A stretch of DNA of 64,000 nucleotides from Bacteroidia bacterium (GTDB lineage: Bacteria > Bacteroidota > Bacteroidia > Chitinophagales > JAUHXS01): NCBI GenBank assembly GCA_030426955.1, contig JAUHXS010000004.1:62001-126000 (forward strand). Reading direction: 5' to 3'. How positions within the stretch are numbered: position 1 is the first letter of the stretch; each line of letters opens with the position of its first letter. Of the stretch, positions 1 to 64,000 are shown piece by piece. The notes under the pieces are model-generated. The model ran no database searches. It had not been told where the DNA came from and worked only from the letters and a program-made list of their open reading frames with translations. A program made the translations under genes and the position numbers.

Positions 1-1
1 C

Positions 2-3000
2 GAGTTTTATGGTCGAAAAAATGATGGTCAATTCGATCAATTGCTCTACCCAGATTCCTCTTGGCAACCGAACACCTTCAATAGCCTGTTTAACGATACT
101 GCTATTTATTATATTACGTGGAACGGTTTATCCACAAACGAGAGATACACAAATGTTACAAATGATATATCAAGCCCCCCTGTAAAAGAAGATTTTTATA
201 TACATACCTCTAGGTTAGTTTTGTCTGGTGAGTTGTGTAACGGAAGACCTTACAATACAGTAGCTGATGATGTATATTCATCGCAATATGAAGAAGGCAA
301 AGGCTGGGTTGGTATTAGTTTTGCAACACCATCATCAGCATACGACGATTTTAAATCTTATAATCTTACGACGAATCATATTTATGCTAGCGGACCACCA
401 GCAAGCATAAAAACAACTGTCATTGCAAACTCCAACGACAATCATCGTTTACAAATAGATGTTGAAAGCACAAATTATATTGACGTTACTAAAAGTGGTT
501 ATGGTATTCAAAGGTTTGATTTTAATGTTCCCTTAACTGGGTTGCAAGAACCGCAAACCAACTTTTTATACACAGCTGTTCCAGTTACTGATGCTTACAA
601 TCGCAATAATGTATCTTATCTTCAAATTGATTATCCCAGAACTTTTGATTTTAACAATGCAATATCTTGGTCTTTTGAGATAAATAATACCAGTACAACC
701 TATCTCGAAATCACTAATTTCAATGAGCAGGGCACTACCCCTATTTTATATGATCGGGCGAATAACATCAGAATAGAGGGCATTACACAAGCTGGGGTTT
801 TAAAATATGTGCTTCCTCCTGTGGCTGATACTAGGCGGTTGTTTTTAACAAATCAAAATGTTTCCGTTTTTGAAGAAATTGACGAACTAGAAGCTATTAC
901 TTTTATTGATTATTCTTCTGTTTCCAATCAAGGAGATTTTATCTTATTGTCGGATGAGCGTTTTTTAGATGATGGCAACAGTAATAATTATATTGCCGAC
1001 TACGCAAATTATCGAAATAGCCAGGGAAGTGATGTCATTACTGTAATGATAAACCAACTATATGATCAATTTGCTTATGGTATTAGAAAGCACCCTATAT
1101 CTATCACTAATTTTAGTCATTTTGCAATAGACAATTGGGCAACTATACCGCAGCATTTATTTATAGTTGGGAAAGGGTTAGAGATCAACTATTTATCAAG
1201 TAACTACTCTTCTTGCATCATTCCTACTTTCGGCATTCCTGGTTCGGATAATCTTTTAACTGCTGATATTGGTAGTTTCGTTCCTCAAATAGCAACTGGA
1301 AGACTTTCTGTTGAGTCTGTCGCTGATATTAAAATTTATTTGGATAAAGTGGAAGAATTCGAGTCGAACCAAAGCCTACCTCAAACTATTTCAGATAAAC
1401 TATGGATGAAACAAGCTATTCACTTAGGAGGAGGAAAAAATGAAAGTGAGCAAAATACCTTTAAAAATTATCTCAATAATTATGGCAATACCTTTAAAAA
1501 CATTGCATACGGAGGTACTGTTAATTCATTTTACAAAACAAGTTCTGACCCAATACAAATATCTGAATCCGAACAAATAACTAGCCTTATTAGAAATGGA
1601 GCTTCATTAATGACTTTTTTTGGTCATGGATCAACTGGCTCATTTGATTACAGTGTTGATAATCCTGAGAATTTTAATAATAAAGGCAAATACCCTTTGA
1701 TCTTCTCTAATGCTTGTTTCACAGGAGCTATTCATGTCCCATTCGATAATATAAGTGAAGATTTTGTATTAATAAAAGATGAAGGAGCTATCGGATTTTT
1801 ATCTGCTTCTTCTTTTTCAACGGTTTCAGCATTAAATACATTTGCTAATAACTTTTATAAGGTATTATCCCAGCCCTCTACTTATGGATTGAGCATTGGT
1901 AACACTATAAATCAGGCAATAGACGATATCAGTAGTACTTCTTCTAATATTTACAGCAGATTTACTTGTGAGCAGATGAACCTACATGGTGATCCCGCCT
2001 TAAAACTAAATACACATACTCAACCTGACTATGTAATCGAAGCAAATCAGGTTAGTTTTAGCCCATCCATAATATATACTAGTAATGAGAACTTCGATAT
2101 TGAGATGAATATTTACAACCTAGGTCAAGCTATTTCTGATTCTATATATATCGATATTGTAAGAGAGTTTCCAAACGGAGAAGAAGCACCTGTTGCACAT
2201 CAACTTATTGCTGCGCCGTCATATAATACTATAGAAACTTTTACAATTGACATGGAAGCGTTAAGTGCTGTTGGGCTAAATAAGTTTAAAATTACCATTG
2301 ACGCTGAAAACGATGTGGATGAAATATCAGAAACAAATAATTATATTGAAATTTCCACTTTTATTCAGTCAAATAAACTTGTTCCTATTTATCCTTATGA
2401 CTTTAGCATTGTCACTGACCCAGATATTACGTTAAAAGCTTCAACGGCAACAACTATAATACAATTAAAGCAATATCAATTTGAAATCGATACAACGGAA
2501 AATTTCAATAGCCCACTCAAACAATCTACTGCTATTTCACAAATAGGAGGTGTGCTAAAATGGCAACCCAACATTAACTTTACGGATAGTACCGTCTATT
2601 ACTGGCGAGTTAGTCTTGATAGTAATAATGGCGGTAGCTATGACTGGAGCAATAGCTCATTTATATATATCAGTAATAGCAGCAAAGGATGGAACCAATC
2701 CCATTACTACCAGTATTTAGACAATAACTACATCAATATAGAGCTTTCTGATGACAGAGTATTTAAGTTTGTTGACGACCTAAGAGAGGTGCGTGTTGTT
2801 AATGGATTTGCAGGGTGGTTAGGCGGTTCTATCTCTAATGAAGGTGCACAATTTTATTTGAATGGAAATAAACTACACAATTGGAAGTGCACACCATATT
2901 CTGGATGGTATATTGCGGTATTAGATGAACGCACGGGAATACCATTAGAAAGTCCTCCTGGAGGTACAGGAGTTTATAACGATCTTAACTGCAAAGGTTA

Positions 3001-4702
3001 TAATTTTCAAATATTTCGTTTTGACGGAAGTCTAGCCTCACAAAATGGTATGGCACAGCTGATTGATGATGCTCCTGATGGAAGCTACATCCTCAGCTAT
3101 AGCTTGCACTGGGCAAACCCAGAATCTTGGAATGACACGTTGTATAGTGCATTTGAAAGCCTGGGCGCAACTCAAATTAGAACACTGCCAAATGAAACGG
3201 TTTACATATTGTTTGCACAAAAAGGAAACTCTGGCTTTCCAATAACAGAAGCGGTTGGAGGTTCCCCTGGAGATATTACAGATGCAATTGATACGACTAT
3301 GTCATTTTTTTCTGATTGGGGAGAAGGGTATTTTGAATCACCTCAGATTGGTCCATCTGCTGGATGGGAATCACTTAAATGGCACTCTCACTCAATTGAT
3401 ACTATTAATGTAGATATAGCAAGTATTGACGTGATCGGAATATCTAGTACGGGAATAGAAAGTGAACTGATTAACAATATTCAAAGCTTTGATACTTCTT
3501 TAAGTTTTATTGATGCCAATACATATCCGTACATTAAGCTACGTTACAATGCTTATGATGATTCTCTAAAAACACCTCCACAGTTGGACTACTGGCGAGT
3601 ACTTTATAATGAAGTTCCAGAATTGGCTTTAAATCCAAATATTGAATACGAGTTTATAGATGATACACTTGCTCAAGGAGAAACTTTAAAGTCTACTATT
3701 GCCATAGAAAATGTCAGTGAGATAGATATGGACAGCTTACTGGTCAACTATAGCATTTTAAAAAACAATGGATCAGTTGAAAGTATAACATATCCACGTC
3801 AAGCACCACTATTAGCAAATGAAGCCATTTCTTCTACTATAGAGCAAAGTACAATCAGCTTTTCAGGTAACAACATATTATTTATAGAGGCAAACCCTGA
3901 CAATGATCAGCCAGAGAAGAATCATTTTAACAATATTGCATATATACCATTTCATATCATTGGCGACAATGAGCATCCACTTTTAGATGTAACGTTTGAT
4001 GGGATACACATTTTAGATGGTGACATCATTTCTGCAAAGCCTGAAATACTGATTACTTTAAAAGATGAAAATCAGTACTTAGCATTAGATGATACCAACC
4101 TGATCAATGTATTTATTCAATCTCCCAAAGGAGAACTTAACAAAGTTGCTTTTGATAATGATATTATGACGTTTTATCCAGCTTCGCTTGAAAGTGGGAA
4201 AACCAAAGTCAAAAACAAGGCCACAATAGAGTACACACCAAATTATAAGGAAGATGGCACCTACAAAATGATTGTCCAAGGAAGCGATAAGTCGGGAAAT
4301 CAGTCTGGTGAATTCGATTATACCATCTCATTTGAGATAATTAATAAACCCAGTATTACCAACGTATTGAATTATCCTAATCCTTTTACAACATCTACAC
4401 GATTTGTTTTTACCTTGACTGGCTCAGAAATCCCCATCTATTTCAAAATACAAGTTATGACTGTTACCGGGAAAGTTATCAGAGAAATATCATTGAATGA
4501 ACTAGGTCCAATAAATATCGGAAGAAACATCACACAGTTTGCATGGAATGGAACGGACCAGTATGGCGACCCTGTTGGAAACGGACTGTATCTATATCGT
4601 GTTGTAACCTCTCTAGACGGAGAAACTCAAATGGAAAAAAGGGAAACCTCTGCCGATAAATACTTTAAGAGTGGGCTTGGCAAAATGTATCTCATGAGAT
4701 AA
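2..4702 (+). CDS. PorU2-like type IX secretion C25 (gingipain-type) peptidase, 5' end outside window
   Basis: The reading frame is open from the window edge; the TTG at 41 is internal, since the preceding codons read EFYGRKNDGQFDQ, a motif common in PorU-type proteins. The peptidase C25 domain covers roughly residues 290-660 counted from 41. The candidate catalytic His is in FGHGS (about 529) and the Cys in NACFTG (about 559). Two CARDB/Ig-like segments follow (about 670-780 and 1210-1300). The C-terminus (about 1440-1540) is a FlgD-like or type A sorting-like domain beginning NYPNPF. PorU is the T9SS sortase that removes C-terminal signals and attaches cargo to the cell surface. The long CARDB-rich C-terminus fits the PorU2 subgroup better than classical PorU. 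An alternative is a secreted C25 protease that is itself T9SS cargo. Confidence 0.85.
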   Translation, partial: EFYGRKNDGQFDQLLYPDSSWQPNTFNSLFNDTAIYYITWNGLSTNERYTNVTNDISSPPVKEDFYIHTSRLVLSGELCNGRPYNTVADDVYSSQYEEGKGWVGISFATPSSAYDDFKSYNLTTNHIYASGPPASIKTTVIANSNDNHRLQIDVESTNYIDVTKSGYGIQRFDFNVPLTGLQEPQTNFLYTAVPVTDAYNRNNVSYLQIDYPRTFDFNNAISWSFEINNTSTTYLEITNFNEQGTTPILYDRANNIRIEGITQAGVLKYVLPPVADTRRLFLTNQNVSVFEEIDELEAITFIDYSSVSNQGDFILLSDERFLDDGNSNNYIADYANYRNSQGSDVITVMINQLYDQFAYGIRKHPISITNFSHFAIDNWATIPQHLFIVGKGLEINYLSSNYSSCIIPTFGIPGSDNLLTADIGSFVPQIATGRLSVESVADIKIYLDKVEEFESNQSLPQTISDKLWMKQAIHLGGGKNESEQNTFKNYLNNYGNTFKNIAYGGTVNSFYKTSSDPIQISESEQITSLIRNGASLMTFFGHGSTGSFDYSVDNPENFNNKGKYPLIFSNACFTGAIHVPFDNISEDFVLIKDEGAIGFLSASSFSTVSALNTFANNFYKVLSQPSTYGLSIGNTINQAIDDISSTSSNIYSRFTCEQMNLHGDPALKLNTHTQPDYVIEANQVSFSPSIIYTSNENFDIEMNIYNLGQAISDSIYIDIVREFPNGEEAPVAHQLIAAPSYNTIETFTIDMEALSAVGLNKFKITIDAENDVDEISETNNYIEISTFIQSNKLVPIYPYDFSIVTDPDITLKASTATTIIQLKQYQFEIDTTENFNSPLKQSTAISQIGGVLKWQPNINFTDSTVYYWRVSLDSNNGGSYDWSNSSFIYISNSSKGWNQSHYYQYLDNNYINIELSDDRVFKFVDDLREVRVVNGFAGWLGGSISNEGAQFYLNGNKLHNWKCTPYSGWYIAVLDERTGIPLESPPGGTGVYNDLNCKGYNFQIFRFDGSLASQNGMAQLIDDAPDGSYILSYSLHWANPESWNDTLYSAFESLGATQIRTLPNETVYILFAQKGNSGFPITEAVGGSPGDITDAIDTTMSFFSDWGEGYFESPQIGPSAGWESLKWHSHSIDTINVDIASIDVIGISSTGIESELINNIQSFDTSLSFIDANTYPYIKLRYNAYDDSLKTPPQLDYWRVLYNEVPELALNPNIEYEFIDDTLAQGETLKSTIAIENVSEIDMDSLLVNYSILKNNGSVESITYPRQAPLLANEAISSTIEQSTISFSGNNILFIEANPDNDQPEKNHFNNIAYIPFHIIGDNEHPLLDVTFDGIHILDGDIISAKPEILITLKDENQYLALDDTNLINVFIQSPKGELNKVAFDNDIMTFYPASLESGKTKVKNKATIEYTPNYKEDGTYKMIVQGSDKSGNQSGEFDYTISFEIINKPSITNVLNYPNPFTTSTRFVFTLTGSEIPIYFKIQVMTVTGKVIREISLNELGPINIGRNITQFAWNGTDQYGDPVGNGLYLYRVVTSLDGETQMEKRETSADKYFKSGLGKMYLMR

Positions 4703-4755
4703 TAAAAGTCTCTATTAGTATAATTTACTCGCCAATCTATCGTTATTTGTTCAAG

Positions 4756-5991
4756 ATGATTACTGGTCTTTCCACAAGGCAAACTTTAGCATATCTAGGT
4801 TGTATAATGATCATGATCGGTCTGCTCTTTTCAAAAGCAGCCATGAGCATTGGCATGATCACTGTTATTGCTTGTGCCATTATTAATCCCGATATAAAGT
4901 CGGCTTTTTCTAAATTCAAAAAAGATAAAGTCGCTATTGGCCTTACTAGTATATTTTTCATCTACCTACTTAGTGGCATTTACTCCGATGACTGCTCTTA
5001 TTATTTTACCAGAATACGCATAAAGCTACCTTTCCTACTCTTACCATTTAGCTTTATAGCTATTAAGCCATTTCCTAAAAAACACCTAGATGGTTTACTC
5101 TTAGCATTTCTTACTATTATTTTCAGCTACTCTGTTTGGTCATTTACTATCTATTTACAGGATTTTGAACACATCAATAAAAGTTACTTATCAGCCAAAG
5201 TCATACCTGTCTGCATCAGTCATATAAGATTTAGTTTAATGGTAGCCATATCAATCTTTATCGGTGTTTATCTTTACTATCAAAGTCCACTTTTAAAAAC
5301 AAGCAAATTTTTCAAGATAACGTTAATTTTTGTTACGCTTTTCTTAATATTCTTCCTACATATTTTGGCCGTTCGAAGTGGATTAATTGCTTTCTATTTA
5401 GCAGCTATAGCCGTAGCAATAAGAAGTGCTATACTTTTTAAGAAATACTTTTTAGGTCTAACAATAATATCTATAATTTTTTTACTTCCCATTCTCAGCT
5501 ATCATATATTTCCAACATTCAAGAATAAACTACGCTATACGATGTATGATATTTCGTCTTATCAAGAAGATAACTTTAAAAATCTATCTGACTCTAGAAG
5601 AATCACATCTGTAAAAGGGGGAATAGCAATAGCGGCACAAAACCCTATTTGGGGAGTTGGAGCAGGTGATATTCAAACCGAAATGAATGTATTTTATGAT
5701 CGATATTACCCAGAATTAACAACCAAAGACAGGCTAATACCTCACAATCAATTCATCTACATACTTGCCACAACTGGAGTTATAGGACTAGCTATTTTTG
5801 TTATTGCTATATTCTTAACATTAATTGACAATAGGTTTAATTCACTAGTTTTTTTAAGTGCTAGTATTATCATGATAAGTTCCTTCTTTTCAGAAGCGAC
5901 ACTTGAAGTACAAATAGGAACTGCGCTATATATGCTTTTTACAGGACTTGCCTTAAATCAAAAAGGGCTACCTAGTCAGGAAGCCCTTTAA
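4756..5991 (+). CDS. O-antigen ligase/polymerase family membrane protein
   Basis: Polytopic inner-membrane protein of about 411 aa with roughly ten hydrophobic segments and a larger extracytoplasmic loop in the second half (about residues 250-330). The loop holds SRRITSVKGG and NPIWGVGAGD, followed by HNQFIYILATTGVIGL. The G-x-G-x and HNxF pattern is typical of the Wzy_C/O-antigen ligase (WaaL/Wzy) family, which joins or polymerises undecaprenyl-linked glycans at the periplasmic face. I chose the ATG at 4756; a TTG at 4747 would add three residues. It follows the C25 peptidase by about 50 bp. A role in making the surface polysaccharide that anchors T9SS cargo is only an inference from this position. 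A hairpin overlaps the last codons. Confidence 0.8.
   Translation: MITGLSTRQTLAYLGCIMIMIGLLFSKAAMSIGMITVIACAIINPDIKSAFSKFKKDKVAIGLTSIFFIYLLSGIYSDDCSYYFTRIRIKLPFLLLPFSFIAIKPFPKKHLDGLLLAFLTIIFSYSVWSFTIYLQDFEHINKSYLSAKVIPVCISHIRFSLMVAISIFIGVYLYYQSPLLKTSKFFKITLIFVTLFLIFFLHILAVRSGLIAFYLAAIAVAIRSAILFKKYFLGLTIISIIFLLPILSYHIFPTFKNKLRYTMYDISSYQEDNFKNLSDSRRITSVKGGIAIAAQNPIWGVGAGDIQTEMNVFYDRYYPELTTKDRLIPHNQFIYILATTGVIGLAIFVIAIFLTLIDNRFNSLVFLSASIIMISSFFSEATLEVQIGTALYMLFTGLALNQKGLPSQEAL
5961..5990 (+). terminator. Hairpin overlapping the 3' end of the O-antigen ligase-like gene
   Basis: AAAGGGCT and AGCCCTTT pair around a 13-nt loop and lie inside the last codons of the upstream gene, only about 20 bp from the convergent DUF3078 gene. 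It probably ends transcription from one or both sides. No long T tract follows on the plus strand, so efficiency is uncertain. Confidence 0.5.
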
Positions 5992-6011
5992 ATTAGATAG
6001 AAGAATTTCTC

Positions 6012-6932
6012 TTAGAATTTATACGAAAACCCTACTGCTAAAACTTCTTTAAACTGAACCGCTGGCCCAACGGTACCATCATCTCTAGTTAACTTAATGT
6101 CGTCATCATAAATTAGATGAGTAGAAATGCTCGCACTAATATATTCATTAACTTTCAAGGCTAACAAAGCGGTCCAGTTAACATCAATATTTCCCAAATT
6201 CTCCAAGTAGTTTGTATAAAAATCTGCATGGGTATTAAAAGTAATATTCTCCATTATTTTACACTTATAATCCAATGCCAAATAAGCTCCAATTTCAGTT
6301 CTAACAATAGCCCCAGAGTCCAATCCAAAAGCCTGTTCGTTAACACCACCATCTGCTATAATAGTAAACTTTGCAGTGGCTGGGGAGAAAAATAAAGAAA
6401 AATTATCACTTGGTTTATAATCTAGACCAATTGGTAATAATATATAGCCTGGTGCTAAGAAGTTAGTAATATAACCGTTGTTAGTTGTGTCTGCGTAATT
6501 ATAGCCAGGAGCTAACTGAGTTCGAAAATCTAACATAGCCGCTAAAAACCAATCTCCAGATAGTTGATTACCCACTTTTGATCTAAAGTTGAGCAGGTCA
6601 TTATTTTTTCTAAACCCACTAAAGCTAGCAGTATTAATTACTCCATACTGAACATCTAAAAAGTTGTTCCAAAAGAACTTACCTTTTTTATAATTAGCAT
6701 AAGCATTGAATATTCCGTTTATTGCAATAGCGTCTTCGCCCCCTGCAGTCCAGTTACTCAAACTTGTTTGGGTAAAGTTGACATTTATGATACCTCCCTT
6801 ATCCCAACCATCTTCCTCTTGATCAGTTGATTGACCACTAACGCCTGCGGCATTTCCTTTCAATTCATCATCTTGTGCCTGTGCAACAAAAAGCATGGCG
6901 GATGCGATAAATAATAATAAAGCTTTCCTCAT
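6012..6932 (-). CDS. DUF3078 domain-containing outer-membrane protein
   Basis: 306 aa with a clear signal peptide (MRKALLLFIASAMLFVAQAQ) and alternating aromatic/polar strands up to a terminal Phe (AVGFSYKF), typical of an outer-membrane beta barrel. The WDKGGIINVNFTQTSLSNWTAGG segment near residue 43 is characteristic of the DUF3078 family of Bacteroidota, whose function is unknown. It lies 28 bp downstream of the mechanosensitive channel gene on the same strand, so the two may be cotranscribed. Confidence 0.85.
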   Translation of the reverse strand: MRKALLLFIASAMLFVAQAQDDELKGNAAGVSGQSTDQEEDGWDKGGIINVNFTQTSLSNWTAGGEDAIAINGIFNAYANYKKGKFFWNNFLDVQYGVINTASFSGFRKNNDLLNFRSKVGNQLSGDWFLAAMLDFRTQLAPGYNYADTTNNGYITNFLAPGYILLPIGLDYKPSDNFSLFFSPATAKFTIIADGGVNEQAFGLDSGAIVRTEIGAYLALDYKCKIMENITFNTHADFYTNYLENLGNIDVNWTALLALKVNEYISASISTHLIYDDDIKLTRDDGTVGPAVQFKEVLAVGFSYKF

Positions 6933-6960
6933 TGTATTTTCTCTTTACTAAATGAATAAA

Positions 6961-7779
6961 TTATTTTACGTTGTGAACGTGAACATCTGTTTGTGGAAAC
7001 GGAATAGATATTCCTTCTTTGTCAAATGCCTTCTTAACAGCCTCGTTCATATCAAAGAATATACCCCAATAATCTGCAGCATTTGCCCATACTCTTACTG
7101 TAAAATTAACAGAGCTATCTGCTAGTTCTGATACAGCAATGAATGAAGCAGGGTCTTTTAATATTCTTGAATCAGCATCGATCAAACCTTGTAAAACTGA
7201 CTTCGCTTTGTCAATATCGTCTCCATATCCAATACCAAAAGTAAAATCTACTCTTCTTGTCGCTTCAGTAGAGTAGTTAGTCAAAGAGCTAGTAGACAAA
7301 GGTCCATTAGGGATAATAATTGTTTTATTATCTGGAGTTTTTAAAATAGTCACAAATATTTGTATTTCTTTAACCGATCCAATATAGCCTTGAGCATCAA
7401 TTACGTCACCTACTTTAAAAGGTTTAAAGATTAAGATCATCACTCCTCCAGCAAAATTTTGTAATGTGCCAGATAATGCCATACCAATTGCTAAGCCTGC
7501 AGCACCTAAAATTGCTATAAAAGAAGTCATCTCAATACCTACATGCCCTAAAACTGCTATAACAAGCATGATTTTAAGCAAGCCACCTAGAAGGCTTCTC
7601 AAAAAACCTTGAAGAGAGTCATCCATATTTCTCTTCTTGAGTACTTTGCCAACTGCATTTACAATCATTTTAACAATCCATAGACCTATTATTAAAATAA
7701 TTATCGCGGTAACTATTTTAAGGCCATATTTAGTGACTAAGTCCATGATCATGTCTTTGTTATCATTTAAGATTTCCAT
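6961..7779 (-). CDS. Small-conductance mechanosensitive channel, MscS family
   Basis: 272 aa, the length of a minimal MscS subunit. Three hydrophobic segments lie at about 21-42, 62-80 and 84-112; the third is the Gly/Ala-rich pore helix (ILGAAGLAIGMALSGTLQNFAGG). The cytoplasmic vestibule follows with FKVGDVI, PNGPLSTSSLTNYS and the ending IPFPQTDVHV, all family hallmarks. The heptameric channel opens under membrane tension to release solutes on hypo-osmotic shock. It is probably cotranscribed with the downstream DUF3078 gene. Confidence 0.93.
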   Translation of the reverse strand: MEILNDNKDMIMDLVTKYGLKIVTAIIILIIGLWIVKMIVNAVGKVLKKRNMDDSLQGFLRSLLGGLLKIMLVIAVLGHVGIEMTSFIAILGAAGLAIGMALSGTLQNFAGGVMILIFKPFKVGDVIDAQGYIGSVKEIQIFVTILKTPDNKTIIIPNGPLSTSSLTNYSTEATRRVDFTFGIGYGDDIDKAKSVLQGLIDADSRILKDPASFIAVSELADSSVNFTVRVWANAADYWGIFFDMNEAVKKAFDKEGISIPFPQTDVHVHNVK

Positions 7780-7911
7780 TTTTACTTATTTAGTTTTAGT
7801 TTTTGCAAATATATGTTTTGAATTGGAAAATCACACCTAAAATCTTTATAATTGATACATTAAGATTGTGTTAATATCACAATGTATTAAATAGTAACCT
7901 ATAGAGATTCT

Positions 7912-9531
7912 CTAATCCAAGTCTTTAAAAGTCCTATAATATATGTTGCAATCGGGATTTATTTCTTTTAAATAATCAATGCTCCGTTGCTCTATGTTTG
8001 TGTAGCTTACATCAAGATTTTTTAATGTCTTAAAGTGTTCAAGCTGCTTGCTAACAATTCTAAAATCTAATCTCAGGTTAAAACTTAAATTTAAATCTTC
8101 TAAACTGTTCAAATCATTTAAGCAAATTGGCAATGAAGTCAATTCATTGATCTTAATATTAAGCAATTCTAAACGTTCCAGTGAACATATTGCCTCTGGT
8201 AGTTTATCTAATAGGTTATTCCTTAGCTCTAACTCTTTCAATTCTTTAAGACTCCCTATTTCTTCTGGAATTTTCTCTATAACCTGATCATTTAAGCTTA
8301 AAAGTCGAAGCTTATTCAACTTTCCTATTTCCGATGGGATAGCCGATATTTTGTACTCATATGTTTGAAAAAAATCTCCATCCAATTCAAATATCTCTAA
8401 TGAGGATAATGTACCTATCCATTCAGGAATAGCTGTAATCTTATTCCAACTTAAGTCTAGGGTTTTTAATTTATCAAACCCCTCTATCAACGGAAATTTT
8501 TCTAACTCGTTCCAACTTATCAAAAGTGCCTGAAGATTAGAAAGTTTATTAAATCCTTTGGGTAACTTTTCTAATTTGTTCCCTCTCAAATCCAATCGTT
8601 CTAGTTTAACTAGTTTTTTTATAGCCCCTGGCAAAGCCTCTATTTTGTTTTCTCCAGTTCCAACATAAATATGGCTGAGATCTAATACTCTTAAGCTCTC
8701 TAAACTACCAATATTTGAGGGTATACTCACAAGGCTATTCCCCTTTAAGTAAAGCTCTTCCAATAAATTCACTTCACCAATATTTGATGGTAGTTGCTGC
8801 AAACCACATTCATTAAGAAAAAGTACTTTTAAACTTTTCAACGATGCAATTACTTCAAAAGCTTTTTCAATATCTATCGTTCTATTTCTATTGAGATTAA
8901 GGATCTCTAGGTTTTGAAGATTTTGAAATGTGCTAGGCAAGCTGTTCATATTATTTGAGGAGATGTTAAGCTCAATAAGTTTCTTTAAATTTCCTATTTG
9001 TTTTGGAACAATGGATATTTGACAATAAGATAAGTCTAGGCTTTCTAATAAGGGCAATTGCTCCAATATTTCAACAACTTGCTTTTCATTGATAAAGACA
9101 TTGTGCTTTAAACTAACTTTCTTGACCTTTTTCAACTGAGCAAAACTCTCTGGCAAACTTCTAAAACGGTTGTCGCGTAGTGAGATGTATTCAAGATTTT
9201 TTAATTGTCCAATACTTTGGGGTAAAACATTATATTGCCCCCATGTAAGATCAATAGATTTAAGGTTCGGTAAGTACTTCAATAAGGCAAAAAGGCTATC
9301 TAAGTCTAGATTGCGACATTTTAGAAAGCTTATGCTCTCTATATTTTTCAATTTTGTAAGTTCTCTTGGAAAATACTTTTGATCCAACCGTGCAAGCTTT
9401 AGCTCCTTTACATTCAAAGGCTTTTGAATGGCATCATTTAAATTTGTATATACGTTATCAGAAGATGCTACAATAATTGTTGGCAGGCAAACAATCGTAA
9501 ATAGAATGAAGAAATATAAATATTTAAACAT
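7912..9531 (-). CDS. Exported leucine-rich-repeat protein
   Basis: 539 aa with an N-terminal signal peptide (about residues 1-22), then about 18-20 leucine-rich repeats of the 23-residue LxxLxLxxNxLxxLPxxIxxL type filling nearly the whole protein. No catalytic domain and no C-terminal sorting domain is visible, so it is probably a periplasmic or surface binding protein. The repeats resemble bacterial small-LRR/Ran-GAP-like proteins. Ligand unknown. It is monocistronic, with about 130 bp of plain AT-rich spacer on its 3' side. Confidence 0.8.
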   Translation of the reverse strand: MFKYLYFFILFTIVCLPTIIVASSDNVYTNLNDAIQKPLNVKELKLARLDQKYFPRELTKLKNIESISFLKCRNLDLDSLFALLKYLPNLKSIDLTWGQYNVLPQSIGQLKNLEYISLRDNRFRSLPESFAQLKKVKKVSLKHNVFINEKQVVEILEQLPLLESLDLSYCQISIVPKQIGNLKKLIELNISSNNMNSLPSTFQNLQNLEILNLNRNRTIDIEKAFEVIASLKSLKVLFLNECGLQQLPSNIGEVNLLEELYLKGNSLVSIPSNIGSLESLRVLDLSHIYVGTGENKIEALPGAIKKLVKLERLDLRGNKLEKLPKGFNKLSNLQALLISWNELEKFPLIEGFDKLKTLDLSWNKITAIPEWIGTLSSLEIFELDGDFFQTYEYKISAIPSEIGKLNKLRLLSLNDQVIEKIPEEIGSLKELKELELRNNLLDKLPEAICSLERLELLNIKINELTSLPICLNDLNSLEDLNLSFNLRLDFRIVSKQLEHFKTLKNLDVSYTNIEQRSIDYLKEINPDCNIYYRTFKDLD

Positions 9532-9729
9532 AGCGACACGAATATAACGAGATGTTTAATCTACGCATAAAAAAGCCTTATTAAATTAATTGTTGGATAT
9601 TAAAATCTAGCTAGCACCTAATTAATTTGTTTTATCACAAGTTTATTTTATTCCATATCTTCTTGAACTTCCTCTTTGTGTTTTTGTATTTTAGCGCTTA
9701 AATGTCGCTAGTAAGTAATTTAGCAATAA

Positions 9730-11964
<2,235 letters not shown>

Positions 11965-12149
11965 AATGTGGTTTTTAACTTGAGAGAACAAAGAAGGAAA
12001 TATTTCTGAACTTTTTCTGTAGTTAGTTTATGTTTGGCTAAAATAGCACATTTATGTGTAACGTTAAGTTGGCATTACCGTCGAACGTAATTTTAGCCGA
12101 ACGGCATAGGTTAACCTACTTACTGTTATTTAACCGTTGTTACCAACAT
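11965..12149. other. Intergenic stretch with inverted repeats resembling a cassette recombination site
   Basis: The stretch contains AACGTTAAGTTGGC on the left and TTTAACCGTTGTTACCAAC on the right, with GTT/AAC cores of the kind seen in the 44-60 kb array. The match to the array consensus is weaker, because the inner GTATA/TATAC box is not clear. It flanks the 3' end of the small exported-protein gene and could be a decayed single recombination site. Confidence 0.35.
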
Positions 12150-12623
12150 TTAGTTTTTGATTAGGAAAATATTAGTTCTATAGTCTCCATCACTTCTCCA
12201 CAGATCTTTTTTATTCGTTTCTTTATTTCCAATATTGTCAATAACAAACTCATAGGATTCTTTTGATTCATTTATATAGAATGATATTGTGTTGTCGATT
12301 TTATCGTAGCGCCATGTGCCCGCAAGTTTTTGAAACTCAATCGCGACCTTATCTCTGTTTGTGCCTAAGGTCGATTCCTTATATACTATTATTACTTTAT
12401 AGGTTGAATCTTTGCAGGAAAGCTGAATATAACAGTAGTCTGTGTCATTCATATTAAATCTTCTAAAAGGAATAGTGTCGTATTCAAAGAAGTTGTGGTC
12501 TTTTAATTCAAGGGGAGGAACTGCCACCCAGTTATGACCTAAATTGGATTCGCAAAAGCTTTGTCCAAAAATAGAGGGCGCTGAAAAAATAAAAAGTAAG
12601 TAAATGCTGACCTTTTTGAACAT
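12150..12623 (-). CDS. Exported protein of unknown function, possible lone cassette gene
   Basis: 157 aa with a signal peptide (MFKKVSIYLLFIFSAPSIFG). The rest is soluble and beta-rich. The AGTWRYDKIDNTISFY segment near residue 100 recalls lipocalin-like 'GTW' proteins, and a similar GTWEFDKN opening occurs in the cassette protein at 45499. The plus strand reads GTTACCAACAT at one end of the gene and ATTGCTGGTAAT at the other, close to the self-complementary ends of the cassettes farther right. It may be a single cassette inserted between icd and the rRNA genes. No function can be assigned. Confidence 0.6.
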   Translation of the reverse strand: MFKKVSIYLLFIFSAPSIFGQSFCESNLGHNWVAVPPLELKDHNFFEYDTIPFRRFNMNDTDYCYIQLSCKDSTYKVIIVYKESTLGTNRDKVAIEFQKLAGTWRYDKIDNTISFYINESKESYEFVIDNIGNKETNKKDLWRSDGDYRTNIFLIKN

Positions 12624-12720
12624 ATTAATTGCTGGTAATTATACGGTACCAAACTGTATTTACCTCTTAATGCTAAGATTTTTATTTAAAATTGTTATTC
12701 AACTATCTTATATAAAACTA

Positions 12721-12753
12721 AAAAACCCCAAACAAATTCATGAATGGGGTTTC
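12721..12753 (-). terminator. Rho-independent terminator after 5S rRNA
   Basis: Read on the minus strand, AAACCCC, a loop of about 16 nt and GGGGTTTTTT form a stem ending in a T tract, about 12 nt past the 5S 3' end. It closes the tRNA-Ala/23S/5S transcription unit. Confidence 0.8.
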
Positions 12754-12762
12754 TTTAATATT

Positions 12763-12872
12763 ATGGCGACGACCTACTCTCCCAGATTTTACTCTAGTAC
12801 CATCGGCGTGGAGGGGCTTAACTTCTCTGTTCGAAATGGGAAGAGGTGGACACCCACACTATAATCACCATA
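12763..12872 (-). rRNA. rrf: 5S ribosomal RNA
   Basis: The minus strand reads GGTGATTATAGTGTGGG, then CACCTCTTCCCATTTCGAAC, GAAGTTAAGCCC and GGGAGAGTAGGTCGTCGCC, the conserved 5S arms in the right order and spacing. Termini are approximate to a few bases. It follows 23S after about 120 nt. Confidence 0.95.
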
Positions 12873-12992
12873 AAGTCTTTAGTTCACAATTAGGAATTAT
12901 CGAATTCGTAACTCTAAACTATAATATGGTTAACATGTTAAAGAAAGAGAGCAGCAATAAAATTATTTTACTAAAAAGTAAAAAGAAAGCTA

Positions 12993-15880
<2,888 letters not shown>

Positions 15881-15974
15881 ATTATTAACTTACTCTCTTT
15901 CAACATGTCAAAGAACGTCATTCGCCGAAGCGAAATACTATTGATCACCTTTGCCAAGGCTTCGGTGATCGCTG

Positions 15975-16048
15975 TGGAGGATAAGGGATTCGAACCCTTG
16001 ACCCCTGGCTTGCAAAGCCAGTGCTCTAGCCAACTGAGCTAATCCCCC
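15975..16048 (-). tRNA. tRNA-Ala (anticodon TGC)
   Basis: 74 nt. The acceptor stem GGGGGAT pairs with ATCCTCC followed by A. The D-arm is TAGCTCAGTTGGCTAGAGC, the anticodon stem-loop is CTGGCTTTGCAAGCCAG and the T-arm contains GGGTTCGAATCCC. CCA is not encoded. It precedes 23S in the same transcription unit, as in normal rRNA operons, but the usual tRNA-Ile and 16S are absent upstream. Confidence 0.97.
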
Positions 16049-16165
16049 TTAAAGGTTATCAGCTCATCTAGATCTTCCATTGAGCTAATCCCAAAATATC
16101 AAAATTTTGATATTTGATGGGGTTATCTTCTTGCTTCTAAAGAACGTCTCCGTAAAAACGGAAGG
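16049..16165 (-). other. Leader of the 16S-less rRNA unit with a 22-bp perfect palindrome and a possible tRNA remnant
   Basis: Between the promoter and tRNA-Ala the transcript carries a perfect 22-bp palindrome at 16094-16115 (AT-rich; centre AAAATTTT). Next comes GGGATTAGCTCAATGG, which looks like the 5' quarter of a tRNA that does not continue, then GAGCTGATAACC. The latter recalls a tRNA-Ile(GAT) anticodon region, but only over a few bases. It may be scar tissue from loss of 16S and tRNA-Ile. Confidence 0.4.
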
Positions 16166-16195
16166 CAAAGTTATAAATATTTTTTCTATTCACAA
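16166..16195 (-). promoter_or_regulatory. Bacteroidota sigma-A promoter for tRNA-Ala/23S/5S
   Basis: On the minus strand a TTG (-33 element, 16195-16193) is followed by 19 nt and then TAACTTTG (16173-16166), a perfect TANNTTTG -7 box. It sits just past the terminator of the OmpA-like gene, so the rRNA unit has its own promoter and need not be the tail of a larger operon. Confidence 0.75.
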
Positions 16196-16223
16196 GCCCT
16201 TGTTAAAAAAAAATAAACTTTTT

Positions 16224-16261
16224 ATTAAAAAAAATAAAAGCCCCTCTTTCAAGGGGCTTTT
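16224..16261 (-). terminator. Rho-independent terminator after the OmpA/PorE-like gene
   Basis: On the minus strand AAAAGCCCC, TTGAAAGA and GGGGCTTTT form a strong stem followed by a T-rich run. It ends the CHU_C/PorP/OmpA transcription unit and separates it from the rRNA promoter. Confidence 0.85.
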
Positions 16262-16283
16262 ACCAATAGCTTCAGTTCTTAAG

Positions 16284-18515
16284 TTAATTGTTAGAATCGT
16301 CTTCTGTATCATAGATTACTTCTTCTAATTCACCCAATACTTTAAACTCTGTACGTCTATTTAAGGCACGACCTTCTTCATTATCTGTCCCATCAGGATT
16401 CTCGTTAGGCGCAATGTGTTGAGTCTCTCCATATCCTTTGGCCCTTAATCTTTGCTCCGCAACTCCTGCTGCTACCAAATACTTCACCACGCTTTCAGCC
16501 CTTCTTTGTGATAACGTCATATTATAGTCGTCATCGCCTTTGCTATCTGTATGTGCTCCGATCTCTACGATTAGCTTTGCATTTTCATCTGCTTGTAGCA
16601 ACTGAACTAGTGTATCCAGTGTTAACTTAGACGCTGGCTTTAATGTTGCCTTATCAAAATCATACAAAATGTTCTTTAAGACGATCTTGTCCGTTTTCTT
16701 TCTTAATAAAAGATCCCTCCTAATGGTATCAGACTTTGTGAAGCCTTGTGTACTTGCAAATTTAAAGTCTGCAATATACCCCTCTTTAGATGCTACTACT
16801 TTATAGTACTTATCCTTATTTAGGTCGAAGAAGTACATTTTGTTGTTTAAATCTTGATCACTTGGGTCTCCTGCAATAATAAACTCCCCTATCAGAACAT
16901 CATCTCCCTTTATAATTTCGACACTTGACTCTCCCTTTTTAGCATTTTCATCCACTACATACTCTGGGTCTACATTTGTAATATACAATGCCACTTTAAC
17001 ACTATCTACTACAGCTTTTGTTGAATCATTAATATTTTCATAAACCAATCCCTCTAGCCCAATATCTAACCTATTGTAATATTTAAAGCTAAAGATATCA
17101 TCACAGCAGTGTGGGTGCTTCAAAGCAATACTGCCTTTCCTATTAGAAACAAGATACCCACCTGTAGTTCTATCATTCATAGTAAAGAACATATCATCTA
17201 CAGATGAATTGATTGGATAGCCCATGTTTTGAGCTTTCGCCCACTTCTTGAGCTGACCATGTGTTTCGTATACGTCATAACCTCCTAATCCTTCTGGTGA
17301 ATTGGAACTATAATAAAATGAGTTTGTCTTTAAGTCAAAGAAAGGAGAAATTTCATCTCTTAATGTATTAATTCTTCTTCCAACATTTTTCGGTTCATCA
17401 AATTTTGCATCATATTCTCCTTCCAAGGGACGTGTTGCATACCAGATATCCCATCCTCCTTCACCTCCATCATTTTCACTCCTAAGTGAAGAGAAATAAA
17501 TTACTTCAATTTTTTTTCTTCTATATGTTGTATTCACAGAAATGGGGTGTCTGTTAGAGAAAGTACCTTCACCTATACCAGTAACCATTACAGGCTCTTT
17601 CCAGTTACCACTTCCATCCTTCTCTGTTACATATATTGTACTAATAATGACATTACTTTCGTCTTGTTTTACAGCTCTTACAAAAAAGAACCTTTTGCCG
17701 TCAGATGAATACGATCCACTACCAGTATGATCTGTTGAGCTATTTATTTTATCTGAAAAAGGCTCTGCTTGAGCAAAAATAGAATCATTAATTCGTTCCG
17801 CCTTATATATTTTTGCAATATAGCCTAATTGAGCAAGATTAGCTTGCGATTGAGAATCTGCAGAAACAGAAATAAAGCTATCTGCTCTCAAAGAAGAAAA
17901 GACCAACTCATTATCTCTGATGTATGGAGAAAACTCACTATTAGCTGCATTTACTGTAGTCCCTAAATGATGAACCCTAACAGGTTTGGGATTCTCCATT
18001 GCCTCCTCCCCAAATTCAATACCTTTTATCTCTTCTCTAGCCTGTTTTTTATAGTTACTGGCCTCTTGACTATCCCTAAAAGCCTTTGCCCTTCTTGAAA
18101 AAGACTTGAATTCTTTTTTTGCATCCTCGTATTTTCCGTTATACTTCAGCATCAAAGGGTACATAAAGTATGCTTTAGGAAAATCATCACCAGCAATATC
18201 CATTACTTCTTTATACTTCTCTTCTGCTAACTGAAAATCTCTAATTTCAAAAGATGTTTCTGCAAGTTTAAACTTTACTTCTACCAAATCTGGCTTTTCT
18301 TCTAAAACCTCCTTGTAGTATTTTGCAGCCACATAATAATTAGCAGTTTGAAATGCATAGTCAGCTGATTTTAGCTTTTTCTTCCAACTTAGCTTTTTCT
18401 TCTTCTTTTTCTTCCCTTCAGCTTGCGAGAATGCAGCTGCACTAGTAGTATTAGCAATAATATCTGTTGAGCAAGATAAAACTGCTAATAATACTACAAC
18501 TATCGATTTGATCAC
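16284..18515 (-). CDS. OmpA family protein with TPR, PD40 propeller and CRD-like domains (PorE-like)
   Basis: 743 aa. There is a signal segment with a possible lipobox (VLSC, about residues 12-15) and a Lys run (about 35-48), then TPR-like helices (about 48-165). PD40/WD40-like propeller blades follow (about 185-465), with SNRHP, FYYSSNSPEGLGGYDVY and similar blade motifs. A carboxypeptidase-regulatory-like segment covers about 480-600. The C-terminal OmpA domain (about 615-735) has ILYDFDKATLKP and HTDSKGDDDYNMTLSQRRAE, which binds peptidoglycan. The order TPR-propeller-CRD-OmpA is that of P. gingivalis PorE, a T9SS component. It is the last gene of a CHU_C/PorP/OmpA unit, a common arrangement in which the OmpA protein may tether the machinery to the wall. 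Confidence 0.88.
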   Translation of the reverse strand: MIKSIVVVLLAVLSCSTDIIANTTSAAAFSQAEGKKKKKKKLSWKKKLKSADYAFQTANYYVAAKYYKEVLEEKPDLVEVKFKLAETSFEIRDFQLAEEKYKEVMDIAGDDFPKAYFMYPLMLKYNGKYEDAKKEFKSFSRRAKAFRDSQEASNYKKQAREEIKGIEFGEEAMENPKPVRVHHLGTTVNAANSEFSPYIRDNELVFSSLRADSFISVSADSQSQANLAQLGYIAKIYKAERINDSIFAQAEPFSDKINSSTDHTGSGSYSSDGKRFFFVRAVKQDESNVIISTIYVTEKDGSGNWKEPVMVTGIGEGTFSNRHPISVNTTYRRKKIEVIYFSSLRSENDGGEGGWDIWYATRPLEGEYDAKFDEPKNVGRRINTLRDEISPFFDLKTNSFYYSSNSPEGLGGYDVYETHGQLKKWAKAQNMGYPINSSVDDMFFTMNDRTTGGYLVSNRKGSIALKHPHCCDDIFSFKYYNRLDIGLEGLVYENINDSTKAVVDSVKVALYITNVDPEYVVDENAKKGESSVEIIKGDDVLIGEFIIAGDPSDQDLNNKMYFFDLNKDKYYKVVASKEGYIADFKFASTQGFTKSDTIRRDLLLRKKTDKIVLKNILYDFDKATLKPASKLTLDTLVQLLQADENAKLIVEIGAHTDSKGDDDYNMTLSQRRAESVVKYLVAAGVAEQRLRAKGYGETQHIAPNENPDGTDNEEGRALNRRTEFKVLGELEEVIYDTEDDSNN

Positions 18516-18547
18516 TACTTGCTATGTATTTTTGTAAAAAAAATTAA

Positions 18548-19585
18548 TTAAAACCTCAAACATGGTACAATAACCTCTTCTACCGACTGGAATATTGGAA
18601 GGATTACCACTGCTCCTATTTCGAAAGATTTAGCACTTTTTGGATTAACATCTCCTGTCTTTAAGCCATGTATATTACTATCATAGCTAAATCCTACTCT
18701 GACCTTTTTTACCTGCAAGCCAAAGGACAAAACAATCGATTCTTGTGTTCTATACCAAAGGCCTCCCCAAACAGTTGCACCAATCTTATTGTTTAAGTGA
18801 TAGCCCACATTACTTCCTAAGAAAATATCACTTGATTTTGATTGACTTAAAACCCTTAAACCTGGCTCCAACGTAATTTTCTGATTCAAGTCATAAACTG
18901 CTCCTAGTAAATATACCGATTTTACACTTCGCTCATTAGTAGTTGTGCTGCTAACTAATAATGTCTCTGTTGGCGTTAAAACGTTATCAAATGCTACTCC
19001 AGCATTAAAGGTTAAACCTTGTCTTACCGCAAACCTATAGTTCAAGCCAAGGTTTACATTCATATACGAAGCAGGACCATTTAAGTTGGCAATATCAGCA
19101 GATTCTCCCGAAAACTCAGCACCGTCCCACTGATCAGCAAATGTCAAACTTGAATGATCTAAAGTTTTCTGAACATATCCTAGCTGTAGTCCAAAAGAGA
19201 TATTGTGCTTTCTATCTGCATCTAATACTTTATGATAAGCTCCTGACAACATAATATGCTGTGTACTCAATATACCATTACCTTCATTATCGTTAACTAT
19301 ATATATCCCTGCCCCAATTGCGTCATTTCTAGCAAATGCTACCTGCATAGGCATATCAAAGGAGATAGCAGGAGTTGAAAACAGAGAATTTCCACTCAGG
19401 TTGCCCCATTGACTTCTGTAAATACCTGTAAAACGATAGTCTCCAGCAAATAAACCTGTCAGTGCTGGATTAAGGACCAATGGTGATAAGTTGTATTGGG
19501 AATACCTTAAATCTTGGGCATCTATTTTGCTTGAAAAACTCAAACAGATTCCTAAAACAATTGATAAAAGTAAAGTCTTTTTCAT
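18548..19585 (-). CDS. PorP/SprF family type IX secretion membrane protein
   Basis: About 345 aa. I chose the ATG at 19585 (signal peptide MKKTLLLSIVLGICLSFSSKIDAQ) over one six codons upstream. After the signal come the family's DLRYSQYNLSPLVLNPALTGLFAGDYR block and then beta-barrel strands. PorP/SprF outer-membrane proteins bind the PorKLMN machinery and are often paired with one cargo protein carrying a type B (CHU_C) signal. Here it lies between just such a cargo gene and a PorE-like gene, so it is probably the dedicated secretion partner of the 19677-21542 product. Confidence 0.93.
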   Translation of the reverse strand: MKKTLLLSIVLGICLSFSSKIDAQDLRYSQYNLSPLVLNPALTGLFAGDYRFTGIYRSQWGNLSGNSLFSTPAISFDMPMQVAFARNDAIGAGIYIVNDNEGNGILSTQHIMLSGAYHKVLDADRKHNISFGLQLGYVQKTLDHSSLTFADQWDGAEFSGESADIANLNGPASYMNVNLGLNYRFAVRQGLTFNAGVAFDNVLTPTETLLVSSTTTNERSVKSVYLLGAVYDLNQKITLEPGLRVLSQSKSSDIFLGSNVGYHLNNKIGATVWGGLWYRTQESIVLSFGLQVKKVRVGFSYDSNIHGLKTGDVNPKSAKSFEIGAVVILPIFQSVEEVIVPCLRF

Positions 19586-19676
19586 ATAGATGATTTTATA
19601 CAATGCTACACAATATACATGAAATTAAAAAAATTATCAAGAAAACCTATTTTTTTTTGCAATTGATATACGGAAA

Positions 19677-21542
19677 CTAACGCACAAGCACAAAAGTACC
19701 TTCAACGGCTACCTGTCCTCCATCTAAACCTGTACCCTCTGCATAATACACATATACTCCGTTCTCTTGAGGCACATTACTCTTAGTGCCATCCCAGCCA
19801 ATACTAATATCATTGGTTTCAAAAACTTTTTTACCCCATCTATTGAAAATTCTAAAAACACTTAACTCAACAATATTATGCGGAAGGAGATAAAAAGCAT
19901 CATTTTGATTATCATTATTTGGTGTAAAAATAGTGGGTGCATTGATCTTACCCATGCAATCTTCTTCTACTGCAATAAAAACTGAATCTTTTTGAGTACA
20001 TCCACTAGTTGTATCTGTTACAATGAGATAATAGAGCCTATCTTCATTTACAATAATGTTTGTGCTATTACCGCTTTGATTAACAGGGCTCCACTCTAGC
20101 AAATCTCCATCCCCAGTACCCGTCAATAGCAATTCTTCTCCAGGACACAATAAGGTATCTTCTGTAAAGACCTTGGCACTGACAATCGGAAAGGAAATAC
20201 TATCTTCGACACTCACTGCATTCCACCATGTATTTATGGTTCTACTTTCGCCAAATGATTGAAGACTATTCAATGTAAAGTACGGCCATTCATGACAACC
20301 ACTATTGTCATCACATCCTGCTAACTCTGAAGACCCTTGTGGTATAGCAGAATCATCCCAAAAAACTTTTGGATCATCCCCTACTGGTCTCACAATAGAG
20401 ACCTTATATCCAAATCTATGATTTTCAACATCATATATAGGCAAATGAGTAATACCAAGATTATAATTGAGTACTATTTTCACCTCTGTCACATTATTCA
20501 ACAAGTTTCCCTCTCCGTCTTTATAATCCCATGGTATGCAGTTATTGCCTTCGCTTAGCTCCGCTTCAATTAAACGGTCCCGACCGCCTTCTTGATACCC
20601 TTGAATCGTATCAATATCTAAGAAAATCAATGCTGGTGCAGCCTTGGTAACATTGATATTTATACAGAGGTCACTCGAATCACAGCCAGTAACATTTATG
20701 GGCTCCACCAATAAACCCAAACGCCCTGTAGGAAAACTATTTGAATCAGGAGGATTCAAAAAAAGCTTATACTGCGCATAAAGTACATTTCCTACTCTTG
20801 ATGCCCTATCAAATTCTATATTCCCAGTATTTGTACAGCCTGTTTGATTACAGGATATTGAGAAGGAAAAAGGTTGTATGCCATTGAAATCAACTGCTGT
20901 TGTTATACTATCATCAGAATACACATACATATTTCCTTGAAAAGTATTAGTAAAACTCCCTGTAGTCAGTTGCCAAGTTCTTGACCAGAGGCGCCCAATT
21001 ACTTCATTCGTATCTTTATCCATGACGGTAAAATCGATTTCGTGAAACCTTCTTGTGGCAAAGCCACCTCCAGTTGGATAAGTAAACTCAATATAAAAAT
21101 CACCTATTGTATCTGGATGAAATTCGAATGGCTCATAGCCTGCAGAGCCACCGACAACCTTCGGACCAATAATTGCCTGATTGTAATTGGCAATAAATCC
21201 TGTATCTGCATCTGGCACTGAGTCTTCACCAAAAACAACCGTTCCATCGGGCGCTTTTATTCTGAACTTCATATTATGAGGTGGTGCAGGCGGAGATGTT
21301 CCTCCTAGATCGTAAACTACATCAGGTCTACCAAACCCAAATAGCAAAGTTTCAGTGGTATCATCAATTCTGATATATATTCTGTTATCTTGAGTGGAGT
21401 TGTATAGTCCAAAGTTACTTCGATTGGGACTAAGCTCAATCGCTCCTTGATCTAGCAAGGCAGGTCTTAGGGCTTGAGTTCCCTCACCAAAGGCTTGAAA
21501 GAGAAAAGGCAATAAAGAGATAGAAAAGATTATTCGCACCAT
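19677..21542 (-). CDS. Secreted adhesin-like protein with gliding-motility C-terminal (CHU_C, type B) domain
   Basis: 621 aa with an N-terminal signal peptide (about 1-19), then beta-rich domains without a recognisable catalytic motif. The C-terminal CHU_C domain (about 535-621) contains APTIFTPNNDNQNDAF, FRIFNRWGKKVFE and a GVYVYY segment near the end. Type B signals direct export by T9SS with the help of SprF-like proteins. It is the first gene of the unit with PorP/SprF and the PorE-like OmpA protein. Likely exposed on or released from the cell surface; ligand unknown. Confidence 0.88.
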   Translation of the reverse strand: MVRIIFSISLLPFLFQAFGEGTQALRPALLDQGAIELSPNRSNFGLYNSTQDNRIYIRIDDTTETLLFGFGRPDVVYDLGGTSPPAPPHNMKFRIKAPDGTVVFGEDSVPDADTGFIANYNQAIIGPKVVGGSAGYEPFEFHPDTIGDFYIEFTYPTGGGFATRRFHEIDFTVMDKDTNEVIGRLWSRTWQLTTGSFTNTFQGNMYVYSDDSITTAVDFNGIQPFSFSISCNQTGCTNTGNIEFDRASRVGNVLYAQYKLFLNPPDSNSFPTGRLGLLVEPINVTGCDSSDLCININVTKAAPALIFLDIDTIQGYQEGGRDRLIEAELSEGNNCIPWDYKDGEGNLLNNVTEVKIVLNYNLGITHLPIYDVENHRFGYKVSIVRPVGDDPKVFWDDSAIPQGSSELAGCDDNSGCHEWPYFTLNSLQSFGESRTINTWWNAVSVEDSISFPIVSAKVFTEDTLLCPGEELLLTGTGDGDLLEWSPVNQSGNSTNIIVNEDRLYYLIVTDTTSGCTQKDSVFIAVEEDCMGKINAPTIFTPNNDNQNDAFYLLPHNIVELSVFRIFNRWGKKVFETNDISIGWDGTKSNVPQENGVYVYYAEGTGLDGGQVAVEGTFVLVR

Positions 21543-21639
21543 TGGTAACGTTAAATATAATAAAAGTTGCTTTGTTATTATTAAACGAAGATTACCTAAA
21601 ATAATTACTTTTACATTCCAAAATTAAGCTAAAACGATT

Positions 21640-23385
21640 ATGTTAAGGACAAATACTTGCGGCGAATTGACTCTTAAAGAGGTCGGGAATCAGGTGACTT
21701 TATCTGGATGGGTGCAAAAATCAAGGGATCTTGGAGGGATGACCTTTATTGATTTAAGGGATAGATATGGTATCACACAGTTGGCTTTCAATATGGATGT
21801 TGATGCCCCATTGTGTTCTGCAGCCAGGAAGCTAGGAAGAGAATTTGTCATCTCTATTGAGGGGACAGTTACAGAAAGGAGTAGTAAAAACAAGAATATC
21901 CCTACAGGGGAAATTGAGATCGTAGTGAGCAAGCTGACTGTTCTAAGCTCTGCTAAAACGCCCCCTTTTACTATTGAGGACAATACTGACGGTGGAGAGG
22001 AATTGAGAATGAATTACAGATACTTAGACTTAAGGCGAACACCTATGCGAGAAAACATTATGCTGAGGCATAAAGTCGGTATTGAAATGAGAAAATACCT
22101 GGATAGTATTGGCTTCTTAGATGTTGAAACACCGTACCTTATTAAATCGACACCTGAGGGTGCTAGAGACTTCATCGTTCCCTCTAGAATGAATCAGGGA
22201 GAATTTTATGCACTACCACAATCTCCTCAAACATTTAAACAAATCTTAATGGTAGCGGGTTTCGACAAGTACTACCAAATAGTTAAATGTTTTAGAGATG
22301 AGGATTTAAGAGCGGATCGTCAACCCGAGTTTACACAACTTGATTGTGAAATGTCTTTCGTCGACCAAGAAGATGTATTAAGTACCTTTGAGGGGTTGGC
22401 AAGACATCTTTTTAAAGTAATCTTGAACAAAGAAGTGGCTGATTTTCCAAGAATGACTTATCAGGACGCAATCAGATTATATGGTTCAGACAAGCCTGAT
22501 ACTCGCTTTGACATGCCATTTGTGGAGCTCAATAATTTTGCTCAAGGCAAAGACTTTAATGTTTTTGACAATGCAGAATTAGTAGTAGGTATAAATGCTA
22601 ATGGCTGTGCCAGCTACTCTAGAAAGCAGATCGATGCTTTAACCGATTTTGTAAAAAAACCACAAATTGGTGCACAAGGTTTAGTGTATGTGAAATATAA
22701 TGAGGATGGCACATTCAAATCTTCAGTGGACAAATTTTTTGATCAAGAAGCATTAAGTATTTGGGCTCAAGCTTTTAATGCAAAACCAGGCGATTTGTTT
22801 TTAATTCTTGCAGGCGAAGCAAATAAAACAAGAAAAGCACTTTGTGAGCTAAGACTTGAGATGGGGAATCAACTAGGTTTGAGAGACCCTAAGAAGTTTT
22901 CTTGCCTTTGGGTGGTTGATTTTCCATTAGTAGAATTTGATGAAGAATCAAATAGGTGGCATGCCATGCATCATCCTTTTACGTCTCCAAAGCAAGAAGA
23001 TATTCAGTTTTTAGAATCTGATCCAGGAAAGGTTAGGGCTAATGCATATGATATGGTTATTAATGGAGTAGAAATTGGCGGAGGGTCTATCAGAATTCAT
23101 GAAAAAGAACTTCAACAAAAGATGTTTAAACTTTTAGGCTTTACTGACCAAGAGGCTCAGGAGCAATTCGGCTTTTTGATGAACGCCTTTGAATACGGTG
23201 CTCCGCCACATGGTGGTGCCGCATTTGGCTTTGATCGGTGGGTTGCATTGTTTGGTGGGAAAACGGATATTAGAGAATTTATAGCTTTTCCTAAAAATAA
23301 CTCTGGTAGGGACATGATGATTGATGCACCTTCTGCAATTGACAAAAATCAGTTGGACGAGCTGGGATTAGGGATTAGGGATTAG
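21640..23385 (+). CDS. aspS: Aspartate--tRNA ligase
   Basis: 581 aa, usual bacterial-type length. It has the N-terminal OB-fold anticodon domain ([24 protein letters not shown], about 18-45). Class II motif 2 is [18 protein letters not shown] (about 217-236), a GAD-type insertion follows, and motif 3 is [14 protein letters not shown] (about 522-537). It charges tRNA-Asp with aspartate in the cytoplasm. The 3' end runs into three GGATTAG units that supply the last codons and the stop. The tail overlaps the convergent small membrane-protein gene by 11 bp. Confidence 0.98.
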
Positions 23386-23390
23386 GGAAA
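23364..23390 (+). repeat. Short tandem repeat, GGATTAG x3
   Basis: Three tandem GGATTAG heptamers at the very end of aspS. It resembles the TAGGAGT array at 34381 and probably reflects slippage. Confidence 0.8.
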
Positions 23391-23599
23391 GCATCCTTTT
23401 TTTGAATATCGTATTTAGAAGATTTAACCTCACAACTTTGTCTGCTTGGGGTTGTTTGATAATGCCAAAAATCCAATAAAGGAATGAAACCTATTAGCCC
23501 AATCCAGTTTTGCTGATACCACCCAGCAATTAAAATTGCTACTCCAGCAAAAGCCTTTACCCAGATCATTATTTCACAAAAAGATTTTCTAAACTTCAT
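23375..23599 (-). CDS. Small membrane protein, DUF2892/YgaP-TM-like
   Basis: 74 aa with one or two hydrophobic segments (about 9-42) in the pattern [32 protein letters not shown]. The 'G-hairpin-P' form is seen in DUF2892 inner-membrane proteins. Two Cys residues occur (about 8 and 56). Its 3' end overlaps the convergent aspS end by 11 bp, and the C-terminal tail is partly encoded by the repeat there. Function unknown. Confidence 0.55.
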
Positions 23600-23673
23600 A
23601 TTATTTTGAACGCTTAGCCTTAGAAAAAAGTTTCCTCGTCTATTCTTGATAATATCTTATTTTTACAACTTAT

Positions 23674-24276
23674 ATGATTAGAGACTTTTTAATAACCTTG
23701 CTCTTATTAAACTGTATTACACTATATAGCCAACACCATATCATCTATGGGGATACTATTTACATGGAAAAAACGACCATTATTTCTACGGATTTAGAAA
23801 CTTATGAGGACGTGAGCAAGGAAGGCTACAAACTAAAAGAAAATGCGTTGAATGGTTTTTTTAAAATTTATTTTAAAGAAGACACTACAAGGCTTTGGCT
23901 GGAGGGCAATCTAAAAAACGGCAAACGAATAGGCAAATGGGAGTATTGGAGACTTAATGGATACAGAGAAAAACAATTTTTTTACAGCAATAGTGGAGAG
24001 AAATATCAACTCGTTATATGGACGGAAGATGGCAATAAAGAAATTGAAACGATGTATTTAAATGATCATTTTGATGGTCCCATTATTACATGGTACCCCA
24101 ATGGTCAAATGCATTCTATTAGCAACTACCTAAACCATAAACCAAATGGAACTTTTATTTCTTGGCATCAAGGTGGCCTAAAAGCTTCTGAGAAATTTTA
24201 CGTTAATGGTTTCAAAAGAGGCACTTGGAAATATTGGGATGAGCATGGTGTTTTAATCAAAAAAGTAAACTACTGA
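23674..24276 (+). CDS. MORN-repeat exported protein (YwqK-like)
   Basis: 200 aa with a signal peptide (about 1-18), then four to five MORN_2-type repeats such as LEGNLKNGKRIGKWEYWRLNG, DGPIITWYPNGQ and PNGTFISWHQGG (residues about 85-195). Database names of the type 'toxin-antitoxin YwqK family antitoxin' are often given to such proteins, but nothing here shows a toxin partner. MORN repeats usually mediate protein or membrane contacts. The next gene starts 6 bp downstream, so they are probably cotranscribed. Confidence 0.75.
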   Translation: MIRDFLITLLLLNCITLYSQHHIIYGDTIYMEKTTIISTDLETYEDVSKEGYKLKENALNGFFKIYFKEDTTRLWLEGNLKNGKRIGKWEYWRLNGYREKQFFYSNSGEKYQLVIWTEDGNKEIETMYLNDHFDGPIITWYPNGQMHSISNYLNHKPNGTFISWHQGGLKASEKFYVNGFKRGTWKYWDEHGVLIKKVNY

Positions 24277-24282
24277 AGATAA

Positions 24283-26184
24283 GTGACGATACATAATAAC
24301 AAATCTTCTAACCTCTTTTTAAAGCTGATATTTCTATTATCTATTTTTTTTTCAGGCACACTCCTTTCTAAGTACGTATGGCCTCATATTTCCGTTCCCT
24401 TTTCTAATCCATGGAATGTTTATGGACCTTTAACTGAAATACTGTACAATCCATCTAACGATATTATACGGTTTATTGCTTTTATTTCTATCCCGAGTAT
24501 CATTTTGGTTTGCTTTGCACTTCTTGTCAAGAACACCAAAATCTCTACACTACTATTTTTGCCACAGGGAATTATTACTTATCCTAATAAGAAGAACAGT
24601 CTTTTAAAAAAAAGTTTCTTTTTCTCCTTAGTTAGTGTTTTTGTTATATCAATCAACCTTTACACACAAAACAATATTACTGATCTAGACATTTTTCATG
24701 TGGGTGAAATCTTAGGAACAGGTAATGAGTTACTGCTTAAAAAAACGCCATATAAAGATTTTATTTTCATTCATGGTTTATATGAAGACTCATTAAGAGC
24801 TGTTTTCTCTTTCAAAGTATTTGGAAAATCTATTGGCGCTCTTTTAAGCTGGATGGCACTAGAAAAAATGTTGACTTATCTTATGTTGTTTGCTTTCTTA
24901 TATGTCCTATTCAAAGACAATTTATATTTTTCCACTATCAGTTTATTCATTATTATATTACTATGTATGCCAAATGTTTTACCTCAGTCGATAGGCATAA
25001 ATACTGACTTTACTAGATATTGCAAGGTTATGAGCAGAGACTTCATTACATTCTATTATCTACTTGTTGCTATTAAGCTTTATTACTCAACATTATCCAA
25101 TTACAAAACCTCTTCTGTACTCATACAGTTTGGATTATTAAGTTTTCTAAGCACATCTGCTTTTCTCATATCAATAGATAGAGGATTTTACCTAACGGCG
25201 GGAAGTCTGTTTTTTTGTATTATTTATACCTATGTTTTTATTGATAATTCCATACAATACCTAAAAGTAATTGGCGCATTTGCTATTGGATTTTCACTTG
25301 CATTAGCGCTTATAGGCCATATGATTGATTGGCAGTTTTATTATTTTTTTGATTTTGCTTTTCTTAAACTTCCTGCTTACAAAGAACTCATGGATGGCTA
25401 TCAGTATTCTATCTACGAGAAGCACTTTTATAATGTACTTATTTTATATTCTGTAACAATTTTCTGGATATTCTATCGACTATTAAGTAGTCCAGGGACA
25501 CTTCAAAAAAAAATCAAGACTTTTATAAAAAGCTATTTCGTTGAAATATTTTTAGTTTTTCTCTCTGTTTGTTTTTTTCGTAGTGCTTTGGGACGTTCAG
25601 ACTGGGGGCATATTGTCTACAGCACCTCACTATTGGCTATCGTTATTCTATTTATTTTTTTCAAGCATTATTTCAGAGACATTACCAGTAAAAATATTCG
25701 CTTCTTTATATTGAGGTTTTCACTTTTAACGGTTCTATTCTCTAGCATATATTTAATTGCCACTACGGCAAATCAAATGCATATCAAATCGGCGTTCCCC
25801 ATACACCAAGCAGACAATGACTATCTATCTCAAGAATACAAAAGCACCGTAATTTTTTTAAAAAAAGAGTTAAATGACAATGAAACTTTCTTCACCATGA
25901 CATCTGAGGCAATTTGGTATTATTTAACGAACAAACCATGTCCTACTAGGTTTCAAATTGTCTGGTTTGCGATGCCTCAGTTTTATCAAGAAGAGATTAT
26001 TAATGATCTTAAAAAAAACAATGTTAAGTATATCTTATATGAAAATGATTATTGGTCTAACACTATTGATAATATTGACAATAAGAAAAGGTTAAAACAT
26101 ATTTTTCACTACATTCACACAGTATATACTCCCTACACCGTGATAGGCAGTAATAGAATCTGGATCAAAAAAGATGCTTCATAA
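24283..26184 (+). CDS. Polytopic membrane protein, probable GT-C fold glycosyltransferase-like
   Basis: 633 aa with a GTG start and about 11-13 hydrophobic helices, then a soluble C-terminal part (about 500-633). The first long loop after a helix (about residues 135-170) reads NNITDLDIFHVGEILGTGNELL followed by KTPYKDFIFIHG. An acidic DxD-like motif there plus a PYxDF..HG segment is common in GT-C lipid-sugar-dependent glycosyltransferases. I do not recognise a specific family. The 3' end overlaps recO by 11 bp. Confidence 0.6.
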   Translation: MTIHNNKSSNLFLKLIFLLSIFFSGTLLSKYVWPHISVPFSNPWNVYGPLTEILYNPSNDIIRFIAFISIPSIILVCFALLVKNTKISTLLFLPQGIITYPNKKNSLLKKSFFFSLVSVFVISINLYTQNNITDLDIFHVGEILGTGNELLLKKTPYKDFIFIHGLYEDSLRAVFSFKVFGKSIGALLSWMALEKMLTYLMLFAFLYVLFKDNLYFSTISLFIIILLCMPNVLPQSIGINTDFTRYCKVMSRDFITFYYLLVAIKLYYSTLSNYKTSSVLIQFGLLSFLSTSAFLISIDRGFYLTAGSLFFCIIYTYVFIDNSIQYLKVIGAFAIGFSLALALIGHMIDWQFYYFFDFAFLKLPAYKELMDGYQYSIYEKHFYNVLILYSVTIFWIFYRLLSSPGTLQKKIKTFIKSYFVEIFLVFLSVCFFRSALGRSDWGHIVYSTSLLAIVILFIFFKHYFRDITSKNIRFFILRFSLLTVLFSSIYLIATTANQMHIKSAFPIHQADNDYLSQEYKSTVIFLKKELNDNETFFTMTSEAIWYYLTNKPCPTRFQIVWFAMPQFYQEEIINDLKKNNVKYILYENDYWSNTIDNIDNKKRLKHIFHYIHTVYTPYTVIGSNRIWIKKDAS

Positions 26185-26899
26185 AACCAAAGGAATTGTC
26201 TTCAGGTTAACCAAGTATGGTGATACAAGCATTATCTGCAAGATTTACACAGAGCAATTTGGCTGGCAATCTTATATTGTTAATGGCGTAAGAAAGGCTA
26301 AGGGGAAAATTAGCTTTTATCAACCTCTTTCTTTGCTAGACTTGGTGGTCTATAAAAAAGAGAATAGAGACTTACAGCGCATATCAGAAGTAAAGTTTTC
26401 ACACACCTATCACTCCATTCCTTTTAATATTGTAAAAAGCTCTATAGGAATTTTTTTAGCGGAGGTCATAACAAAGTCAGTTCAAGAAGAAGAATCTAAT
26501 CCCGACCTTTTCTCTTACATATATAATTCACTCTTATGGCTTGACAATATGAAAGAAGGTGTTGCCAATTTTCATTTGCACTTCATGATTAATTTGACAA
26601 AATATTTAGGGCTTTACCCCACAGGCTTCTCTCCTGAATCTTTGCTATTCGACTTAAATGAAGGTTCTTTCCAAACAATCCAATTAAAAAGTATCAATCC
26701 AGAAAATCAAATTGATGGGTTATGCTTGGAAAAGTTCACTCAACTTTTAGGAACTCCAATAGATAAGCTCAGCTCAATAGAACTGAATAAAAACATTAGA
26801 AAAGAACTCCTCGAAAAGTTGTTGGTTTATTATGAGCGACAGCTAGAAGGCTTTAGAAAGCTCAAATCCACCTCTATATTAGAAACAGTTTTATCCTAA
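26174..26899 (+). CDS. recO: DNA repair protein RecO
   Basis: 241 aa, normal RecO length. The N-terminal OB fold opens with KTKGIVFRLTKYGDTSIICKIYTEQFG and is followed by the VNGVRKAKGK basic turn. The helical domain contains the FHLHFMINLTKYLGLYP block (about 133-150). No Cys4 zinc site is visible, as in many Bacteroidota RecO proteins. RecO loads RecA on SSB-coated DNA with RecR in gap repair. A terminator follows at once. Confidence 0.93.
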   Translation: MLHKTKGIVFRLTKYGDTSIICKIYTEQFGWQSYIVNGVRKAKGKISFYQPLSLLDLVVYKKENRDLQRISEVKFSHTYHSIPFNIVKSSIGIFLAEVITKSVQEEESNPDLFSYIYNSLLWLDNMKEGVANFHLHFMINLTKYLGLYPTGFSPESLLFDLNEGSFQTIQLKSINPENQIDGLCLEKFTQLLGTPIDKLSSIELNKNIRKELLEKLLVYYERQLEGFRKLKSTSILETVLS

Positions 26900-26901
26900 A
26901 C

Positions 26902-26934
26902 AAAAAAAGGGGTGCTGTTGCACCCCTTTTTAAA
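26902..26934. terminator. Bidirectional terminator between recO and the type A sorting-domain gene
   Basis: AAAAAAAGGGGTGC and GCACCCCTTTTT form a strong GC stem around TGTT, with A and T runs on both sides, so it can serve both convergent genes. Confidence 0.85.
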
Positions 26935-26955
26935 ACACACAAGATTTTTAAAAAC

Positions 26956-27903
26956 TTAATTCTTAGTGAATTTTCTCACAAATTGTCCTTGACTGGTCTC
27001 AAGGTGAATCAAGTAAATGCCTGTTCTAAGATTACTAACATCAAGCTTCCTAACAGTATTTATGTCTTGATGTTGCTCTTTAACAACCTGACCCGTAATA
27101 TCTGTTATAAAGAACGAATTCAATTGCATATTGTTTGTTAAGTTGATTTTCAAGTTATCGAAAACTGGATTGGGAAACAAGCTCACTGACAATTGGTTTT
27201 GCTCTATTATTGAGGTAACGCTACTACTACCACACTGCTTAGCTGTTAGCATTACAGTATCATTAATTGAGCACTGGGTTGTCGTATCTGAAATAGTCAC
27301 TATATACATCACATTGGAAGTGTCAATACAAGCCATAGGATCACTAATCGTTGCACTACTTAACCCTGTAGGCGCGCTCCAACTATATCCATAGTTAGCT
27401 CCTGTGCTTGCACTTAATTGAACACATGAATCCTGGCAAACCTCCTGATCTACTAAAGGAGCAGATAAACTTGGTAATGCATTAAGTGTTACAGTAATTG
27501 TTATTGATGTAGCAATTAACTTATCTCCTTTATCAGAGTCTCTTAAATACAATTCACATTGGACTTGCGTTTGATTATCTACAGGACAAAAGTTAACTGT
27601 TTGCTTCTCTTCAGTAGAATGAGACCAACTGTAATAATAATCTCCATCATCTATTACACTATCTCCTTGATAAGTAGCGGTTATGTCAAAACATTCTCCA
27701 GCACAAACACTAAAATCTAATGTTTTACTAAGTATAAGCGTATCATTCTCACCTTCATCACCTTTTCCATCATCTCCTTTCCCTCCTGCTCCTCCTACGC
27801 CACCAATATCTCCACCACTACCTTTTATTCCTCCATCAGGTTGTGCTACCACCAACCCGATAAATAATGTTATACTTGCAATTATTGTAAAAATCTTTTT
27901 CAT
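26956..27903 (-). CDS. Secreted protein with T9SS type A sorting domain
   Basis: 315 aa: signal peptide (about 1-20), a Gly/Asp-rich low-complexity stretch (about 22-55, PDGGIKGSGGDIGG onward), two Ig/PKD-like beta domains with several Cys pairs, and a C-terminal type A sorting domain (about 240-315). The last contains LFPNPVFDNLKI and ends in GQFVRKFTKN. Such cargo is exported by T9SS and the tail removed by PorU. Ligand or activity not visible. Confidence 0.85.
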   Translation of the reverse strand: MKKIFTIIASITLFIGLVVAQPDGGIKGSGGDIGGVGGAGGKGDDGKGDEGENDTLILSKTLDFSVCAGECFDITATYQGDSVIDDGDYYYSWSHSTEEKQTVNFCPVDNQTQVQCELYLRDSDKGDKLIATSITITVTLNALPSLSAPLVDQEVCQDSCVQLSASTGANYGYSWSAPTGLSSATISDPMACIDTSNVMYIVTISDTTTQCSINDTVMLTAKQCGSSSVTSIIEQNQLSVSLFPNPVFDNLKINLTNNMQLNSFFITDITGQVVKEQHQDINTVRKLDVSNLRTGIYLIHLETSQGQFVRKFTKN

Positions 27904-27998
27904 AGTTGTGTGTTTTAATTAATTATATTTAATATTCTGCTTGTTAACTTACTATTACGATTATACTATTTTTTTGTTACAAAAAATTACATATTTTT

Positions 27999-29180
27999 TT
28001 GAAAAATACTATTTCCATCAGTGCTAAATACATAGCAGTAAATCACAATAAAATACTGAAAGACTGCGAGTTAACCATTGACAAAAATGGTCTTATTATT
28101 CGCTTCGAACAGATTTCCAACCCAGAAAAAAATAGTGACTGCTACTATAATGGCATTCTTTGTCCAGGTTTTATCAATACGCACTGTCACTTAGAACTAG
28201 CTTATTTACATAATAAGCTTCCCACCAAGACGACCCTTCCTGATTTTATAAAGAACATTGTTTATGAGAAAAGAAACATCAAACGGGAGGAAGTCCAGCG
28301 TATTATAAAAAACGCTGATAGAAAGATGCAAGAAAATGGCATTGTCGCTGTTGGCGACATTTCAAATGATATTTCTTCACTACTGGTTAAGTCTACCTCA
28401 GATTTATATTATCATACTTTTATTGAATTATTTGGACTGGTCCAACATCCTAGTGATGAAGTAAAAGAAAATGCCCTTTCGATACAGGAATCCTTTAAAG
28501 ACAAACATTTACCAGCTTCAATCACGCCACACGCACCTTATTCGGTAAGTCCTAATCTGCTAAAATGGATTATTGGAGAGCATAATAATGATCAGCTATT
28601 TACCATTCACAACCAAGAAACAGCTTCGGAAAATGATTTATTCCAAAGTAAGTCAGGTTCAGTAAAAGATGCGATGGAAGAACTTGGAGCTAATATAGAC
28701 TATTGGCAGCCAACAGGTCAAAATTCCATTCAAAGCACCTTAAACTATTTCAAAAAACACCATAAACTTCTACTCGTTCATAATACTTTCACCTCCAAAG
28801 AAGATATTGATTATGCAACTTCGAATTTTGAAAACTTGTGGTGGTGCTTTTGTCCTAATGCCAATTTATACATAGAAAATAAGCTTCCAAGCATCCCACT
28901 ATTTTTAGACCACAGTAATAGAATCACGCTAGGAACAGATAGTTTGGCTTCAAACAATGAATTATCCATTCTGTCTGAAATGAAAACTATTCAGAAACAT
29001 TATCCTGAAACTTCTTTAGAGCAACTTTTGCAATGGGCAACAATCAATGGAGCAAAATTTTTAGGTATTGATGACCAATTTGGATCTCTAGAAGTTGGGA
29101 AAAGACCTGGATTAGTTTTGATAGAAAATACAGATGGCTTGAAGCTAACAGACCAAAGCACTGCAAGAAGGATTACTTAG
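27999..29180 (+). CDS. Amidohydrolase family metal-dependent deaminase/hydrolase
   Basis: 393 aa. The metal-binding HxH lies in FINTHCHLE (about residues 58-64). Later metal ligands are probably in TPHAPYS, IHNQE and LGTDSLAS (about 312-320). This is the MtaD/TrzA-like subgroup (8-oxoguanine, SAH or aminofutalosine deaminase relatives). The substrate cannot be decided from sequence alone. The only good start is TTG at 27999. The end overlaps the convergent methyltransferase gene by 8 bp. Confidence 0.83.
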   Translation: MKNTISISAKYIAVNHNKILKDCELTIDKNGLIIRFEQISNPEKNSDCYYNGILCPGFINTHCHLELAYLHNKLPTKTTLPDFIKNIVYEKRNIKREEVQRIIKNADRKMQENGIVAVGDISNDISSLLVKSTSDLYYHTFIELFGLVQHPSDEVKENALSIQESFKDKHLPASITPHAPYSVSPNLLKWIIGEHNNDQLFTIHNQETASENDLFQSKSGSVKDAMEELGANIDYWQPTGQNSIQSTLNYFKKHHKLLLVHNTFTSKEDIDYATSNFENLWWCFCPNANLYIENKLPSIPLFLDHSNRITLGTDSLASNNELSILSEMKTIQKHYPETSLEQLLQWATINGAKFLGIDDQFGSLEVGKRPGLVLIENTDGLKLTDQSTARRIT

Positions 29181-30318
29181 CCTGTCTTCTACTGCCTTCA
29201 TACATTTCATACTTCTGTAGTTTACATTCTAATGCTCCATTAAATAAAGGAATCTTTCTAGAAGGCTTTAACCCAATACGCTTCAATGCTTCCATATTTG
29301 AACTTAATATCCACGCAGTGCTACCCTTAAAGTTTTGTTTTAACTGATCTCCAATTGCCTTATAAAAATCGTTGATGTTTTGATCTTTCAATCGCTCATC
29401 GTAAGGTGGGTTCATTATTACAAAATATGGTCTATCCGGTTCTATTTCCAAGAAGTCTTTTTTAAAGAACTTGACCTTATTCTTTAATTGCAGAAAAGTT
29501 GATAGATTATTTTTTGATTGAAAAACGGCTCTCTGAGTAATGTCTGAACCCAAAATTCGTACATTTGATTCTACAATTTTATTACTTACTTCTTCCTTTA
29601 CCTTATTCCACAATGTCTCATCAAAGTTCTTCCATTTTTTGAAGCCAAAAAATCTTCTGTTAATCCCAGGAGCTATTCTATTTGCAATGAGTGCTGCCTC
29701 AATTGCAAAAGTTCCGGATCCGCACATAGGATCCCAAAAATCCGTTTTTTGATCCCATCCTGATAACTTAATAATTCCCGCAGCCAAGACCTCATTAATC
29801 GGGGCTTTACTCATCTCATTGCGGTAGCCTCTTTGATTTAATGTGTTTCCCGAACTATCTAGCGAAACGGTGCACTCATCATTGCTGATATGAAGGTTAA
29901 TCTTAAAATCAGGCTTTTTGAGATCAATAGATGGACGTCTACCCTTCTTATCTCTAAACTGATCTACTATGGCATCTTTTGCTTTTAACGCTGCATAGTG
30001 AGAGTTTTTAAAATATGGTGAGGAAACAACACTATCCACCACAAAAGTATCCTTTTCAGAAAAGTAATCACTCCAGTTTATCTCTTGTAAACCTTTATAT
30101 AAATATTGCTCACTCGTTGCTGTGAAATTATGAATAGGCATTAAAATTCGCAATGCAGTTCTCAACTCTAGGCTTAACTTATATAACAGCTTTTTGTCTC
30201 CTGTAAAACTAACAGCTCTCTTGAGCATTTCGACGTTATTACCTCCAAGGCTTTTAATCTCGTCTGCGAGTACTTGCTCAAGACCATGAAATGTTTTGGC
30301 TATATAGAGATCGTTCAT
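29173..30318 (-). CDS. THUMP-domain class I SAM-dependent RNA methyltransferase (RlmL/Trm11-like)
   Basis: 381 aa. The N-terminal ferredoxin-like/THUMP region covers about 1-160, followed by a Rossmann methyltransferase. WDPMCGSGTFAIEAA (about 193-207) is the SAM site and NPPYDERL (about 300-308) the catalytic N-[PP]-[YFW] motif of N2-guanine methyltransferases. Its length fits the bacterial RlmL N-terminal half, which makes m2G2445 in 23S rRNA. The 3' end of the alkC-like gene overlaps its start by 4 bp, indicating translational coupling. Confidence 0.88.
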   Translation of the reverse strand: MNDLYIAKTFHGLEQVLADEIKSLGGNNVEMLKRAVSFTGDKKLLYKLSLELRTALRILMPIHNFTATSEQYLYKGLQEINWSDYFSEKDTFVVDSVVSSPYFKNSHYAALKAKDAIVDQFRDKKGRRPSIDLKKPDFKINLHISNDECTVSLDSSGNTLNQRGYRNEMSKAPINEVLAAGIIKLSGWDQKTDFWDPMCGSGTFAIEAALIANRIAPGINRRFFGFKKWKNFDETLWNKVKEEVSNKIVESNVRILGSDITQRAVFQSKNNLSTFLQLKNKVKFFKKDFLEIEPDRPYFVIMNPPYDERLKDQNINDFYKAIGDQLKQNFKGSTAWILSSNMEALKRIGLKPSRKIPLFNGALECKLQKYEMYEGSRRQAK

Positions 30319-31421
30319 AGAGTCAGCTCAAAATTTTCCTTTGCAAGAATCTTTCCATTTACCTGAATAGCTATAGCATGTTCTCCGGAATAGTACTTTC
30401 TTGTTGTAACTGGTTTCAACGGGTGCTTTTTCTGAACGACCAAAGTTTCTGATGCCTTAATTTTTTTAGTAGTTAATTTAAAAACTTTAGCGCTGGTCTT
30501 GCCATTTGCTTTCATGAAATGAATCACATGATCAATCATCAAGTTTTGATCTTTTTTTGAATCACTAGCAATCTCAAACTGAAAATCAATTGACTGCCCT
30601 AACTTTATTTTCTTAGATTGAAGCTTGAACTTATTAATGCTTACTTCAGGTTCACCATATCCTAGCAATTCTAAAGACTCTTTATTTCCGTCTTTAAATA
30701 ATGTCCTTAAAGCATGCTTTGTAATCCAATCAATTGTTTTAGTGGGGTTCTTTTTCCATTCTCGTAATGTTTTGATAACGATATCAGGGTTGTCTTTTGA
30801 TATACTGTTTAAGTTGTTCGCTACAGAATTTTGAACATATTTAGAAGGATCATTCTTCAATTGCTCTAAAATAGGCAATACTGGAGTCGGATCATTGATA
30901 AATTGTTGCAACTTGATTCCCCAAGGCAAATATGGTCGAGTTCCCTCACTAGCTAACCTTTTAAGATGCAGATTGTCACTTTTGCTCCATTGATACATCA
31001 CATCCAAAGTCTTTTTGGGATACTTAATAAGGAAAGGTCTTATAGCAAACTCTCCTGTAAACCTTTTGGTTAAAGCTTCTATCAATTTGATTGAGGCATC
31101 AAAGTGTTCCACACCATATTTTTCTATAAAATTGGAGATGGGAAAGTGTTGAAATCCATTATTGCCAATGTTTGTCTCATCCTTTGCTTGATCTCCGAGA
31201 GACAAAATCAGAACCTTTACTGCCTCTTCATAATTGTCTGGCAAAAATATCATGAGTTCTTCAGCAATCATTATAGAGCGTTCTTTGAGCTCCAATGGAT
31301 CTAGTTTTTTGACCACGTTTGCAACAAAACCTTTATCATCAAAGGACTTAAAGTTCTTCTTTATTCTGCCAGCTATCGTCTCAGCTACTTCTTGGTTGAT
31401 CTTATTTTTAAACGGTTCCAT
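30315..31421 (-). CDS. AlkC-type DNA alkylation repair glycosylase
   Basis: 368 aa. HEAT-like repeats fill about 1-255 (ASEGTRPYLPWGIKL near 160, then DPSKYVQNSVANNL). A C-terminal Ig-like beta domain (about 265-368) follows, with SINKFKLQSKKIKLG and KYYSGEHAIAIQVNG. That HEAT plus Ig-like layout separates AlkC from AlkD. AlkC removes cationic alkylated bases such as 3-methyladenine from DNA. It is coupled to the downstream rRNA methyltransferase by a 4-bp overlap. Confidence 0.85.
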   Translation of the reverse strand: MEPFKNKINQEVAETIAGRIKKNFKSFDDKGFVANVVKKLDPLELKERSIMIAEELMIFLPDNYEEAVKVLILSLGDQAKDETNIGNNGFQHFPISNFIEKYGVEHFDASIKLIEALTKRFTGEFAIRPFLIKYPKKTLDVMYQWSKSDNLHLKRLASEGTRPYLPWGIKLQQFINDPTPVLPILEQLKNDPSKYVQNSVANNLNSISKDNPDIVIKTLREWKKNPTKTIDWITKHALRTLFKDGNKESLELLGYGEPEVSINKFKLQSKKIKLGQSIDFQFEIASDSKKDQNLMIDHVIHFMKANGKTSAKVFKLTTKKIKASETLVVQKKHPLKPVTTRKYYSGEHAIAIQVNGKILAKENFELTL

Positions 31422-31631
31422 TTCGAAACTAATTTAACGCTATTGTTGTTAAATTATTGAACATATTAATAAAACCCAAATTTAGCATAAGAAATGCTAA
31501 ATCGATTAAAAGTTTGTAAGTCAGCACTTTTTCAAGTACTATCCAACAAACTTTAAATCGGGGTTACCTCAACTAACACAATAGTTTAGATACTTCGTAT
31601 CTTTCTATTTGTGTAACTTGAACTAAACATT

Positions 31632-32387
31632 ATGCCAATAAAAGTAATTCCTAAATCAGAGCAAGCTAGCGGTCAATTTAACGGTGGTGCTATTTTAGAA
31701 AAGAAGCCGATAGGATTCCCACAAGATGGAGGAAAACAAAGACCTTATTCCAATCTATTTTATTGGGCACATGCCTGGACAGATAATGGCAGTTTGATTG
31801 GAGAGCACCCACACCAAGGGTTTGAGATCATGTCTTTCGTATTGAGCGGAGATATTGAACATTACGATAGTAAGAATAACGATTGGAAAAAGCTGGACAC
31901 AGGTGACGTCCAAATTATACGTTCAGGAAATGGCATTACACATGCGGAGAAGATGAACGCAGGATCTTCTATGTTTCAGATTTGGTTTGACCCGGATTTA
32001 AATAAGACTCTGGGTAAACCTGCTACTTATGATGATTATAACAGTGAATCATTTCCTGTCACGGAAACAGATAACATGAAAGTTAAAACTTTCAAGGGTG
32101 AAGGTGCGCCTATTGAAATGGATGCAGAGGGAGTAGTTATCAAAGAGATTTGCCTTGTCCAAGGCAAATACAATTTAGAACTTGAATCTAATACGGTTTA
32201 TTCTTACTTTATTATTGATGGAGAGTCAAAAGTAGGAGACCATCAACTTCAAAAGGGAGACTTTTTTATGGTTAATGAGACAGATACTTTAAGCATAGAG
32301 GCAACTGAATCATCTAGAATATTTTGTATTGAATCTCCATTAAAACTCAGCTATAAGACTTATTCTGAAATGAGGTTTGCTCATTAG
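31632..32387 (+). CDS. Pirin family protein
   Basis: 251 aa bicupin. The N-terminal cupin has HAWTDNGSLIGEHPHQGFEIMSFVLSGDIEH (about 46-78) with the metal-binding His/Glu residues, then DVQIIRSGNGITHAEKM. The second cupin is more degenerate. Pirins are Fe-binding proteins; some oxidise quercetin, others act as regulators. No partner is evident. The 210-bp spacer upstream contains two AT-rich hairpins (for example ATTTAGCATAAGAAATGCTAAAT-type around 31480 and one near 31590) but no firm promoter. Confidence 0.9.
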   Translation: MPIKVIPKSEQASGQFNGGAILEKKPIGFPQDGGKQRPYSNLFYWAHAWTDNGSLIGEHPHQGFEIMSFVLSGDIEHYDSKNNDWKKLDTGDVQIIRSGNGITHAEKMNAGSSMFQIWFDPDLNKTLGKPATYDDYNSESFPVTETDNMKVKTFKGEGAPIEMDAEGVVIKEICLVQGKYNLELESNTVYSYFIIDGESKVGDHQLQKGDFFMVNETDTLSIEATESSRIFCIESPLKLSYKTYSEMRFAH

Positions 32388-32571
32388 TTTCTAGTTGCAA
32401 ATTTGTAGTTCATAGTTAATGAACTACAAATTAAAAATTATAAACTATCAGCCATAGTTCACATAAAACATTAGAGTCTCATTGATTTAAATCGCTGAAT
32501 TTTATAATTTTAACCTATCTTGCCAGTTTTGGCACAGATTTTGTATGTATTTTAGTAAAAATAATTCTACT

Positions 32572-33759
32572 ATGAATAAGGTTATATCTAGGATCATTTT
32601 ATTCGCAATGGCAATTGTTGTGTTTAGTTGCAAGTCCCCTCAGACGATGCTTAATGAAGGCAACTATACTCAGGCCATGTATAAAAGCATGAAAAAGCTT
32701 AGAAAGAATAAAACAAAGGAAAAATACATTCTTGTCCTAGAGGAAGCTTATCAAAAAATTGATCAAAGAGATATGGACAGAATTGCTTTTTTGAAAAGAG
32801 AAGGTACTCCAGAAAGCAAAGTAGAAATTGCAGATACTTATAAAAGAATTAAAAGTCGACAACAACAAATCCAACCTCTACTACCCTTGTTTATTGACTC
32901 TGAGGGTAGAGAAGCAAGATTTCATATCATTGATGTAGATGCAGAGCTGATACAAGCGAAGAAGGATGCTGCAGAATTTTTATATCAAGATGCTACTAGG
33001 CTTTTAAATAACAAGGATCGTTTGTCGGCCCGTCAAGCACACGGAAATCTTGTAAAAATCAAAAGAGATTATTTTGCCAACTTTAAAGACATAGATGCTC
33101 AAATTAATAGAGCTTATAACTTAGGTACAAATAAGGTTTTATTTAAAATGGTTAATGCTACTGGAGTTCCTCTTCCACCCCAATTTGAGAGAGACCTAAC
33201 CAACATAAGCCTTACAGATCTAAACAGACAATGGTTAGAGTACCACACTACCCCAAACAATAACTTTTTTTACGATTACAACATTACTGTAAACCTTAAA
33301 ATCATTGATGTTTCACCAGAAATAAAAAATGAAAACACAGAGGTGGTAAAAAAAGAGGTTGAAGATGGATTTGACTACGCTCTAGACAAAAGTGGAAACG
33401 TGATGAAAGATACTGCTGGAAATGACATTAAAATCAAAAAATATAAGACTGTCATTTGTGTGGTAAAAGAAGTGGAGCAAAGAAAGGTAGCACACATTGA
33501 GGGTACAGTAGATTACTTTGACAATAGGTCAAAACAACTGGTCGGCACTTTCCCTGTAGCCGCCGATGGAATATTTCAACACAAGTTTGCTAGTGCAGAA
33601 GGGCAGGTTGATATATTAAACGGAGATATCAGGGGACGTATGAATAACCAGCTTGTACCCTTCCCTTCTGACTTTGAGCTATTAGCGCAAGCAGGCAATA
33701 CGCTTCGCCCATTGGTGAAAAATATCATTAATGAACGAAAAAACATTGTACGATATTAA
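32572..33759 (+). CDS. Lipoprotein of unknown function with coiled-coil/helical N-terminal half
   Basis: About 395 aa from the ATG at 32572. The upstream ATG at 32545 would bury the signal peptide. The lipoprotein signal ends IVVFSCKSPQ with the acylated Cys at about residue 20. Helical TPR-like segments (about 25-170) are followed by a beta-rich C-terminal half. I recognise similar lipoproteins in Bacteroidota but no function. It stands alone. Confidence 0.75.
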   Translation: MNKVISRIILFAMAIVVFSCKSPQTMLNEGNYTQAMYKSMKKLRKNKTKEKYILVLEEAYQKIDQRDMDRIAFLKREGTPESKVEIADTYKRIKSRQQQIQPLLPLFIDSEGREARFHIIDVDAELIQAKKDAAEFLYQDATRLLNNKDRLSARQAHGNLVKIKRDYFANFKDIDAQINRAYNLGTNKVLFKMVNATGVPLPPQFERDLTNISLTDLNRQWLEYHTTPNNNFFYDYNITVNLKIIDVSPEIKNENTEVVKKEVEDGFDYALDKSGNVMKDTAGNDIKIKKYKTVICVVKEVEQRKVAHIEGTVDYFDNRSKQLVGTFPVAADGIFQHKFASAEGQVDILNGDIRGRMNNQLVPFPSDFELLAQAGNTLRPLVKNIINERKNIVRY

Positions 33760-33822
33760 GCGTTTAATTAAAACATTTTTCACTACTCGCCGTATATTTC
33801 GAATTAGTTAAGAAAACAGATC

Positions 33823-34380
33823 ATGCGCTTTTTAATAGCCTCATTACTTTTTATAGCTAGTTTAACTTCATACGCCGAGGGCAATGCGCCAGATACCGTT
33901 AGGAAGACTTTACATAATTTATCTAACATTGGGTCATTTGATGAAATATATCCATATAGCCCAGATGATCCCAATTTTTACTACTTCGAGTTCAAACAAT
34001 TTGATGTAGCCTTTTATGACTGCGGTTACGCCTTTTATACCCACTCTTATAAAGGGAATTACCCCAAAGCATTTTTTGATTTGCTCAACAATAATCCTGA
34101 ACACAAAGAGATTAAGCTTGGAAGCAAGCTCGTCTTTCATAGGATCATACTACAAAATGACAAATACCTCATGAAAGGGAAGCCTTTCGTTGTTTTAATA
34201 GTGGACACAGAGCCAGAAGATGAGTACGGCGGAGATGACGATTGGAATGACGATAGTTGGGATGACTATGAGGATGATTATAATTATGAAGATGACTATG
34301 ATTACGGCGAGGATGATTATGACTATGGAGACGATGATTGGGAGGAAGAAGAAGACTGGGAAGAAGATCCGCAGAGATAG
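33823..34380 (+). CDS. Exported protein with Asp/Glu/Tyr-rich C-terminal repeat tail
   Basis: 185 aa with a signal peptide (about 1-18) and a globular region (about 25-130). The extreme acidic tail (about 131-185) is made of short imperfect repeats such as DDYNYEDDYDYGEDD and ends EEDWEEDPQR. The tail is almost free of basic residues and could bind cations or be disordered. No known domain recognised. A TAGGAGT tandem array begins at the stop codon. Confidence 0.7.
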   Translation: MRFLIASLLFIASLTSYAEGNAPDTVRKTLHNLSNIGSFDEIYPYSPDDPNFYYFEFKQFDVAFYDCGYAFYTHSYKGNYPKAFFDLLNNNPEHKEIKLGSKLVFHRIILQNDKYLMKGKPFVVLIVDTEPEDEYGGDDDWNDDSWDDYEDDYNYEDDYDYGEDDYDYGDDDWEEEEDWEEDPQR

Positions 34381-34420
34381 TAGGAGTTAGGAGTTAGGAG
34401 TTAGGAGTTAGGAGTTAGGA
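34381..34420 (+). repeat. Tandem heptamer array, TAGGAGT x5.6
   Basis: Five full TAGGAGT units and a partial sixth directly after the stop codon of the acidic-tail gene. It is probably a slippage-prone microsatellite. It resembles the GGATTAG repeat at the aspS end. Confidence 0.9.
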
Positions 34421-34566
34421 AAAGTAATGCCTTAAACTTCAGCAATAGAACAAATAAGGAAAAGAATTAACATTTAGGCGGCAATCCAGAAACCTTTTTG
34501 TCTCGTACCTTGTTTAATTAGTTCATAGTTAATTATGACTTAATTCATAAAATTTAAAAGTATACC

Positions 34567-34902
34567 ATGTCAAAAACATATTACAATTCAGAGGATTTAA
34601 AAAAGTTTGGAAATATAACCGAATTTCAAGAGGAGATGGGTAAAAAATTCTTTGATTATTATGGAAGTGTTTTTGAAGAAGGTGCCTTAACTGCAAGAGA
34701 AAAGTCTTTGATAGCGTTAGCTGTATCACATGCCATTCAATGCCCCTATTGTATTGATGCATATTCTAGTGATACGATGGAAAAAGGTTGCACTGAGGAA
34801 GAAATGATGGAAGCAGTACACGTTGCTGGTGCCATTAGAGGTGGTGCATCTTTAGTACACGGTGTTCAAATGATGAACAAAGTAAAAGACCTCTCCATGT
34901 AA
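34567..34902 (+). CDS. Arsenosugar biosynthesis-associated peroxidase-like (AhpD/CMD) protein
   Basis: 111 aa, carboxymuconolactone-decarboxylase/AhpD fold. The redox CxxC is in HAIQCPYCIDAYSS (about 58-71), and the helical context TAREKSLIALAVSHAIQ precedes it. This small subgroup is found next to arsS and arsM in arsenosugar clusters; its exact role is not established. It is the first gene of a four-gene rightward cluster. Confidence 0.88.
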   Translation: MSKTYYNSEDLKKFGNITEFQEEMGKKFFDYYGSVFEEGALTAREKSLIALAVSHAIQCPYCIDAYSSDTMEKGCTEEEMMEAVHVAGAIRGGASLVHGVQMMNKVKDLSM

Positions 34903-34963
34903 CCTGACTTAAAGGTTGTAATATTAGAGATTAGAAAATTATTATTAAGATAAAATACTTAAT

Positions 34964-36034
34964 GTGTCAATAGCAGTAAAAGAAAAAAAGCAATCATTGC
35001 AATTTCGAGGAGATGATCTGGCTAATGTCAAAACACAACTTAAGATCCTTAATGGGAAAGAAGTTATTCAGAAAGAATTGCCTAGATTTCAAGAGAAGCT
35101 CAAGGCAATTGATATTTTTCCCTTAAAACCCACTCAAGTTGACATTTTCCAGATGAATCTTGGAAAAATGTGCAATCAAGTATGTGCACATTGTCATGTA
35201 GATGCAGGTCCTGATAGAAAAGAGATCATGACGAAAGAGACCATGCAAGTATGCTTAGATATTTTAGCTCAATATGACGTTTCTACCATCGATATGACTG
35301 GCGGAGCACCTGAAATGAATCCTAATTTCAGATGGTTTGTGGAAGAGGCTAGTAAACTAGGAAAAAAGTTCATTGATAGATGCAACCTTACTATCATTTT
35401 GGCTAACCCTAAGTATCATGATCTGCCACACTTCTTTAAAGAACATAATATCGAAGTTGTTTCATCTCTTCCTCACTACTCTTCTAAAAAGACAGATAGT
35501 CAAAGAGGAGACGGCGTTTTTGACAAGTCTATAAAGGCTTTGCAAATGCTAAATGAAGTGGGCTATGGCATTGAAGGAACTGGATTACCTTTGAATTTGG
35601 TGTATAATCCATCAGGAGCGTTTTTGCCTGGAAGTCAAGAGACGCTAGAAAAGCAATTCAAGCATAAACTCAGAAAGGACTTTGGTATTGAATTTAACAA
35701 TCTCTATGCCATTACGAATATTCCGATCAGTAGATTCTTAGAGTATTTACTGCAATCTGGAAATTATGAAGGTTACATGGAAAAATTGGTAGACGCTTAT
35801 AATCCTGCCGCTGCTCAAAACGTGATGTGCAGAAATACATTATCTATTAGCTGGGATGGCTACATCTATGATTGCGACTTCAATCAAATGCTAGACTTAA
35901 AAGTCAATGCAAAATCAAAACATATCAAAGATTTTGATTTTGATGAATTATCTAATAGAGATATCGTTTTAGGTCAACATTGCTTCGGGTGTACTGCGGG
36001 TGCAGGATCTAGTTGTGGAGGAGAAGTTGCATAA
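34964..36034 (+). CDS. arsS: Arsenosugar biosynthesis radical SAM protein ArsS
   Basis: 356 aa from a GTG start; the ATG two bases earlier is in a closed frame. The radical-SAM CxxxCxxC is in GKMCNQVCAHCHVDAG (about 67-82). The C-terminal auxiliary cysteines are in QNVMCRNT, YDCDFNQ and GQHCFGCTAGAGSSC (about 285-353). ArsS is thought to transfer the 5'-deoxyadenosyl group to methylated arsenic on the way to arsenosugars. The neighbours (AhpD-like, DUF2064 glycosyltransferase, ArsM) match the known cluster. Confidence 0.93.
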   Translation: MSIAVKEKKQSLQFRGDDLANVKTQLKILNGKEVIQKELPRFQEKLKAIDIFPLKPTQVDIFQMNLGKMCNQVCAHCHVDAGPDRKEIMTKETMQVCLDILAQYDVSTIDMTGGAPEMNPNFRWFVEEASKLGKKFIDRCNLTIILANPKYHDLPHFFKEHNIEVVSSLPHYSSKKTDSQRGDGVFDKSIKALQMLNEVGYGIEGTGLPLNLVYNPSGAFLPGSQETLEKQFKHKLRKDFGIEFNNLYAITNIPISRFLEYLLQSGNYEGYMEKLVDAYNPAAAQNVMCRNTLSISWDGYIYDCDFNQMLDLKVNAKSKHIKDFDFDELSNRDIVLGQHCFGCTAGAGSSCGGEVA

Positions 36035-36079
36035 AAGTTACGAATTACGAGTTTAGAATTTAGAGTTAAATAAGTTCAT

Positions 36080-36676
36080 TTGTTGAAGAACGCGTTAATC
36101 ATTTTTGTTAAGAATCCTGAAAAAGGAAAGGTCAAAACAAGACTGGCAAAAACGATTGGGGATGATCGGGCGTTAGAAGTTTACAAGCAATTATTAAGCC
36201 ATACTAGACACGTTGCTTTAAATACAGATGTTGATAGGTTGTTATTTTACAACCAATCTATCAATGAAAAAGACGACTGGAATTCCAACTCTTTTAAAAA
36301 ATTTGTACAAGCAGACGGTGATTTGGGTAATAAGATGCAATATGCTTTTTCTACTGCTTTTGAATTAGGATATGAGAGCGTGACTATTATTGGAAGCGAC
36401 TGTGCACAGCTTACACCCAAAATCATTAATACAGCATTTCAAGACCTGGTAGAGAAAGACTTTGTTATTGGTCCTGCTCTGGATGGGGGGTATTATTTGC
36501 TAGGCATGAATCAACTTCATGAAAAAGTTTTTTCAGATAAAAACTGGAGCACAGAAACCGTTTTTTCAGACACCATCAATGATATTGAGTCGATGAATAA
36601 AAGTTATTCAGAACTTCAGACATTATCTGATGTTGATCATGAAAAAGATTTAGACGCATTGAGAGAAATCGCTTAA
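36080..36676 (+). CDS. DUF2064 glycosyltransferase of arsenosugar biosynthesis (TIGR04282-like)
   Basis: 198 aa, GT-A-like fold, opening with LIIFVKNPEKGKVKTRLAKTIGDDRAL. The IIGSDCAQLTP (about 114-124) and DGGYYLLGM (about 139-147) blocks are typical of DUF2064. The start is TTG at 36080, or the next codon, also TTG. Family members beside arsS/arsM are proposed to add or remodel the sugar moiety. It lies between arsS and arsM on one strand with short spacers. Confidence 0.88.
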   Translation: MLKNALIIFVKNPEKGKVKTRLAKTIGDDRALEVYKQLLSHTRHVALNTDVDRLLFYNQSINEKDDWNSNSFKKFVQADGDLGNKMQYAFSTAFELGYESVTIIGSDCAQLTPKIINTAFQDLVEKDFVIGPALDGGYYLLGMNQLHEKVFSDKNWSTETVFSDTINDIESMNKSYSELQTLSDVDHEKDLDALREIA

Positions 36677-36722
36677 TTTGGGACGCAATTAATCATTAAC
36701 ACAAAGATTATATTAAATTCAC

Positions 36723-37694
36723 ATGGATACCTATATTGAAACTACCAAAGATGTTTATAGAGAAGCAGCTTTAACTCCGGATGTTGGTCTTTGTTGCACA
36801 ACTACTCCAATATGGCAACTTCCTGGGCTAGATATTCCCAAGATTATGCTGGAAATGAATTATGGTTGTGGAAGTACTGTAAACCCGAGAGACTTAGCTA
36901 ATGACCCTAATATACTTTATGTTGGCGTTGGAGGAGGCATGGAGTTATTACAATTTGCTTATTTCAGCAGACAAAAGGGTGGTGTAATTGGTGTTGATGT
37001 AGTAGATGAAATGCTAGATGCTAGCAGAAAAAACTTCGTTGAAGCTGAAAAACTCAACTCGTGGTTTAAATCTGATTTTGTTGATTTAAAAAAGGGAGAT
37101 GCCCTTAACCTTCCTGTTGAAGACAATAGTATTGACGTAGCAGCACAGAACTGCTTATTCAACATCTTTAAAATTGATGACCTGAAAAAAGCTTTGGCAG
37201 AAATGTATCGTGTACTAAAACCTCATGGAAGATTGGTGCTTTCAGATCCTGTCTGTGAAGATGAAATGTCTGATGAGCTAAGAAACGATGAGCGATTGCG
37301 AGCGCTTTGCTTGACGGGCTCATTACCGTTGAAGCAATATATTGATATAATCACTGAAGTAGGATTTGGCACGGTAGAGATCAGAGCTAAAAGGCCTTAC
37401 AGAATCTTAAGCCCAAATCAATATCATACAGATAAAAATATTTTTATCGAAAGTGTGGAAGTTTGCGCGATTAAAGATCCAATGCCTGAAGATGGTCCTT
37501 GCGTATTTACAGGCAAAACTGCTATATACTATGGCAACGAAGACTTTTTTGACGATGGCAAGGGACATACCTTACTTCAAAACCAGCCTTTAGCTGTTTG
37601 TGATAAAACTGCTGGGGCTATAACCGACTTAGGCAAGGAAGATATTCATATTACAGACTCTACCTTCTTTTATGATGGTGGTGGGTGCTGCTAA
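36723..37694 (+). CDS. arsM: Arsenosugar biosynthesis arsenite methyltransferase ArsM
   Basis: 323 aa. The N-terminal Cys pair is in GLCCTTTPIW (about 22-31) and the next candidate As(III) ligand is in NYGCGSTVNP (about 48-57). The SAM site is YVGVGGGMELL (about 70-80), and a further Cys is in AAQNCLFNI (about 142). This is the longer ArsM form of arsenosugar clusters, distinct from the 286-aa ArsM at 42095. It methylates As(III) with SAM. The protein ends in GGGCC; the tail overlaps the convergent DUF983 gene by 35 bp. Confidence 0.92.
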   Translation: MDTYIETTKDVYREAALTPDVGLCCTTTPIWQLPGLDIPKIMLEMNYGCGSTVNPRDLANDPNILYVGVGGGMELLQFAYFSRQKGGVIGVDVVDEMLDASRKNFVEAEKLNSWFKSDFVDLKKGDALNLPVEDNSIDVAAQNCLFNIFKIDDLKKALAEMYRVLKPHGRLVLSDPVCEDEMSDELRNDERLRALCLTGSLPLKQYIDIITEVGFGTVEIRAKRPYRILSPNQYHTDKNIFIESVEVCAIKDPMPEDGPCVFTGKTAIYYGNEDFFDDGKGHTLLQNQPLAVCDKTAGAITDLGKEDIHITDSTFFYDGGGCC

Positions 37695-38034
37695 AACTAA
37701 TATTGATATGAATCCATATAGACCGTGCTATTCGCATATACCAAACGTAAAATACTATTGCAAGAAAAATAATCAAAGCCAGCACTTGACCTACTTCCCA
37801 ATCCAATGATAAAGAACAAAAAAAAGCAATCGGTCCAAGTGTAAAAGCTACTAATCCATAAGCCACATACATGGCTCCCCAATAAAAGCCTGGCTCTGGA
37901 TTAAAGCGCTGATTGCAATGACTGCATTGCTTCGGCATATTTAGGGGCTTACCTAAGTCTAAAGGTTTTACAAAGAGATCTCCTTTTCGGCACTTAGGGC
38001 ATTTATAATTTATAATACTTTGAAAGAGATTCAT
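37660..38034 (-). CDS. DUF983 family small membrane protein
   Basis: 124 aa. An N-terminal zinc-ribbon-like part (YKCPKCRKGDLF, about 10-21, and QCSHCNQRFNPEPGFYWGAMYVAYG, about 37-60) is followed by two hydrophobic helices (about 55-75 and 82-103). The CPxCxxG plus PEPGFYWGAMY pattern defines DUF983 proteins of Bacteroidota. Function unknown. The 3' end, with a short His run, overlaps the arsM gene. Confidence 0.87.
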   Translation of the reverse strand: MNLFQSIINYKCPKCRKGDLFVKPLDLGKPLNMPKQCSHCNQRFNPEPGFYWGAMYVAYGLVAFTLGPIAFFCSLSLDWEVGQVLALIIFLAIVFYVWYMRIARSIWIHINISFSSTHHHHKRR

Positions 38035-38051
38035 AAACCTATTATGTTAAC

Positions 38052-39254
38052 TCACAAACTGCTCATTACGTTCCAAAATTCAGGAAAAGATTTACTTACA
38101 ACATCAGCGTTTTCGATTTTTACTTCTCCGAGCAATATTGTTAATGGAGCAAAAGCCATTGCCATCCTGTGGTCGTTATAAGTTTTGATCGGCTTTGATG
38201 AAGGTTTTACCTTTCCCGATAAAACATACCAGTCACTATTTTTCTCAAATGATACTCCAAGTTTTGATAGCTCGGCTTGCAGTGCTTTTAGCCTATTAGT
38301 TTCCTTAATATATAATGTTTGCACTCCTTTTATTTTTGCTTTGATACCCAAACCAGCGCACAATACAATAAAAGTCTGTGCTAAATCAGGACAATCGGTA
38401 AAATCAAATGTCAGTTCTTTAGTAAGTGCTATATCCTTCTTCGTCAAACGCACCCCATTTTCTTCTTGTTTTGTTAACACTCCAAAAGGCTCCATCATGT
38501 CTACTAATATTGAGTCTCCTTGAATAGAGCTCAAAGATAAACCTTGTAAAAAAACATCCGCTTTCTTTGCAAACGCTACCATCGAATAAAGATAGGATGC
38601 AGCACTCCAATCCAGTTCAATTGTGTAGTCAGAAGGTTGGTATTCTTGAGGCTTGATTCTTATTTTATTCTTGATCCAATTGCTTTTTACACCAAAGTGT
38701 TCCATAACATCCAGTGTCATTTGGATATATGTTTTAGAGACTATTTTTCCCTTTAGGTTGATCTCTAAACCATTTTCAAAGTAAGGGGCTATTAATAGTA
38801 ATGCACTAATAAATTGACTACTGATGGAAGCATCAATATTGATGCTTCCACCCTTTATTTTTTTCCCAGCAATCATTAAAGGAGGAAAGTCATCTTTGTT
38901 TTTGTATTCTATTGAAGCACCTAATTCTCTCAATACATTTACGAGTTCACCGATTGGTCTTTCTTGCATACGTTCAGAACCTGTCAACTCAGCTTTTTCT
39001 CCTTCTTGAGTAGCGAAATAAGCAGTCAAAAAACGCATGGCTGTTCCAGCATGTCCAATGTCTATTTTGGAATCATCTTTACTTAAAGCTTGTTGTAATA
39101 CCTCTGTATCATCTGCTTTGGAAAGGTTTTCTATCTCCAGCTTTTGACCACATAAAGCTTGTATGATCAATACGCGATTGCTGATGCTTTTGGAAGCAGG
39201 AAGTTTTACATTTCCCTTTATTATACTACCACTGAAACTAACTTTGCTTATCAT
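38052..39254 (-). CDS. aroA: 3-phosphoshikimate 1-carboxyvinyltransferase (EPSP synthase)
   Basis: About 400 aa from the ATG at 39254; an in-frame start at 39284 is less likely. Family blocks: KLPASKSISNRVLII (PEP/S3P-binding Lys, Ser), IGHAGTAMRFLTAYF, TGSERMQERPI, IKETNRLKALQAEL and YNDHRMAMAFA. It makes EPSP from shikimate-3-phosphate and PEP in the shikimate pathway. Its start overlaps the 3' end of aroB by 17 bp, so the two are coupled. Confidence 0.95.
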   Translation of the reverse strand: MISKVSFSGSIIKGNVKLPASKSISNRVLIIQALCGQKLEIENLSKADDTEVLQQALSKDDSKIDIGHAGTAMRFLTAYFATQEGEKAELTGSERMQERPIGELVNVLRELGASIEYKNKDDFPPLMIAGKKIKGGSINIDASISSQFISALLLIAPYFENGLEINLKGKIVSKTYIQMTLDVMEHFGVKSNWIKNKIRIKPQEYQPSDYTIELDWSAASYLYSMVAFAKKADVFLQGLSLSSIQGDSILVDMMEPFGVLTKQEENGVRLTKKDIALTKELTFDFTDCPDLAQTFIVLCAGLGIKAKIKGVQTLYIKETNRLKALQAELSKLGVSFEKNSDWYVLSGKVKPSSKPIKTYNDHRMAMAFAPLTILLGEVKIENADVVSKSFPEFWNVMSSL

Positions 39255-40302
39255 AAACAGTCTGATAAAAGTCCAATGCTTCAATGATTTCCTGATCAGA
39301 TATAGGCTGATTTACCAAAGGCTGACCGATCTTACTCAACAAGGTAAACATCACTTGGCCACGCTCATTCTTTTTATCATTTTTCACGAGCCTTATCAAC
39401 TCATCATACATTTTATGATTTATCAACGTATCAGGATACCATTTCTTTAATTGAGCTGATAAATCTCTCAGAAGAGACTGACTCAAGCCAATTTTTTTAT
39501 TTGATAAAAATAGTGCACAAACCATGCCCGCTACTACACAATGTCCATGGTAAGTCATTAAGCCATTTTTGATTCTATAACTCTCGATGGCGTGACCAAT
39601 CGTATGCCCAAAATTTAACGCCTTTCTTATGCCGTTTTCAAAAGGATCTTGCTTTACAATTGTTTCTTTTATTTCAACTGATCTCTTTACAATATCGTCC
39701 CAATCAATATTTTTTGTAAAATCAATTTGCTGAATCTCTTTCCAATAGTTTTCATCAGCAATCAATGCGTGCTTAATTATTTCTGCAAAACCACTCTTCA
39801 ATTCCACTTCTGGTAAAGTATCTAAAAACTTTGTATTTACTACCACAGCTTTGGACTCTTTGAAGGTGCCAATGACGTTTTTATATCCTCCAAAGTCAAT
39901 ACCGGTCTTACTTCCAATAGTGGCATCTACCATTGCTAATAAAGTCGTAGGAACTTGTATGTAATCAATTCCCCTTTTGTAGGTTGATGCTATAAATCCT
40001 CCCAAATCACCAACTACTCCACCTCCCAGATTAATAAAAACAGATTTTCTATCTGCGTTTTGCTCCAACAATTGCCCCCAAAGCTTTTGACAGGTCTCTA
40101 TAGATTTATGTTGCTCACCGTGATTAATCTTTACGATAATTGGACTATTTAGCCGAATCATATCTTTCAACTCTGGTAAACATCTCTCTGCAACGATATC
40201 ATCAGTCAGAATAAAGACTTTTGAGTAGTCCTCAAGGCTAAGATCAGCATTTATTTGTTGAGGGTTTTTAAAGAAAATAACTTTTGAATCTTGTATTGAC
40301 AT
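39238..40302 (-). CDS. aroB: 3-dehydroquinate synthase
   Basis: 354 aa, normal length. The NAD-binding NLGGGVVGDLGGFIASTYKRGIDYIQVPTTLLA region is near 92-122, followed by DATIGSKTGID. The metal ligands are in KHALIAD and NFGHTIGHAIE (about 228-238) and a YHGHCVVAGM His. It converts DAHP to 3-dehydroquinate, the second step of the shikimate pathway, upstream of aroA in the same operon. Confidence 0.96.
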   Translation of the reverse strand: MSIQDSKVIFFKNPQQINADLSLEDYSKVFILTDDIVAERCLPELKDMIRLNSPIIVKINHGEQHKSIETCQKLWGQLLEQNADRKSVFINLGGGVVGDLGGFIASTYKRGIDYIQVPTTLLAMVDATIGSKTGIDFGGYKNVIGTFKESKAVVVNTKFLDTLPEVELKSGFAEIIKHALIADENYWKEIQQIDFTKNIDWDDIVKRSVEIKETIVKQDPFENGIRKALNFGHTIGHAIESYRIKNGLMTYHGHCVVAGMVCALFLSNKKIGLSQSLLRDLSAQLKKWYPDTLINHKMYDELIRLVKNDKKNERGQVMFTLLSKIGQPLVNQPISDQEIIEALDFYQTVYDKQS

Positions 40303-40677
40303 CTTATTAATACCGAAAATATCTAAGGTTGTACTAATTTACTCATAAATTAAAACCTTATGAAGCGAAGTAAAACAAACCTTCTTGTCATCATTTTGAA
40401 TCCGCCAACTGGCGGATTCAACATCTACCTTTGGTCGAAACACAAAGTTAGTTTTCTCCTAACGTCGAAAGGACAACGTTTTCAGAGAATTTTAACAGCC
40501 TGATTTCAGACAACTTCATTTACTATTTCTTACCAACTTCAAAACTTTTAATTTCAAAAGGAAAATATTATATCTTACAACCTCTTTGGCTCTTTTTGTT
40601 TGTATTAAAACCGAAAAAACAATAATTTTACTAAACTTAATCTATTACCTAAGCGTTATATTAAGAAAACACAGCAA
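40303..40677. other. Intergenic region between divergent aroB and the IscA-type gene
   Basis: 375 bp without a gene. It contains a GC-richer 22-bp hairpin at 40398-40419 (GAATCCGCC and GGCGGATTC around AACT). I see no convincing riboswitch or clear promoter. Confidence 0.5.
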
Positions 40678-41004
40678 ATGCTTCACGTTTCAGACAGTGC
40701 GAAAAATAGAATTTCGGAGATTAAAACCAAGGAAAGTTACGGAGAGGATTACTTCATAAGGGTCTCTGTAATTGGCGGTGGTTGTTCAGGACTATCCTAT
40801 AAAATGGATTTTGACAACAAAGCCCAAGATGGTGATCAGGAATATGAAGATAAGGGAGTGAAACTAGTTACGGATATAAAAAGTATGCTGTATTTATATG
40901 ACACAACTTTAGACTTTTCTGATGGCTTGAATGGTAAAGGCTTTGAATTCAAAAACCCTAACGCAACGCGTACATGTAGTTGTGGCGAAAGCTTTGCAGT
41001 ATAG
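40678..41004 (+). CDS. Iron-sulfur cluster assembly A-type protein (IscA/SufA/ErpA-like)
   Basis: 108 aa with the A-type cysteines: GGGCSGLSYKMDF (Cys about 34) and TCSCGESF near the end (Cys about 101 and 103). Such proteins carry Fe-S clusters or iron to apo-targets in the cytoplasm. The sequence alone does not separate IscA, SufA and ErpA. The next gene starts directly at its stop codon. Confidence 0.93.
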   Translation: MLHVSDSAKNRISEIKTKESYGEDYFIRVSVIGGGCSGLSYKMDFDNKAQDGDQEYEDKGVKLVTDIKSMLYLYDTTLDFSDGLNGKGFEFKNPNATRTCSCGESFAV

Positions 41005-41700
41005 ATGAGATCGACTCTTATTGCTTTTTGTCTATTTTACAGTATAATTTCTTTAGGACAGGTTCAAAAACAACTGGGCAACTGGCTCATGTACTTTGGT
41101 ACTAACAAGATTAATGACAAATGGAGTTTGCACACCGAAGCTCAATTCAGACATTACAACATTGGATTAAACGGTCAGCAACTTTTACTCCGAACTGGCA
41201 TCAATAGACATCTTAGCAAAAACTCCATCCTTACCATGGGTTACGGTTGGATCAAAACTTCTCCTGAAGATAAAAGAGACATAGCGGCATTTACTTATGA
41301 ACATAGAATATTCCAACAATATATTCTAAGGAACAAACTAAAGAGGCTCAACTTTGAGCATCGATTTAGGCTAGAGGAACGTTGGGTCGAAGCTAATTAT
41401 TCAACAAGAACGAGGTATAGAATTTTCCTTGCTATTCCGATTGACAATAAAAAGATCATGTATAACACGTGGTTTTTTGCCTTTTATGATGAAATTTTTA
41501 TCAATATATCCGACTCGCCTTTTGACCAAAACAGACTCTACTTTGCTTTCGGCTATCAATACCGTCCTAATGCTAATATTCAAATGGGTTATCTAAAACA
41601 CCATGTAGGTAATACTGGATATGATAGGTTGCAATTAGCAATTACCTATAATCTTGATTTCTCCAAGAAAAAACGCACTCCGGAGGTTCAAAACCAATAG
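41005..41700 (+). CDS. DUF2490 domain-containing outer-membrane protein
   Basis: 231 aa with a signal peptide (about 1-18), then QLGNWLMYFGTNKINDKWSLHTEAQFRHY, the usual opening of DUF2490 beta-barrel proteins. Amphipathic strands rich in Tyr/Phe/Arg run to the end. Function unknown. It starts immediately after the IscA-type gene's stop (TAGATG), so they are probably cotranscribed. Confidence 0.85.
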   Translation: MRSTLIAFCLFYSIISLGQVQKQLGNWLMYFGTNKINDKWSLHTEAQFRHYNIGLNGQQLLLRTGINRHLSKNSILTMGYGWIKTSPEDKRDIAAFTYEHRIFQQYILRNKLKRLNFEHRFRLEERWVEANYSTRTRYRIFLAIPIDNKKIMYNTWFFAFYDEIFINISDSPFDQNRLYFAFGYQYRPNANIQMGYLKHHVGNTGYDRLQLAITYNLDFSKKKRTPEVQNQ

Positions 41701-41725
41701 ATATTTAGAATCCTTTTAGAAAAAG

Positions 41726-41757
41726 TTTGATGTTTCATTTCTTTTATCGTAAATTTA
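41726..41757 (+). promoter_or_regulatory. Candidate promoter of the arsR-arsM-arsC operon
   Basis: TTTG (41726-41729), 20 nt, then TAAATTTA (41750-41757), seven of eight matches to TANNTTTG. The -7 element lies in the centre of the palindromic operator, so a bound repressor would block initiation. Confidence 0.6.
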
Positions 41758-41770
41758 CGATAAAAGAAAT
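41737..41770. promoter_or_regulatory. Perfect 34-bp palindromic operator, probably for ArsR
   Basis: The left arm ATTTCTTTTATCGTAAA is the exact reverse complement of the right arm TTTACGATAAAAGAAAT, with no spacer. It ends 4 bp before the TTG start of arsR. Its position and symmetry fit autoregulation by the dimeric ArsR repressor, released by As(III). Confidence 0.8.
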
Positions 41771-41774
41771 TTAA

Positions 41775-42104
41775 TTGATCAAAGCGTCGAACTTTACTGA
41801 TACAGAAATTAGCCTAGCCAAGCTATCTAAAGCTTTAGCTCACCCTGCTAGAATTGCGATATTAAACCTATTGGCATCTAAAGAAAGTTGTGTTTGTGGT
41901 AATATTGTTGACGAATTACCTCTTTCTCAATCTACAGTATCTCAGCATCTTAAAGAGCTCAAAACAGCAGGGCTCATTAAAGGAACTATAGATGGCCCAA
42001 AAGTTTGCTACTGCATAGATCAAGACAATTGGACTCAACTCAAAAAGGAGTTTAAAAACTTTTTTGACTCTATTGAAATAGGTATTTTAAATAATTGTTG
42101 CTAA
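41775..42104 (+). CDS. arsR: ArsR family metalloregulator
   Basis: 109 aa winged-helix repressor, TTG start. The metal-sensing motif is [23 protein letters not shown] (about 37-59): a CxC just before the recognition helix, the classical alpha-3 As(III)/Sb(III) site. The protein ends in NNCC, which may add ligands. It is first in an arsR-arsM-arsC operon and follows a perfect palindrome; 10-bp overlap with arsM. Confidence 0.93.
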
Positions 42105-42955
42105 AATCATCATTTATGGATAAATCTCAGGAAATAAAAAACTTAGTAAAAGAAAAATACGGCGAAATAGCAGATCAGTCAAAAGAGGAAAATCTCAGCT
42201 CATGCTGTGGTGCGGGAGGGTGCTCTACAGTTGATTACACCATCATGAGTGATGATTATTCCAGTATTGAAGGGTATGAAGAAGGTGCTGATCTAGGTTT
42301 AGGGTGCGGTATACCTACTGCTTTTGCGCAAATCAAACATGGTGATACTGTTGTGGACTTAGGCTCTGGTGCGGGTAATGATGCTTTTGTTGCCAGAAGC
42401 TTAGTTGGCTCCAAAGGAAATGTGGTGGGTATTGACATGACACCTAAAATGATTGAAAAGGCAAAGACCAACAATGAAAAGCTAGGATATAACAACGTGA
42501 GCTTTAGGTTAGGGGAGATTGAAAAAATGCCCCTTAAGAATGATTTTGCCGATGTGGTCATTAGCAACTGTGTTCTAAATCTGGTACCTAACAAGGCAAA
42601 GGCTTTTGAGGAAATGTACCGAATCATTAAGCCAGGAGGGCATTTTAGCGTTTCTGATGTTGTACTGATTGGATCACTACCTAATCAACTTAAAGAAGCC
42701 AGTGAGATGTATGCAGGATGTGTCTCTGGGGCCATTCAAAAAGGAGATTATCTGATATTGCTTCAGCAAGCCGGCTTTGAAAACATCAAAGTTCAAAAGC
42801 AAAAAGAAATTGTCATACCTGATGATATATTATCTAACTACATGAGTAAAAAAGATATTGCTACGTATAAGGAAGATGGAACAGGGATTTTCAGTATTAC
42901 GGTATTTGGACAAAAACCACAAAACGCTTGTAAACCGGGAAGTGGTTGCTGTTAA
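42095..42955 (+). CDS. arsM: Arsenite methyltransferase ArsM
   Basis: 286 aa. The N-terminal Cys motif is SSCCGAGGC (about 30-38), then [12 protein letters not shown] (about 69-80), the SAM site [11 protein letters not shown] (about 88-98), and [11 protein letters not shown] with a further As ligand Cys (about 149). The tail is CKPGSGCC. The short bacterial ArsM form converts As(III) to methylated, partly volatile products. It lies between arsR and arsC. Some start ambiguity exists because another Met follows seven codons in. Confidence 0.94.
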
Positions 42956-42986
42956 TAATTATGAGGTTTAAAGTTATAAGTTATTT

Positions 42987-43400
42987 ATGAAGAAAAGGAT
43001 ATTAATACTTTGTACAGGAAATTCATGCAGAAGTCAAATGGCGGAAGGTTTTATGCGTGAACATGGCGGAGACAATTTTGAAGTGTTTAGCGCAGGTATC
43101 GAGACACATGGTGTTAATCCCAAAGCGATCAAGGTAATGCAAGAAGTAGGAATTGATATCAGCCATCATACCTCAGATAATATTGATCAGTTTACGGATC
43201 AAACTTTTGATTACATTATTACCGTTTGTGACAATGCTAATGAAAACTGTCCTTATTTCCCAGGGAAAGCCAATAGGTTACATCAAAATTTTCCTGATCC
43301 AGCAAAAGCAACTGGAACAGAGGAAGAAGTTTTAGATGCTTTTAGGCATACAAGAAATTTGATTAAGGAATTTTCTGTGTCGTTTTTTAAACATTACTAG
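42987..43400 (+). CDS. arsC: Arsenate reductase, thioredoxin-coupled LMW-PTP type
   Basis: 137 aa. The P-loop is CTGNSCRSQMAEG (Cys10, Arg16), and the redox pair is in VCDNANENCPYFPG (about residues 81-94), the Cys triad of S. aureus pI258-type ArsC. It reduces As(V) to As(III), which feeds ArsM. No arsenite efflux gene (arsB or acr3) is adjacent, so the operon appears dedicated to methylation. It converges with the integrase gene 7 bp away. Confidence 0.93.
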   Translation: MKKRILILCTGNSCRSQMAEGFMREHGGDNFEVFSAGIETHGVNPKAIKVMQEVGIDISHHTSDNIDQFTDQTFDYIITVCDNANENCPYFPGKANRLHQNFPDPAKATGTEEEVLDAFRHTRNLIKEFSVSFFKHY

Positions 43401-43407
43401 TTAAAAC

Positions 43408-44232
43408 CTAATAATCCAATGGGCTTTTAATACTCAAAAGCGCATCATTTGCAATGTGTGTGTAAATCAAAGTGGTAGTAATATTGCTATGTCCCAAAAG
43501 TTTTTGAATATGGGTTATACCAATTCCATCCTCCAATAAATGAGTAGCAAAACTATGCCTTAAAGTATGCAAAGTGGCTTTCTTTTTAACATTTGCCTTT
43601 CCTAATGCTCTCTTAAATAGTTGTCCAGCACTTTCTGCAGAATATTTTCCTCCTCGTTGCCCTTCAAATAAATACTCTTTTGGCTTGTACGCAATGTAAT
43701 ATTCTCTCAATAGCTTGAGTACTTTTTCAGACAGGATAGTATATCTATCTTTTTTACCTTTCGCACCCCTTATATGAATCAACATCCTTTCAGAGTCAAT
43801 ATCTATTTTCTTTAGTTCCAATAATTCTCCTATTCTTAAGCCAGCACTATAGATTACTGAAATAATTGCCTTATGTTTTAAATTATTGGTATTTTCCATT
43901 ATTCTTTGCACTTCTTTTTTACTCAAAACAATAGGCAATTTATTTTCTCTTTGAGTAACCTTTAAATACTCAAAAGGTATATTACGATGATATATTTCTT
44001 TATAAAACAGTTTTAAACCACCAACTATTTGCCTTTGATATGAGGCTGAAATACCCTTTGTATTGACCAAGTGGTAAATAAATTCAAATAATGCTTCATC
44101 AGAAATAGATTTAAACGGTTTACCCTTAAAATGTGATTTCACCATTAAAAGGTGTCCCTTGTAGCTATTGATCGTTTGCTTACTATAACGTTTTAACTCT
44201 AATATTTTCACAAATTCTGTAACTATATCCAT
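43408..44232 (-). CDS. Tyrosine recombinase (integron-integrase-like), proposed cassette integrase
   Basis: 274 aa. The SAM-like N-terminal core-binding domain (about 1-90) contains YSKQTINSYKGHL. In the catalytic domain, R133 is in SAGLRIGELL, the beta-hairpin Lys is about K158, H222 and R225 are in LHTLRHSF, H248 in LLGH and the nucleophile Y257 in LIYTH, so the full R-K-H-R-H-Y set is present. TLRHSFATHLLEDG and LGHSNITTTLIYTH resemble IntI, but by eye I see no IntI-specific insertion before the HxxR box, so it is closer in build to XerC/D. It diverges from the cassette array as intI does. A TACTTTTG -7 box lies only 4 bp before the ATG, suggesting a leaderless mRNA. Confidence 0.92.
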   Translation of the reverse strand: MDIVTEFVKILELKRYSKQTINSYKGHLLMVKSHFKGKPFKSISDEALFEFIYHLVNTKGISASYQRQIVGGLKLFYKEIYHRNIPFEYLKVTQRENKLPIVLSKKEVQRIMENTNNLKHKAIISVIYSAGLRIGELLELKKIDIDSERMLIHIRGAKGKKDRYTILSEKVLKLLREYYIAYKPKEYLFEGQRGGKYSAESAGQLFKRALGKANVKKKATLHTLRHSFATHLLEDGIGITHIQKLLGHSNITTTLIYTHIANDALLSIKSPLDY

Positions 44233-44330
44233 AAGCCAAAAGTAACTGAATTCAATCAGAAACTACAGATTAACTTGATATTTCAGTGTTAAAACGAAGT
44301 TTTTAGCTACATTTGGATTAACCATAAGTT
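44233..44330. promoter_or_regulatory. Candidate attI-like region with two outward promoters' -7 boxes
   Basis: 98 bp between the integrase start and the first cassette core GTT (44328-44330). Leftward, TACTTTTG (44244-44237) fits the integrase promoter -7. Rightward, TACATTTG (44308-44315) is a perfect TANNTTTG box about 12 bp before the first cassette and could be the common cassette promoter (Pc). No clear -33 element is at ideal spacing for either. The insertion point would be the GTT of ATAAGTTGCAAG. Confidence 0.5.
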
Positions 44331-44597
44331 GCAAGAAAAGTAGGCTTCGCTATTGGTTCTCCTTCCGAAGTGCGTTGCACTTCGAAATTCCCAAACCAAC
44401 TACTTTCCTTGCAACGCTTCACCATTCAAAAAAGGTGCGAAGCCGATTGCCTATATTAATAGTTACTCATCTTGCAACTGCCGTTTAAACGTAATTTCTG
44501 TATTCTCTTTTTTGAAACGCATTTTTACTCCTTTCATTTTTTCTTAACTTTCAGTCATGAAAAAATAAATCGTAAAACTACGTTTACACGGTGAAGC
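44328..44597 (+). repeat. ORF-free palindromic cassette R1, copy a
   Basis: 270 bp. The body starts GTTGCAAGAAAAGTAG and ends CTACTTTCCTTGCAAC, nearly perfectly self-complementary over 16 bp, with an inner stem around GAAGTGCGTTGCACTTC. The site part starts AACGCTTCACC and ends GGTGAAGCGTT, an exact 11-bp pairing. It contains a second CTTGCAAC near 44471. Copies with the same length lie at 47718 and 50311. A 64-codon frame inside is not credible as a gene. Confidence 0.85.
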
Positions 44598-44611
44598 GTT
44601 GCCATTAATTT

Positions 44612-45295
44612 ATGAAAAACATTGTCTACCTACTATTGTTATTACCAATCGGAATTTGTGCGCAAACAAAAAAGGATATTGAACCGAAAAATGAAAGTTA
44701 TATTACGACTGATTTATTTTCGCCATTTTATTTTCAAGGAAACACAAAAGGATTTAGTAATAACGGAACACCTCGTTGGCGAATTGGATATATAAAAAAC
44801 TTGAATACTAAAACAAAAATCGGAATAGATATTGGTTATGGAAATGCTAATAATTCCCTTATTCAAACATTTGATAAGTATTCGCTTTGGGAAATACGAC
44901 CTGAATATTACCACATAATTAATCCGAACAGAAAAACTTTAAAATATTTTTCTTTAGAGTTATTCTATTTAAATCAAAACGAGGAATTCGAGAATCAATC
45001 ATTTTTTTCGGAACAAAACGAATATCTGACATTTGACAGAGCTGATTACAATCGACAAAAAATTGGTTTAATACCGAAATTTGGAATGTTTGTAAATCTA
45101 TCTAACAGAGTTGGACTAAATTGGTATACTGGAGTTGGAATAAATTATAGAATAAATAGTTACGATAATTTTGTGAATCTAAGAACAAGGCAATTTGACG
45201 AAGAACATTTTTCACCTTATTACAGGAAAGAGGGAAATAAAATTGGAGTAGAATTCACAATTGGACTAAAAATATACTACCGAATAAAAAACTAA
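44612..45295 (+). CDS. Cassette gene: exported beta-barrel-like protein of unknown function
   Basis: 227 aa with a signal peptide (MKNIVYLLLLLPIGICAQ) and alternating strands ending KIYYRIKN, typical of a small outer-membrane barrel. It is the sole gene in a cassette that begins GTTGCCATTA (44598) and ends at the exact complement TAATGGCAAC (45293-45302). The stop codon is part of that arm. ATG is 11 bp after the cassette core. No relative recognised. Confidence 0.75.
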   Translation: MKNIVYLLLLLPIGICAQTKKDIEPKNESYITTDLFSPFYFQGNTKGFSNNGTPRWRIGYIKNLNTKTKIGIDIGYGNANNSLIQTFDKYSLWEIRPEYYHIINPNRKTLKYFSLELFYLNQNEEFENQSFFSEQNEYLTFDRADYNRQKIGLIPKFGMFVNLSNRVGLNWYTGVGINYRINSYDNFVNLRTRQFDEEHFSPYYRKEGNKIGVEFTIGLKIYYRIKN

Positions 45296-45488
45296 TGGCA
45301 ACAACGTATATAGCTCATAGCTGGACAGTTGCTTAATCGAAGTTAAGGCATATTTGGAAAGCCGCCAAATTTTTAAATTTGACGATTTCCAAAAAAAAAG
45401 ATAAATAGTAAAATTTAAAAATCTGGCTCGTCCTTAATCCGAAAATAATTTTATAATTTGCACGCTACGAGCCATATACAAGACCGTT
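45293..45488 (+). other. attC-like recombination site, cassette 2
   Basis: Left arm TAATGGCAAC then AAC and GTATATAGCTCATAGC; right arm GCTACGAGCCATATAC then AAGACC and GTT (45486-45488). The arms pair along most of their length around a central part of about 140 nt that itself has AT-rich hairpins. Confidence 0.75.
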
Positions 45489-45498
45489 ACCTACAATT

Positions 45499-45987
45499 AT
45501 GAAAATCCGCATTTTAACCATATTTCTGCTGACAATTGGAATAACCAATGCCCAAGAAAAATATTCGGAATTGATTATTGGTACGTGGGAATTTGACAAA
45601 AACTGTGATTTAAGAACAGACGCTGAAAAGAACGAATTTGAGGAAATTCCTTGGTGTCCACCATATACCGAAAACGGAACAGGATATCCGACTCGAACTT
45701 ATAAAAATGACGGAGAATATATCCACTATTTTACATCTGAACACATAGAATACGGAAAGTGGAAAATCAGAAACGGAAAACTAATTTTAAAGAATAGAAT
45801 ATCAAAACAAAACGCTGAATCAAGAAAAGAACTGATGGAAAGATTTTTAAAAAAAGGACTGATTTCAAAAGAATCTGACGGATTTTATTATCAAAAACCG
45901 ATTGAAATTGACATCAAAAGTTTAACTGAAAATCAACTCGAATTCGGAAATGAAAAAGTTTACTCGATTCACAAACGAATAAAATAA
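45499..45987 (+). CDS. Cassette gene: exported lipocalin-like protein
   Basis: 162 aa with a signal peptide (MKIRILTIFLLTIGITNAQ), then IIGTWEFDKN and later YGKWKIRNGKLILK, the pattern of small lipocalin-like 'GTW' proteins. Two or three Cys near 35-50 may form a disulfide. Cassette 3 begins GTTACCTACA (45486) and its closing arm TGTAGGTAAC (45989) is an exact complement. The site beyond that arm is not of the usual form but is an R1-type site joined by a small deletion. Confidence 0.72.
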   Translation: MKIRILTIFLLTIGITNAQEKYSELIIGTWEFDKNCDLRTDAEKNEFEEIPWCPPYTENGTGYPTRTYKNDGEYIHYFTSEHIEYGKWKIRNGKLILKNRISKQNAESRKELMERFLKKGLISKESDGFYYQKPIEIDIKSLTENQLEFGNEKVYSIHKRIK

Positions 45988-45988
45988 C

Positions 45989-46178
45989 TGTAGGTAACAC
46001 CATTCAAAAAAGGTGCGAAGCCGATTGCCTATATTAATAGTTACTCATCTTGCAACTGCCGTTTAAACGTAATTTCTGTATTCTCTTTTTTGAAACGCAT
46101 TTTTACTCCTTTCATTTTTTCTTAACTTTCAGTCATGAAAAAATAAATCGTAAAACTACGTTTACACGGTGAAGCGTT
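45989..46178 (+). other. attC-like site of cassette 3, a fusion to the R1-type site
   Basis: TGTAGGTAAC is followed directly by ACCATTCAAAAAAGG, where R1 has AACGCTTC before ACCATTC. From there to GTGAAGCGTT (46169-46178) it is the same as R1. The junction suggests that cassette 3's own site and the body of a neighbouring R1 cassette were lost together. Confidence 0.7.
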
Positions 46179-46200
46179 GTAGTGCATTTAAAGAAACGCC

Positions 46201-46743
46201 ATGATTACAGTTCAACATAGATTTTTAGACCACCAAATAAATCCAAAGACTGAAATACTGATAATCGGAACATTTAATCCCGAAACAGCGGACAATGACG
46301 CTGAATTTTTCTATGGACGCAGCAGAAACTATTTGTGGAGACTTCTTCCAACAGCCTTTGGCAAGACAGACTTAAAAGGTGCTTCCAAACAGAAAAAGTT
46401 GGATTTTATTAGGGAGTATAAAATTGACCTTACTGACCTGATTGAAGAAATTCAAGTTGATGAAGGTCAAGAAGCCAATTACTATGATGGCTACATTGAC
46501 AATAAAGTAACTCGATGGAAAAATATTACCGGACTCATTGACACTCTTCCGAACTTGAAAAGGGTTTGCTTTACGAGAAAAACCTTCTCTGATATACCGA
46601 ACATGAAAAAGCAACTATCAGAAATCCAAAAACATTGTGACAGCAAAGGAATTGCCTTCCAGGCTTTGACCACCCCTGCCAGATTTTACCGAGAAGACAA
46701 ACAAACGGAATGGACAAATTTTCTTTTGAATGGTAACAGGTAA
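46201..46743 (+). CDS. Cassette gene: uracil-DNA-glycosylase-superfamily-like protein
   Basis: 180 aa opening TEILIIGTFNPETADNDAEFFYGRSRNYLWRLLP (about 18-51). The IIGTF-P plus FYG-N-W pattern is common in UDG-superfamily glycosylases of the deoxyinosine/uracil type, where the first motif activates water and positions the flipped base. A matching C-terminal H-S motif is not obvious (PARFYRED near 155), so catalytic activity is uncertain. First of two genes in cassette 4, which starts GTTGTAGTGC at 46176. The end overlaps the next gene by 14 bp. Confidence 0.65.
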   Translation: MITVQHRFLDHQINPKTEILIIGTFNPETADNDAEFFYGRSRNYLWRLLPTAFGKTDLKGASKQKKLDFIREYKIDLTDLIEEIQVDEGQEANYYDGYIDNKVTRWKNITGLIDTLPNLKRVCFTRKTFSDIPNMKKQLSEIQKHCDSKGIAFQALTTPARFYREDKQTEWTNFLLNGNR

Positions 46744-47575
46744 AGAAACAAATACGATTTATTTTTCTGAAAAACTGCGATCTGATAAGCGTTTTACAAA
46801 GACTTGTAATGCTCTGACTGACATTCTTGACAAGCATTCCATAAAATACGACTTCTTAAAATCAACAAAAGATATTTGGTGCAGGGACTACATGCCAATT
46901 CAGACTGAAAAGGGAAAATTCGTCCAGTTCCGTTATGAACCCTCGTATTTAACAGACGACTTAGAACTTCAATCAGACCCTAAAGAAGTTTGTAAAGCCA
47001 ACCACATTAAACCTCAATTCTCTAAAATCAACCTTGACGGTGGCAATGTTGTGAATTGGTCAGATAGAGCAATTATTACTGACCGAGTTTTTGACGAGAA
47101 CCCAGAATACTCAAGTAAAAACAAACTGATTGCTGAAATTGAAAAACTTCTTGAAGTGGAGATAATCCTTATTCCACAAATAAAATCTGATATGACAGGT
47201 CATGCAGACGGAATGGTACGATTTGTTGACAAAAACACAGTGCTTGGAAATGACCGAGAAAAGGAGTTTAAATATTGGAAGAACGGAATTAGCCAAATCC
47301 TGAAAGAAAAAGGAATTGAATACATTGACATTCCGTTTCTTGACTACAAAGAAAAGAAATACCCCGACCATGCAATTGGTTGCTATGTGAACTATTTAGA
47401 AGTTGAAAATCTGATTGTGCTTCCAATATTTGAAACAGAGAAAAACCAAGACCAAGAAGTTTACGACAAGTTCAGAGAGATTTTCCCAGACAGAAAGATT
47501 GAGACGATTAATTACAACGAAATCGGACTTCATGGCGGTCTGTTGAACTGTACGACATGGACGATAAGAGACTGA
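46730..47575 (+). CDS. Cassette gene: agmatine deiminase / peptidylarginine deiminase family protein
   Basis: 281 aa of the PAD_porph/agmatine deiminase fold. DIWCRDYMP (about 47-55), NLDGGNVV (about 100-107), GHADGMVRF (about 155-163) and LHGGLLNCTTW (about 267-277) supply the Asp/His/Asp/Cys guanidino-processing residues. The catalytic Cys is about 274. It hydrolyses agmatine or a related guanidine compound. The GTG start is in the 14-bp overlap with the UDG-like gene. Cassette 4 closes just after it with GCACTACAAC (47590). Confidence 0.85.
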   Translation: MVTGKETNTIYFSEKLRSDKRFTKTCNALTDILDKHSIKYDFLKSTKDIWCRDYMPIQTEKGKFVQFRYEPSYLTDDLELQSDPKEVCKANHIKPQFSKINLDGGNVVNWSDRAIITDRVFDENPEYSSKNKLIAEIEKLLEVEIILIPQIKSDMTGHADGMVRFVDKNTVLGNDREKEFKYWKNGISQILKEKGIEYIDIPFLDYKEKKYPDHAIGCYVNYLEVENLIVLPIFETEKNQDQEVYDKFREIFPDRKIETINYNEIGLHGGLLNCTTWTIRD

Positions 47576-47589
47576 AAATGAATAAAAAC

Positions 47590-47720
47590 GCACTACAACA
47601 TTGTATAAGCGTAATGCGGGCTATACGGTTAAATTTGAGCATTTTTGCTCCTAAAAAACTTTGCGATGGGCGGACAGTTTATCACTCCGAAACCCCGCAC
47701 TACGCTTATACTTGACCGTT
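47590..47720 (+). other. attC-like recombination site, cassette 4
   Basis: Left arm GCACTACAAC, ATT, GTATAAGCGTAATGCGGG; right arm CCCCGCACTACGCTTATAC, TTGACC, GTT (47718-47720). The left arm is the exact complement of the cassette start GTTGTAGTGC at 46176. Confidence 0.8.
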
Positions 47721-47987
47721 GCAAGAAAAGTAGGCTTCGCTATTGGTTCTCCTTCCGAAGTGCGTTGCACTTCGAAATTCCCAAACCAACTACTTTCCTT
47801 GCAACGCTTCACCATTCAAAAAAGGTGCGAAGCCGATTGCCTATATTAATAGTTACTCATCTTGCAACTGCCGTTTAAACGTAATTTCTGTATTCTCTTT
47901 TTTGAAACGCATTTTTACTCCTTTCATTTTTTCTTAACTTTCAGTCATGAAAAAATAAATCGTAAAACTACGTTTACACGGTGAAGC
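47718..47987 (+). repeat. ORF-free palindromic cassette R1, copy b
   Basis: 270 bp, identical or nearly so to copy a at 44328 by reading side by side. It lies between the UDG/deiminase cassette and the cassette starting GTTACCACAC (47988). Confidence 0.88.
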
Positions 47988-48008
47988 GTTACCACACATT
48001 AGGAAAAA

Positions 48009-48800
48009 ATGAAAGTTAGACTTCTATTCATATTGATTTCAATTCTTTTTACCGAAATAGCACTTGGTCAAATAAGAAATGACAGCTTTTTTCAGCAACA
48101 TGATTTTGAAATGGCAAGGTTTGTTGGGATGAAATACAATCCCATTAAGGACGAGCTTGGAGAGCCTTATCATGCTGCAATCCTTGACACAACATTAATG
48201 ACAAGAACGCATTATTACAAAGTGGCGGTTAACAAAGATTCAATTGATTTTCAAATTCATTATGACAAAAACCTTTGGTGTAATGGTTTTTCTTTCATGG
48301 CTGACAGCCAAAAATATTCAGAAGAAATTTTAAGTTTTACCAAAGATTTTATCAAAACTGAAAAATGGTTGGTTTCTCCAAATAGATATTTAGTTTCGGT
48401 TCAAAACCTTGATGATGGACAAATATTTGTGCTTTTTAAAGCAACTGCCTATCCCATAATTCTTGCTCAACTTGACGCTATTGACTTCAATCTCAGAAAA
48501 GGGACAAAAGAGTATTCAAATTATCATATTGAACGGGCGGAGAGTGGTATTCGGGAAGTATATCAAACAATTCTCGCTGCTTCAACGATAAATAGTATAA
48601 CTAAAAGTGAACTGAATACTCTCACAAAAATTTACAAGACTTACACTGACATTCTCAACTACAATGGAGTTAAAATAAGCTTTATACAATATAATGAAAA
48701 TGTGTTTTTCAACTTAATCCCAAATGATGTAAAAAGCTTAAGGCATAGGTCAGTAGATGAAGTTGACTTTACCCAGATAGAAAATTTAGTAGCCTTTTGA
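48009..48800 (+). CDS. Cassette gene: exported protein of unknown function
   Basis: 263 aa with a signal peptide (about 1-20, ending ALGQ). The mature part is mixed helix/strand with no recognised motif. It starts 21 bp inside cassette 6 (GTTACCACAC at 47988) and overlaps the following GIY-YIG gene by 4 bp (TTGA), indicating translational coupling. Confidence 0.7.
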   Translation: MKVRLLFILISILFTEIALGQIRNDSFFQQHDFEMARFVGMKYNPIKDELGEPYHAAILDTTLMTRTHYYKVAVNKDSIDFQIHYDKNLWCNGFSFMADSQKYSEEILSFTKDFIKTEKWLVSPNRYLVSVQNLDDGQIFVLFKATAYPIILAQLDAIDFNLRKGTKEYSNYHIERAESGIREVYQTILAASTINSITKSELNTLTKIYKTYTDILNYNGVKISFIQYNENVFFNLIPNDVKSLRHRSVDEVDFTQIENLVAF

Positions 48801-49204
48801 AAAGTCAGTTTAAAATATCAGACCCTACCTTTTGGCAACAAATAAATTCGGCTTATCAAAATGGTGGTGGGATATATAAGCTGATATTAAAAGATAAATC
48901 GGATTTTCCTGTTCGAATTGGTAGGCTCTTAAAGAAAGACGAGAATGGAGTGCTATATATTGGGAAAGCTATTAGCTTTTTGGATAGGGTAATTGAACTC
49001 AAAAAATCACTTTCACCTGACCATTTCTCCTCGAAGCATGAATGTGGTGTTAGATTTAAAAGCTTTTTGAAAAATCATTTTGAATTTGAAAATTTATGGG
49101 TGGAGTTAATACAAACAAACGATATTGACCAATTGGAAATCGAAGAGCTTTTTAAATATGAAACTGAGTTCGGAGAGCTCCCTCCAATGAATAGAAGAAA
49201 ATAA
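48797..49204 (+). CDS. Cassette gene: small GIY-YIG-like endonuclease-fold protein
   Basis: 135 aa, TTG start in the 4-bp overlap. GGIYKLIL (GIY, about 24-31), GVLYIGKA (YIG, about 51-58), RVIELKKSL with the candidate catalytic Arg (about 64), and EELFKYETEFGELPPMN with the Glu and final Asn follow in the family order. GIY-YIG domains cut DNA. Pairing with an exported-protein gene is odd and the role is unknown. The cassette closes with GTGTGGTAAC, the exact complement of its start. Confidence 0.68.
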   Translation: MKSQFKISDPTFWQQINSAYQNGGGIYKLILKDKSDFPVRIGRLLKKDENGVLYIGKAISFLDRVIELKKSLSPDHFSSKHECGVRFKSFLKNHFEFENLWVELIQTNDIDQLEIEELFKYETEFGELPPMNRRK

Positions 49205-49208
49205 AAAC

Positions 49209-49245
49209 GTGTGGTAACAATGTATATAAAAAATAGGCGAAAAAG
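49209..49245 (+). other. Truncated attC-like site, cassette 6 (left half only)
   Basis: GTGTGGTAAC, AAT, GTATATAAAAAATAGGCG is a normal left arm, but no matching right arm with GTT follows before the next gene. The right half and the start of the next cassette appear deleted. Confidence 0.65.
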
Positions 49246-49355
49246 TAGTTTTAGTATTTTCTGCAATTACTTTTATTTGTTTAAACTGTTATTTAATTCT
49301 CTTCAACCCTACCAAAAATTATAAAAAAGCAATCAAAAAAATAAAAATAGGAAAC

Positions 49356-50054
49356 ATGAAAAAGATCTTTTGTATTACAATTACACTTTCACTTTTGGCA
49401 TCAAAGTCATACTCTCAGATTGATAAACTATATGACGATAAAAAATGGGAAATACATGCTCAATATGTAAATTTTTCATATAATGAAAACCCCTCTCAAT
49501 CAGAATCTTTTTCATTTATTAATCCTTTTGGAATGAGATTAGGTATTGACCAAGTTGGCACTGCCAAAAATCATTTTTATTGGAACCCTAGATTAGGAAT
49601 AGATGCGATTTGGGGGGTGTTACTAGGTTTGGTAACAGAGAATAAGATTAATGATTTTGACGCCTTTGACAGCTGGGGAGTTAGTAGTGGAATTCTCGGA
49701 CAATTTAATTGGACAAAAAATATTATTAGTAAAGACAATTTAGTAGTTGCTGCCGGAATCGAATTTGGAGATTATTCTACAGGAAGTTCTGGTTATCATG
49801 GTGGAATTGGTCCAAGTGTTCTAACTGATTACGCTATAAGTGAAAATATTGCTCTAGGAATAAATCTTTGGGCTTCAAAGTCACTTGCAAGTACAGATGA
49901 ACTCTCTAAGGGGATGTGGTTTTATGGAGTATTTCCTAGAATTTTATTTAAAAAAGGGTGGTTCATTCAACCAGGAGTAATGTTTACATCTGAAGAAAAT
50001 AATGAAAAGTATTCAAGGTTTGAAATAAATATTGGTAAAAAAATAGGGAATTAA
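49356..50054 (+). CDS. Cassette gene: exported outer-membrane-barrel-like protein
   Basis: 232 aa with a signal peptide (about 1-20) and Gly/aromatic-rich amphipathic strands ending EINIGKKIGN; no known family recognised. Its cassette start is missing: the closing arm (TTCTGCTAAC, 50120) predicts a start GTTAGCAGAA that is not present upstream. The preceding site is also half deleted, so cassettes 6 and 7 are fused. Confidence 0.7.
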   Translation: MKKIFCITITLSLLASKSYSQIDKLYDDKKWEIHAQYVNFSYNENPSQSESFSFINPFGMRLGIDQVGTAKNHFYWNPRLGIDAIWGVLLGLVTENKINDFDAFDSWGVSSGILGQFNWTKNIISKDNLVVAAGIEFGDYSTGSSGYHGGIGPSVLTDYAISENIALGINLWASKSLASTDELSKGMWFYGVFPRILFKKGWFIQPGVMFTSEENNEKYSRFEINIGKKIGN

Positions 50055-50119
50055 ACTTATTTGTAAAACCTCTTTGTTTTGTTACCAGTGAAACTAAACT
50101 AACAGAAATAAAATAACAC

Positions 50120-50313
50120 TTCTGCTAACACGGTATATAGCAAATAGGGCGTTCGGTGGTTTAGGAAAGTTCAGTGCTATTTACAAACACCGCCAAATCG
50201 TTGATTTGGCTTTTAAGAATGAATAAATTAAAAACAAAATACAACGATTTGGCTCAGAGCTAACCCGAAAGTTTATCGCTTTCCACTGCCCTACTTGCCA
50301 TATACTAAACGTT
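50120..50313 (+). other. attC-like recombination site, cassette 7
   Basis: Left arm TTCTGCTAAC, ACG, GTATATAGCAAATAGGGCG; right arm GCCCTACTTGCCATATAC, TAAAC, GTT (50311-50313). An inner AT-rich stem with two ATCGTTGATTTGGC/CGATTTGG-type repeats lies in the loop. Confidence 0.75.
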
Positions 50314-50580
50314 GCAAGAAAAGTAGGCTTCGCTATTGGTTCTCCTTCCGAAGTGCGTTGCACTTCGAAATTCCCAAACCAACTACTTTCCTTGCAACGC
50401 TTCACCATTCAAAAAAGGTGCGAAGCCGATTGCCTATATTAATAGTTACTCATCTTGCAACTGCCGTTTAAACGTAATTTCTGTATTCTCTTTTTTGAAA
50501 CGCATTTTTACTCCTTTCATTTTTTCTTAACTTTCAGTCATGAAAAAATAAATCGTAAAACTACGTTTACACGGTGAAGC
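50311..50580 (+). repeat. ORF-free palindromic cassette R1, copy c
   Basis: 270 bp, the same length and sequence as copies a and b by eye. It immediately precedes the first restriction-modification cassette, whose core GTT is at 50581. Confidence 0.88.
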
Positions 50581-50713
50581 GTTGTGTGTCATGCAAAAAC
50601 CCACCGCACAAATAGCACATTTGCAATTCGCACAAGCCGACTCACAAGCCAAAATTGCAAAAGAGCTATTTTCTCCCCTCGCTCCATTGACAATTGAATA
50701 ATTCTTTCTAAAT

Positions 50714-50731
50714 TTGACCTTTTTAAGTCAA
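50714..50731. promoter_or_regulatory. Inverted repeat upstream of the RM controller gene
   Basis: TTGAC, 8 nt, GTCAA, 17 bp before the ATG at 50748. Position and symmetry fit an operator (C-box) bound by the HTH controller protein encoded next; inferred, not shown. Confidence 0.5.
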
Positions 50732-50747
50732 GTCTGATTATGGTAAA

Positions 50748-51050
50748 ATGACACTAGGGCAAAAAATAAAGGAATTGAGAGAATCAAAAGGCATGTTACA
50801 GAGACAACTAGCTGCCAAACTTGAAATTGGTGACGGTTTTTTAAGCAAAGTCGAACATGACCAAAAAGCCTTAAAGCGAGAACATCTCAATTCCATCAGT
50901 AAAATCTTCGACTATCCATTGGAAGAACTCGAATCTTTATGGATTGCAACAAGAATTTATGAATTAGTCAAAGACGAGCAATCTGCACTTAACGCACTGA
51001 AAGTCGCAGAAGAACAAATAAAATACGGAAAAACACATGCCAAAGTATAA
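50748..51050 (+). CDS. Cassette gene: HTH-XRE protein, probable RM controller
   Basis: 100 aa. The helix-turn-helix covers about 1-60 (LGQKIKELRESKGMLQRQLAAKLEIGDGFLSKVE), with a helical tail. Small XRE proteins preceding a nuclease and a methyltransferase usually act as C proteins that delay endonuclease expression. It overlaps the next gene by 14 bp. The 165 bp before it in the cassette hold no gene; they carry CACAAGCCGAC-type sequence also seen at 56410. Confidence 0.83.
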   Translation: MTLGQKIKELRESKGMLQRQLAAKLEIGDGFLSKVEHDQKALKREHLNSISKIFDYPLEELESLWIATRIYELVKDEQSALNALKVAEEQIKYGKTHAKV

Positions 51051-52065
51051 TAGAAACATTGATGAACTAAAAGAAAATGCCGCTTTGTGGTGGCCAGAAG
51101 AATTGAAAAAGAAAAATTCTTTGGCAAATGTTCTTCCACTTCTCTTGAAAACTCAAGACGATTTTTTAAGCATTTTAAATTTGAGTAAAAAAGAACCTTT
51201 TCAGGTTTTTAAGTTAATTGACGTTGCAAAATTCCCAGGTAATCTATTTTTAAAGCACTTAGTTGTTCTATCTGATTATGGTGGTGAACCAATTCAGCGA
51301 CTTGGCCGCTCATTCAAAGACATTTTCCCAAAAGATAAAAAAGGAAATTACTTTATGGAGTTCCTTTGGAAAGGAGAAAAATTCAAATACACGTTTGAAG
51401 AACTTCCAGTAAAGGGATTAAATAACAAAAAACTTTACGTTGACGGAGATAATCTTTCAATCGAAACCGAACTAAACAGTTTAATGAAAGACATTATTGC
51501 AATTCTACTTTTTGCATCTACTTCTGATGCAGCAGACCAAGCAGCTTTGGATTCTTGTGAAATAGGAACTTTGCTAGGAAATGAAGAAGAACTTGCAAAT
51601 TTTGTCAAACAACGATACATAATCGTTAGCCGAATTACAGGTGGTGCTACAGCAAATAGTTTAGGTCAATTAGCTCAAACTGAAATAGTAGAATTTCTGT
51701 CAAATGTATTAGACGAAGACTATGAAATAGTAAGAAACGGTTACATCAATCTGAAAGGCTATGACAAGGGTGGTGGAATGCCGTTTGATATAGTTGTGAA
51801 ACGGAACGATAAAGCCGTAGGAATTGAAGTCAGCTTTCAAGTCACCACAAATAGTACGATTGAAAGAAAATCGGGTCAAGCTGCGGACAGATACAATTTA
51901 ATGCATAAGGATGGCTACAAAATTGCCTATGTTCTTGACGGAGCGGGTAATTTTCAGCGTTCTTCTGCAATTTCCACAATTTGCCAATTCAGTGATTGTA
52001 CTGTCGCTTACACCATAAGTGAGTTTAAGGTTCTTGCTGATTGGATTAAATCCGAACTGTCATGA
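51037..52065 (+). CDS. Cassette gene: probable type II restriction endonuclease, PD-(D/E)xK-like
   Basis: 342 aa. No named family recognised, but it lies between the controller and a C5-methyltransferase with overlaps of 14 and 4 bp. The segment MPFDIVVKRNDKAVGIEVSFQVTTN (about 248-272) has a D and an E-x-S/Q arrangement like a variant PD-(D/E)xK core in which the usual Lys is replaced. Recognition sequence unknown. The overlap ATGA couples it to the methyltransferase. Confidence 0.7.
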   Translation: MPKYNRNIDELKENAALWWPEELKKKNSLANVLPLLLKTQDDFLSILNLSKKEPFQVFKLIDVAKFPGNLFLKHLVVLSDYGGEPIQRLGRSFKDIFPKDKKGNYFMEFLWKGEKFKYTFEELPVKGLNNKKLYVDGDNLSIETELNSLMKDIIAILLFASTSDAADQAALDSCEIGTLLGNEEELANFVKQRYIIVSRITGGATANSLGQLAQTEIVEFLSNVLDEDYEIVRNGYINLKGYDKGGGMPFDIVVKRNDKAVGIEVSFQVTTNSTIERKSGQAADRYNLMHKDGYKIAYVLDGAGNFQRSSAISTICQFSDCTVAYTISEFKVLADWIKSELS

Positions 52066-53453
52066 TAAAATTTATAGACTTATTTGCAGGTACGGGCGGA
52101 ATTAGACTTGGATTTGAACAAGCTCTGAAAAAATTCGGAGTAAAATCAGAGTGTGTTTATTCCTCAGAAATAGATAAAAATGCTTGCCAATCATACGAGT
52201 TGAATTTTGGTCATAATCCATTTTCAGATATCACCCAAGTCAATGAACTTCCAAAGTTTGATTTCATGCTTGCAGGGTTTCCTTGTCAGTCATTTTCTTA
52301 TGCAGGAAAACAAAGGGGATTTGGAGATACAAGGGGAACCTTGTTTTTTGACGTAGAGCGACTTCTTAAAAAATACCGCCCAAAAGGATTCCTCCTTGAA
52401 AATGTTAGGGGGCTAACCACTCATGACAAAGGAAGAACTTTTGAAACCATTATAAATTCACTTCAAGCTCTTGGATATAAAGTAGAGTATCGATTGTTAA
52501 ATTCAAGCAACTTTAATGTAGCTCAAAACAGAGTTCGGATATACATACTCGGTATTCTAGAAGATGATTTTGAAATTAAAATCCAATCAGATACAGGAGC
52601 CGTTGACTCTCATAACTTTATTCAGAGAAATGGTCAAAGAAGCCTTTTTGATACTGAAAAAGACTTTACCGTAGTTAAGGACATTTTAGAAACCAAGCCA
52701 GACAAAAAATATTTTTGTAGTGAGACTTTTAGCAATCAATTAAAGAAAGTAATTGGGAATGATTTATCAAAACTCCACGGCTACAGACTTATCGACACTC
52801 GAAATGGAAATTCAATACATTCTTGGGAACTTGGAATAAAAGGAGAATGCACTAATGATGAAATCGAGTTTTTGAATCTGTTAATTGCAAATCGAAGAAA
52901 GAAGATATTTGGAACTCATCAAGACGGTAAAGCCTTGACAAAAGAGCAGATTCAAACTTTTTACACCAAAGACAATTTTGAGTCGGTTACAGCCTCATTG
53001 ATTCAAAAAGGATATCTGAGCAACTATGATGAAAAGTATAATCCAGTTTGCGGGAATATGTCATTTGAAGTATTCAAGTTTTTAGACCCTGAAAGTATTT
53101 CGATTACATTAACTGCTTCCGACACAAACAGACTTGGGATTGTTCAAAATGGAAAAGCAAGAAGATTGACACCTAGAGAATGTGCTAGACTTCAAGGTTT
53201 TCCTGACACTTATAAACTTTTAGACAATGACAATGCAGTTTATAAACAAATGGGAAATGCGGTTACAGTACCCGTAATTCAAGCATTGATAACTGACTTG
53301 ATAGAAAATAATGATTCAATTGTAGATAAAATAGCCAACGCTAAGTCATACACATTGGCAAGTCGCTCAAGCCTAACCCACGAGCCAAAACTTGCCAAAG
53401 AGTATGCCTTTGCCAGCGCTGAAGAAAAAGCACGAACACACAACATTGTATAA
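52062..53453 (+). CDS. Cassette gene: DNA (cytosine-5-)-methyltransferase
   Basis: 463 aa. Motif I FIDLFAGTGGIRLGF (about 4-18), motif IV GFPCQSFS with catalytic Cys75, motif VI ENVRGL, motif VIII QNRVRIYILG, motif IX RLTPRECARLQGFP, motif X QMGNAVTVPV. A long target-recognition region (about 190-330) lies between VIII and IX. It protects the host from the adjacent nuclease. The last codons run into the recombination site: AAC ATT GTA TAA encodes N-I-V-stop, so the site supplies the C-terminus. Confidence 0.93.
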   Translation: MIKFIDLFAGTGGIRLGFEQALKKFGVKSECVYSSEIDKNACQSYELNFGHNPFSDITQVNELPKFDFMLAGFPCQSFSYAGKQRGFGDTRGTLFFDVERLLKKYRPKGFLLENVRGLTTHDKGRTFETIINSLQALGYKVEYRLLNSSNFNVAQNRVRIYILGILEDDFEIKIQSDTGAVDSHNFIQRNGQRSLFDTEKDFTVVKDILETKPDKKYFCSETFSNQLKKVIGNDLSKLHGYRLIDTRNGNSIHSWELGIKGECTNDEIEFLNLLIANRRKKIFGTHQDGKALTKEQIQTFYTKDNFESVTASLIQKGYLSNYDEKYNPVCGNMSFEVFKFLDPESISITLTASDTNRLGIVQNGKARRLTPRECARLQGFPDTYKLLDNDNAVYKQMGNAVTVPVIQALITDLIENNDSIVDKIANAKSYTLASRSSLTHEPKLAKEYAFASAEEKARTHNIV

Positions 53454-53564
53454 GAGCAATAGCGGGTGAAGTAGTGAAATCAAGGTCATTGCATTTAATA
53501 AACTTTTGTGGTGGCGGACAGGTAATGGCCTTGAAATCCGCTACTGCTCTTATACTTGACCGTT
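53435..53564 (+). other. attC-like recombination site, cassette 9 (first RM cassette)
   Basis: Left arm AACACACAAC, ATT, GTATAAGAGCAATAGCGGG; right arm CCGCTACTGCTCTTATAC, TTGACC, GTT (53562-53564). The arm complements nine of the first ten bases of the cassette start GTTGTGTGTC (50581). Confidence 0.8.
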
Positions 53565-54499
53565 GCAAGAAAAGTAGGCTTCGCTATTGGTTCTCCTTCC
53601 GAAGTGCGTTGCACTTCGAAATTCCCAAACCAACTACTTTCCTTGGACTTACACTTCAAGGACAGGAAGAATGTAGTTTAATAGAACGTGCTTCTGTTGC
53701 TTCATGTAAAGGGGATTTAAACGAGACAGAATCTGCTCTCCGAGAACTAATCAAGGATTTCCCGAATCATAATCTGAGTGAAGAATTTAAACTGAAACTC
53801 GGTGAGACATTATATCAAAGTGGAAAGTATAACGAATCGAAAGAGTTACTATCAGAACTATTCGAACAAATCCCAGACACCACCCCAAGAAACTATGAAT
53901 TAATCAAATGTCCGACCAACTATGATTCTCAGTTTCCCGAAAGAAAATATGGGTGTTTAAGAATTGTCTTCCCTGAAGATAATATCCACATAAAGCATGA
54001 CATCCTTTTAGTTTTAAGTGACATCGCAATTCATGACAAAGAACCGAAGACTTCAATTGAATACCTTGAGTTAGCTAGCAGCAAATACTTTAAAAACAAC
54101 GGCTGTGGAAATGGAATAAATATGGTGGAAGGCTACCTTGCAATAAAGCTTGCTGAATCATACATGTTGGATAAGGACACGCTTAGTGCGCTGACCGAAC
54201 TCATCCCCCAAACTCGAAATTGGGATGCAGATTTAGATAGAATCAAGGAGTTGACTCAACAATGTATTTCAGCCCTATACACCGAAGAAGAAACTAAAAA
54301 AATCATACAAGAAGCATCCAGTTCACTGCATATTGAAGAGATTGAGAACACGGGAAGAACTTTCAAGGTATACAACTATCAACTTTTTGACAAGAAACTA
54401 CGATACACTACAATAAGGCCAGGTGATAATCAAACAGAAACAATTGACGACTTTAGGGAAAACCTTAGTAAACAATTAACCGAAGCACTAATTCAATAA
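53474..54499 (+). pseudogene. TPR-like protein, 5'-truncated and fused to a cassette site and R1 fragment
   Basis: The frame is open from a GTG at 53474, but the first 57 codons are the recombination site and R1 fragment. Real gene sequence starts after the junction near 53646 (LTLQGQEECSLIERASVASCKGDLNETESALREL). The remaining 285 aa have TPR-like helical pairs (about 60-230 of the chimera) and no start codon of their own near the junction. The predicted cassette start GTTGGGCGTA, deduced from the closing arm at 54509, is missing. Probably a decayed gene; a chimeric product cannot be excluded. Confidence 0.65.
53562..53645 (+). repeat. R1 fragment, copy d (body only)
   Basis: 84 bp matching the R1 body from GTTGCAAG to CTTTCCTTG, cut four bases before the closing CTTGCAAC is complete. 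It is followed by unrelated TPR-gene sequence, so a deletion removed the R1 site and the next cassette's start. Confidence 0.85.
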
Positions 54500-54508
54500 A
54501 AAAAAGCC

Positions 54509-54637
54509 TACGCCCAACAATGGCTAAGCAAACATGCTCGATGAACGTAAACATTCAAATATTATCTTTCAAACCAAATTCATCTTGGCGATGAAATTCG
54601 CGGTTTCAAACCCGCACTTCGCTTATACTTCACCGTT
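54509..54637 (+). other. attC-like recombination site, cassette 10
   Basis: Left arm TACGCCCAAC followed by AATGGCTAAGC; right arm GCTTATAC, TTCACC, GTT (54635-54637). The right side fits the consensus. The left inner box is less conserved than in other sites. Confidence 0.6.
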
Positions 54638-54718
54638 GAAACACATTCGGCAAAGCCGACCTTAATCCTTTCGTCCTCCTTCGTCGGACTTTCAGTCTTA
54701 AGGGAATGTGTTTCAATG
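54635..54718 (+). repeat. R2 fragment, copy a (body only)
   Basis: 84 bp from GTTGAAACACATTC to GAATGTGTTTCAATG, the same as the R2 body at 56050 and 59076. It then switches to unrelated sequence (CGACCAAAG) where the other copies read TCGAGCTAAAC. Confidence 0.85.
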
Positions 54719-54755
54719 CGACCAAAGACAACTAAGTGCATAAGTTTTATCATTT

Positions 54756-54785
54756 TCTATACATATTGATTTTTAAATGTATAGA
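54756..54785. promoter_or_regulatory. Inverted repeat upstream of the Fic gene
   Basis: TCTATACAT, 12 nt, ATGTATAGA, with a third half-site TCTATAC at 54797-54803, 44-90 bp before the ATG. The Fic protein has a C-terminal winged-helix part, so autoregulation at these sites is possible. Confidence 0.5.
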
Positions 54786-54846
54786 TTTTGTTGTTTTCTA
54801 TACAAAAGAAATTATCTTTGAATAGATTTTTAGAAATTCTTTACAT

Positions 54847-55917
54847 ATGACAACTTGGGGATTAACAGATTTGCCTTTAAACATTGATTTAGAAACAAAA
54901 AAGGTATTGAAGGCTCTGCCGGCAGCACATGCTGCATTAGCGGAATTAAAAGGTATTGCATCTACAATCCCAAATCAAAACATCTTAATTAACACGCTTG
55001 GATTACAAGAAGCAAAGGACAGTTCAGCAATTGAGAACATTATTACAACACATGACGACTTATACAAATCAGAATTAAACCTTGATGCTTTCAAGTCTCT
55101 TCAAGCCAAAGAAGTTCAGAATTATATTGCTGCCTTGAAGAAAGGATTTGAATTAATCACAAAAACGGAATTATTGACAAATAAGAGTATTTTGCAAATT
55201 CAAGAAATACTGGAAGATAACAAAGCTGGATTTAGAAAATTGCCAGGCACAGCATTGAAGAATGCAGCAACAGGTGAAACAATTTATACTCCACCGCAAG
55301 ATTATGATGAAATAATACGATTAATGGCAAATCTTGAACGCTATATCAATGACTCTGAATTACAAGACTGCGACCCATTAATAAAAATGGCAATTATCCA
55401 TTTTCAATTTGAAAGCATTCACCCATTTTATGACGGAAACGGTAGAACGGGCAGAATTATAAATATTCTTTATTTGATTTTAGAGAAACTCCAAACATTG
55501 CCAATTCTATATTTGAGCAATTATATCATTAAAAACAAACCGGACTATTATCACTTCTTGCAAAAAGTCAGAGACGAAAATTTATGGGAAGATTGGGTAT
55601 TGTTTATGATTAAAGGTGTTGAACAAACATCTAGGGAAACAATTGAATTAATCACTAAGATTAAGGAATTAATGCTTGACTACAAACACCGACTTCGTGA
55701 TAACTATAAGTTCTATAGTCAGGATTTGCTCAATAATTTGTTCAAGCATCCTTACACCAAGATTGAATTTATTGTCAATGACTTAGGTGTTTCAAGACTA
55801 ACAGCAGCGAATTATTTGAATAAACTGGCAGAAGATAAAATGCTTCGGAAAGACAAATTAGGAACTGGTAATTATTATATCAACGAGGAATTATTTGACT
55901 TATTGACAAAAAGATAA
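54847..55917 (+). CDS. Cassette gene: Fic family AMPylator-like protein (class II) with C-terminal winged helix
   Basis: 356 aa. The N-terminal Fic_N region has the inhibitory helix motif SSAIEN (about 59-64), matching (S/T)xxxE(G/N). The Fic core motif is HPFYDGNGRTGR (about 192-203), fully intact. The C-terminal part (about 290-356) looks like a winged-helix DNA-binding domain (YTKIEFIVNDLGVSRLTAANYLNKL). Fic proteins transfer AMP or another nucleotide to target hydroxyls; the Glu of the inhibitory motif restrains this. It is alone in its cassette. The closing arm CAGGTGGTAAC predicts a start that is missing upstream (replaced by the R2 fragment). Confidence 0.9.
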   Translation: MTTWGLTDLPLNIDLETKKVLKALPAAHAALAELKGIASTIPNQNILINTLGLQEAKDSSAIENIITTHDDLYKSELNLDAFKSLQAKEVQNYIAALKKGFELITKTELLTNKSILQIQEILEDNKAGFRKLPGTALKNAATGETIYTPPQDYDEIIRLMANLERYINDSELQDCDPLIKMAIIHFQFESIHPFYDGNGRTGRIINILYLILEKLQTLPILYLSNYIIKNKPDYYHFLQKVRDENLWEDWVLFMIKGVEQTSRETIELITKIKELMLDYKHRLRDNYKFYSQDLLNNLFKHPYTKIEFIVNDLGVSRLTAANYLNKLAEDKMLRKDKLGTGNYYINEELFDLLTKR

Positions 55918-55922
55918 ACGCA

Positions 55923-56052
55923 CAGGTGGTAACAATGTATATACAAAATAGGCGAAATGGTAGTAAATTCAAAGGTTGTAGCCCGCTTCAGCATCGTAAC
56001 GGTTTGATAAGTTTGATGCCCGAAATCGCCTACTTTGCATACACGAACCGTT
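55923..56052 (+). other. attC-like recombination site, Fic cassette
   Basis: Left arm CAGGTGGTAAC, AAT, GTATATACAAAATAGGCG; right arm CGCCTACTTTGCATACAC, GAACC, GTT (56050-56052). About 18 bp of the inner arms pair. Confidence 0.78.
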
Positions 56053-56397
56053 GAAACACATTCGGCAAAGCCGACCTTAATCCTTTCGTCCTCCTTCGTC
56101 GGACTTTCAGTCTTAAGGGAATGTGTTTCAATGTCGAGCTAAACCAAATTGCTTCTCCGCTACTCTCCTCTTGCTCGCCTTTGCCGGACTTCGAGTCAAA
56201 ACGTGTTCCAACAAAACGTTAAACGCAATTTGATTCCACATCTCGAACTTTTCAAATTACATAAGTTGAGTTGTTACGTTCATTCCATGAACTACAAACT
56301 GACAATGCTCAATGTCCAGCGGAAAGTATTTACATTTCGCATTGTCTATCAACTTTTGTAATTTTCGTTCTCAATGCGGAACTACGTTTAGCTCGAC
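56050..56397 (+). repeat. ORF-free palindromic cassette R2, copy b
   Basis: 348 bp. The body is GTTGAAACACATTC ... GAATGTGTTTCAAT, with a TCGGCAAAGCCGA inner hairpin. The site part starts CAATGTCGAGCTAAAC and ends with its exact complement GTTTAGCTCGACATTG at 56386-56401. Here the cores are AAT/ATT rather than AAC/GTT, a compensated change. Short reading frames inside are shared only with copy c and are unlikely genes. Confidence 0.85.
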
Positions 56398-56567
56398 ATT
56401 GGGCTTCATGTAAAAGTGCCGACACACAAGCAAAGAGTGCTATCGCACACATTGCTTTTTTGCCAACGCGCTGACTGAATAAAATTGTGAGTAATTCGAC
56501 CGACAGACCCAAGGAAAAAAGTCGTCATTTTGGTATCTTGCAAGATTAACTTAGGACAAGTAGATAA
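56398..56567 (+). other. Non-coding leader of the second RM cassette
   Basis: 170 bp from the ATTGGGC core to the methyltransferase ATG. It contains GCCGACACACAAGC and GCACACATTGC, similar to the leader of the first RM cassette. No gene seen. Its start is not complementary to the cassette's closing arm. Confidence 0.5.
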
Positions 56568-57836
56568 ATGGAATTAAAGGAAAAGATTACAGTAGAAGAA
56601 GTGAATGGAAAAGCATTCAAAATCAGAATGGTTGAGGCTTCGGAACACGGTAATGCTGCGTTAACTCACTACTTGCACAATCACAAAAATGGGGTTTCAG
56701 GCTTTTATAAAAAAGAAGCACTAACTCATATTAAACGAGCTTTAGAATACAAATTCCCCCAAGACACAATCACAAGTAAAGCAGCTGAAGAAGCTTTACA
56801 GTACATGATTTTTGACTTCCAAAAAGAAATCCCCTTTCCTGCTCCAACAAAACCAAAGTTCAAATTCATTGACTTATTCGCAGGAATCGGTGGCTTTAGA
56901 CTTGCCATGCAAAACCTTGGAGGGAAGTGTGTTTACACAAGCGAATGGGACGAACAAGCGAAAAAAACTTACCAAGCTAACTTCGGAGAAGTTCCATTTG
57001 GCGACATAACCAAAGAGGAAACTAAAAAATTCATTCCTGACAATTTCGATGTTTTGTGTGCAGGTTTTCCCTGTCAAGCTTTTTCAATTGCAGGTAGACG
57101 TGGTGGTTTTGAAGATACAAGAGGAACTTTGTTCTTTGATGTCGCTGAGATTATTAAACGAAAACAACCCAAAGCAATATTTCTTGAAAACGTCAAAGGC
57201 TTAAGAAATCACGACAAGGGAAAAACACTAAAAACAATTCTAAATGTTCTCCGAGAGGACTTAGGGTATTATGTTCCTGAACCACAAATTCTAAACGCCA
57301 AAGACTTTGGAGTTCCACAAAATCGCGAACGAATCTTTATCGTAGGTTTTCGAAAAGATTTAGGAATAAATGACTTTCAATATCCAGAACCAACCAATAA
57401 AAATGCGGTTTTAGATGATATTTTGGAAGAAAATGAAGTTTCTGTAAAATATTACCTTTCTACAACTTACGTCCAAACTCTAAAAAACCATAGAGCAAGA
57501 CACGAAAGTAAAGGAAACGGGTTTGGTTATGAAATAATTCCAAATGATGGAACTGCAAACGCGGTTGTATGTGGTGGAATGGGCAGAGAACGAAATTTAG
57601 TTTTTGATGATAGACTGACAAATTTCAAACCAATAACGAACATTTCAGGAAAGGTTAATCGAGAAGGAATTAGAAAAATGACACCACGAGAATGGGCAAG
57701 ATTACAAGGCTTTCCAGACAATTTTAAAATCATAGTTTCAGACGCACAAGCATACAAACAATTCGGAAATTCAGTTGCAGTTCCCGCAATTCAGGCAACA
57801 GCGGAAAAAATAATAGAAAAACTTAACTGCAAATGA
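56568..57836 (+). CDS. Cassette gene: DNA (cytosine-5-)-methyltransferase, M.HpaII-like
   Basis: 422 aa. An N-terminal extension of about 95 aa (YLHNHKNGVSGFYKKEAL) precedes motif I FIDLFAGIGGFRLAM (about 100-114). Motif IV is GFPCQAFS (Cys169), motif VI ENVKGL, motif VIII QNRERIFIVGF, motif IX KMTPREWARLQGFP and motif X QFGNSVAVPAIQ. The partner nuclease is HpaII-like, so methylation of CCGG is likely. The stop overlaps the nuclease start by 4 bp (ATGA). Confidence 0.93.
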   Translation: MELKEKITVEEVNGKAFKIRMVEASEHGNAALTHYLHNHKNGVSGFYKKEALTHIKRALEYKFPQDTITSKAAEEALQYMIFDFQKEIPFPAPTKPKFKFIDLFAGIGGFRLAMQNLGGKCVYTSEWDEQAKKTYQANFGEVPFGDITKEETKKFIPDNFDVLCAGFPCQAFSIAGRRGGFEDTRGTLFFDVAEIIKRKQPKAIFLENVKGLRNHDKGKTLKTILNVLREDLGYYVPEPQILNAKDFGVPQNRERIFIVGFRKDLGINDFQYPEPTNKNAVLDDILEENEVSVKYYLSTTYVQTLKNHRARHESKGNGFGYEIIPNDGTANAVVCGGMGRERNLVFDDRLTNFKPITNISGKVNREGIRKMTPREWARLQGFPDNFKIIVSDAQAYKQFGNSVAVPAIQATAEKIIEKLNCK

Positions 57837-58912
57837 TTACAGGAAATAAGGGAGAATGGAGCGAAATTTATGCGCTTTTCAAATTATTAGGCGATAAACA
57901 ATTGTTTCTTGGAAACAAAGACATTGAAAAGTTAGAAGGTTTCGTTTATCCAATTATCAAAATACTTCGCACCGAAAACAACGGTAATTTTGAATACTCA
58001 ATTCAAGATGAAATCATTCTAGTTTCGGGAGATGAAGAAGTTTTAAAAATTCCTATTTCAGACTTTAAAAACAAAGCTCTTTTTCTTCTAAATGCAATAA
58101 AGCAAAATAAAGAAAGGACTTTTTCTGTTCCAGAAATTGAGGAATTTATGCAATCCATAAATTGTATTTCCTTAAAAGCAAGTTCTACAGCGAAAACTGA
58201 CATTACTATTGTTGTTCACGACCAAAGAACGAATCAACAACCAACATTAGGTTTTAGCATAAAATCACAACTTGGAAGCCCTTCTACTCTATTAAATGCA
58301 GGTAAAACAACAAACTTTATTTATAAAATTAAAGGAGCAAAACTTTCAAAAGATGAAATTGAGCGAATCAATTCAATTGCTTCGAGAAGTAAAATAATGG
58401 ATAGAATTGTTCAAGTTCATAAAAATGGCGGACAATTTGAATTTATAAAAACAGAGAGACAGATATTTTCAAACAACCTTGTTCTAATAGACAGTTTGCT
58501 TCCAGAGATTTTATCGCAAATAGTTTTTGACTTTTATTCAAGTGAGTTTTCGCACTTGACCGATTTAGTAAACAAAACGGCTGATAAAAATCCATTAAAC
58601 TTCGACATTGAAAACGAACATAAGTTTTACGAATACAAAATAAAACGCTTCTTGACTGATGTTGCACTTGGAATGATGCCTTCACAAGTTTGGACCGGAA
58701 AATATGATGCAACAGGCGGATACTTAATCGTCAAAGAAAATGGAGACGTTTTATGTTATCATATTTACAACAGAAATGAATTTGAGGATTACTTGCTAAA
58801 TAATACAAAGCTTGATACTGCAAGTTCTTCTCGACACGGATTTGGGGAAATTTACAAAGAAAATGGAGAGCTATATTTTAATCTGAATTTACAAATTAGG
58901 TTTACAAAATAG
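57833..58912 (+). CDS. Cassette gene: HpaII family type II restriction endonuclease
   Basis: 359 aa, close to R.HpaII length. It opens with ITGNKGEWSEIYALFKLLGDKQLFLGN and continues YPIIKILR, SIKSQLGSPSTLLNAGKTTNF and GGYLIVKENGDVLCYHIYNRNEFEDYLL near 300, the block order of the RE_HpaII family. It would cut CCGG and be held off by the coupled methyltransferase. The pair forms a self-protecting selfish unit that also stabilises the array. Confidence 0.88.
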   Translation: MITGNKGEWSEIYALFKLLGDKQLFLGNKDIEKLEGFVYPIIKILRTENNGNFEYSIQDEIILVSGDEEVLKIPISDFKNKALFLLNAIKQNKERTFSVPEIEEFMQSINCISLKASSTAKTDITIVVHDQRTNQQPTLGFSIKSQLGSPSTLLNAGKTTNFIYKIKGAKLSKDEIERINSIASRSKIMDRIVQVHKNGGQFEFIKTERQIFSNNLVLIDSLLPEILSQIVFDFYSSEFSHLTDLVNKTADKNPLNFDIENEHKFYEYKIKRFLTDVALGMMPSQVWTGKYDATGGYLIVKENGDVLCYHIYNRNEFEDYLLNNTKLDTASSSRHGFGEIYKENGELYFNLNLQIRFTK

Positions 58913-58945
58913 CCAACGCTGAAAACCAAGCAGAACGGAATAAAG

Positions 58946-59078
58946 CCAGCAGGTAACAATGTATAAAAATAATAGCGGTTTAATCGCTAAAACGAAAGTA
59001 AGTAAATATAAAAAAGGTCTGTGTTTAACCGAAAAATTAGTGCGTATAAACCCACTACTATTCTTATACTAGACCGTT
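58946..59078 (+). other. attC-like recombination site, second RM cassette
   Basis: Left arm CCAGCAGGTAAC, AAT, GTATAAAAATAATAGCGGTTTA; right arm TAAACCCACTACTATTCTTATAC, TAGACC, GTT (59076-59078). The inner arms pair with a few bulges. Confidence 0.78.
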
Positions 59079-59423
59079 GAAACACATTCGGCAAAGCCGA
59101 CCTTAATCCTTTCGTCCTCCTTCGTCGGACTTTCAGTCTTAAGGGAATGTGTTTCAATGTCGAGCTAAACCAAATTGCTTCTCCGCTACTCTCCTCTTGC
59201 TCGCCTTTGCCGGACTTCGAGTCAAAACGTGTTCCAACAAAACGTTAAACGCAATTTGATTCCACATCTCGAACTTTTCAAATTACATAAGTTGAGTTGT
59301 TACGTTCATTCCATGAACTACAAACTGACAATGCTCAATGTCCAGCGGAAAGTATTTACATTTCGCATTGTCTATCAACTTTTGTAATTTTCGTTCTCAA
59401 TGCGGAACTACGTTTAGCTCGAC
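59076..59423 (+). repeat. ORF-free palindromic cassette R2, copy c
   Basis: 348 bp, same length and sequence as copy b by eye, ending CGTTTAGCTCGACATT (core ATT at 59424). The last recognisable cassette repeat in the array. Confidence 0.86.
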
Positions 59424-59455
59424 ATTAGCAATAATCAAAATAGAATCCATCGAAA

Positions 59456-59947
59456 ATGAAATTACCGCAATTTTTCTTTAGGGAACAAGTTTGGAAGACT
59501 TTATGCTCTAGTGTATCGTTATTTTTTATTTGTGTTTTAACACAAGCCCAAATTACAGACAGTACAAAATTGAGTAAAGTCAATTCATATGTTGATTTCG
59601 GAGGCTTTTTTCATGGAGGGTTAGCATCCGTAAACGTTGAGGGACGGGTGTTCTCAGGCACGAGACTGACATGGTACGCCAGAGCTGGTGTTGGAAGTGG
59701 AGGGTTAGATCAAGACGGAGGCCCAGGTGTTTTAGGAGCTGTGACTATGTTAACAGGAAAAGATAACAACCATTTTGAAGTTAATGGAGGGATGTTTATA
59801 GGAAAATATAGTGATGTCCAAGATGAATTCTTTTTTCTTCCGATAATCGATCTTGGATATAGATATCAGAAGCCAGAAGGTGGTTTTATTTTTAGATGCA
59901 ATGTCGGTTTTCTAGGAATTAGATTTGGTCTAGGACATGCATTTTGA
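59456..59947 (+). CDS. Cassette gene: exported small barrel-like protein, end of array
   Basis: 163 aa. A basic N-terminus and hydrophobic stretch (about 18-33, ending TQAQ) form a signal peptide. Gly-rich amphipathic strands follow and end RFGLGHAF. No family recognised. The cassette starts ATTAGCAATAATC (59424); a clear closing arm is not found downstream, though CTATTATGCTAGC near 60000 is a weak partial match, so the terminal site may be lost. Confidence 0.65.
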   Translation: MKLPQFFFREQVWKTLCSSVSLFFICVLTQAQITDSTKLSKVNSYVDFGGFFHGGLASVNVEGRVFSGTRLTWYARAGVGSGGLDQDGGPGVLGAVTMLTGKDNNHFEVNGGMFIGKYSDVQDEFFFLPIIDLGYRYQKPEGGFIFRCNVGFLGIRFGLGHAF

Positions 59948-60043
59948 GCTTCCATATCTAAGTAAAATATTGCCACAAAATAAAAAGGCATATGCAATCT
60001 ATTATGCTAGCTGCTCGAAAGCCAAACTTAATTTAACGTAAAT

Positions 60044-60691
60044 TTGAAAGAATCGAACATAACCGTTTCTAAAACTGCCAAATACTATACACTTGGTGAG
60101 CTTTCTGAGCAAACTAAGCAAATCTGGTTTGTCTGTCATGGTTATGGTCAACTAGCTCGTTTTTTTCTACGAAAGTTTGAAGTCCTAGACGATGGCCATA
60201 ACTTTATCGTTGCTCCTGAAGGGTTACACCGTTTTTACTTAAGTGGGACTAGTGGCAGAGTTGGAGCCTCCTGGATGACTAAAGAAGCCAGAGAAGATGA
60301 TATAAAAGATTACATCAACTATCTCGATGCTCTATACATTGAAGTACTGTCCAAGACAACACAAAAGGTCACCATTAATGTTTTAGGTTTTTCCCAAGGG
60401 GCAGCAACAGTCTCCAGATGGATTGGTAATGGAAAAACAAGTATTGATAACTTAATACTTTGGTCTGGCATATTCCCTCCTGATATGAACTTTGAAGTAA
60501 ATCGCGGTGCATTGGAAGACTTAAACATACACTTGGTAATTGGCAATCAAGATGAATATATAGAACAAGTGGATATTGAAGAGCAGCAAAAAGCACTACA
60601 CGAAAAGAAAATCCCCTTCAAATTATTATCTTTTGATGGTAATCATGATATTGATACGGATACTTTGGTCAAATTAAGTCAAACACTATGA
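60044..60691 (+). CDS. Alpha/beta hydrolase, phospholipase/carboxylesterase-like
   Basis: 215 aa, TTG start. The nucleophile elbow is GFSQG (about 122-126); the Asp is probably in IGNQDEYI (about 172-179) and the His in FDGNHDID (about 197-204). It fits the small serine esterase family (abhydrolase_2). Substrate unknown. It is the first ordinary chromosomal gene after the cassette array and overlaps the next gene by 4 bp (ATGA). Confidence 0.85.
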   Translation: MKESNITVSKTAKYYTLGELSEQTKQIWFVCHGYGQLARFFLRKFEVLDDGHNFIVAPEGLHRFYLSGTSGRVGASWMTKEAREDDIKDYINYLDALYIEVLSKTTQKVTINVLGFSQGAATVSRWIGNGKTSIDNLILWSGIFPPDMNFEVNRGALEDLNIHLVIGNQDEYIEQVDIEEQQKALHEKKIPFKLLSFDGNHDIDTDTLVKLSQTL

Positions 60692-61227
60692 GTTTTATAA
60701 ATGAATTTGAGGAAATGTTGACTGGCGGACATCACAACTCACTGGGCAAGACCGAAGAAGTTGTAGAGATCATCTTAAATGACCAAGACAGGCTTGAGGA
60801 GCTTTATCAATGCTATTTTAGTAAAGATGAGGTCGTTAGGCTCCGCGTATCAAGTGCTTTCAAGAGAGTTTGCAAAGCTAACAAAGAATGGCTCGTACCC
60901 TATCTAGATCGCTTTCTCGATACCATTTCGCAAATAGATCAAGCATCTACAAAATGGACCATAGCGCAATTGTTTACTATTTTAAAGCCATTAATGAGTG
61001 ACAAGCAATTTTCAAAAGCCACGGAAATATTGAAACACAATCTGGCAAGTGATGATGATTGGATCGTGTTAAACATCACTATGCAAACACTATTTGCTTG
61101 GTCAAAAAAAGATACTGATTTGCGTGAATGGTTACAACCCCATTTTAAAAGATTGAGTACAGATAGCAGAAAATCTGTCGCCAAGAATGCCAACAAATTT
61201 TTAGCGTTGTCTATAAAAAAGAGCTAA
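60688..61227 (+). CDS. HEAT-repeat-like protein of unknown function
   Basis: 179 aa, all helical, with HEAT-like pairs such as DEVVRLRVSSAFKRVCKANKEWLVPYLDRFLD and DDDWIVLNITMQTLFAWSKKD. It resembles the HEAT part of AlkC/AlkD-type proteins only in general pattern. Coupled to the esterase gene by a 4-bp overlap. Confidence 0.7.
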   Translation: MSFINEFEEMLTGGHHNSLGKTEEVVEIILNDQDRLEELYQCYFSKDEVVRLRVSSAFKRVCKANKEWLVPYLDRFLDTISQIDQASTKWTIAQLFTILKPLMSDKQFSKATEILKHNLASDDDWIVLNITMQTLFAWSKKDTDLREWLQPHFKRLSTDSRKSVAKNANKFLALSIKKS

Positions 61228-61272
61228 TTGCTTTATACTGCCTTTTGCAATTGAATTTCGTATTTTCGCGGT

Positions 61273-62259
61273 ATGAAGAAAAATTCAATTTATATCATTA
61301 CACTTATTTCCTTACTTATCATAGCCTACTTTGTAACACGTGATGACTCAGGAAGCAATGTTTCAGAACGGGCTTTTGCAGTAAAAAAGATTGACCAGAT
61401 TGATAAAATTTTTCTTAGTAAAAAAGATGGTCGCCAAATTCTCTTGACTAAAACAAATAATCAATGGACAGTCAATAATAAATATACTGTTAGAAAGGGA
61501 GCGATAGACAAGTTGCTCCAAACCATGAAATCATTGAGAGTAGAATACCCCGTTCCAGAAACAATGATAGACAATGTTATCAAAAATATGTCTTCGGAAG
61601 CTATAAAGGTGGAAGTATATAGCCAAGAAACCCTACTCAAGACTTATTATGTGGGAGGGGAGGCTGTTGGCTACAAAGGAACCTATATGCTGATGGATGA
61701 AGCTGAGACACCTTATGTCGTTGATGTACCTGCTTTTAACGGCTATTTAACAGTACGATATATCATGGATGAGCTGGAATGGCGAGATCGAACCATCTTT
61801 GCTTACCAAATAGATGAAATCAAACAACTCAGTGTTTCTTATACTGAAGATTCGGCTAAGTCTTTCCAGTTTACCATCCACTCTTCAGATTCAATCTCAA
61901 TGTATCCAACACCAGCAAAAGCAGTTATTAAAGGAAGACCTAGAAAATACATTGACCAATATCAGTTCATTGCTTCTGAAGCAATATTAGAAAGTCCAAG
62001 ATTGCTAGACTCGCTAAGACAAAACAAACCATTTGCTATTATTACTGTAGAGGATATTACTAGCTTTAAAAACAAAGTAAAAGTTTATTATAAACCCGTA
62101 GATAAGCGAACCAAGATGCAATCAGATACTCAAGGGAATCCTATGAAGTATGATACAGATAGGTACTACGCAATTCTAAATAATGATAAAACACTCGTTG
62201 TGATTCAAGATCAAATTTTTAGGAACTTGCTACTTCCCGCTTCTGTTTTTTATGAATAA
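61273..62259 (+). CDS. DUF4340 domain-containing exported protein
   Basis: 328 aa with an N-terminal transmembrane or signal anchor (about 4-22), then repeated beta segments (KKIDQIDKIFLSKKDGRQILLTKTNNQWTVN, about 35-65) typical of DUF4340. Function unknown; in other bacteria it sits near ABC-type gliding or export genes. It converges with sprA. Confidence 0.82.
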   Translation: MKKNSIYIITLISLLIIAYFVTRDDSGSNVSERAFAVKKIDQIDKIFLSKKDGRQILLTKTNNQWTVNNKYTVRKGAIDKLLQTMKSLRVEYPVPETMIDNVIKNMSSEAIKVEVYSQETLLKTYYVGGEAVGYKGTYMLMDEAETPYVVDVPAFNGYLTVRYIMDELEWRDRTIFAYQIDEIKQLSVSYTEDSAKSFQFTIHSSDSISMYPTPAKAVIKGRPRKYIDQYQFIASEAILESPRLLDSLRQNKPFAIITVEDITSFKNKVKVYYKPVDKRTKMQSDTQGNPMKYDTDRYYAILNNDKTLVVIQDQIFRNLLLPASVFYE

Positions 62260-62291
62260 ATAGAGCAGTCGTTTAGGCTTTTATTTATTCT

Positions 62292-64000
62292 TTATGGTGT
62301 AAGTGTAAATCTAATTGTCGTTCCCATATTCACATTTGTAGCTGGAAATGCATTGGAAGTTGCAGGAACACTTCTTCTCCAATCTACAAAAAGCCTGACA
62401 TTAATACGCTCATTTACTACATAATCCACAGATGGATTTAAAGAATACATCGTAACACCTCGTGTTGGTTCTGCTATGTTTTGATCTAACTGATAAATAA
62501 TGGTTAAATTATCTCGAACAGAAAAGTCTAGTCTCATGTTGAGGTCGTTCTTAAGCACAACTTGCTCTTTTTTCTTGTTTTTAATTGGAAGTTTTAATCC
62601 TTTATAGCGATATCCAATACCTATGGTAAACTCACTAGACTTAGTTTCTGACAATTGGTAATTCAAGAAACTCATGTTTAACCTTCTACTCCTCTTGATA
62701 TCTATCCTATTGGTCATTTTATTCTTCCACGTTATATTTATTCCCAGCAATGGAGAAAACTGTTCTGAAATGCTTATTTGTGGCACTTCAAACACAGCCA
62801 TATAGTTCCCTGAAATGGGATCCTTTATATTTTGATTTCCATTCTCATCTTCGCCATATTGAAGATTAGTAACATAGCTACCCATGGTAAATTCAGAACT
62901 ATAATTATGTGTAATATTAATACTAGAAATATATTCTTTTATGAAAGGAAGCTTGCTTAATCCATTATATGAAATTCTCCAATTAGGCAGCGGAATTGCT
63001 CTAAACAACTCATCCAACCTTAAAGGAAATGTAGATGCGTCTAACCCTCTATATGCTGATAGAAATGCTGGAATTAATACATCTTGTGAGTAAGCTCCAT
63101 AGCCTTCATAGTAATTGGCGTCAGATATTGAGTCTCCGATGGTGAAGATACCGTTAGAATTAGGGTTTTGTTCTGCTAGTCTTTGAGCTATAACAGCCCT
63201 ATTATTCTCAAACTGTTTAAAGGCTATAGATATACCCGTTGCAGGATCTCTTTTGTCAAAAGCAGTTCTAAATGTATTAGTTGTCATAGAAAAGCTTCCT
63301 GCATCGTAAATGCTAAGCGGGTTATATAGACCCAAAGAATCTATTTCAAAAAACTCTGAATGATTAAAAGTTCTATTTTTCTTGAAGTCCAAGTTTACTT
63401 TGAAGTCTTTAATAGGCTCAATAGTTGATCTAATCGTCATATTTTTACTTTCGGTTTGTGCGATCTGATACGCTAAGTTATTTGATGTCTGTAACCATTG
63501 ACTATTATCCACCAACCAATCATTGTCAGGTTGATAGCCTGTGATAAAATTCCAACCAGGAGCCATTTGTTCATTCCAATTCATTCCTAAGTATTCAGAT
63601 TTGGGAGCAAAGCCTGGCAGTAGAGTACTTCTGTCTTCGGAATAATTGAATGAAATGGTTTCAACTCCAGTAATTAGGTTGCCAAAAAAATCAACTACCT
63701 TATTAGATTTTTCTTCTTCTTTTTTCTTTTTACTACTACTTCTTCGCCTTCGAGATCTTGATGTTTGAGCATACTTTTTGAGAAACTTAACCTTGCTATA
63801 CAGCGTATTCATTTTAAAATCAACATTGACTTGCTGATTTTGTCCATTCTGAATGGTATTTCCGATGGAATCGGCAGTAAATGGTCTTACCGTAAGCCAG
63901 TCATATGAAGAACCATATTTTGTTCTAACATTAATCCAGTCAAGTGCTTTAACGTTTTTTAAAGGAAGCGTATAGCTAATATTTGCCGTATGGTTATAAT
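62292..64000 (-). CDS. sprA: Type IX secretion outer-membrane translocon SprA/Sov, C-terminal part
   Basis: The frame is open to the window edge; the ATG at 63812 is internal, as the codons before it read NHTANISYTLPLKNVKALDWINVRTKYGSSY-type SprA sequence. About 569 C-terminal residues are visible. They include a basic run (SRSRRRRSSSKKKK, near 63750), LLPGFAPKSEYLGMN, then many barrel strands ending TTIRFTLTP. SprA forms the 36-strand T9SS pore; full length is about 2400 aa, so most lies beyond the window. It completes the T9SS theme begun by PorU2. Confidence 0.93.
   Translation of the reverse strand, partial: YNHTANISYTLPLKNVKALDWINVRTKYGSSYDWLTVRPFTADSIGNTIQNGQNQQVNVDFKMNTLYSKVKFLKKYAQTSRSRRRRSSSKKKKEEEKSNKVVDFFGNLITGVETISFNYSEDRSTLLPGFAPKSEYLGMNWNEQMAPGWNFITGYQPDNDWLVDNSQWLQTSNNLAYQIAQTESKNMTIRSTIEPIKDFKVNLDFKKNRTFNHSEFFEIDSLGLYNPLSIYDAGSFSMTTNTFRTAFDKRDPATGISIAFKQFENNRAVIAQRLAEQNPNSNGIFTIGDSISDANYYEGYGAYSQDVLIPAFLSAYRGLDASTFPLRLDELFRAIPLPNWRISYNGLSKLPFIKEYISSINITHNYSSEFTMGSYVTNLQYGEDENGNQNIKDPISGNYMAVFEVPQISISEQFSPLLGINITWKNKMTNRIDIKRSRRLNMSFLNYQLSETKSSEFTIGIGYRYKGLKLPIKNKKKEQVVLKNDLNMRLDFSVRDNLTIIYQLDQNIAEPTRGVTMYSLNPSVDYVVNERINVRLFVDWRRSVPATSNAFPATNVNMGTTIRFTLTP

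Follow-up and report, generated by a model that had tools for sequence, protein, structure and literature searches.

A compact integron-type recombinase without the IntI insertion, facing a cassette array in a Bacteroidia bacterium

The I2 part of the integron integrase IntI recognizes extrahelical bases, and the two together enable IntI to work on single-stranded substrates and prevent the second cleavage (PMC4792948). In the treatment of the integron-like subgroup by Smyshlyaev et al. 2021 (PMC8138268), the insertion is called essential for integron function, and that treatment describes no cassette arrays of insert-less members; the literature covered here is open access, and a description elsewhere may be missed. 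The stretch of DNA analyzed here (64,000 nucleotides, referred to as the window) encodes a recombinase that lacks this insertion next to what looks like an array of cassettes. The best reading of the sequences is a functional integron variant that would dispense with I2 and extrahelical bases. Specifically, positions 43408 to 59437 very probably represent a compact form of integron-type gene-capture platform, whose recombinase would excise cassettes and reinsert them at attI without I2 and mostly without extrahelical bases.

Recombinase sequence and structure

43408 to 44232, minus strand: compact integron-type tyrosine recombinase, 274 aa, without the IntI insert (open reading frame, profiles, alignment, structural model, and tree)

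This protein contains the full R133-K158-H222-R225-H248-Y257 set named in the original prediction, and these residues are invariant across 24 aligned relatives. In the alignment with IntI1 and with a true IntI of the same phylum, the IntI-specific segment (I2, patch III region) between the active-site lysine and the HxxR motif is absent. The R-to-H spacing is 89 residues, compared with 131 in IntI1, and the same value is found in nearly all measurable compact relatives (range, 84 to 92). The integron integrase profile TIGR02249 matches the protein in two stretches with a gap at the insert (183 bits; cut-off, 265). In the AlphaFold model (pLDDT 87, pTM 0.66), no additional helix separates H169-182 from H199-212; XerA (5hxy) and the Vibrio integrase (2a3v) have the folds nearest to it. 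Thus, the absence of an IntI insertion before HxxR, which had been read from the sequence with structure prediction and IntI1 alignment proposed as checks, holds in both of these comparisons, as well as in the split TIGR02249 match and the residue spacing.

The recombinase resembles XerA and the NF040815 family (NCBI name, "site-specific tyrosine recombinase/integron integrase") in its length and lack of an insert, and NF040815 is its top profile. However, it scores under the cut-off of that profile (210.8 versus 220) and adjoins a cassette array, and archaeal XerA falls outside the group formed by IntI and the compact recombinases. The XerC and XerD profiles give about 173 bits, against cut-offs of 330 to 335. 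A plain chromosomal XerC/D is ruled out by the profile scores and the tree; the same genome (G000) encodes separate XerC/XerD-like genes on contigs C11 and C9.

Many compact relatives (L006, L010, L019, L022, L023, L034, L039, and others) have open frames of 300 to 530 aa, which could reflect an N-terminal extension of some 50 to 250 residues, the starts having been picked mechanically. Directly past the 3' end of the window recombinase, at 41775 to 43400, are genes for an ArsR-like regulator, a methyltransferase, and a low-molecular-weight phosphatase family protein, possibly arsenic genes.

Organization of the array

The recombinase faces an array of about 15 kb, in which plus-strand genes extend from 44329 to about 59437 with attC-like sites between them. 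This divergent layout is the classical one. The array consists of the following units:

44329 to 44598, plus strand: gene-less cassette 1, 270 bp; attC 44477-44598, weak model score (11.8 bits)
44599 to 45486, plus strand: cassette 2, 227-aa protein without assigned function; attC 45294-45486, arm of 9, 34 bits
45487 to 46176, plus strand: cassette 3, 162 aa, weakly lipocalin-like; attC 46055-46176, arms TTACCTACA and TGTAGGTAAC, weak score (11.8 bits); tail common to the gene-less cassette
46177 to 47718, plus strand: cassette 4, 180-aa protein and PAD_porph-family enzyme (Pfam); attC 47591-47718, arm 9, stem 11, 77.5 bits
47719 to 47988, plus strand: gene-less cassette, 100% copy of 44329-44598, weak model score
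47989 to 50311, plus strand: cassette(s) 6, proteins of 263, 135, and 232 aa; intact attC 50121-50311, arm 9, 54.5 bits; a broken attC lies inside, near 49209-49250
50312 to 50581, plus strand: gene-less cassette, third 100% copy, weak model score
50582 to 53562, plus strand: cassette 8, HTH protein, BanI-type restriction enzyme, and C5 methylase (Pfam); attC 53436-53562, arm 8, stem 11, 89.6 bits
53563 to 54635, plus strand: truncated gene-less cassette fused to a TPR-protein cassette; attC 54510-54635, 39 bits
54636 to 56050, plus strand: Fic protein cassette (Pfam); attC 55925-56050, 43 bits
56051 to 59076, plus strand: second gene-less palindromic unit, then HpaII-type methylase and restriction enzyme (Pfam); attC 58949-59076, 74 bits
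59077 to 59437, plus strand: last copy of the second gene-less unit and array end (sequence repeat)

A covariance model built from 30 attC sites, all from other species, finds 11 attC-like sites in the window, all on the plus strand between 44477 and 59079, and none in the window outside the array. Seven of the 11 are strong (34 to 90 bits); the other four (about 12 bits) are the site copies of the gene-less cassette. The window sites contain complementary R''/R' and L''/L' boxes, and attC folds beat those of shuffled sequences on both strands (z, -2.9 to -4.7). Rfam searches give nothing above a gathering score in the array. In five cassettes, the cassette start is complementary to the bases ahead of its own R'' box, with arms of 8 to 9 bp (TTGCCATTA with TAATGGCAAC, TTACCTACA with TGTAGGTAAC, TTGTAGTGC with GCACTACAAC, TTACCACAC with GTGTGGTAAC, and TTGTGTGT with ACACACAAC). 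Such complementarity is expected if cassettes circularize at G/TT, the slash here and below marking the junction. Chance palindromes are ruled out as the source of the sites by the lack of model matches outside the array, the matching arms, and the co-occurrence of such sites with the recombinase.

The 270-bp gene-less cassette, whose insert is a nested palindrome, is found in this array only, in the three 100% identical copies listed above and in partial copies at 45998-46176 and 53563-53645; it might act as a promoter, a terminator, an RNA, or a parasite. The second gene-less palindromic unit repeats in the distal array (54636-54716, 56051-56411, and 59077-59437). It consists of TTGAAACACATTC..GAATGTGTTTCAA with a long GTCGAGC..GCTCGAC palindrome behind it, and its boundaries fit A/TT, not G/TT. 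Two complete type II restriction-modification systems are present as multi-gene cassettes, a BanI-type one at 50582-53562 and an HpaII-type one at 56568-58912.

Insertion site and candidate promoters

44233 to 44328, plus strand: attI region; insertion point G44328/T44329, AACCATAAG/TTGCAAG, with equivalent breakpoints in relatives
44237 to 44244, minus strand: TACTTTTG, possible -7 box of the recombinase, 4 bp ahead of its ATG
44308 to 44315, plus strand: TACATTTG, possible Pc -7 box toward the array, same position in L012

The first cassette begins at this attI, at 44328/44329. Both boxes of the original prediction are present where it placed them: TACTTTTG 4 bp ahead of the recombinase ATG, and the array-facing TACATTTG 13 bp ahead of the first cassette base, which is 12 bp ahead of the G in G/TT. 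With a density of TANNTTTG in the window of 0.51 per kb per strand, finding one per strand in the 96-bp gap has a p of about 0.002, as calculated post hoc. In the closest relative, L012 (protein 70% identical), both are kept at nearly the same positions, the array-facing box 13 nt ahead of the boundary and the recombinase box 5 nt ahead of the ATG (4 in the window); neither is found in L013 or L014.

The usual spacing between the -7 and -33 elements is 17 to 23 bp in Flavobacterium and Bacteroides. In the window, neither box has a -33 TTG at this spacing, the nearest TTG being 30 nt upstream of the array-facing box and 8 nt upstream of the recombinase box. There is no clear family-wide enrichment of TANNTTTG upstream of the recombinase start (5/72, versus 19/432 background windows). 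The earlier reading stands as regards the compact recombinase and attI, which are strongly backed by the alignment, tree, attC model, polarity, and G/TT breakpoints. A Pc role of TACATTTG and a leaderless promoter at TACTTTTG, with one 8-base box each and conservation in L012 only, are plausible.

Cassette boundaries in related loci

L054 and L055 share 98.7% identity across a 9-kb stretch that contains the recombinase and attI, and they split just past ACGAGAG/TT. Their identity resumes exactly at a later junction, in front of TTGGGCGCAATT and behind different attC sites. This is the trace expected of different cassettes inserted at attI before an older shared one. L022 and L024, as well as L020, L029, and L037, also break at the attI G/TT. 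Breakpoints at this position, together with the rejoining at a later G/TT, indicate that cassettes move. The comparisons of L080 with L086 and of L085 with L087 show contig ends or general divergence only. Within the window itself, the identical cassette copies are the sole sign, and a hint, of movement.

Structure of the sites and possible mechanism

The attC sites differ between the two kinds of enzyme. In true-IntI attC sites of the same phylum, the L arms contain one to three extra single bases (GCGTTTCAAG versus GCGTTT-AAG). In contrast, the arms of compact attC sites are of equal length and carry fixed substitutions (GGTTTGGCG versus GGCTTGGCG; CAATAG versus CAGTAG). By matched criteria, a single-base bulge is found in 14 of 139 compact sites (49 loci) but in all 30 true-IntI sites (11 loci), with a p of 7e-23 that is nominal because sites of the same array are related; in the same samples, A/G- or T/C-type mismatches are found in 114 of the 139 and 2 of the 30, respectively. 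None of seven window sites has extrahelical bases in the stem, and the compact-site model has no matches in 258 kb around true IntI. Since I2 recognizes extrahelical bases, the compact enzyme and its sites lack both halves of one contact.

In the proposed mechanism, the compact recombinase would excise cassettes as circles, with G/TT joined to the cassette's own R'' side and the R''/R' pairing thereby extended. The circles would be reinserted at attI, probably via a folded single strand. Neither excision nor reinsertion would involve the I2 helix, and extrahelical bases would mostly be absent. Strand choice could then come from two features of the attC stem, its unequal R-L spacers and its conserved mismatches of the A/G (A.C or G.T) and T/C types. 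Transcription into the first cassette may start from the Bacteroidota-type promoter box that ends 13 bp ahead of the insertion point.

Both strands of the attC sites fold, which counts against a sure single-strand substrate. Alternatively, the recombinase might act on duplex attC and attI by a Xer-like two-strand exchange, as in dif/pdif modules, the palindrome providing paired binding sites only. The lack of an I2 helix and, mostly, of extrahelical bases would fit such a route, as would the fact that XerA and IntI are alike the nearest solved folds. However, R'' and R' are complete only across the circle junction, the stem sequences differ while the pairing stays, and the fixed mismatches and unequal spacers would provide a polarity that duplex sites do not need. 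The duplex exchange therefore appears rather unlikely, and reinsertion of folded cassettes at attI is the preferred reading.

Distribution among Bacteroidia

Relatives of the recombinase, with identities of 70 to 35%, are encoded at 80 loci of public genomes, chiefly from Bacteroidota; many of these loci are from metagenome bins, whose labels may be wrong. The attC model matches in 41 of 88 loci searched, a count that is not independent of the model, as some of the loci gave training sequences; the window and the genome survey are independent of it. There are 117 sites 3' of the recombinase on its strand and 18 sites 5' of it on the opposite strand, with one exception, so that strand polarity is consistent in 135 of 136 sites at 41 loci. 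In most compact relatives, recombinase and array share a strand, with the array on the 3' side. Other loci of the divergent classical layout (L012 to L016, L021, and L089) fall in the same clade as the window (98/99 support).

Across 246 evenly sampled genomes of the class Bacteroidia, compact recombinases were called at a profile E value of <=1e-60, a cut-off reached neither by the G000 XerC/D nor by the true IntI found in G017. They are found in 138 genomes (about half), and attC model matches in 191 (E<=1e-4). Compact recombinase and attC-like sites occur together in 130 of the 138 carriers (Fisher, 9e-13). IntI profile matches are found in 58 of 198 genomes of a phylum sample, all but one of them outside the class. 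Another compact recombinase, with attC sites 3' of its gene, is encoded elsewhere in the window genome (C20:121-3483), which has further attC-like sites at C6:651-780, C22:584-715, C22:14291-14420, and C11:496798-496905. A plasmid of Chryseobacterium sp. SNU WT5 (L148, 7770-16466) carries a compact recombinase and at least four attC-like sites, indicating that the system also exists in a mobile form.

In 61 of the 246 genomes, attC-like sites occur without a detected compact recombinase; these may be remnants, assembly gaps, or the sites of another enzyme. Such genomes would suit the view that the array is a relic, or was moved by a separate true IntI, and that the neighboring recombinase is a bystander Xer-like protein. 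That view is very improbable: the window genome lacks a true IntI at E<=1e-45 and has its separate XerC/XerD-like genes, the compact sites differ in type from IntI sites, and polarity and breakpoints are centered on the compact recombinase. Movement of the array by a true IntI in particular is ruled out by the lack of one in the genome at this threshold and by the site type.

Phylogeny

In the tree, the compact recombinases and IntI group together against XerA, XerC, and XerD (100/94), the compact clade (96/96) being the sister of the true IntI clade (100/100). No compact sequence falls inside IntI, and the compact clade takes in three sequences that had been retrieved by the XerD profile. As the Xer outgroups lack the insert, a single gain of I2 on the IntI stem would be the simplest history, one that depends on the root set by these outgroups. 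The compact clade could instead consist of IntI proteins that secondarily lost both the insert and the extrahelical bases. The root comes from Xer outgroups only, among which two archaeal XerA proteins are weakly placed (93/63), leaving some room for such a loss. Nevertheless, the separate, supported clades, the insert-less outgroups, and the absence of compact sequences inside IntI make it distinctly unlikely, and gain of I2 by IntI is the favored history.

Association with tet(X)

The tigecycline resistance gene tet(X) shows links to this family. In Acinetobacter, tet(X3) has as its neighbor the gene of TnpF (tpnF), a member of the compact clade (100/98). The resistance gene lies 3' of TnpF on the same strand, behind an attI-like G/TT junction, ..CACTTG/TTATGTGCC (L147, pJAT2044, 2619-4747). 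In plasmid p1681-tetX of Empedobacter falsenii (L242, 157-1487), tet(X) forms a perfect compact-integron cassette, TTATGTGCC..tet(X)..GGCACATAAC followed by a compact attC (78.6 bits; E, 6e-17). In pHN13R-tetX4 of Escherichia coli (L243, 2030-4180), the cassette pattern ends just past GGCACATAA, upstream of ISVsa3. The spread of tet(X3) in Acinetobacter has been attributed to ISCR2 in a paper that discusses tpnF and does not mention integrons; unlike the window recombinase, TnpF is truncated in most published isolates (PMC7722449).

Relation to known integrons and implications

The compact kind shares with IntI integrons (class 1, Vibrio chromosomal, and those of phylum members outside the class) an attI beside the recombinase, insertion at G/TT, attC boxes of the form RYYYAAC..GTTRRRY with unequal spacers, cassettes of one polarity, and, in the window, the divergent layout. 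It differs from them in lacking I2, in arms without extrahelical single bases, in forming a separate sister clade, and in the position of the array in most relatives. The reverse-oriented integrons mentioned for Spirochaetota (PMC9668308) likewise have the recombinase on the strand of the array; however, they have IntI, and the window layout is divergent. Complete integrons have been described as almost absent from Bacteroidetes proper, in connection with Salinibacter ruber (PMC9024848).

The co-variation of enzyme and sites, the breadth of the family, and its sister relation to IntI go beyond the original prediction. It is fairly likely that compact integrons are an I2-less sister lineage of all known integrons and the main type of the class; that attC-like cassettes and attI preceded I2 and extrahelical bases, which would have arisen together in IntI; that the lineage was overlooked because searches rely on the IntI insert; and that it was as a cassette of this lineage that tet(X) joined the mobile resistome.

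If true, this would add to the known integron cargo a large pool of mobile genes, including restriction systems, Fic proteins, and tet(X). How the I2 domain or the attC sites were selected before the other existed has been posed as a chicken-and-egg problem (PMC4792948). A present-day sister lineage that has cassettes but lacks I2 and, largely, extrahelical bases would resolve this problem and would be directly assayable. As about half of the species sampled in the class have the compact kind, the origin of integrons becomes a testable question.
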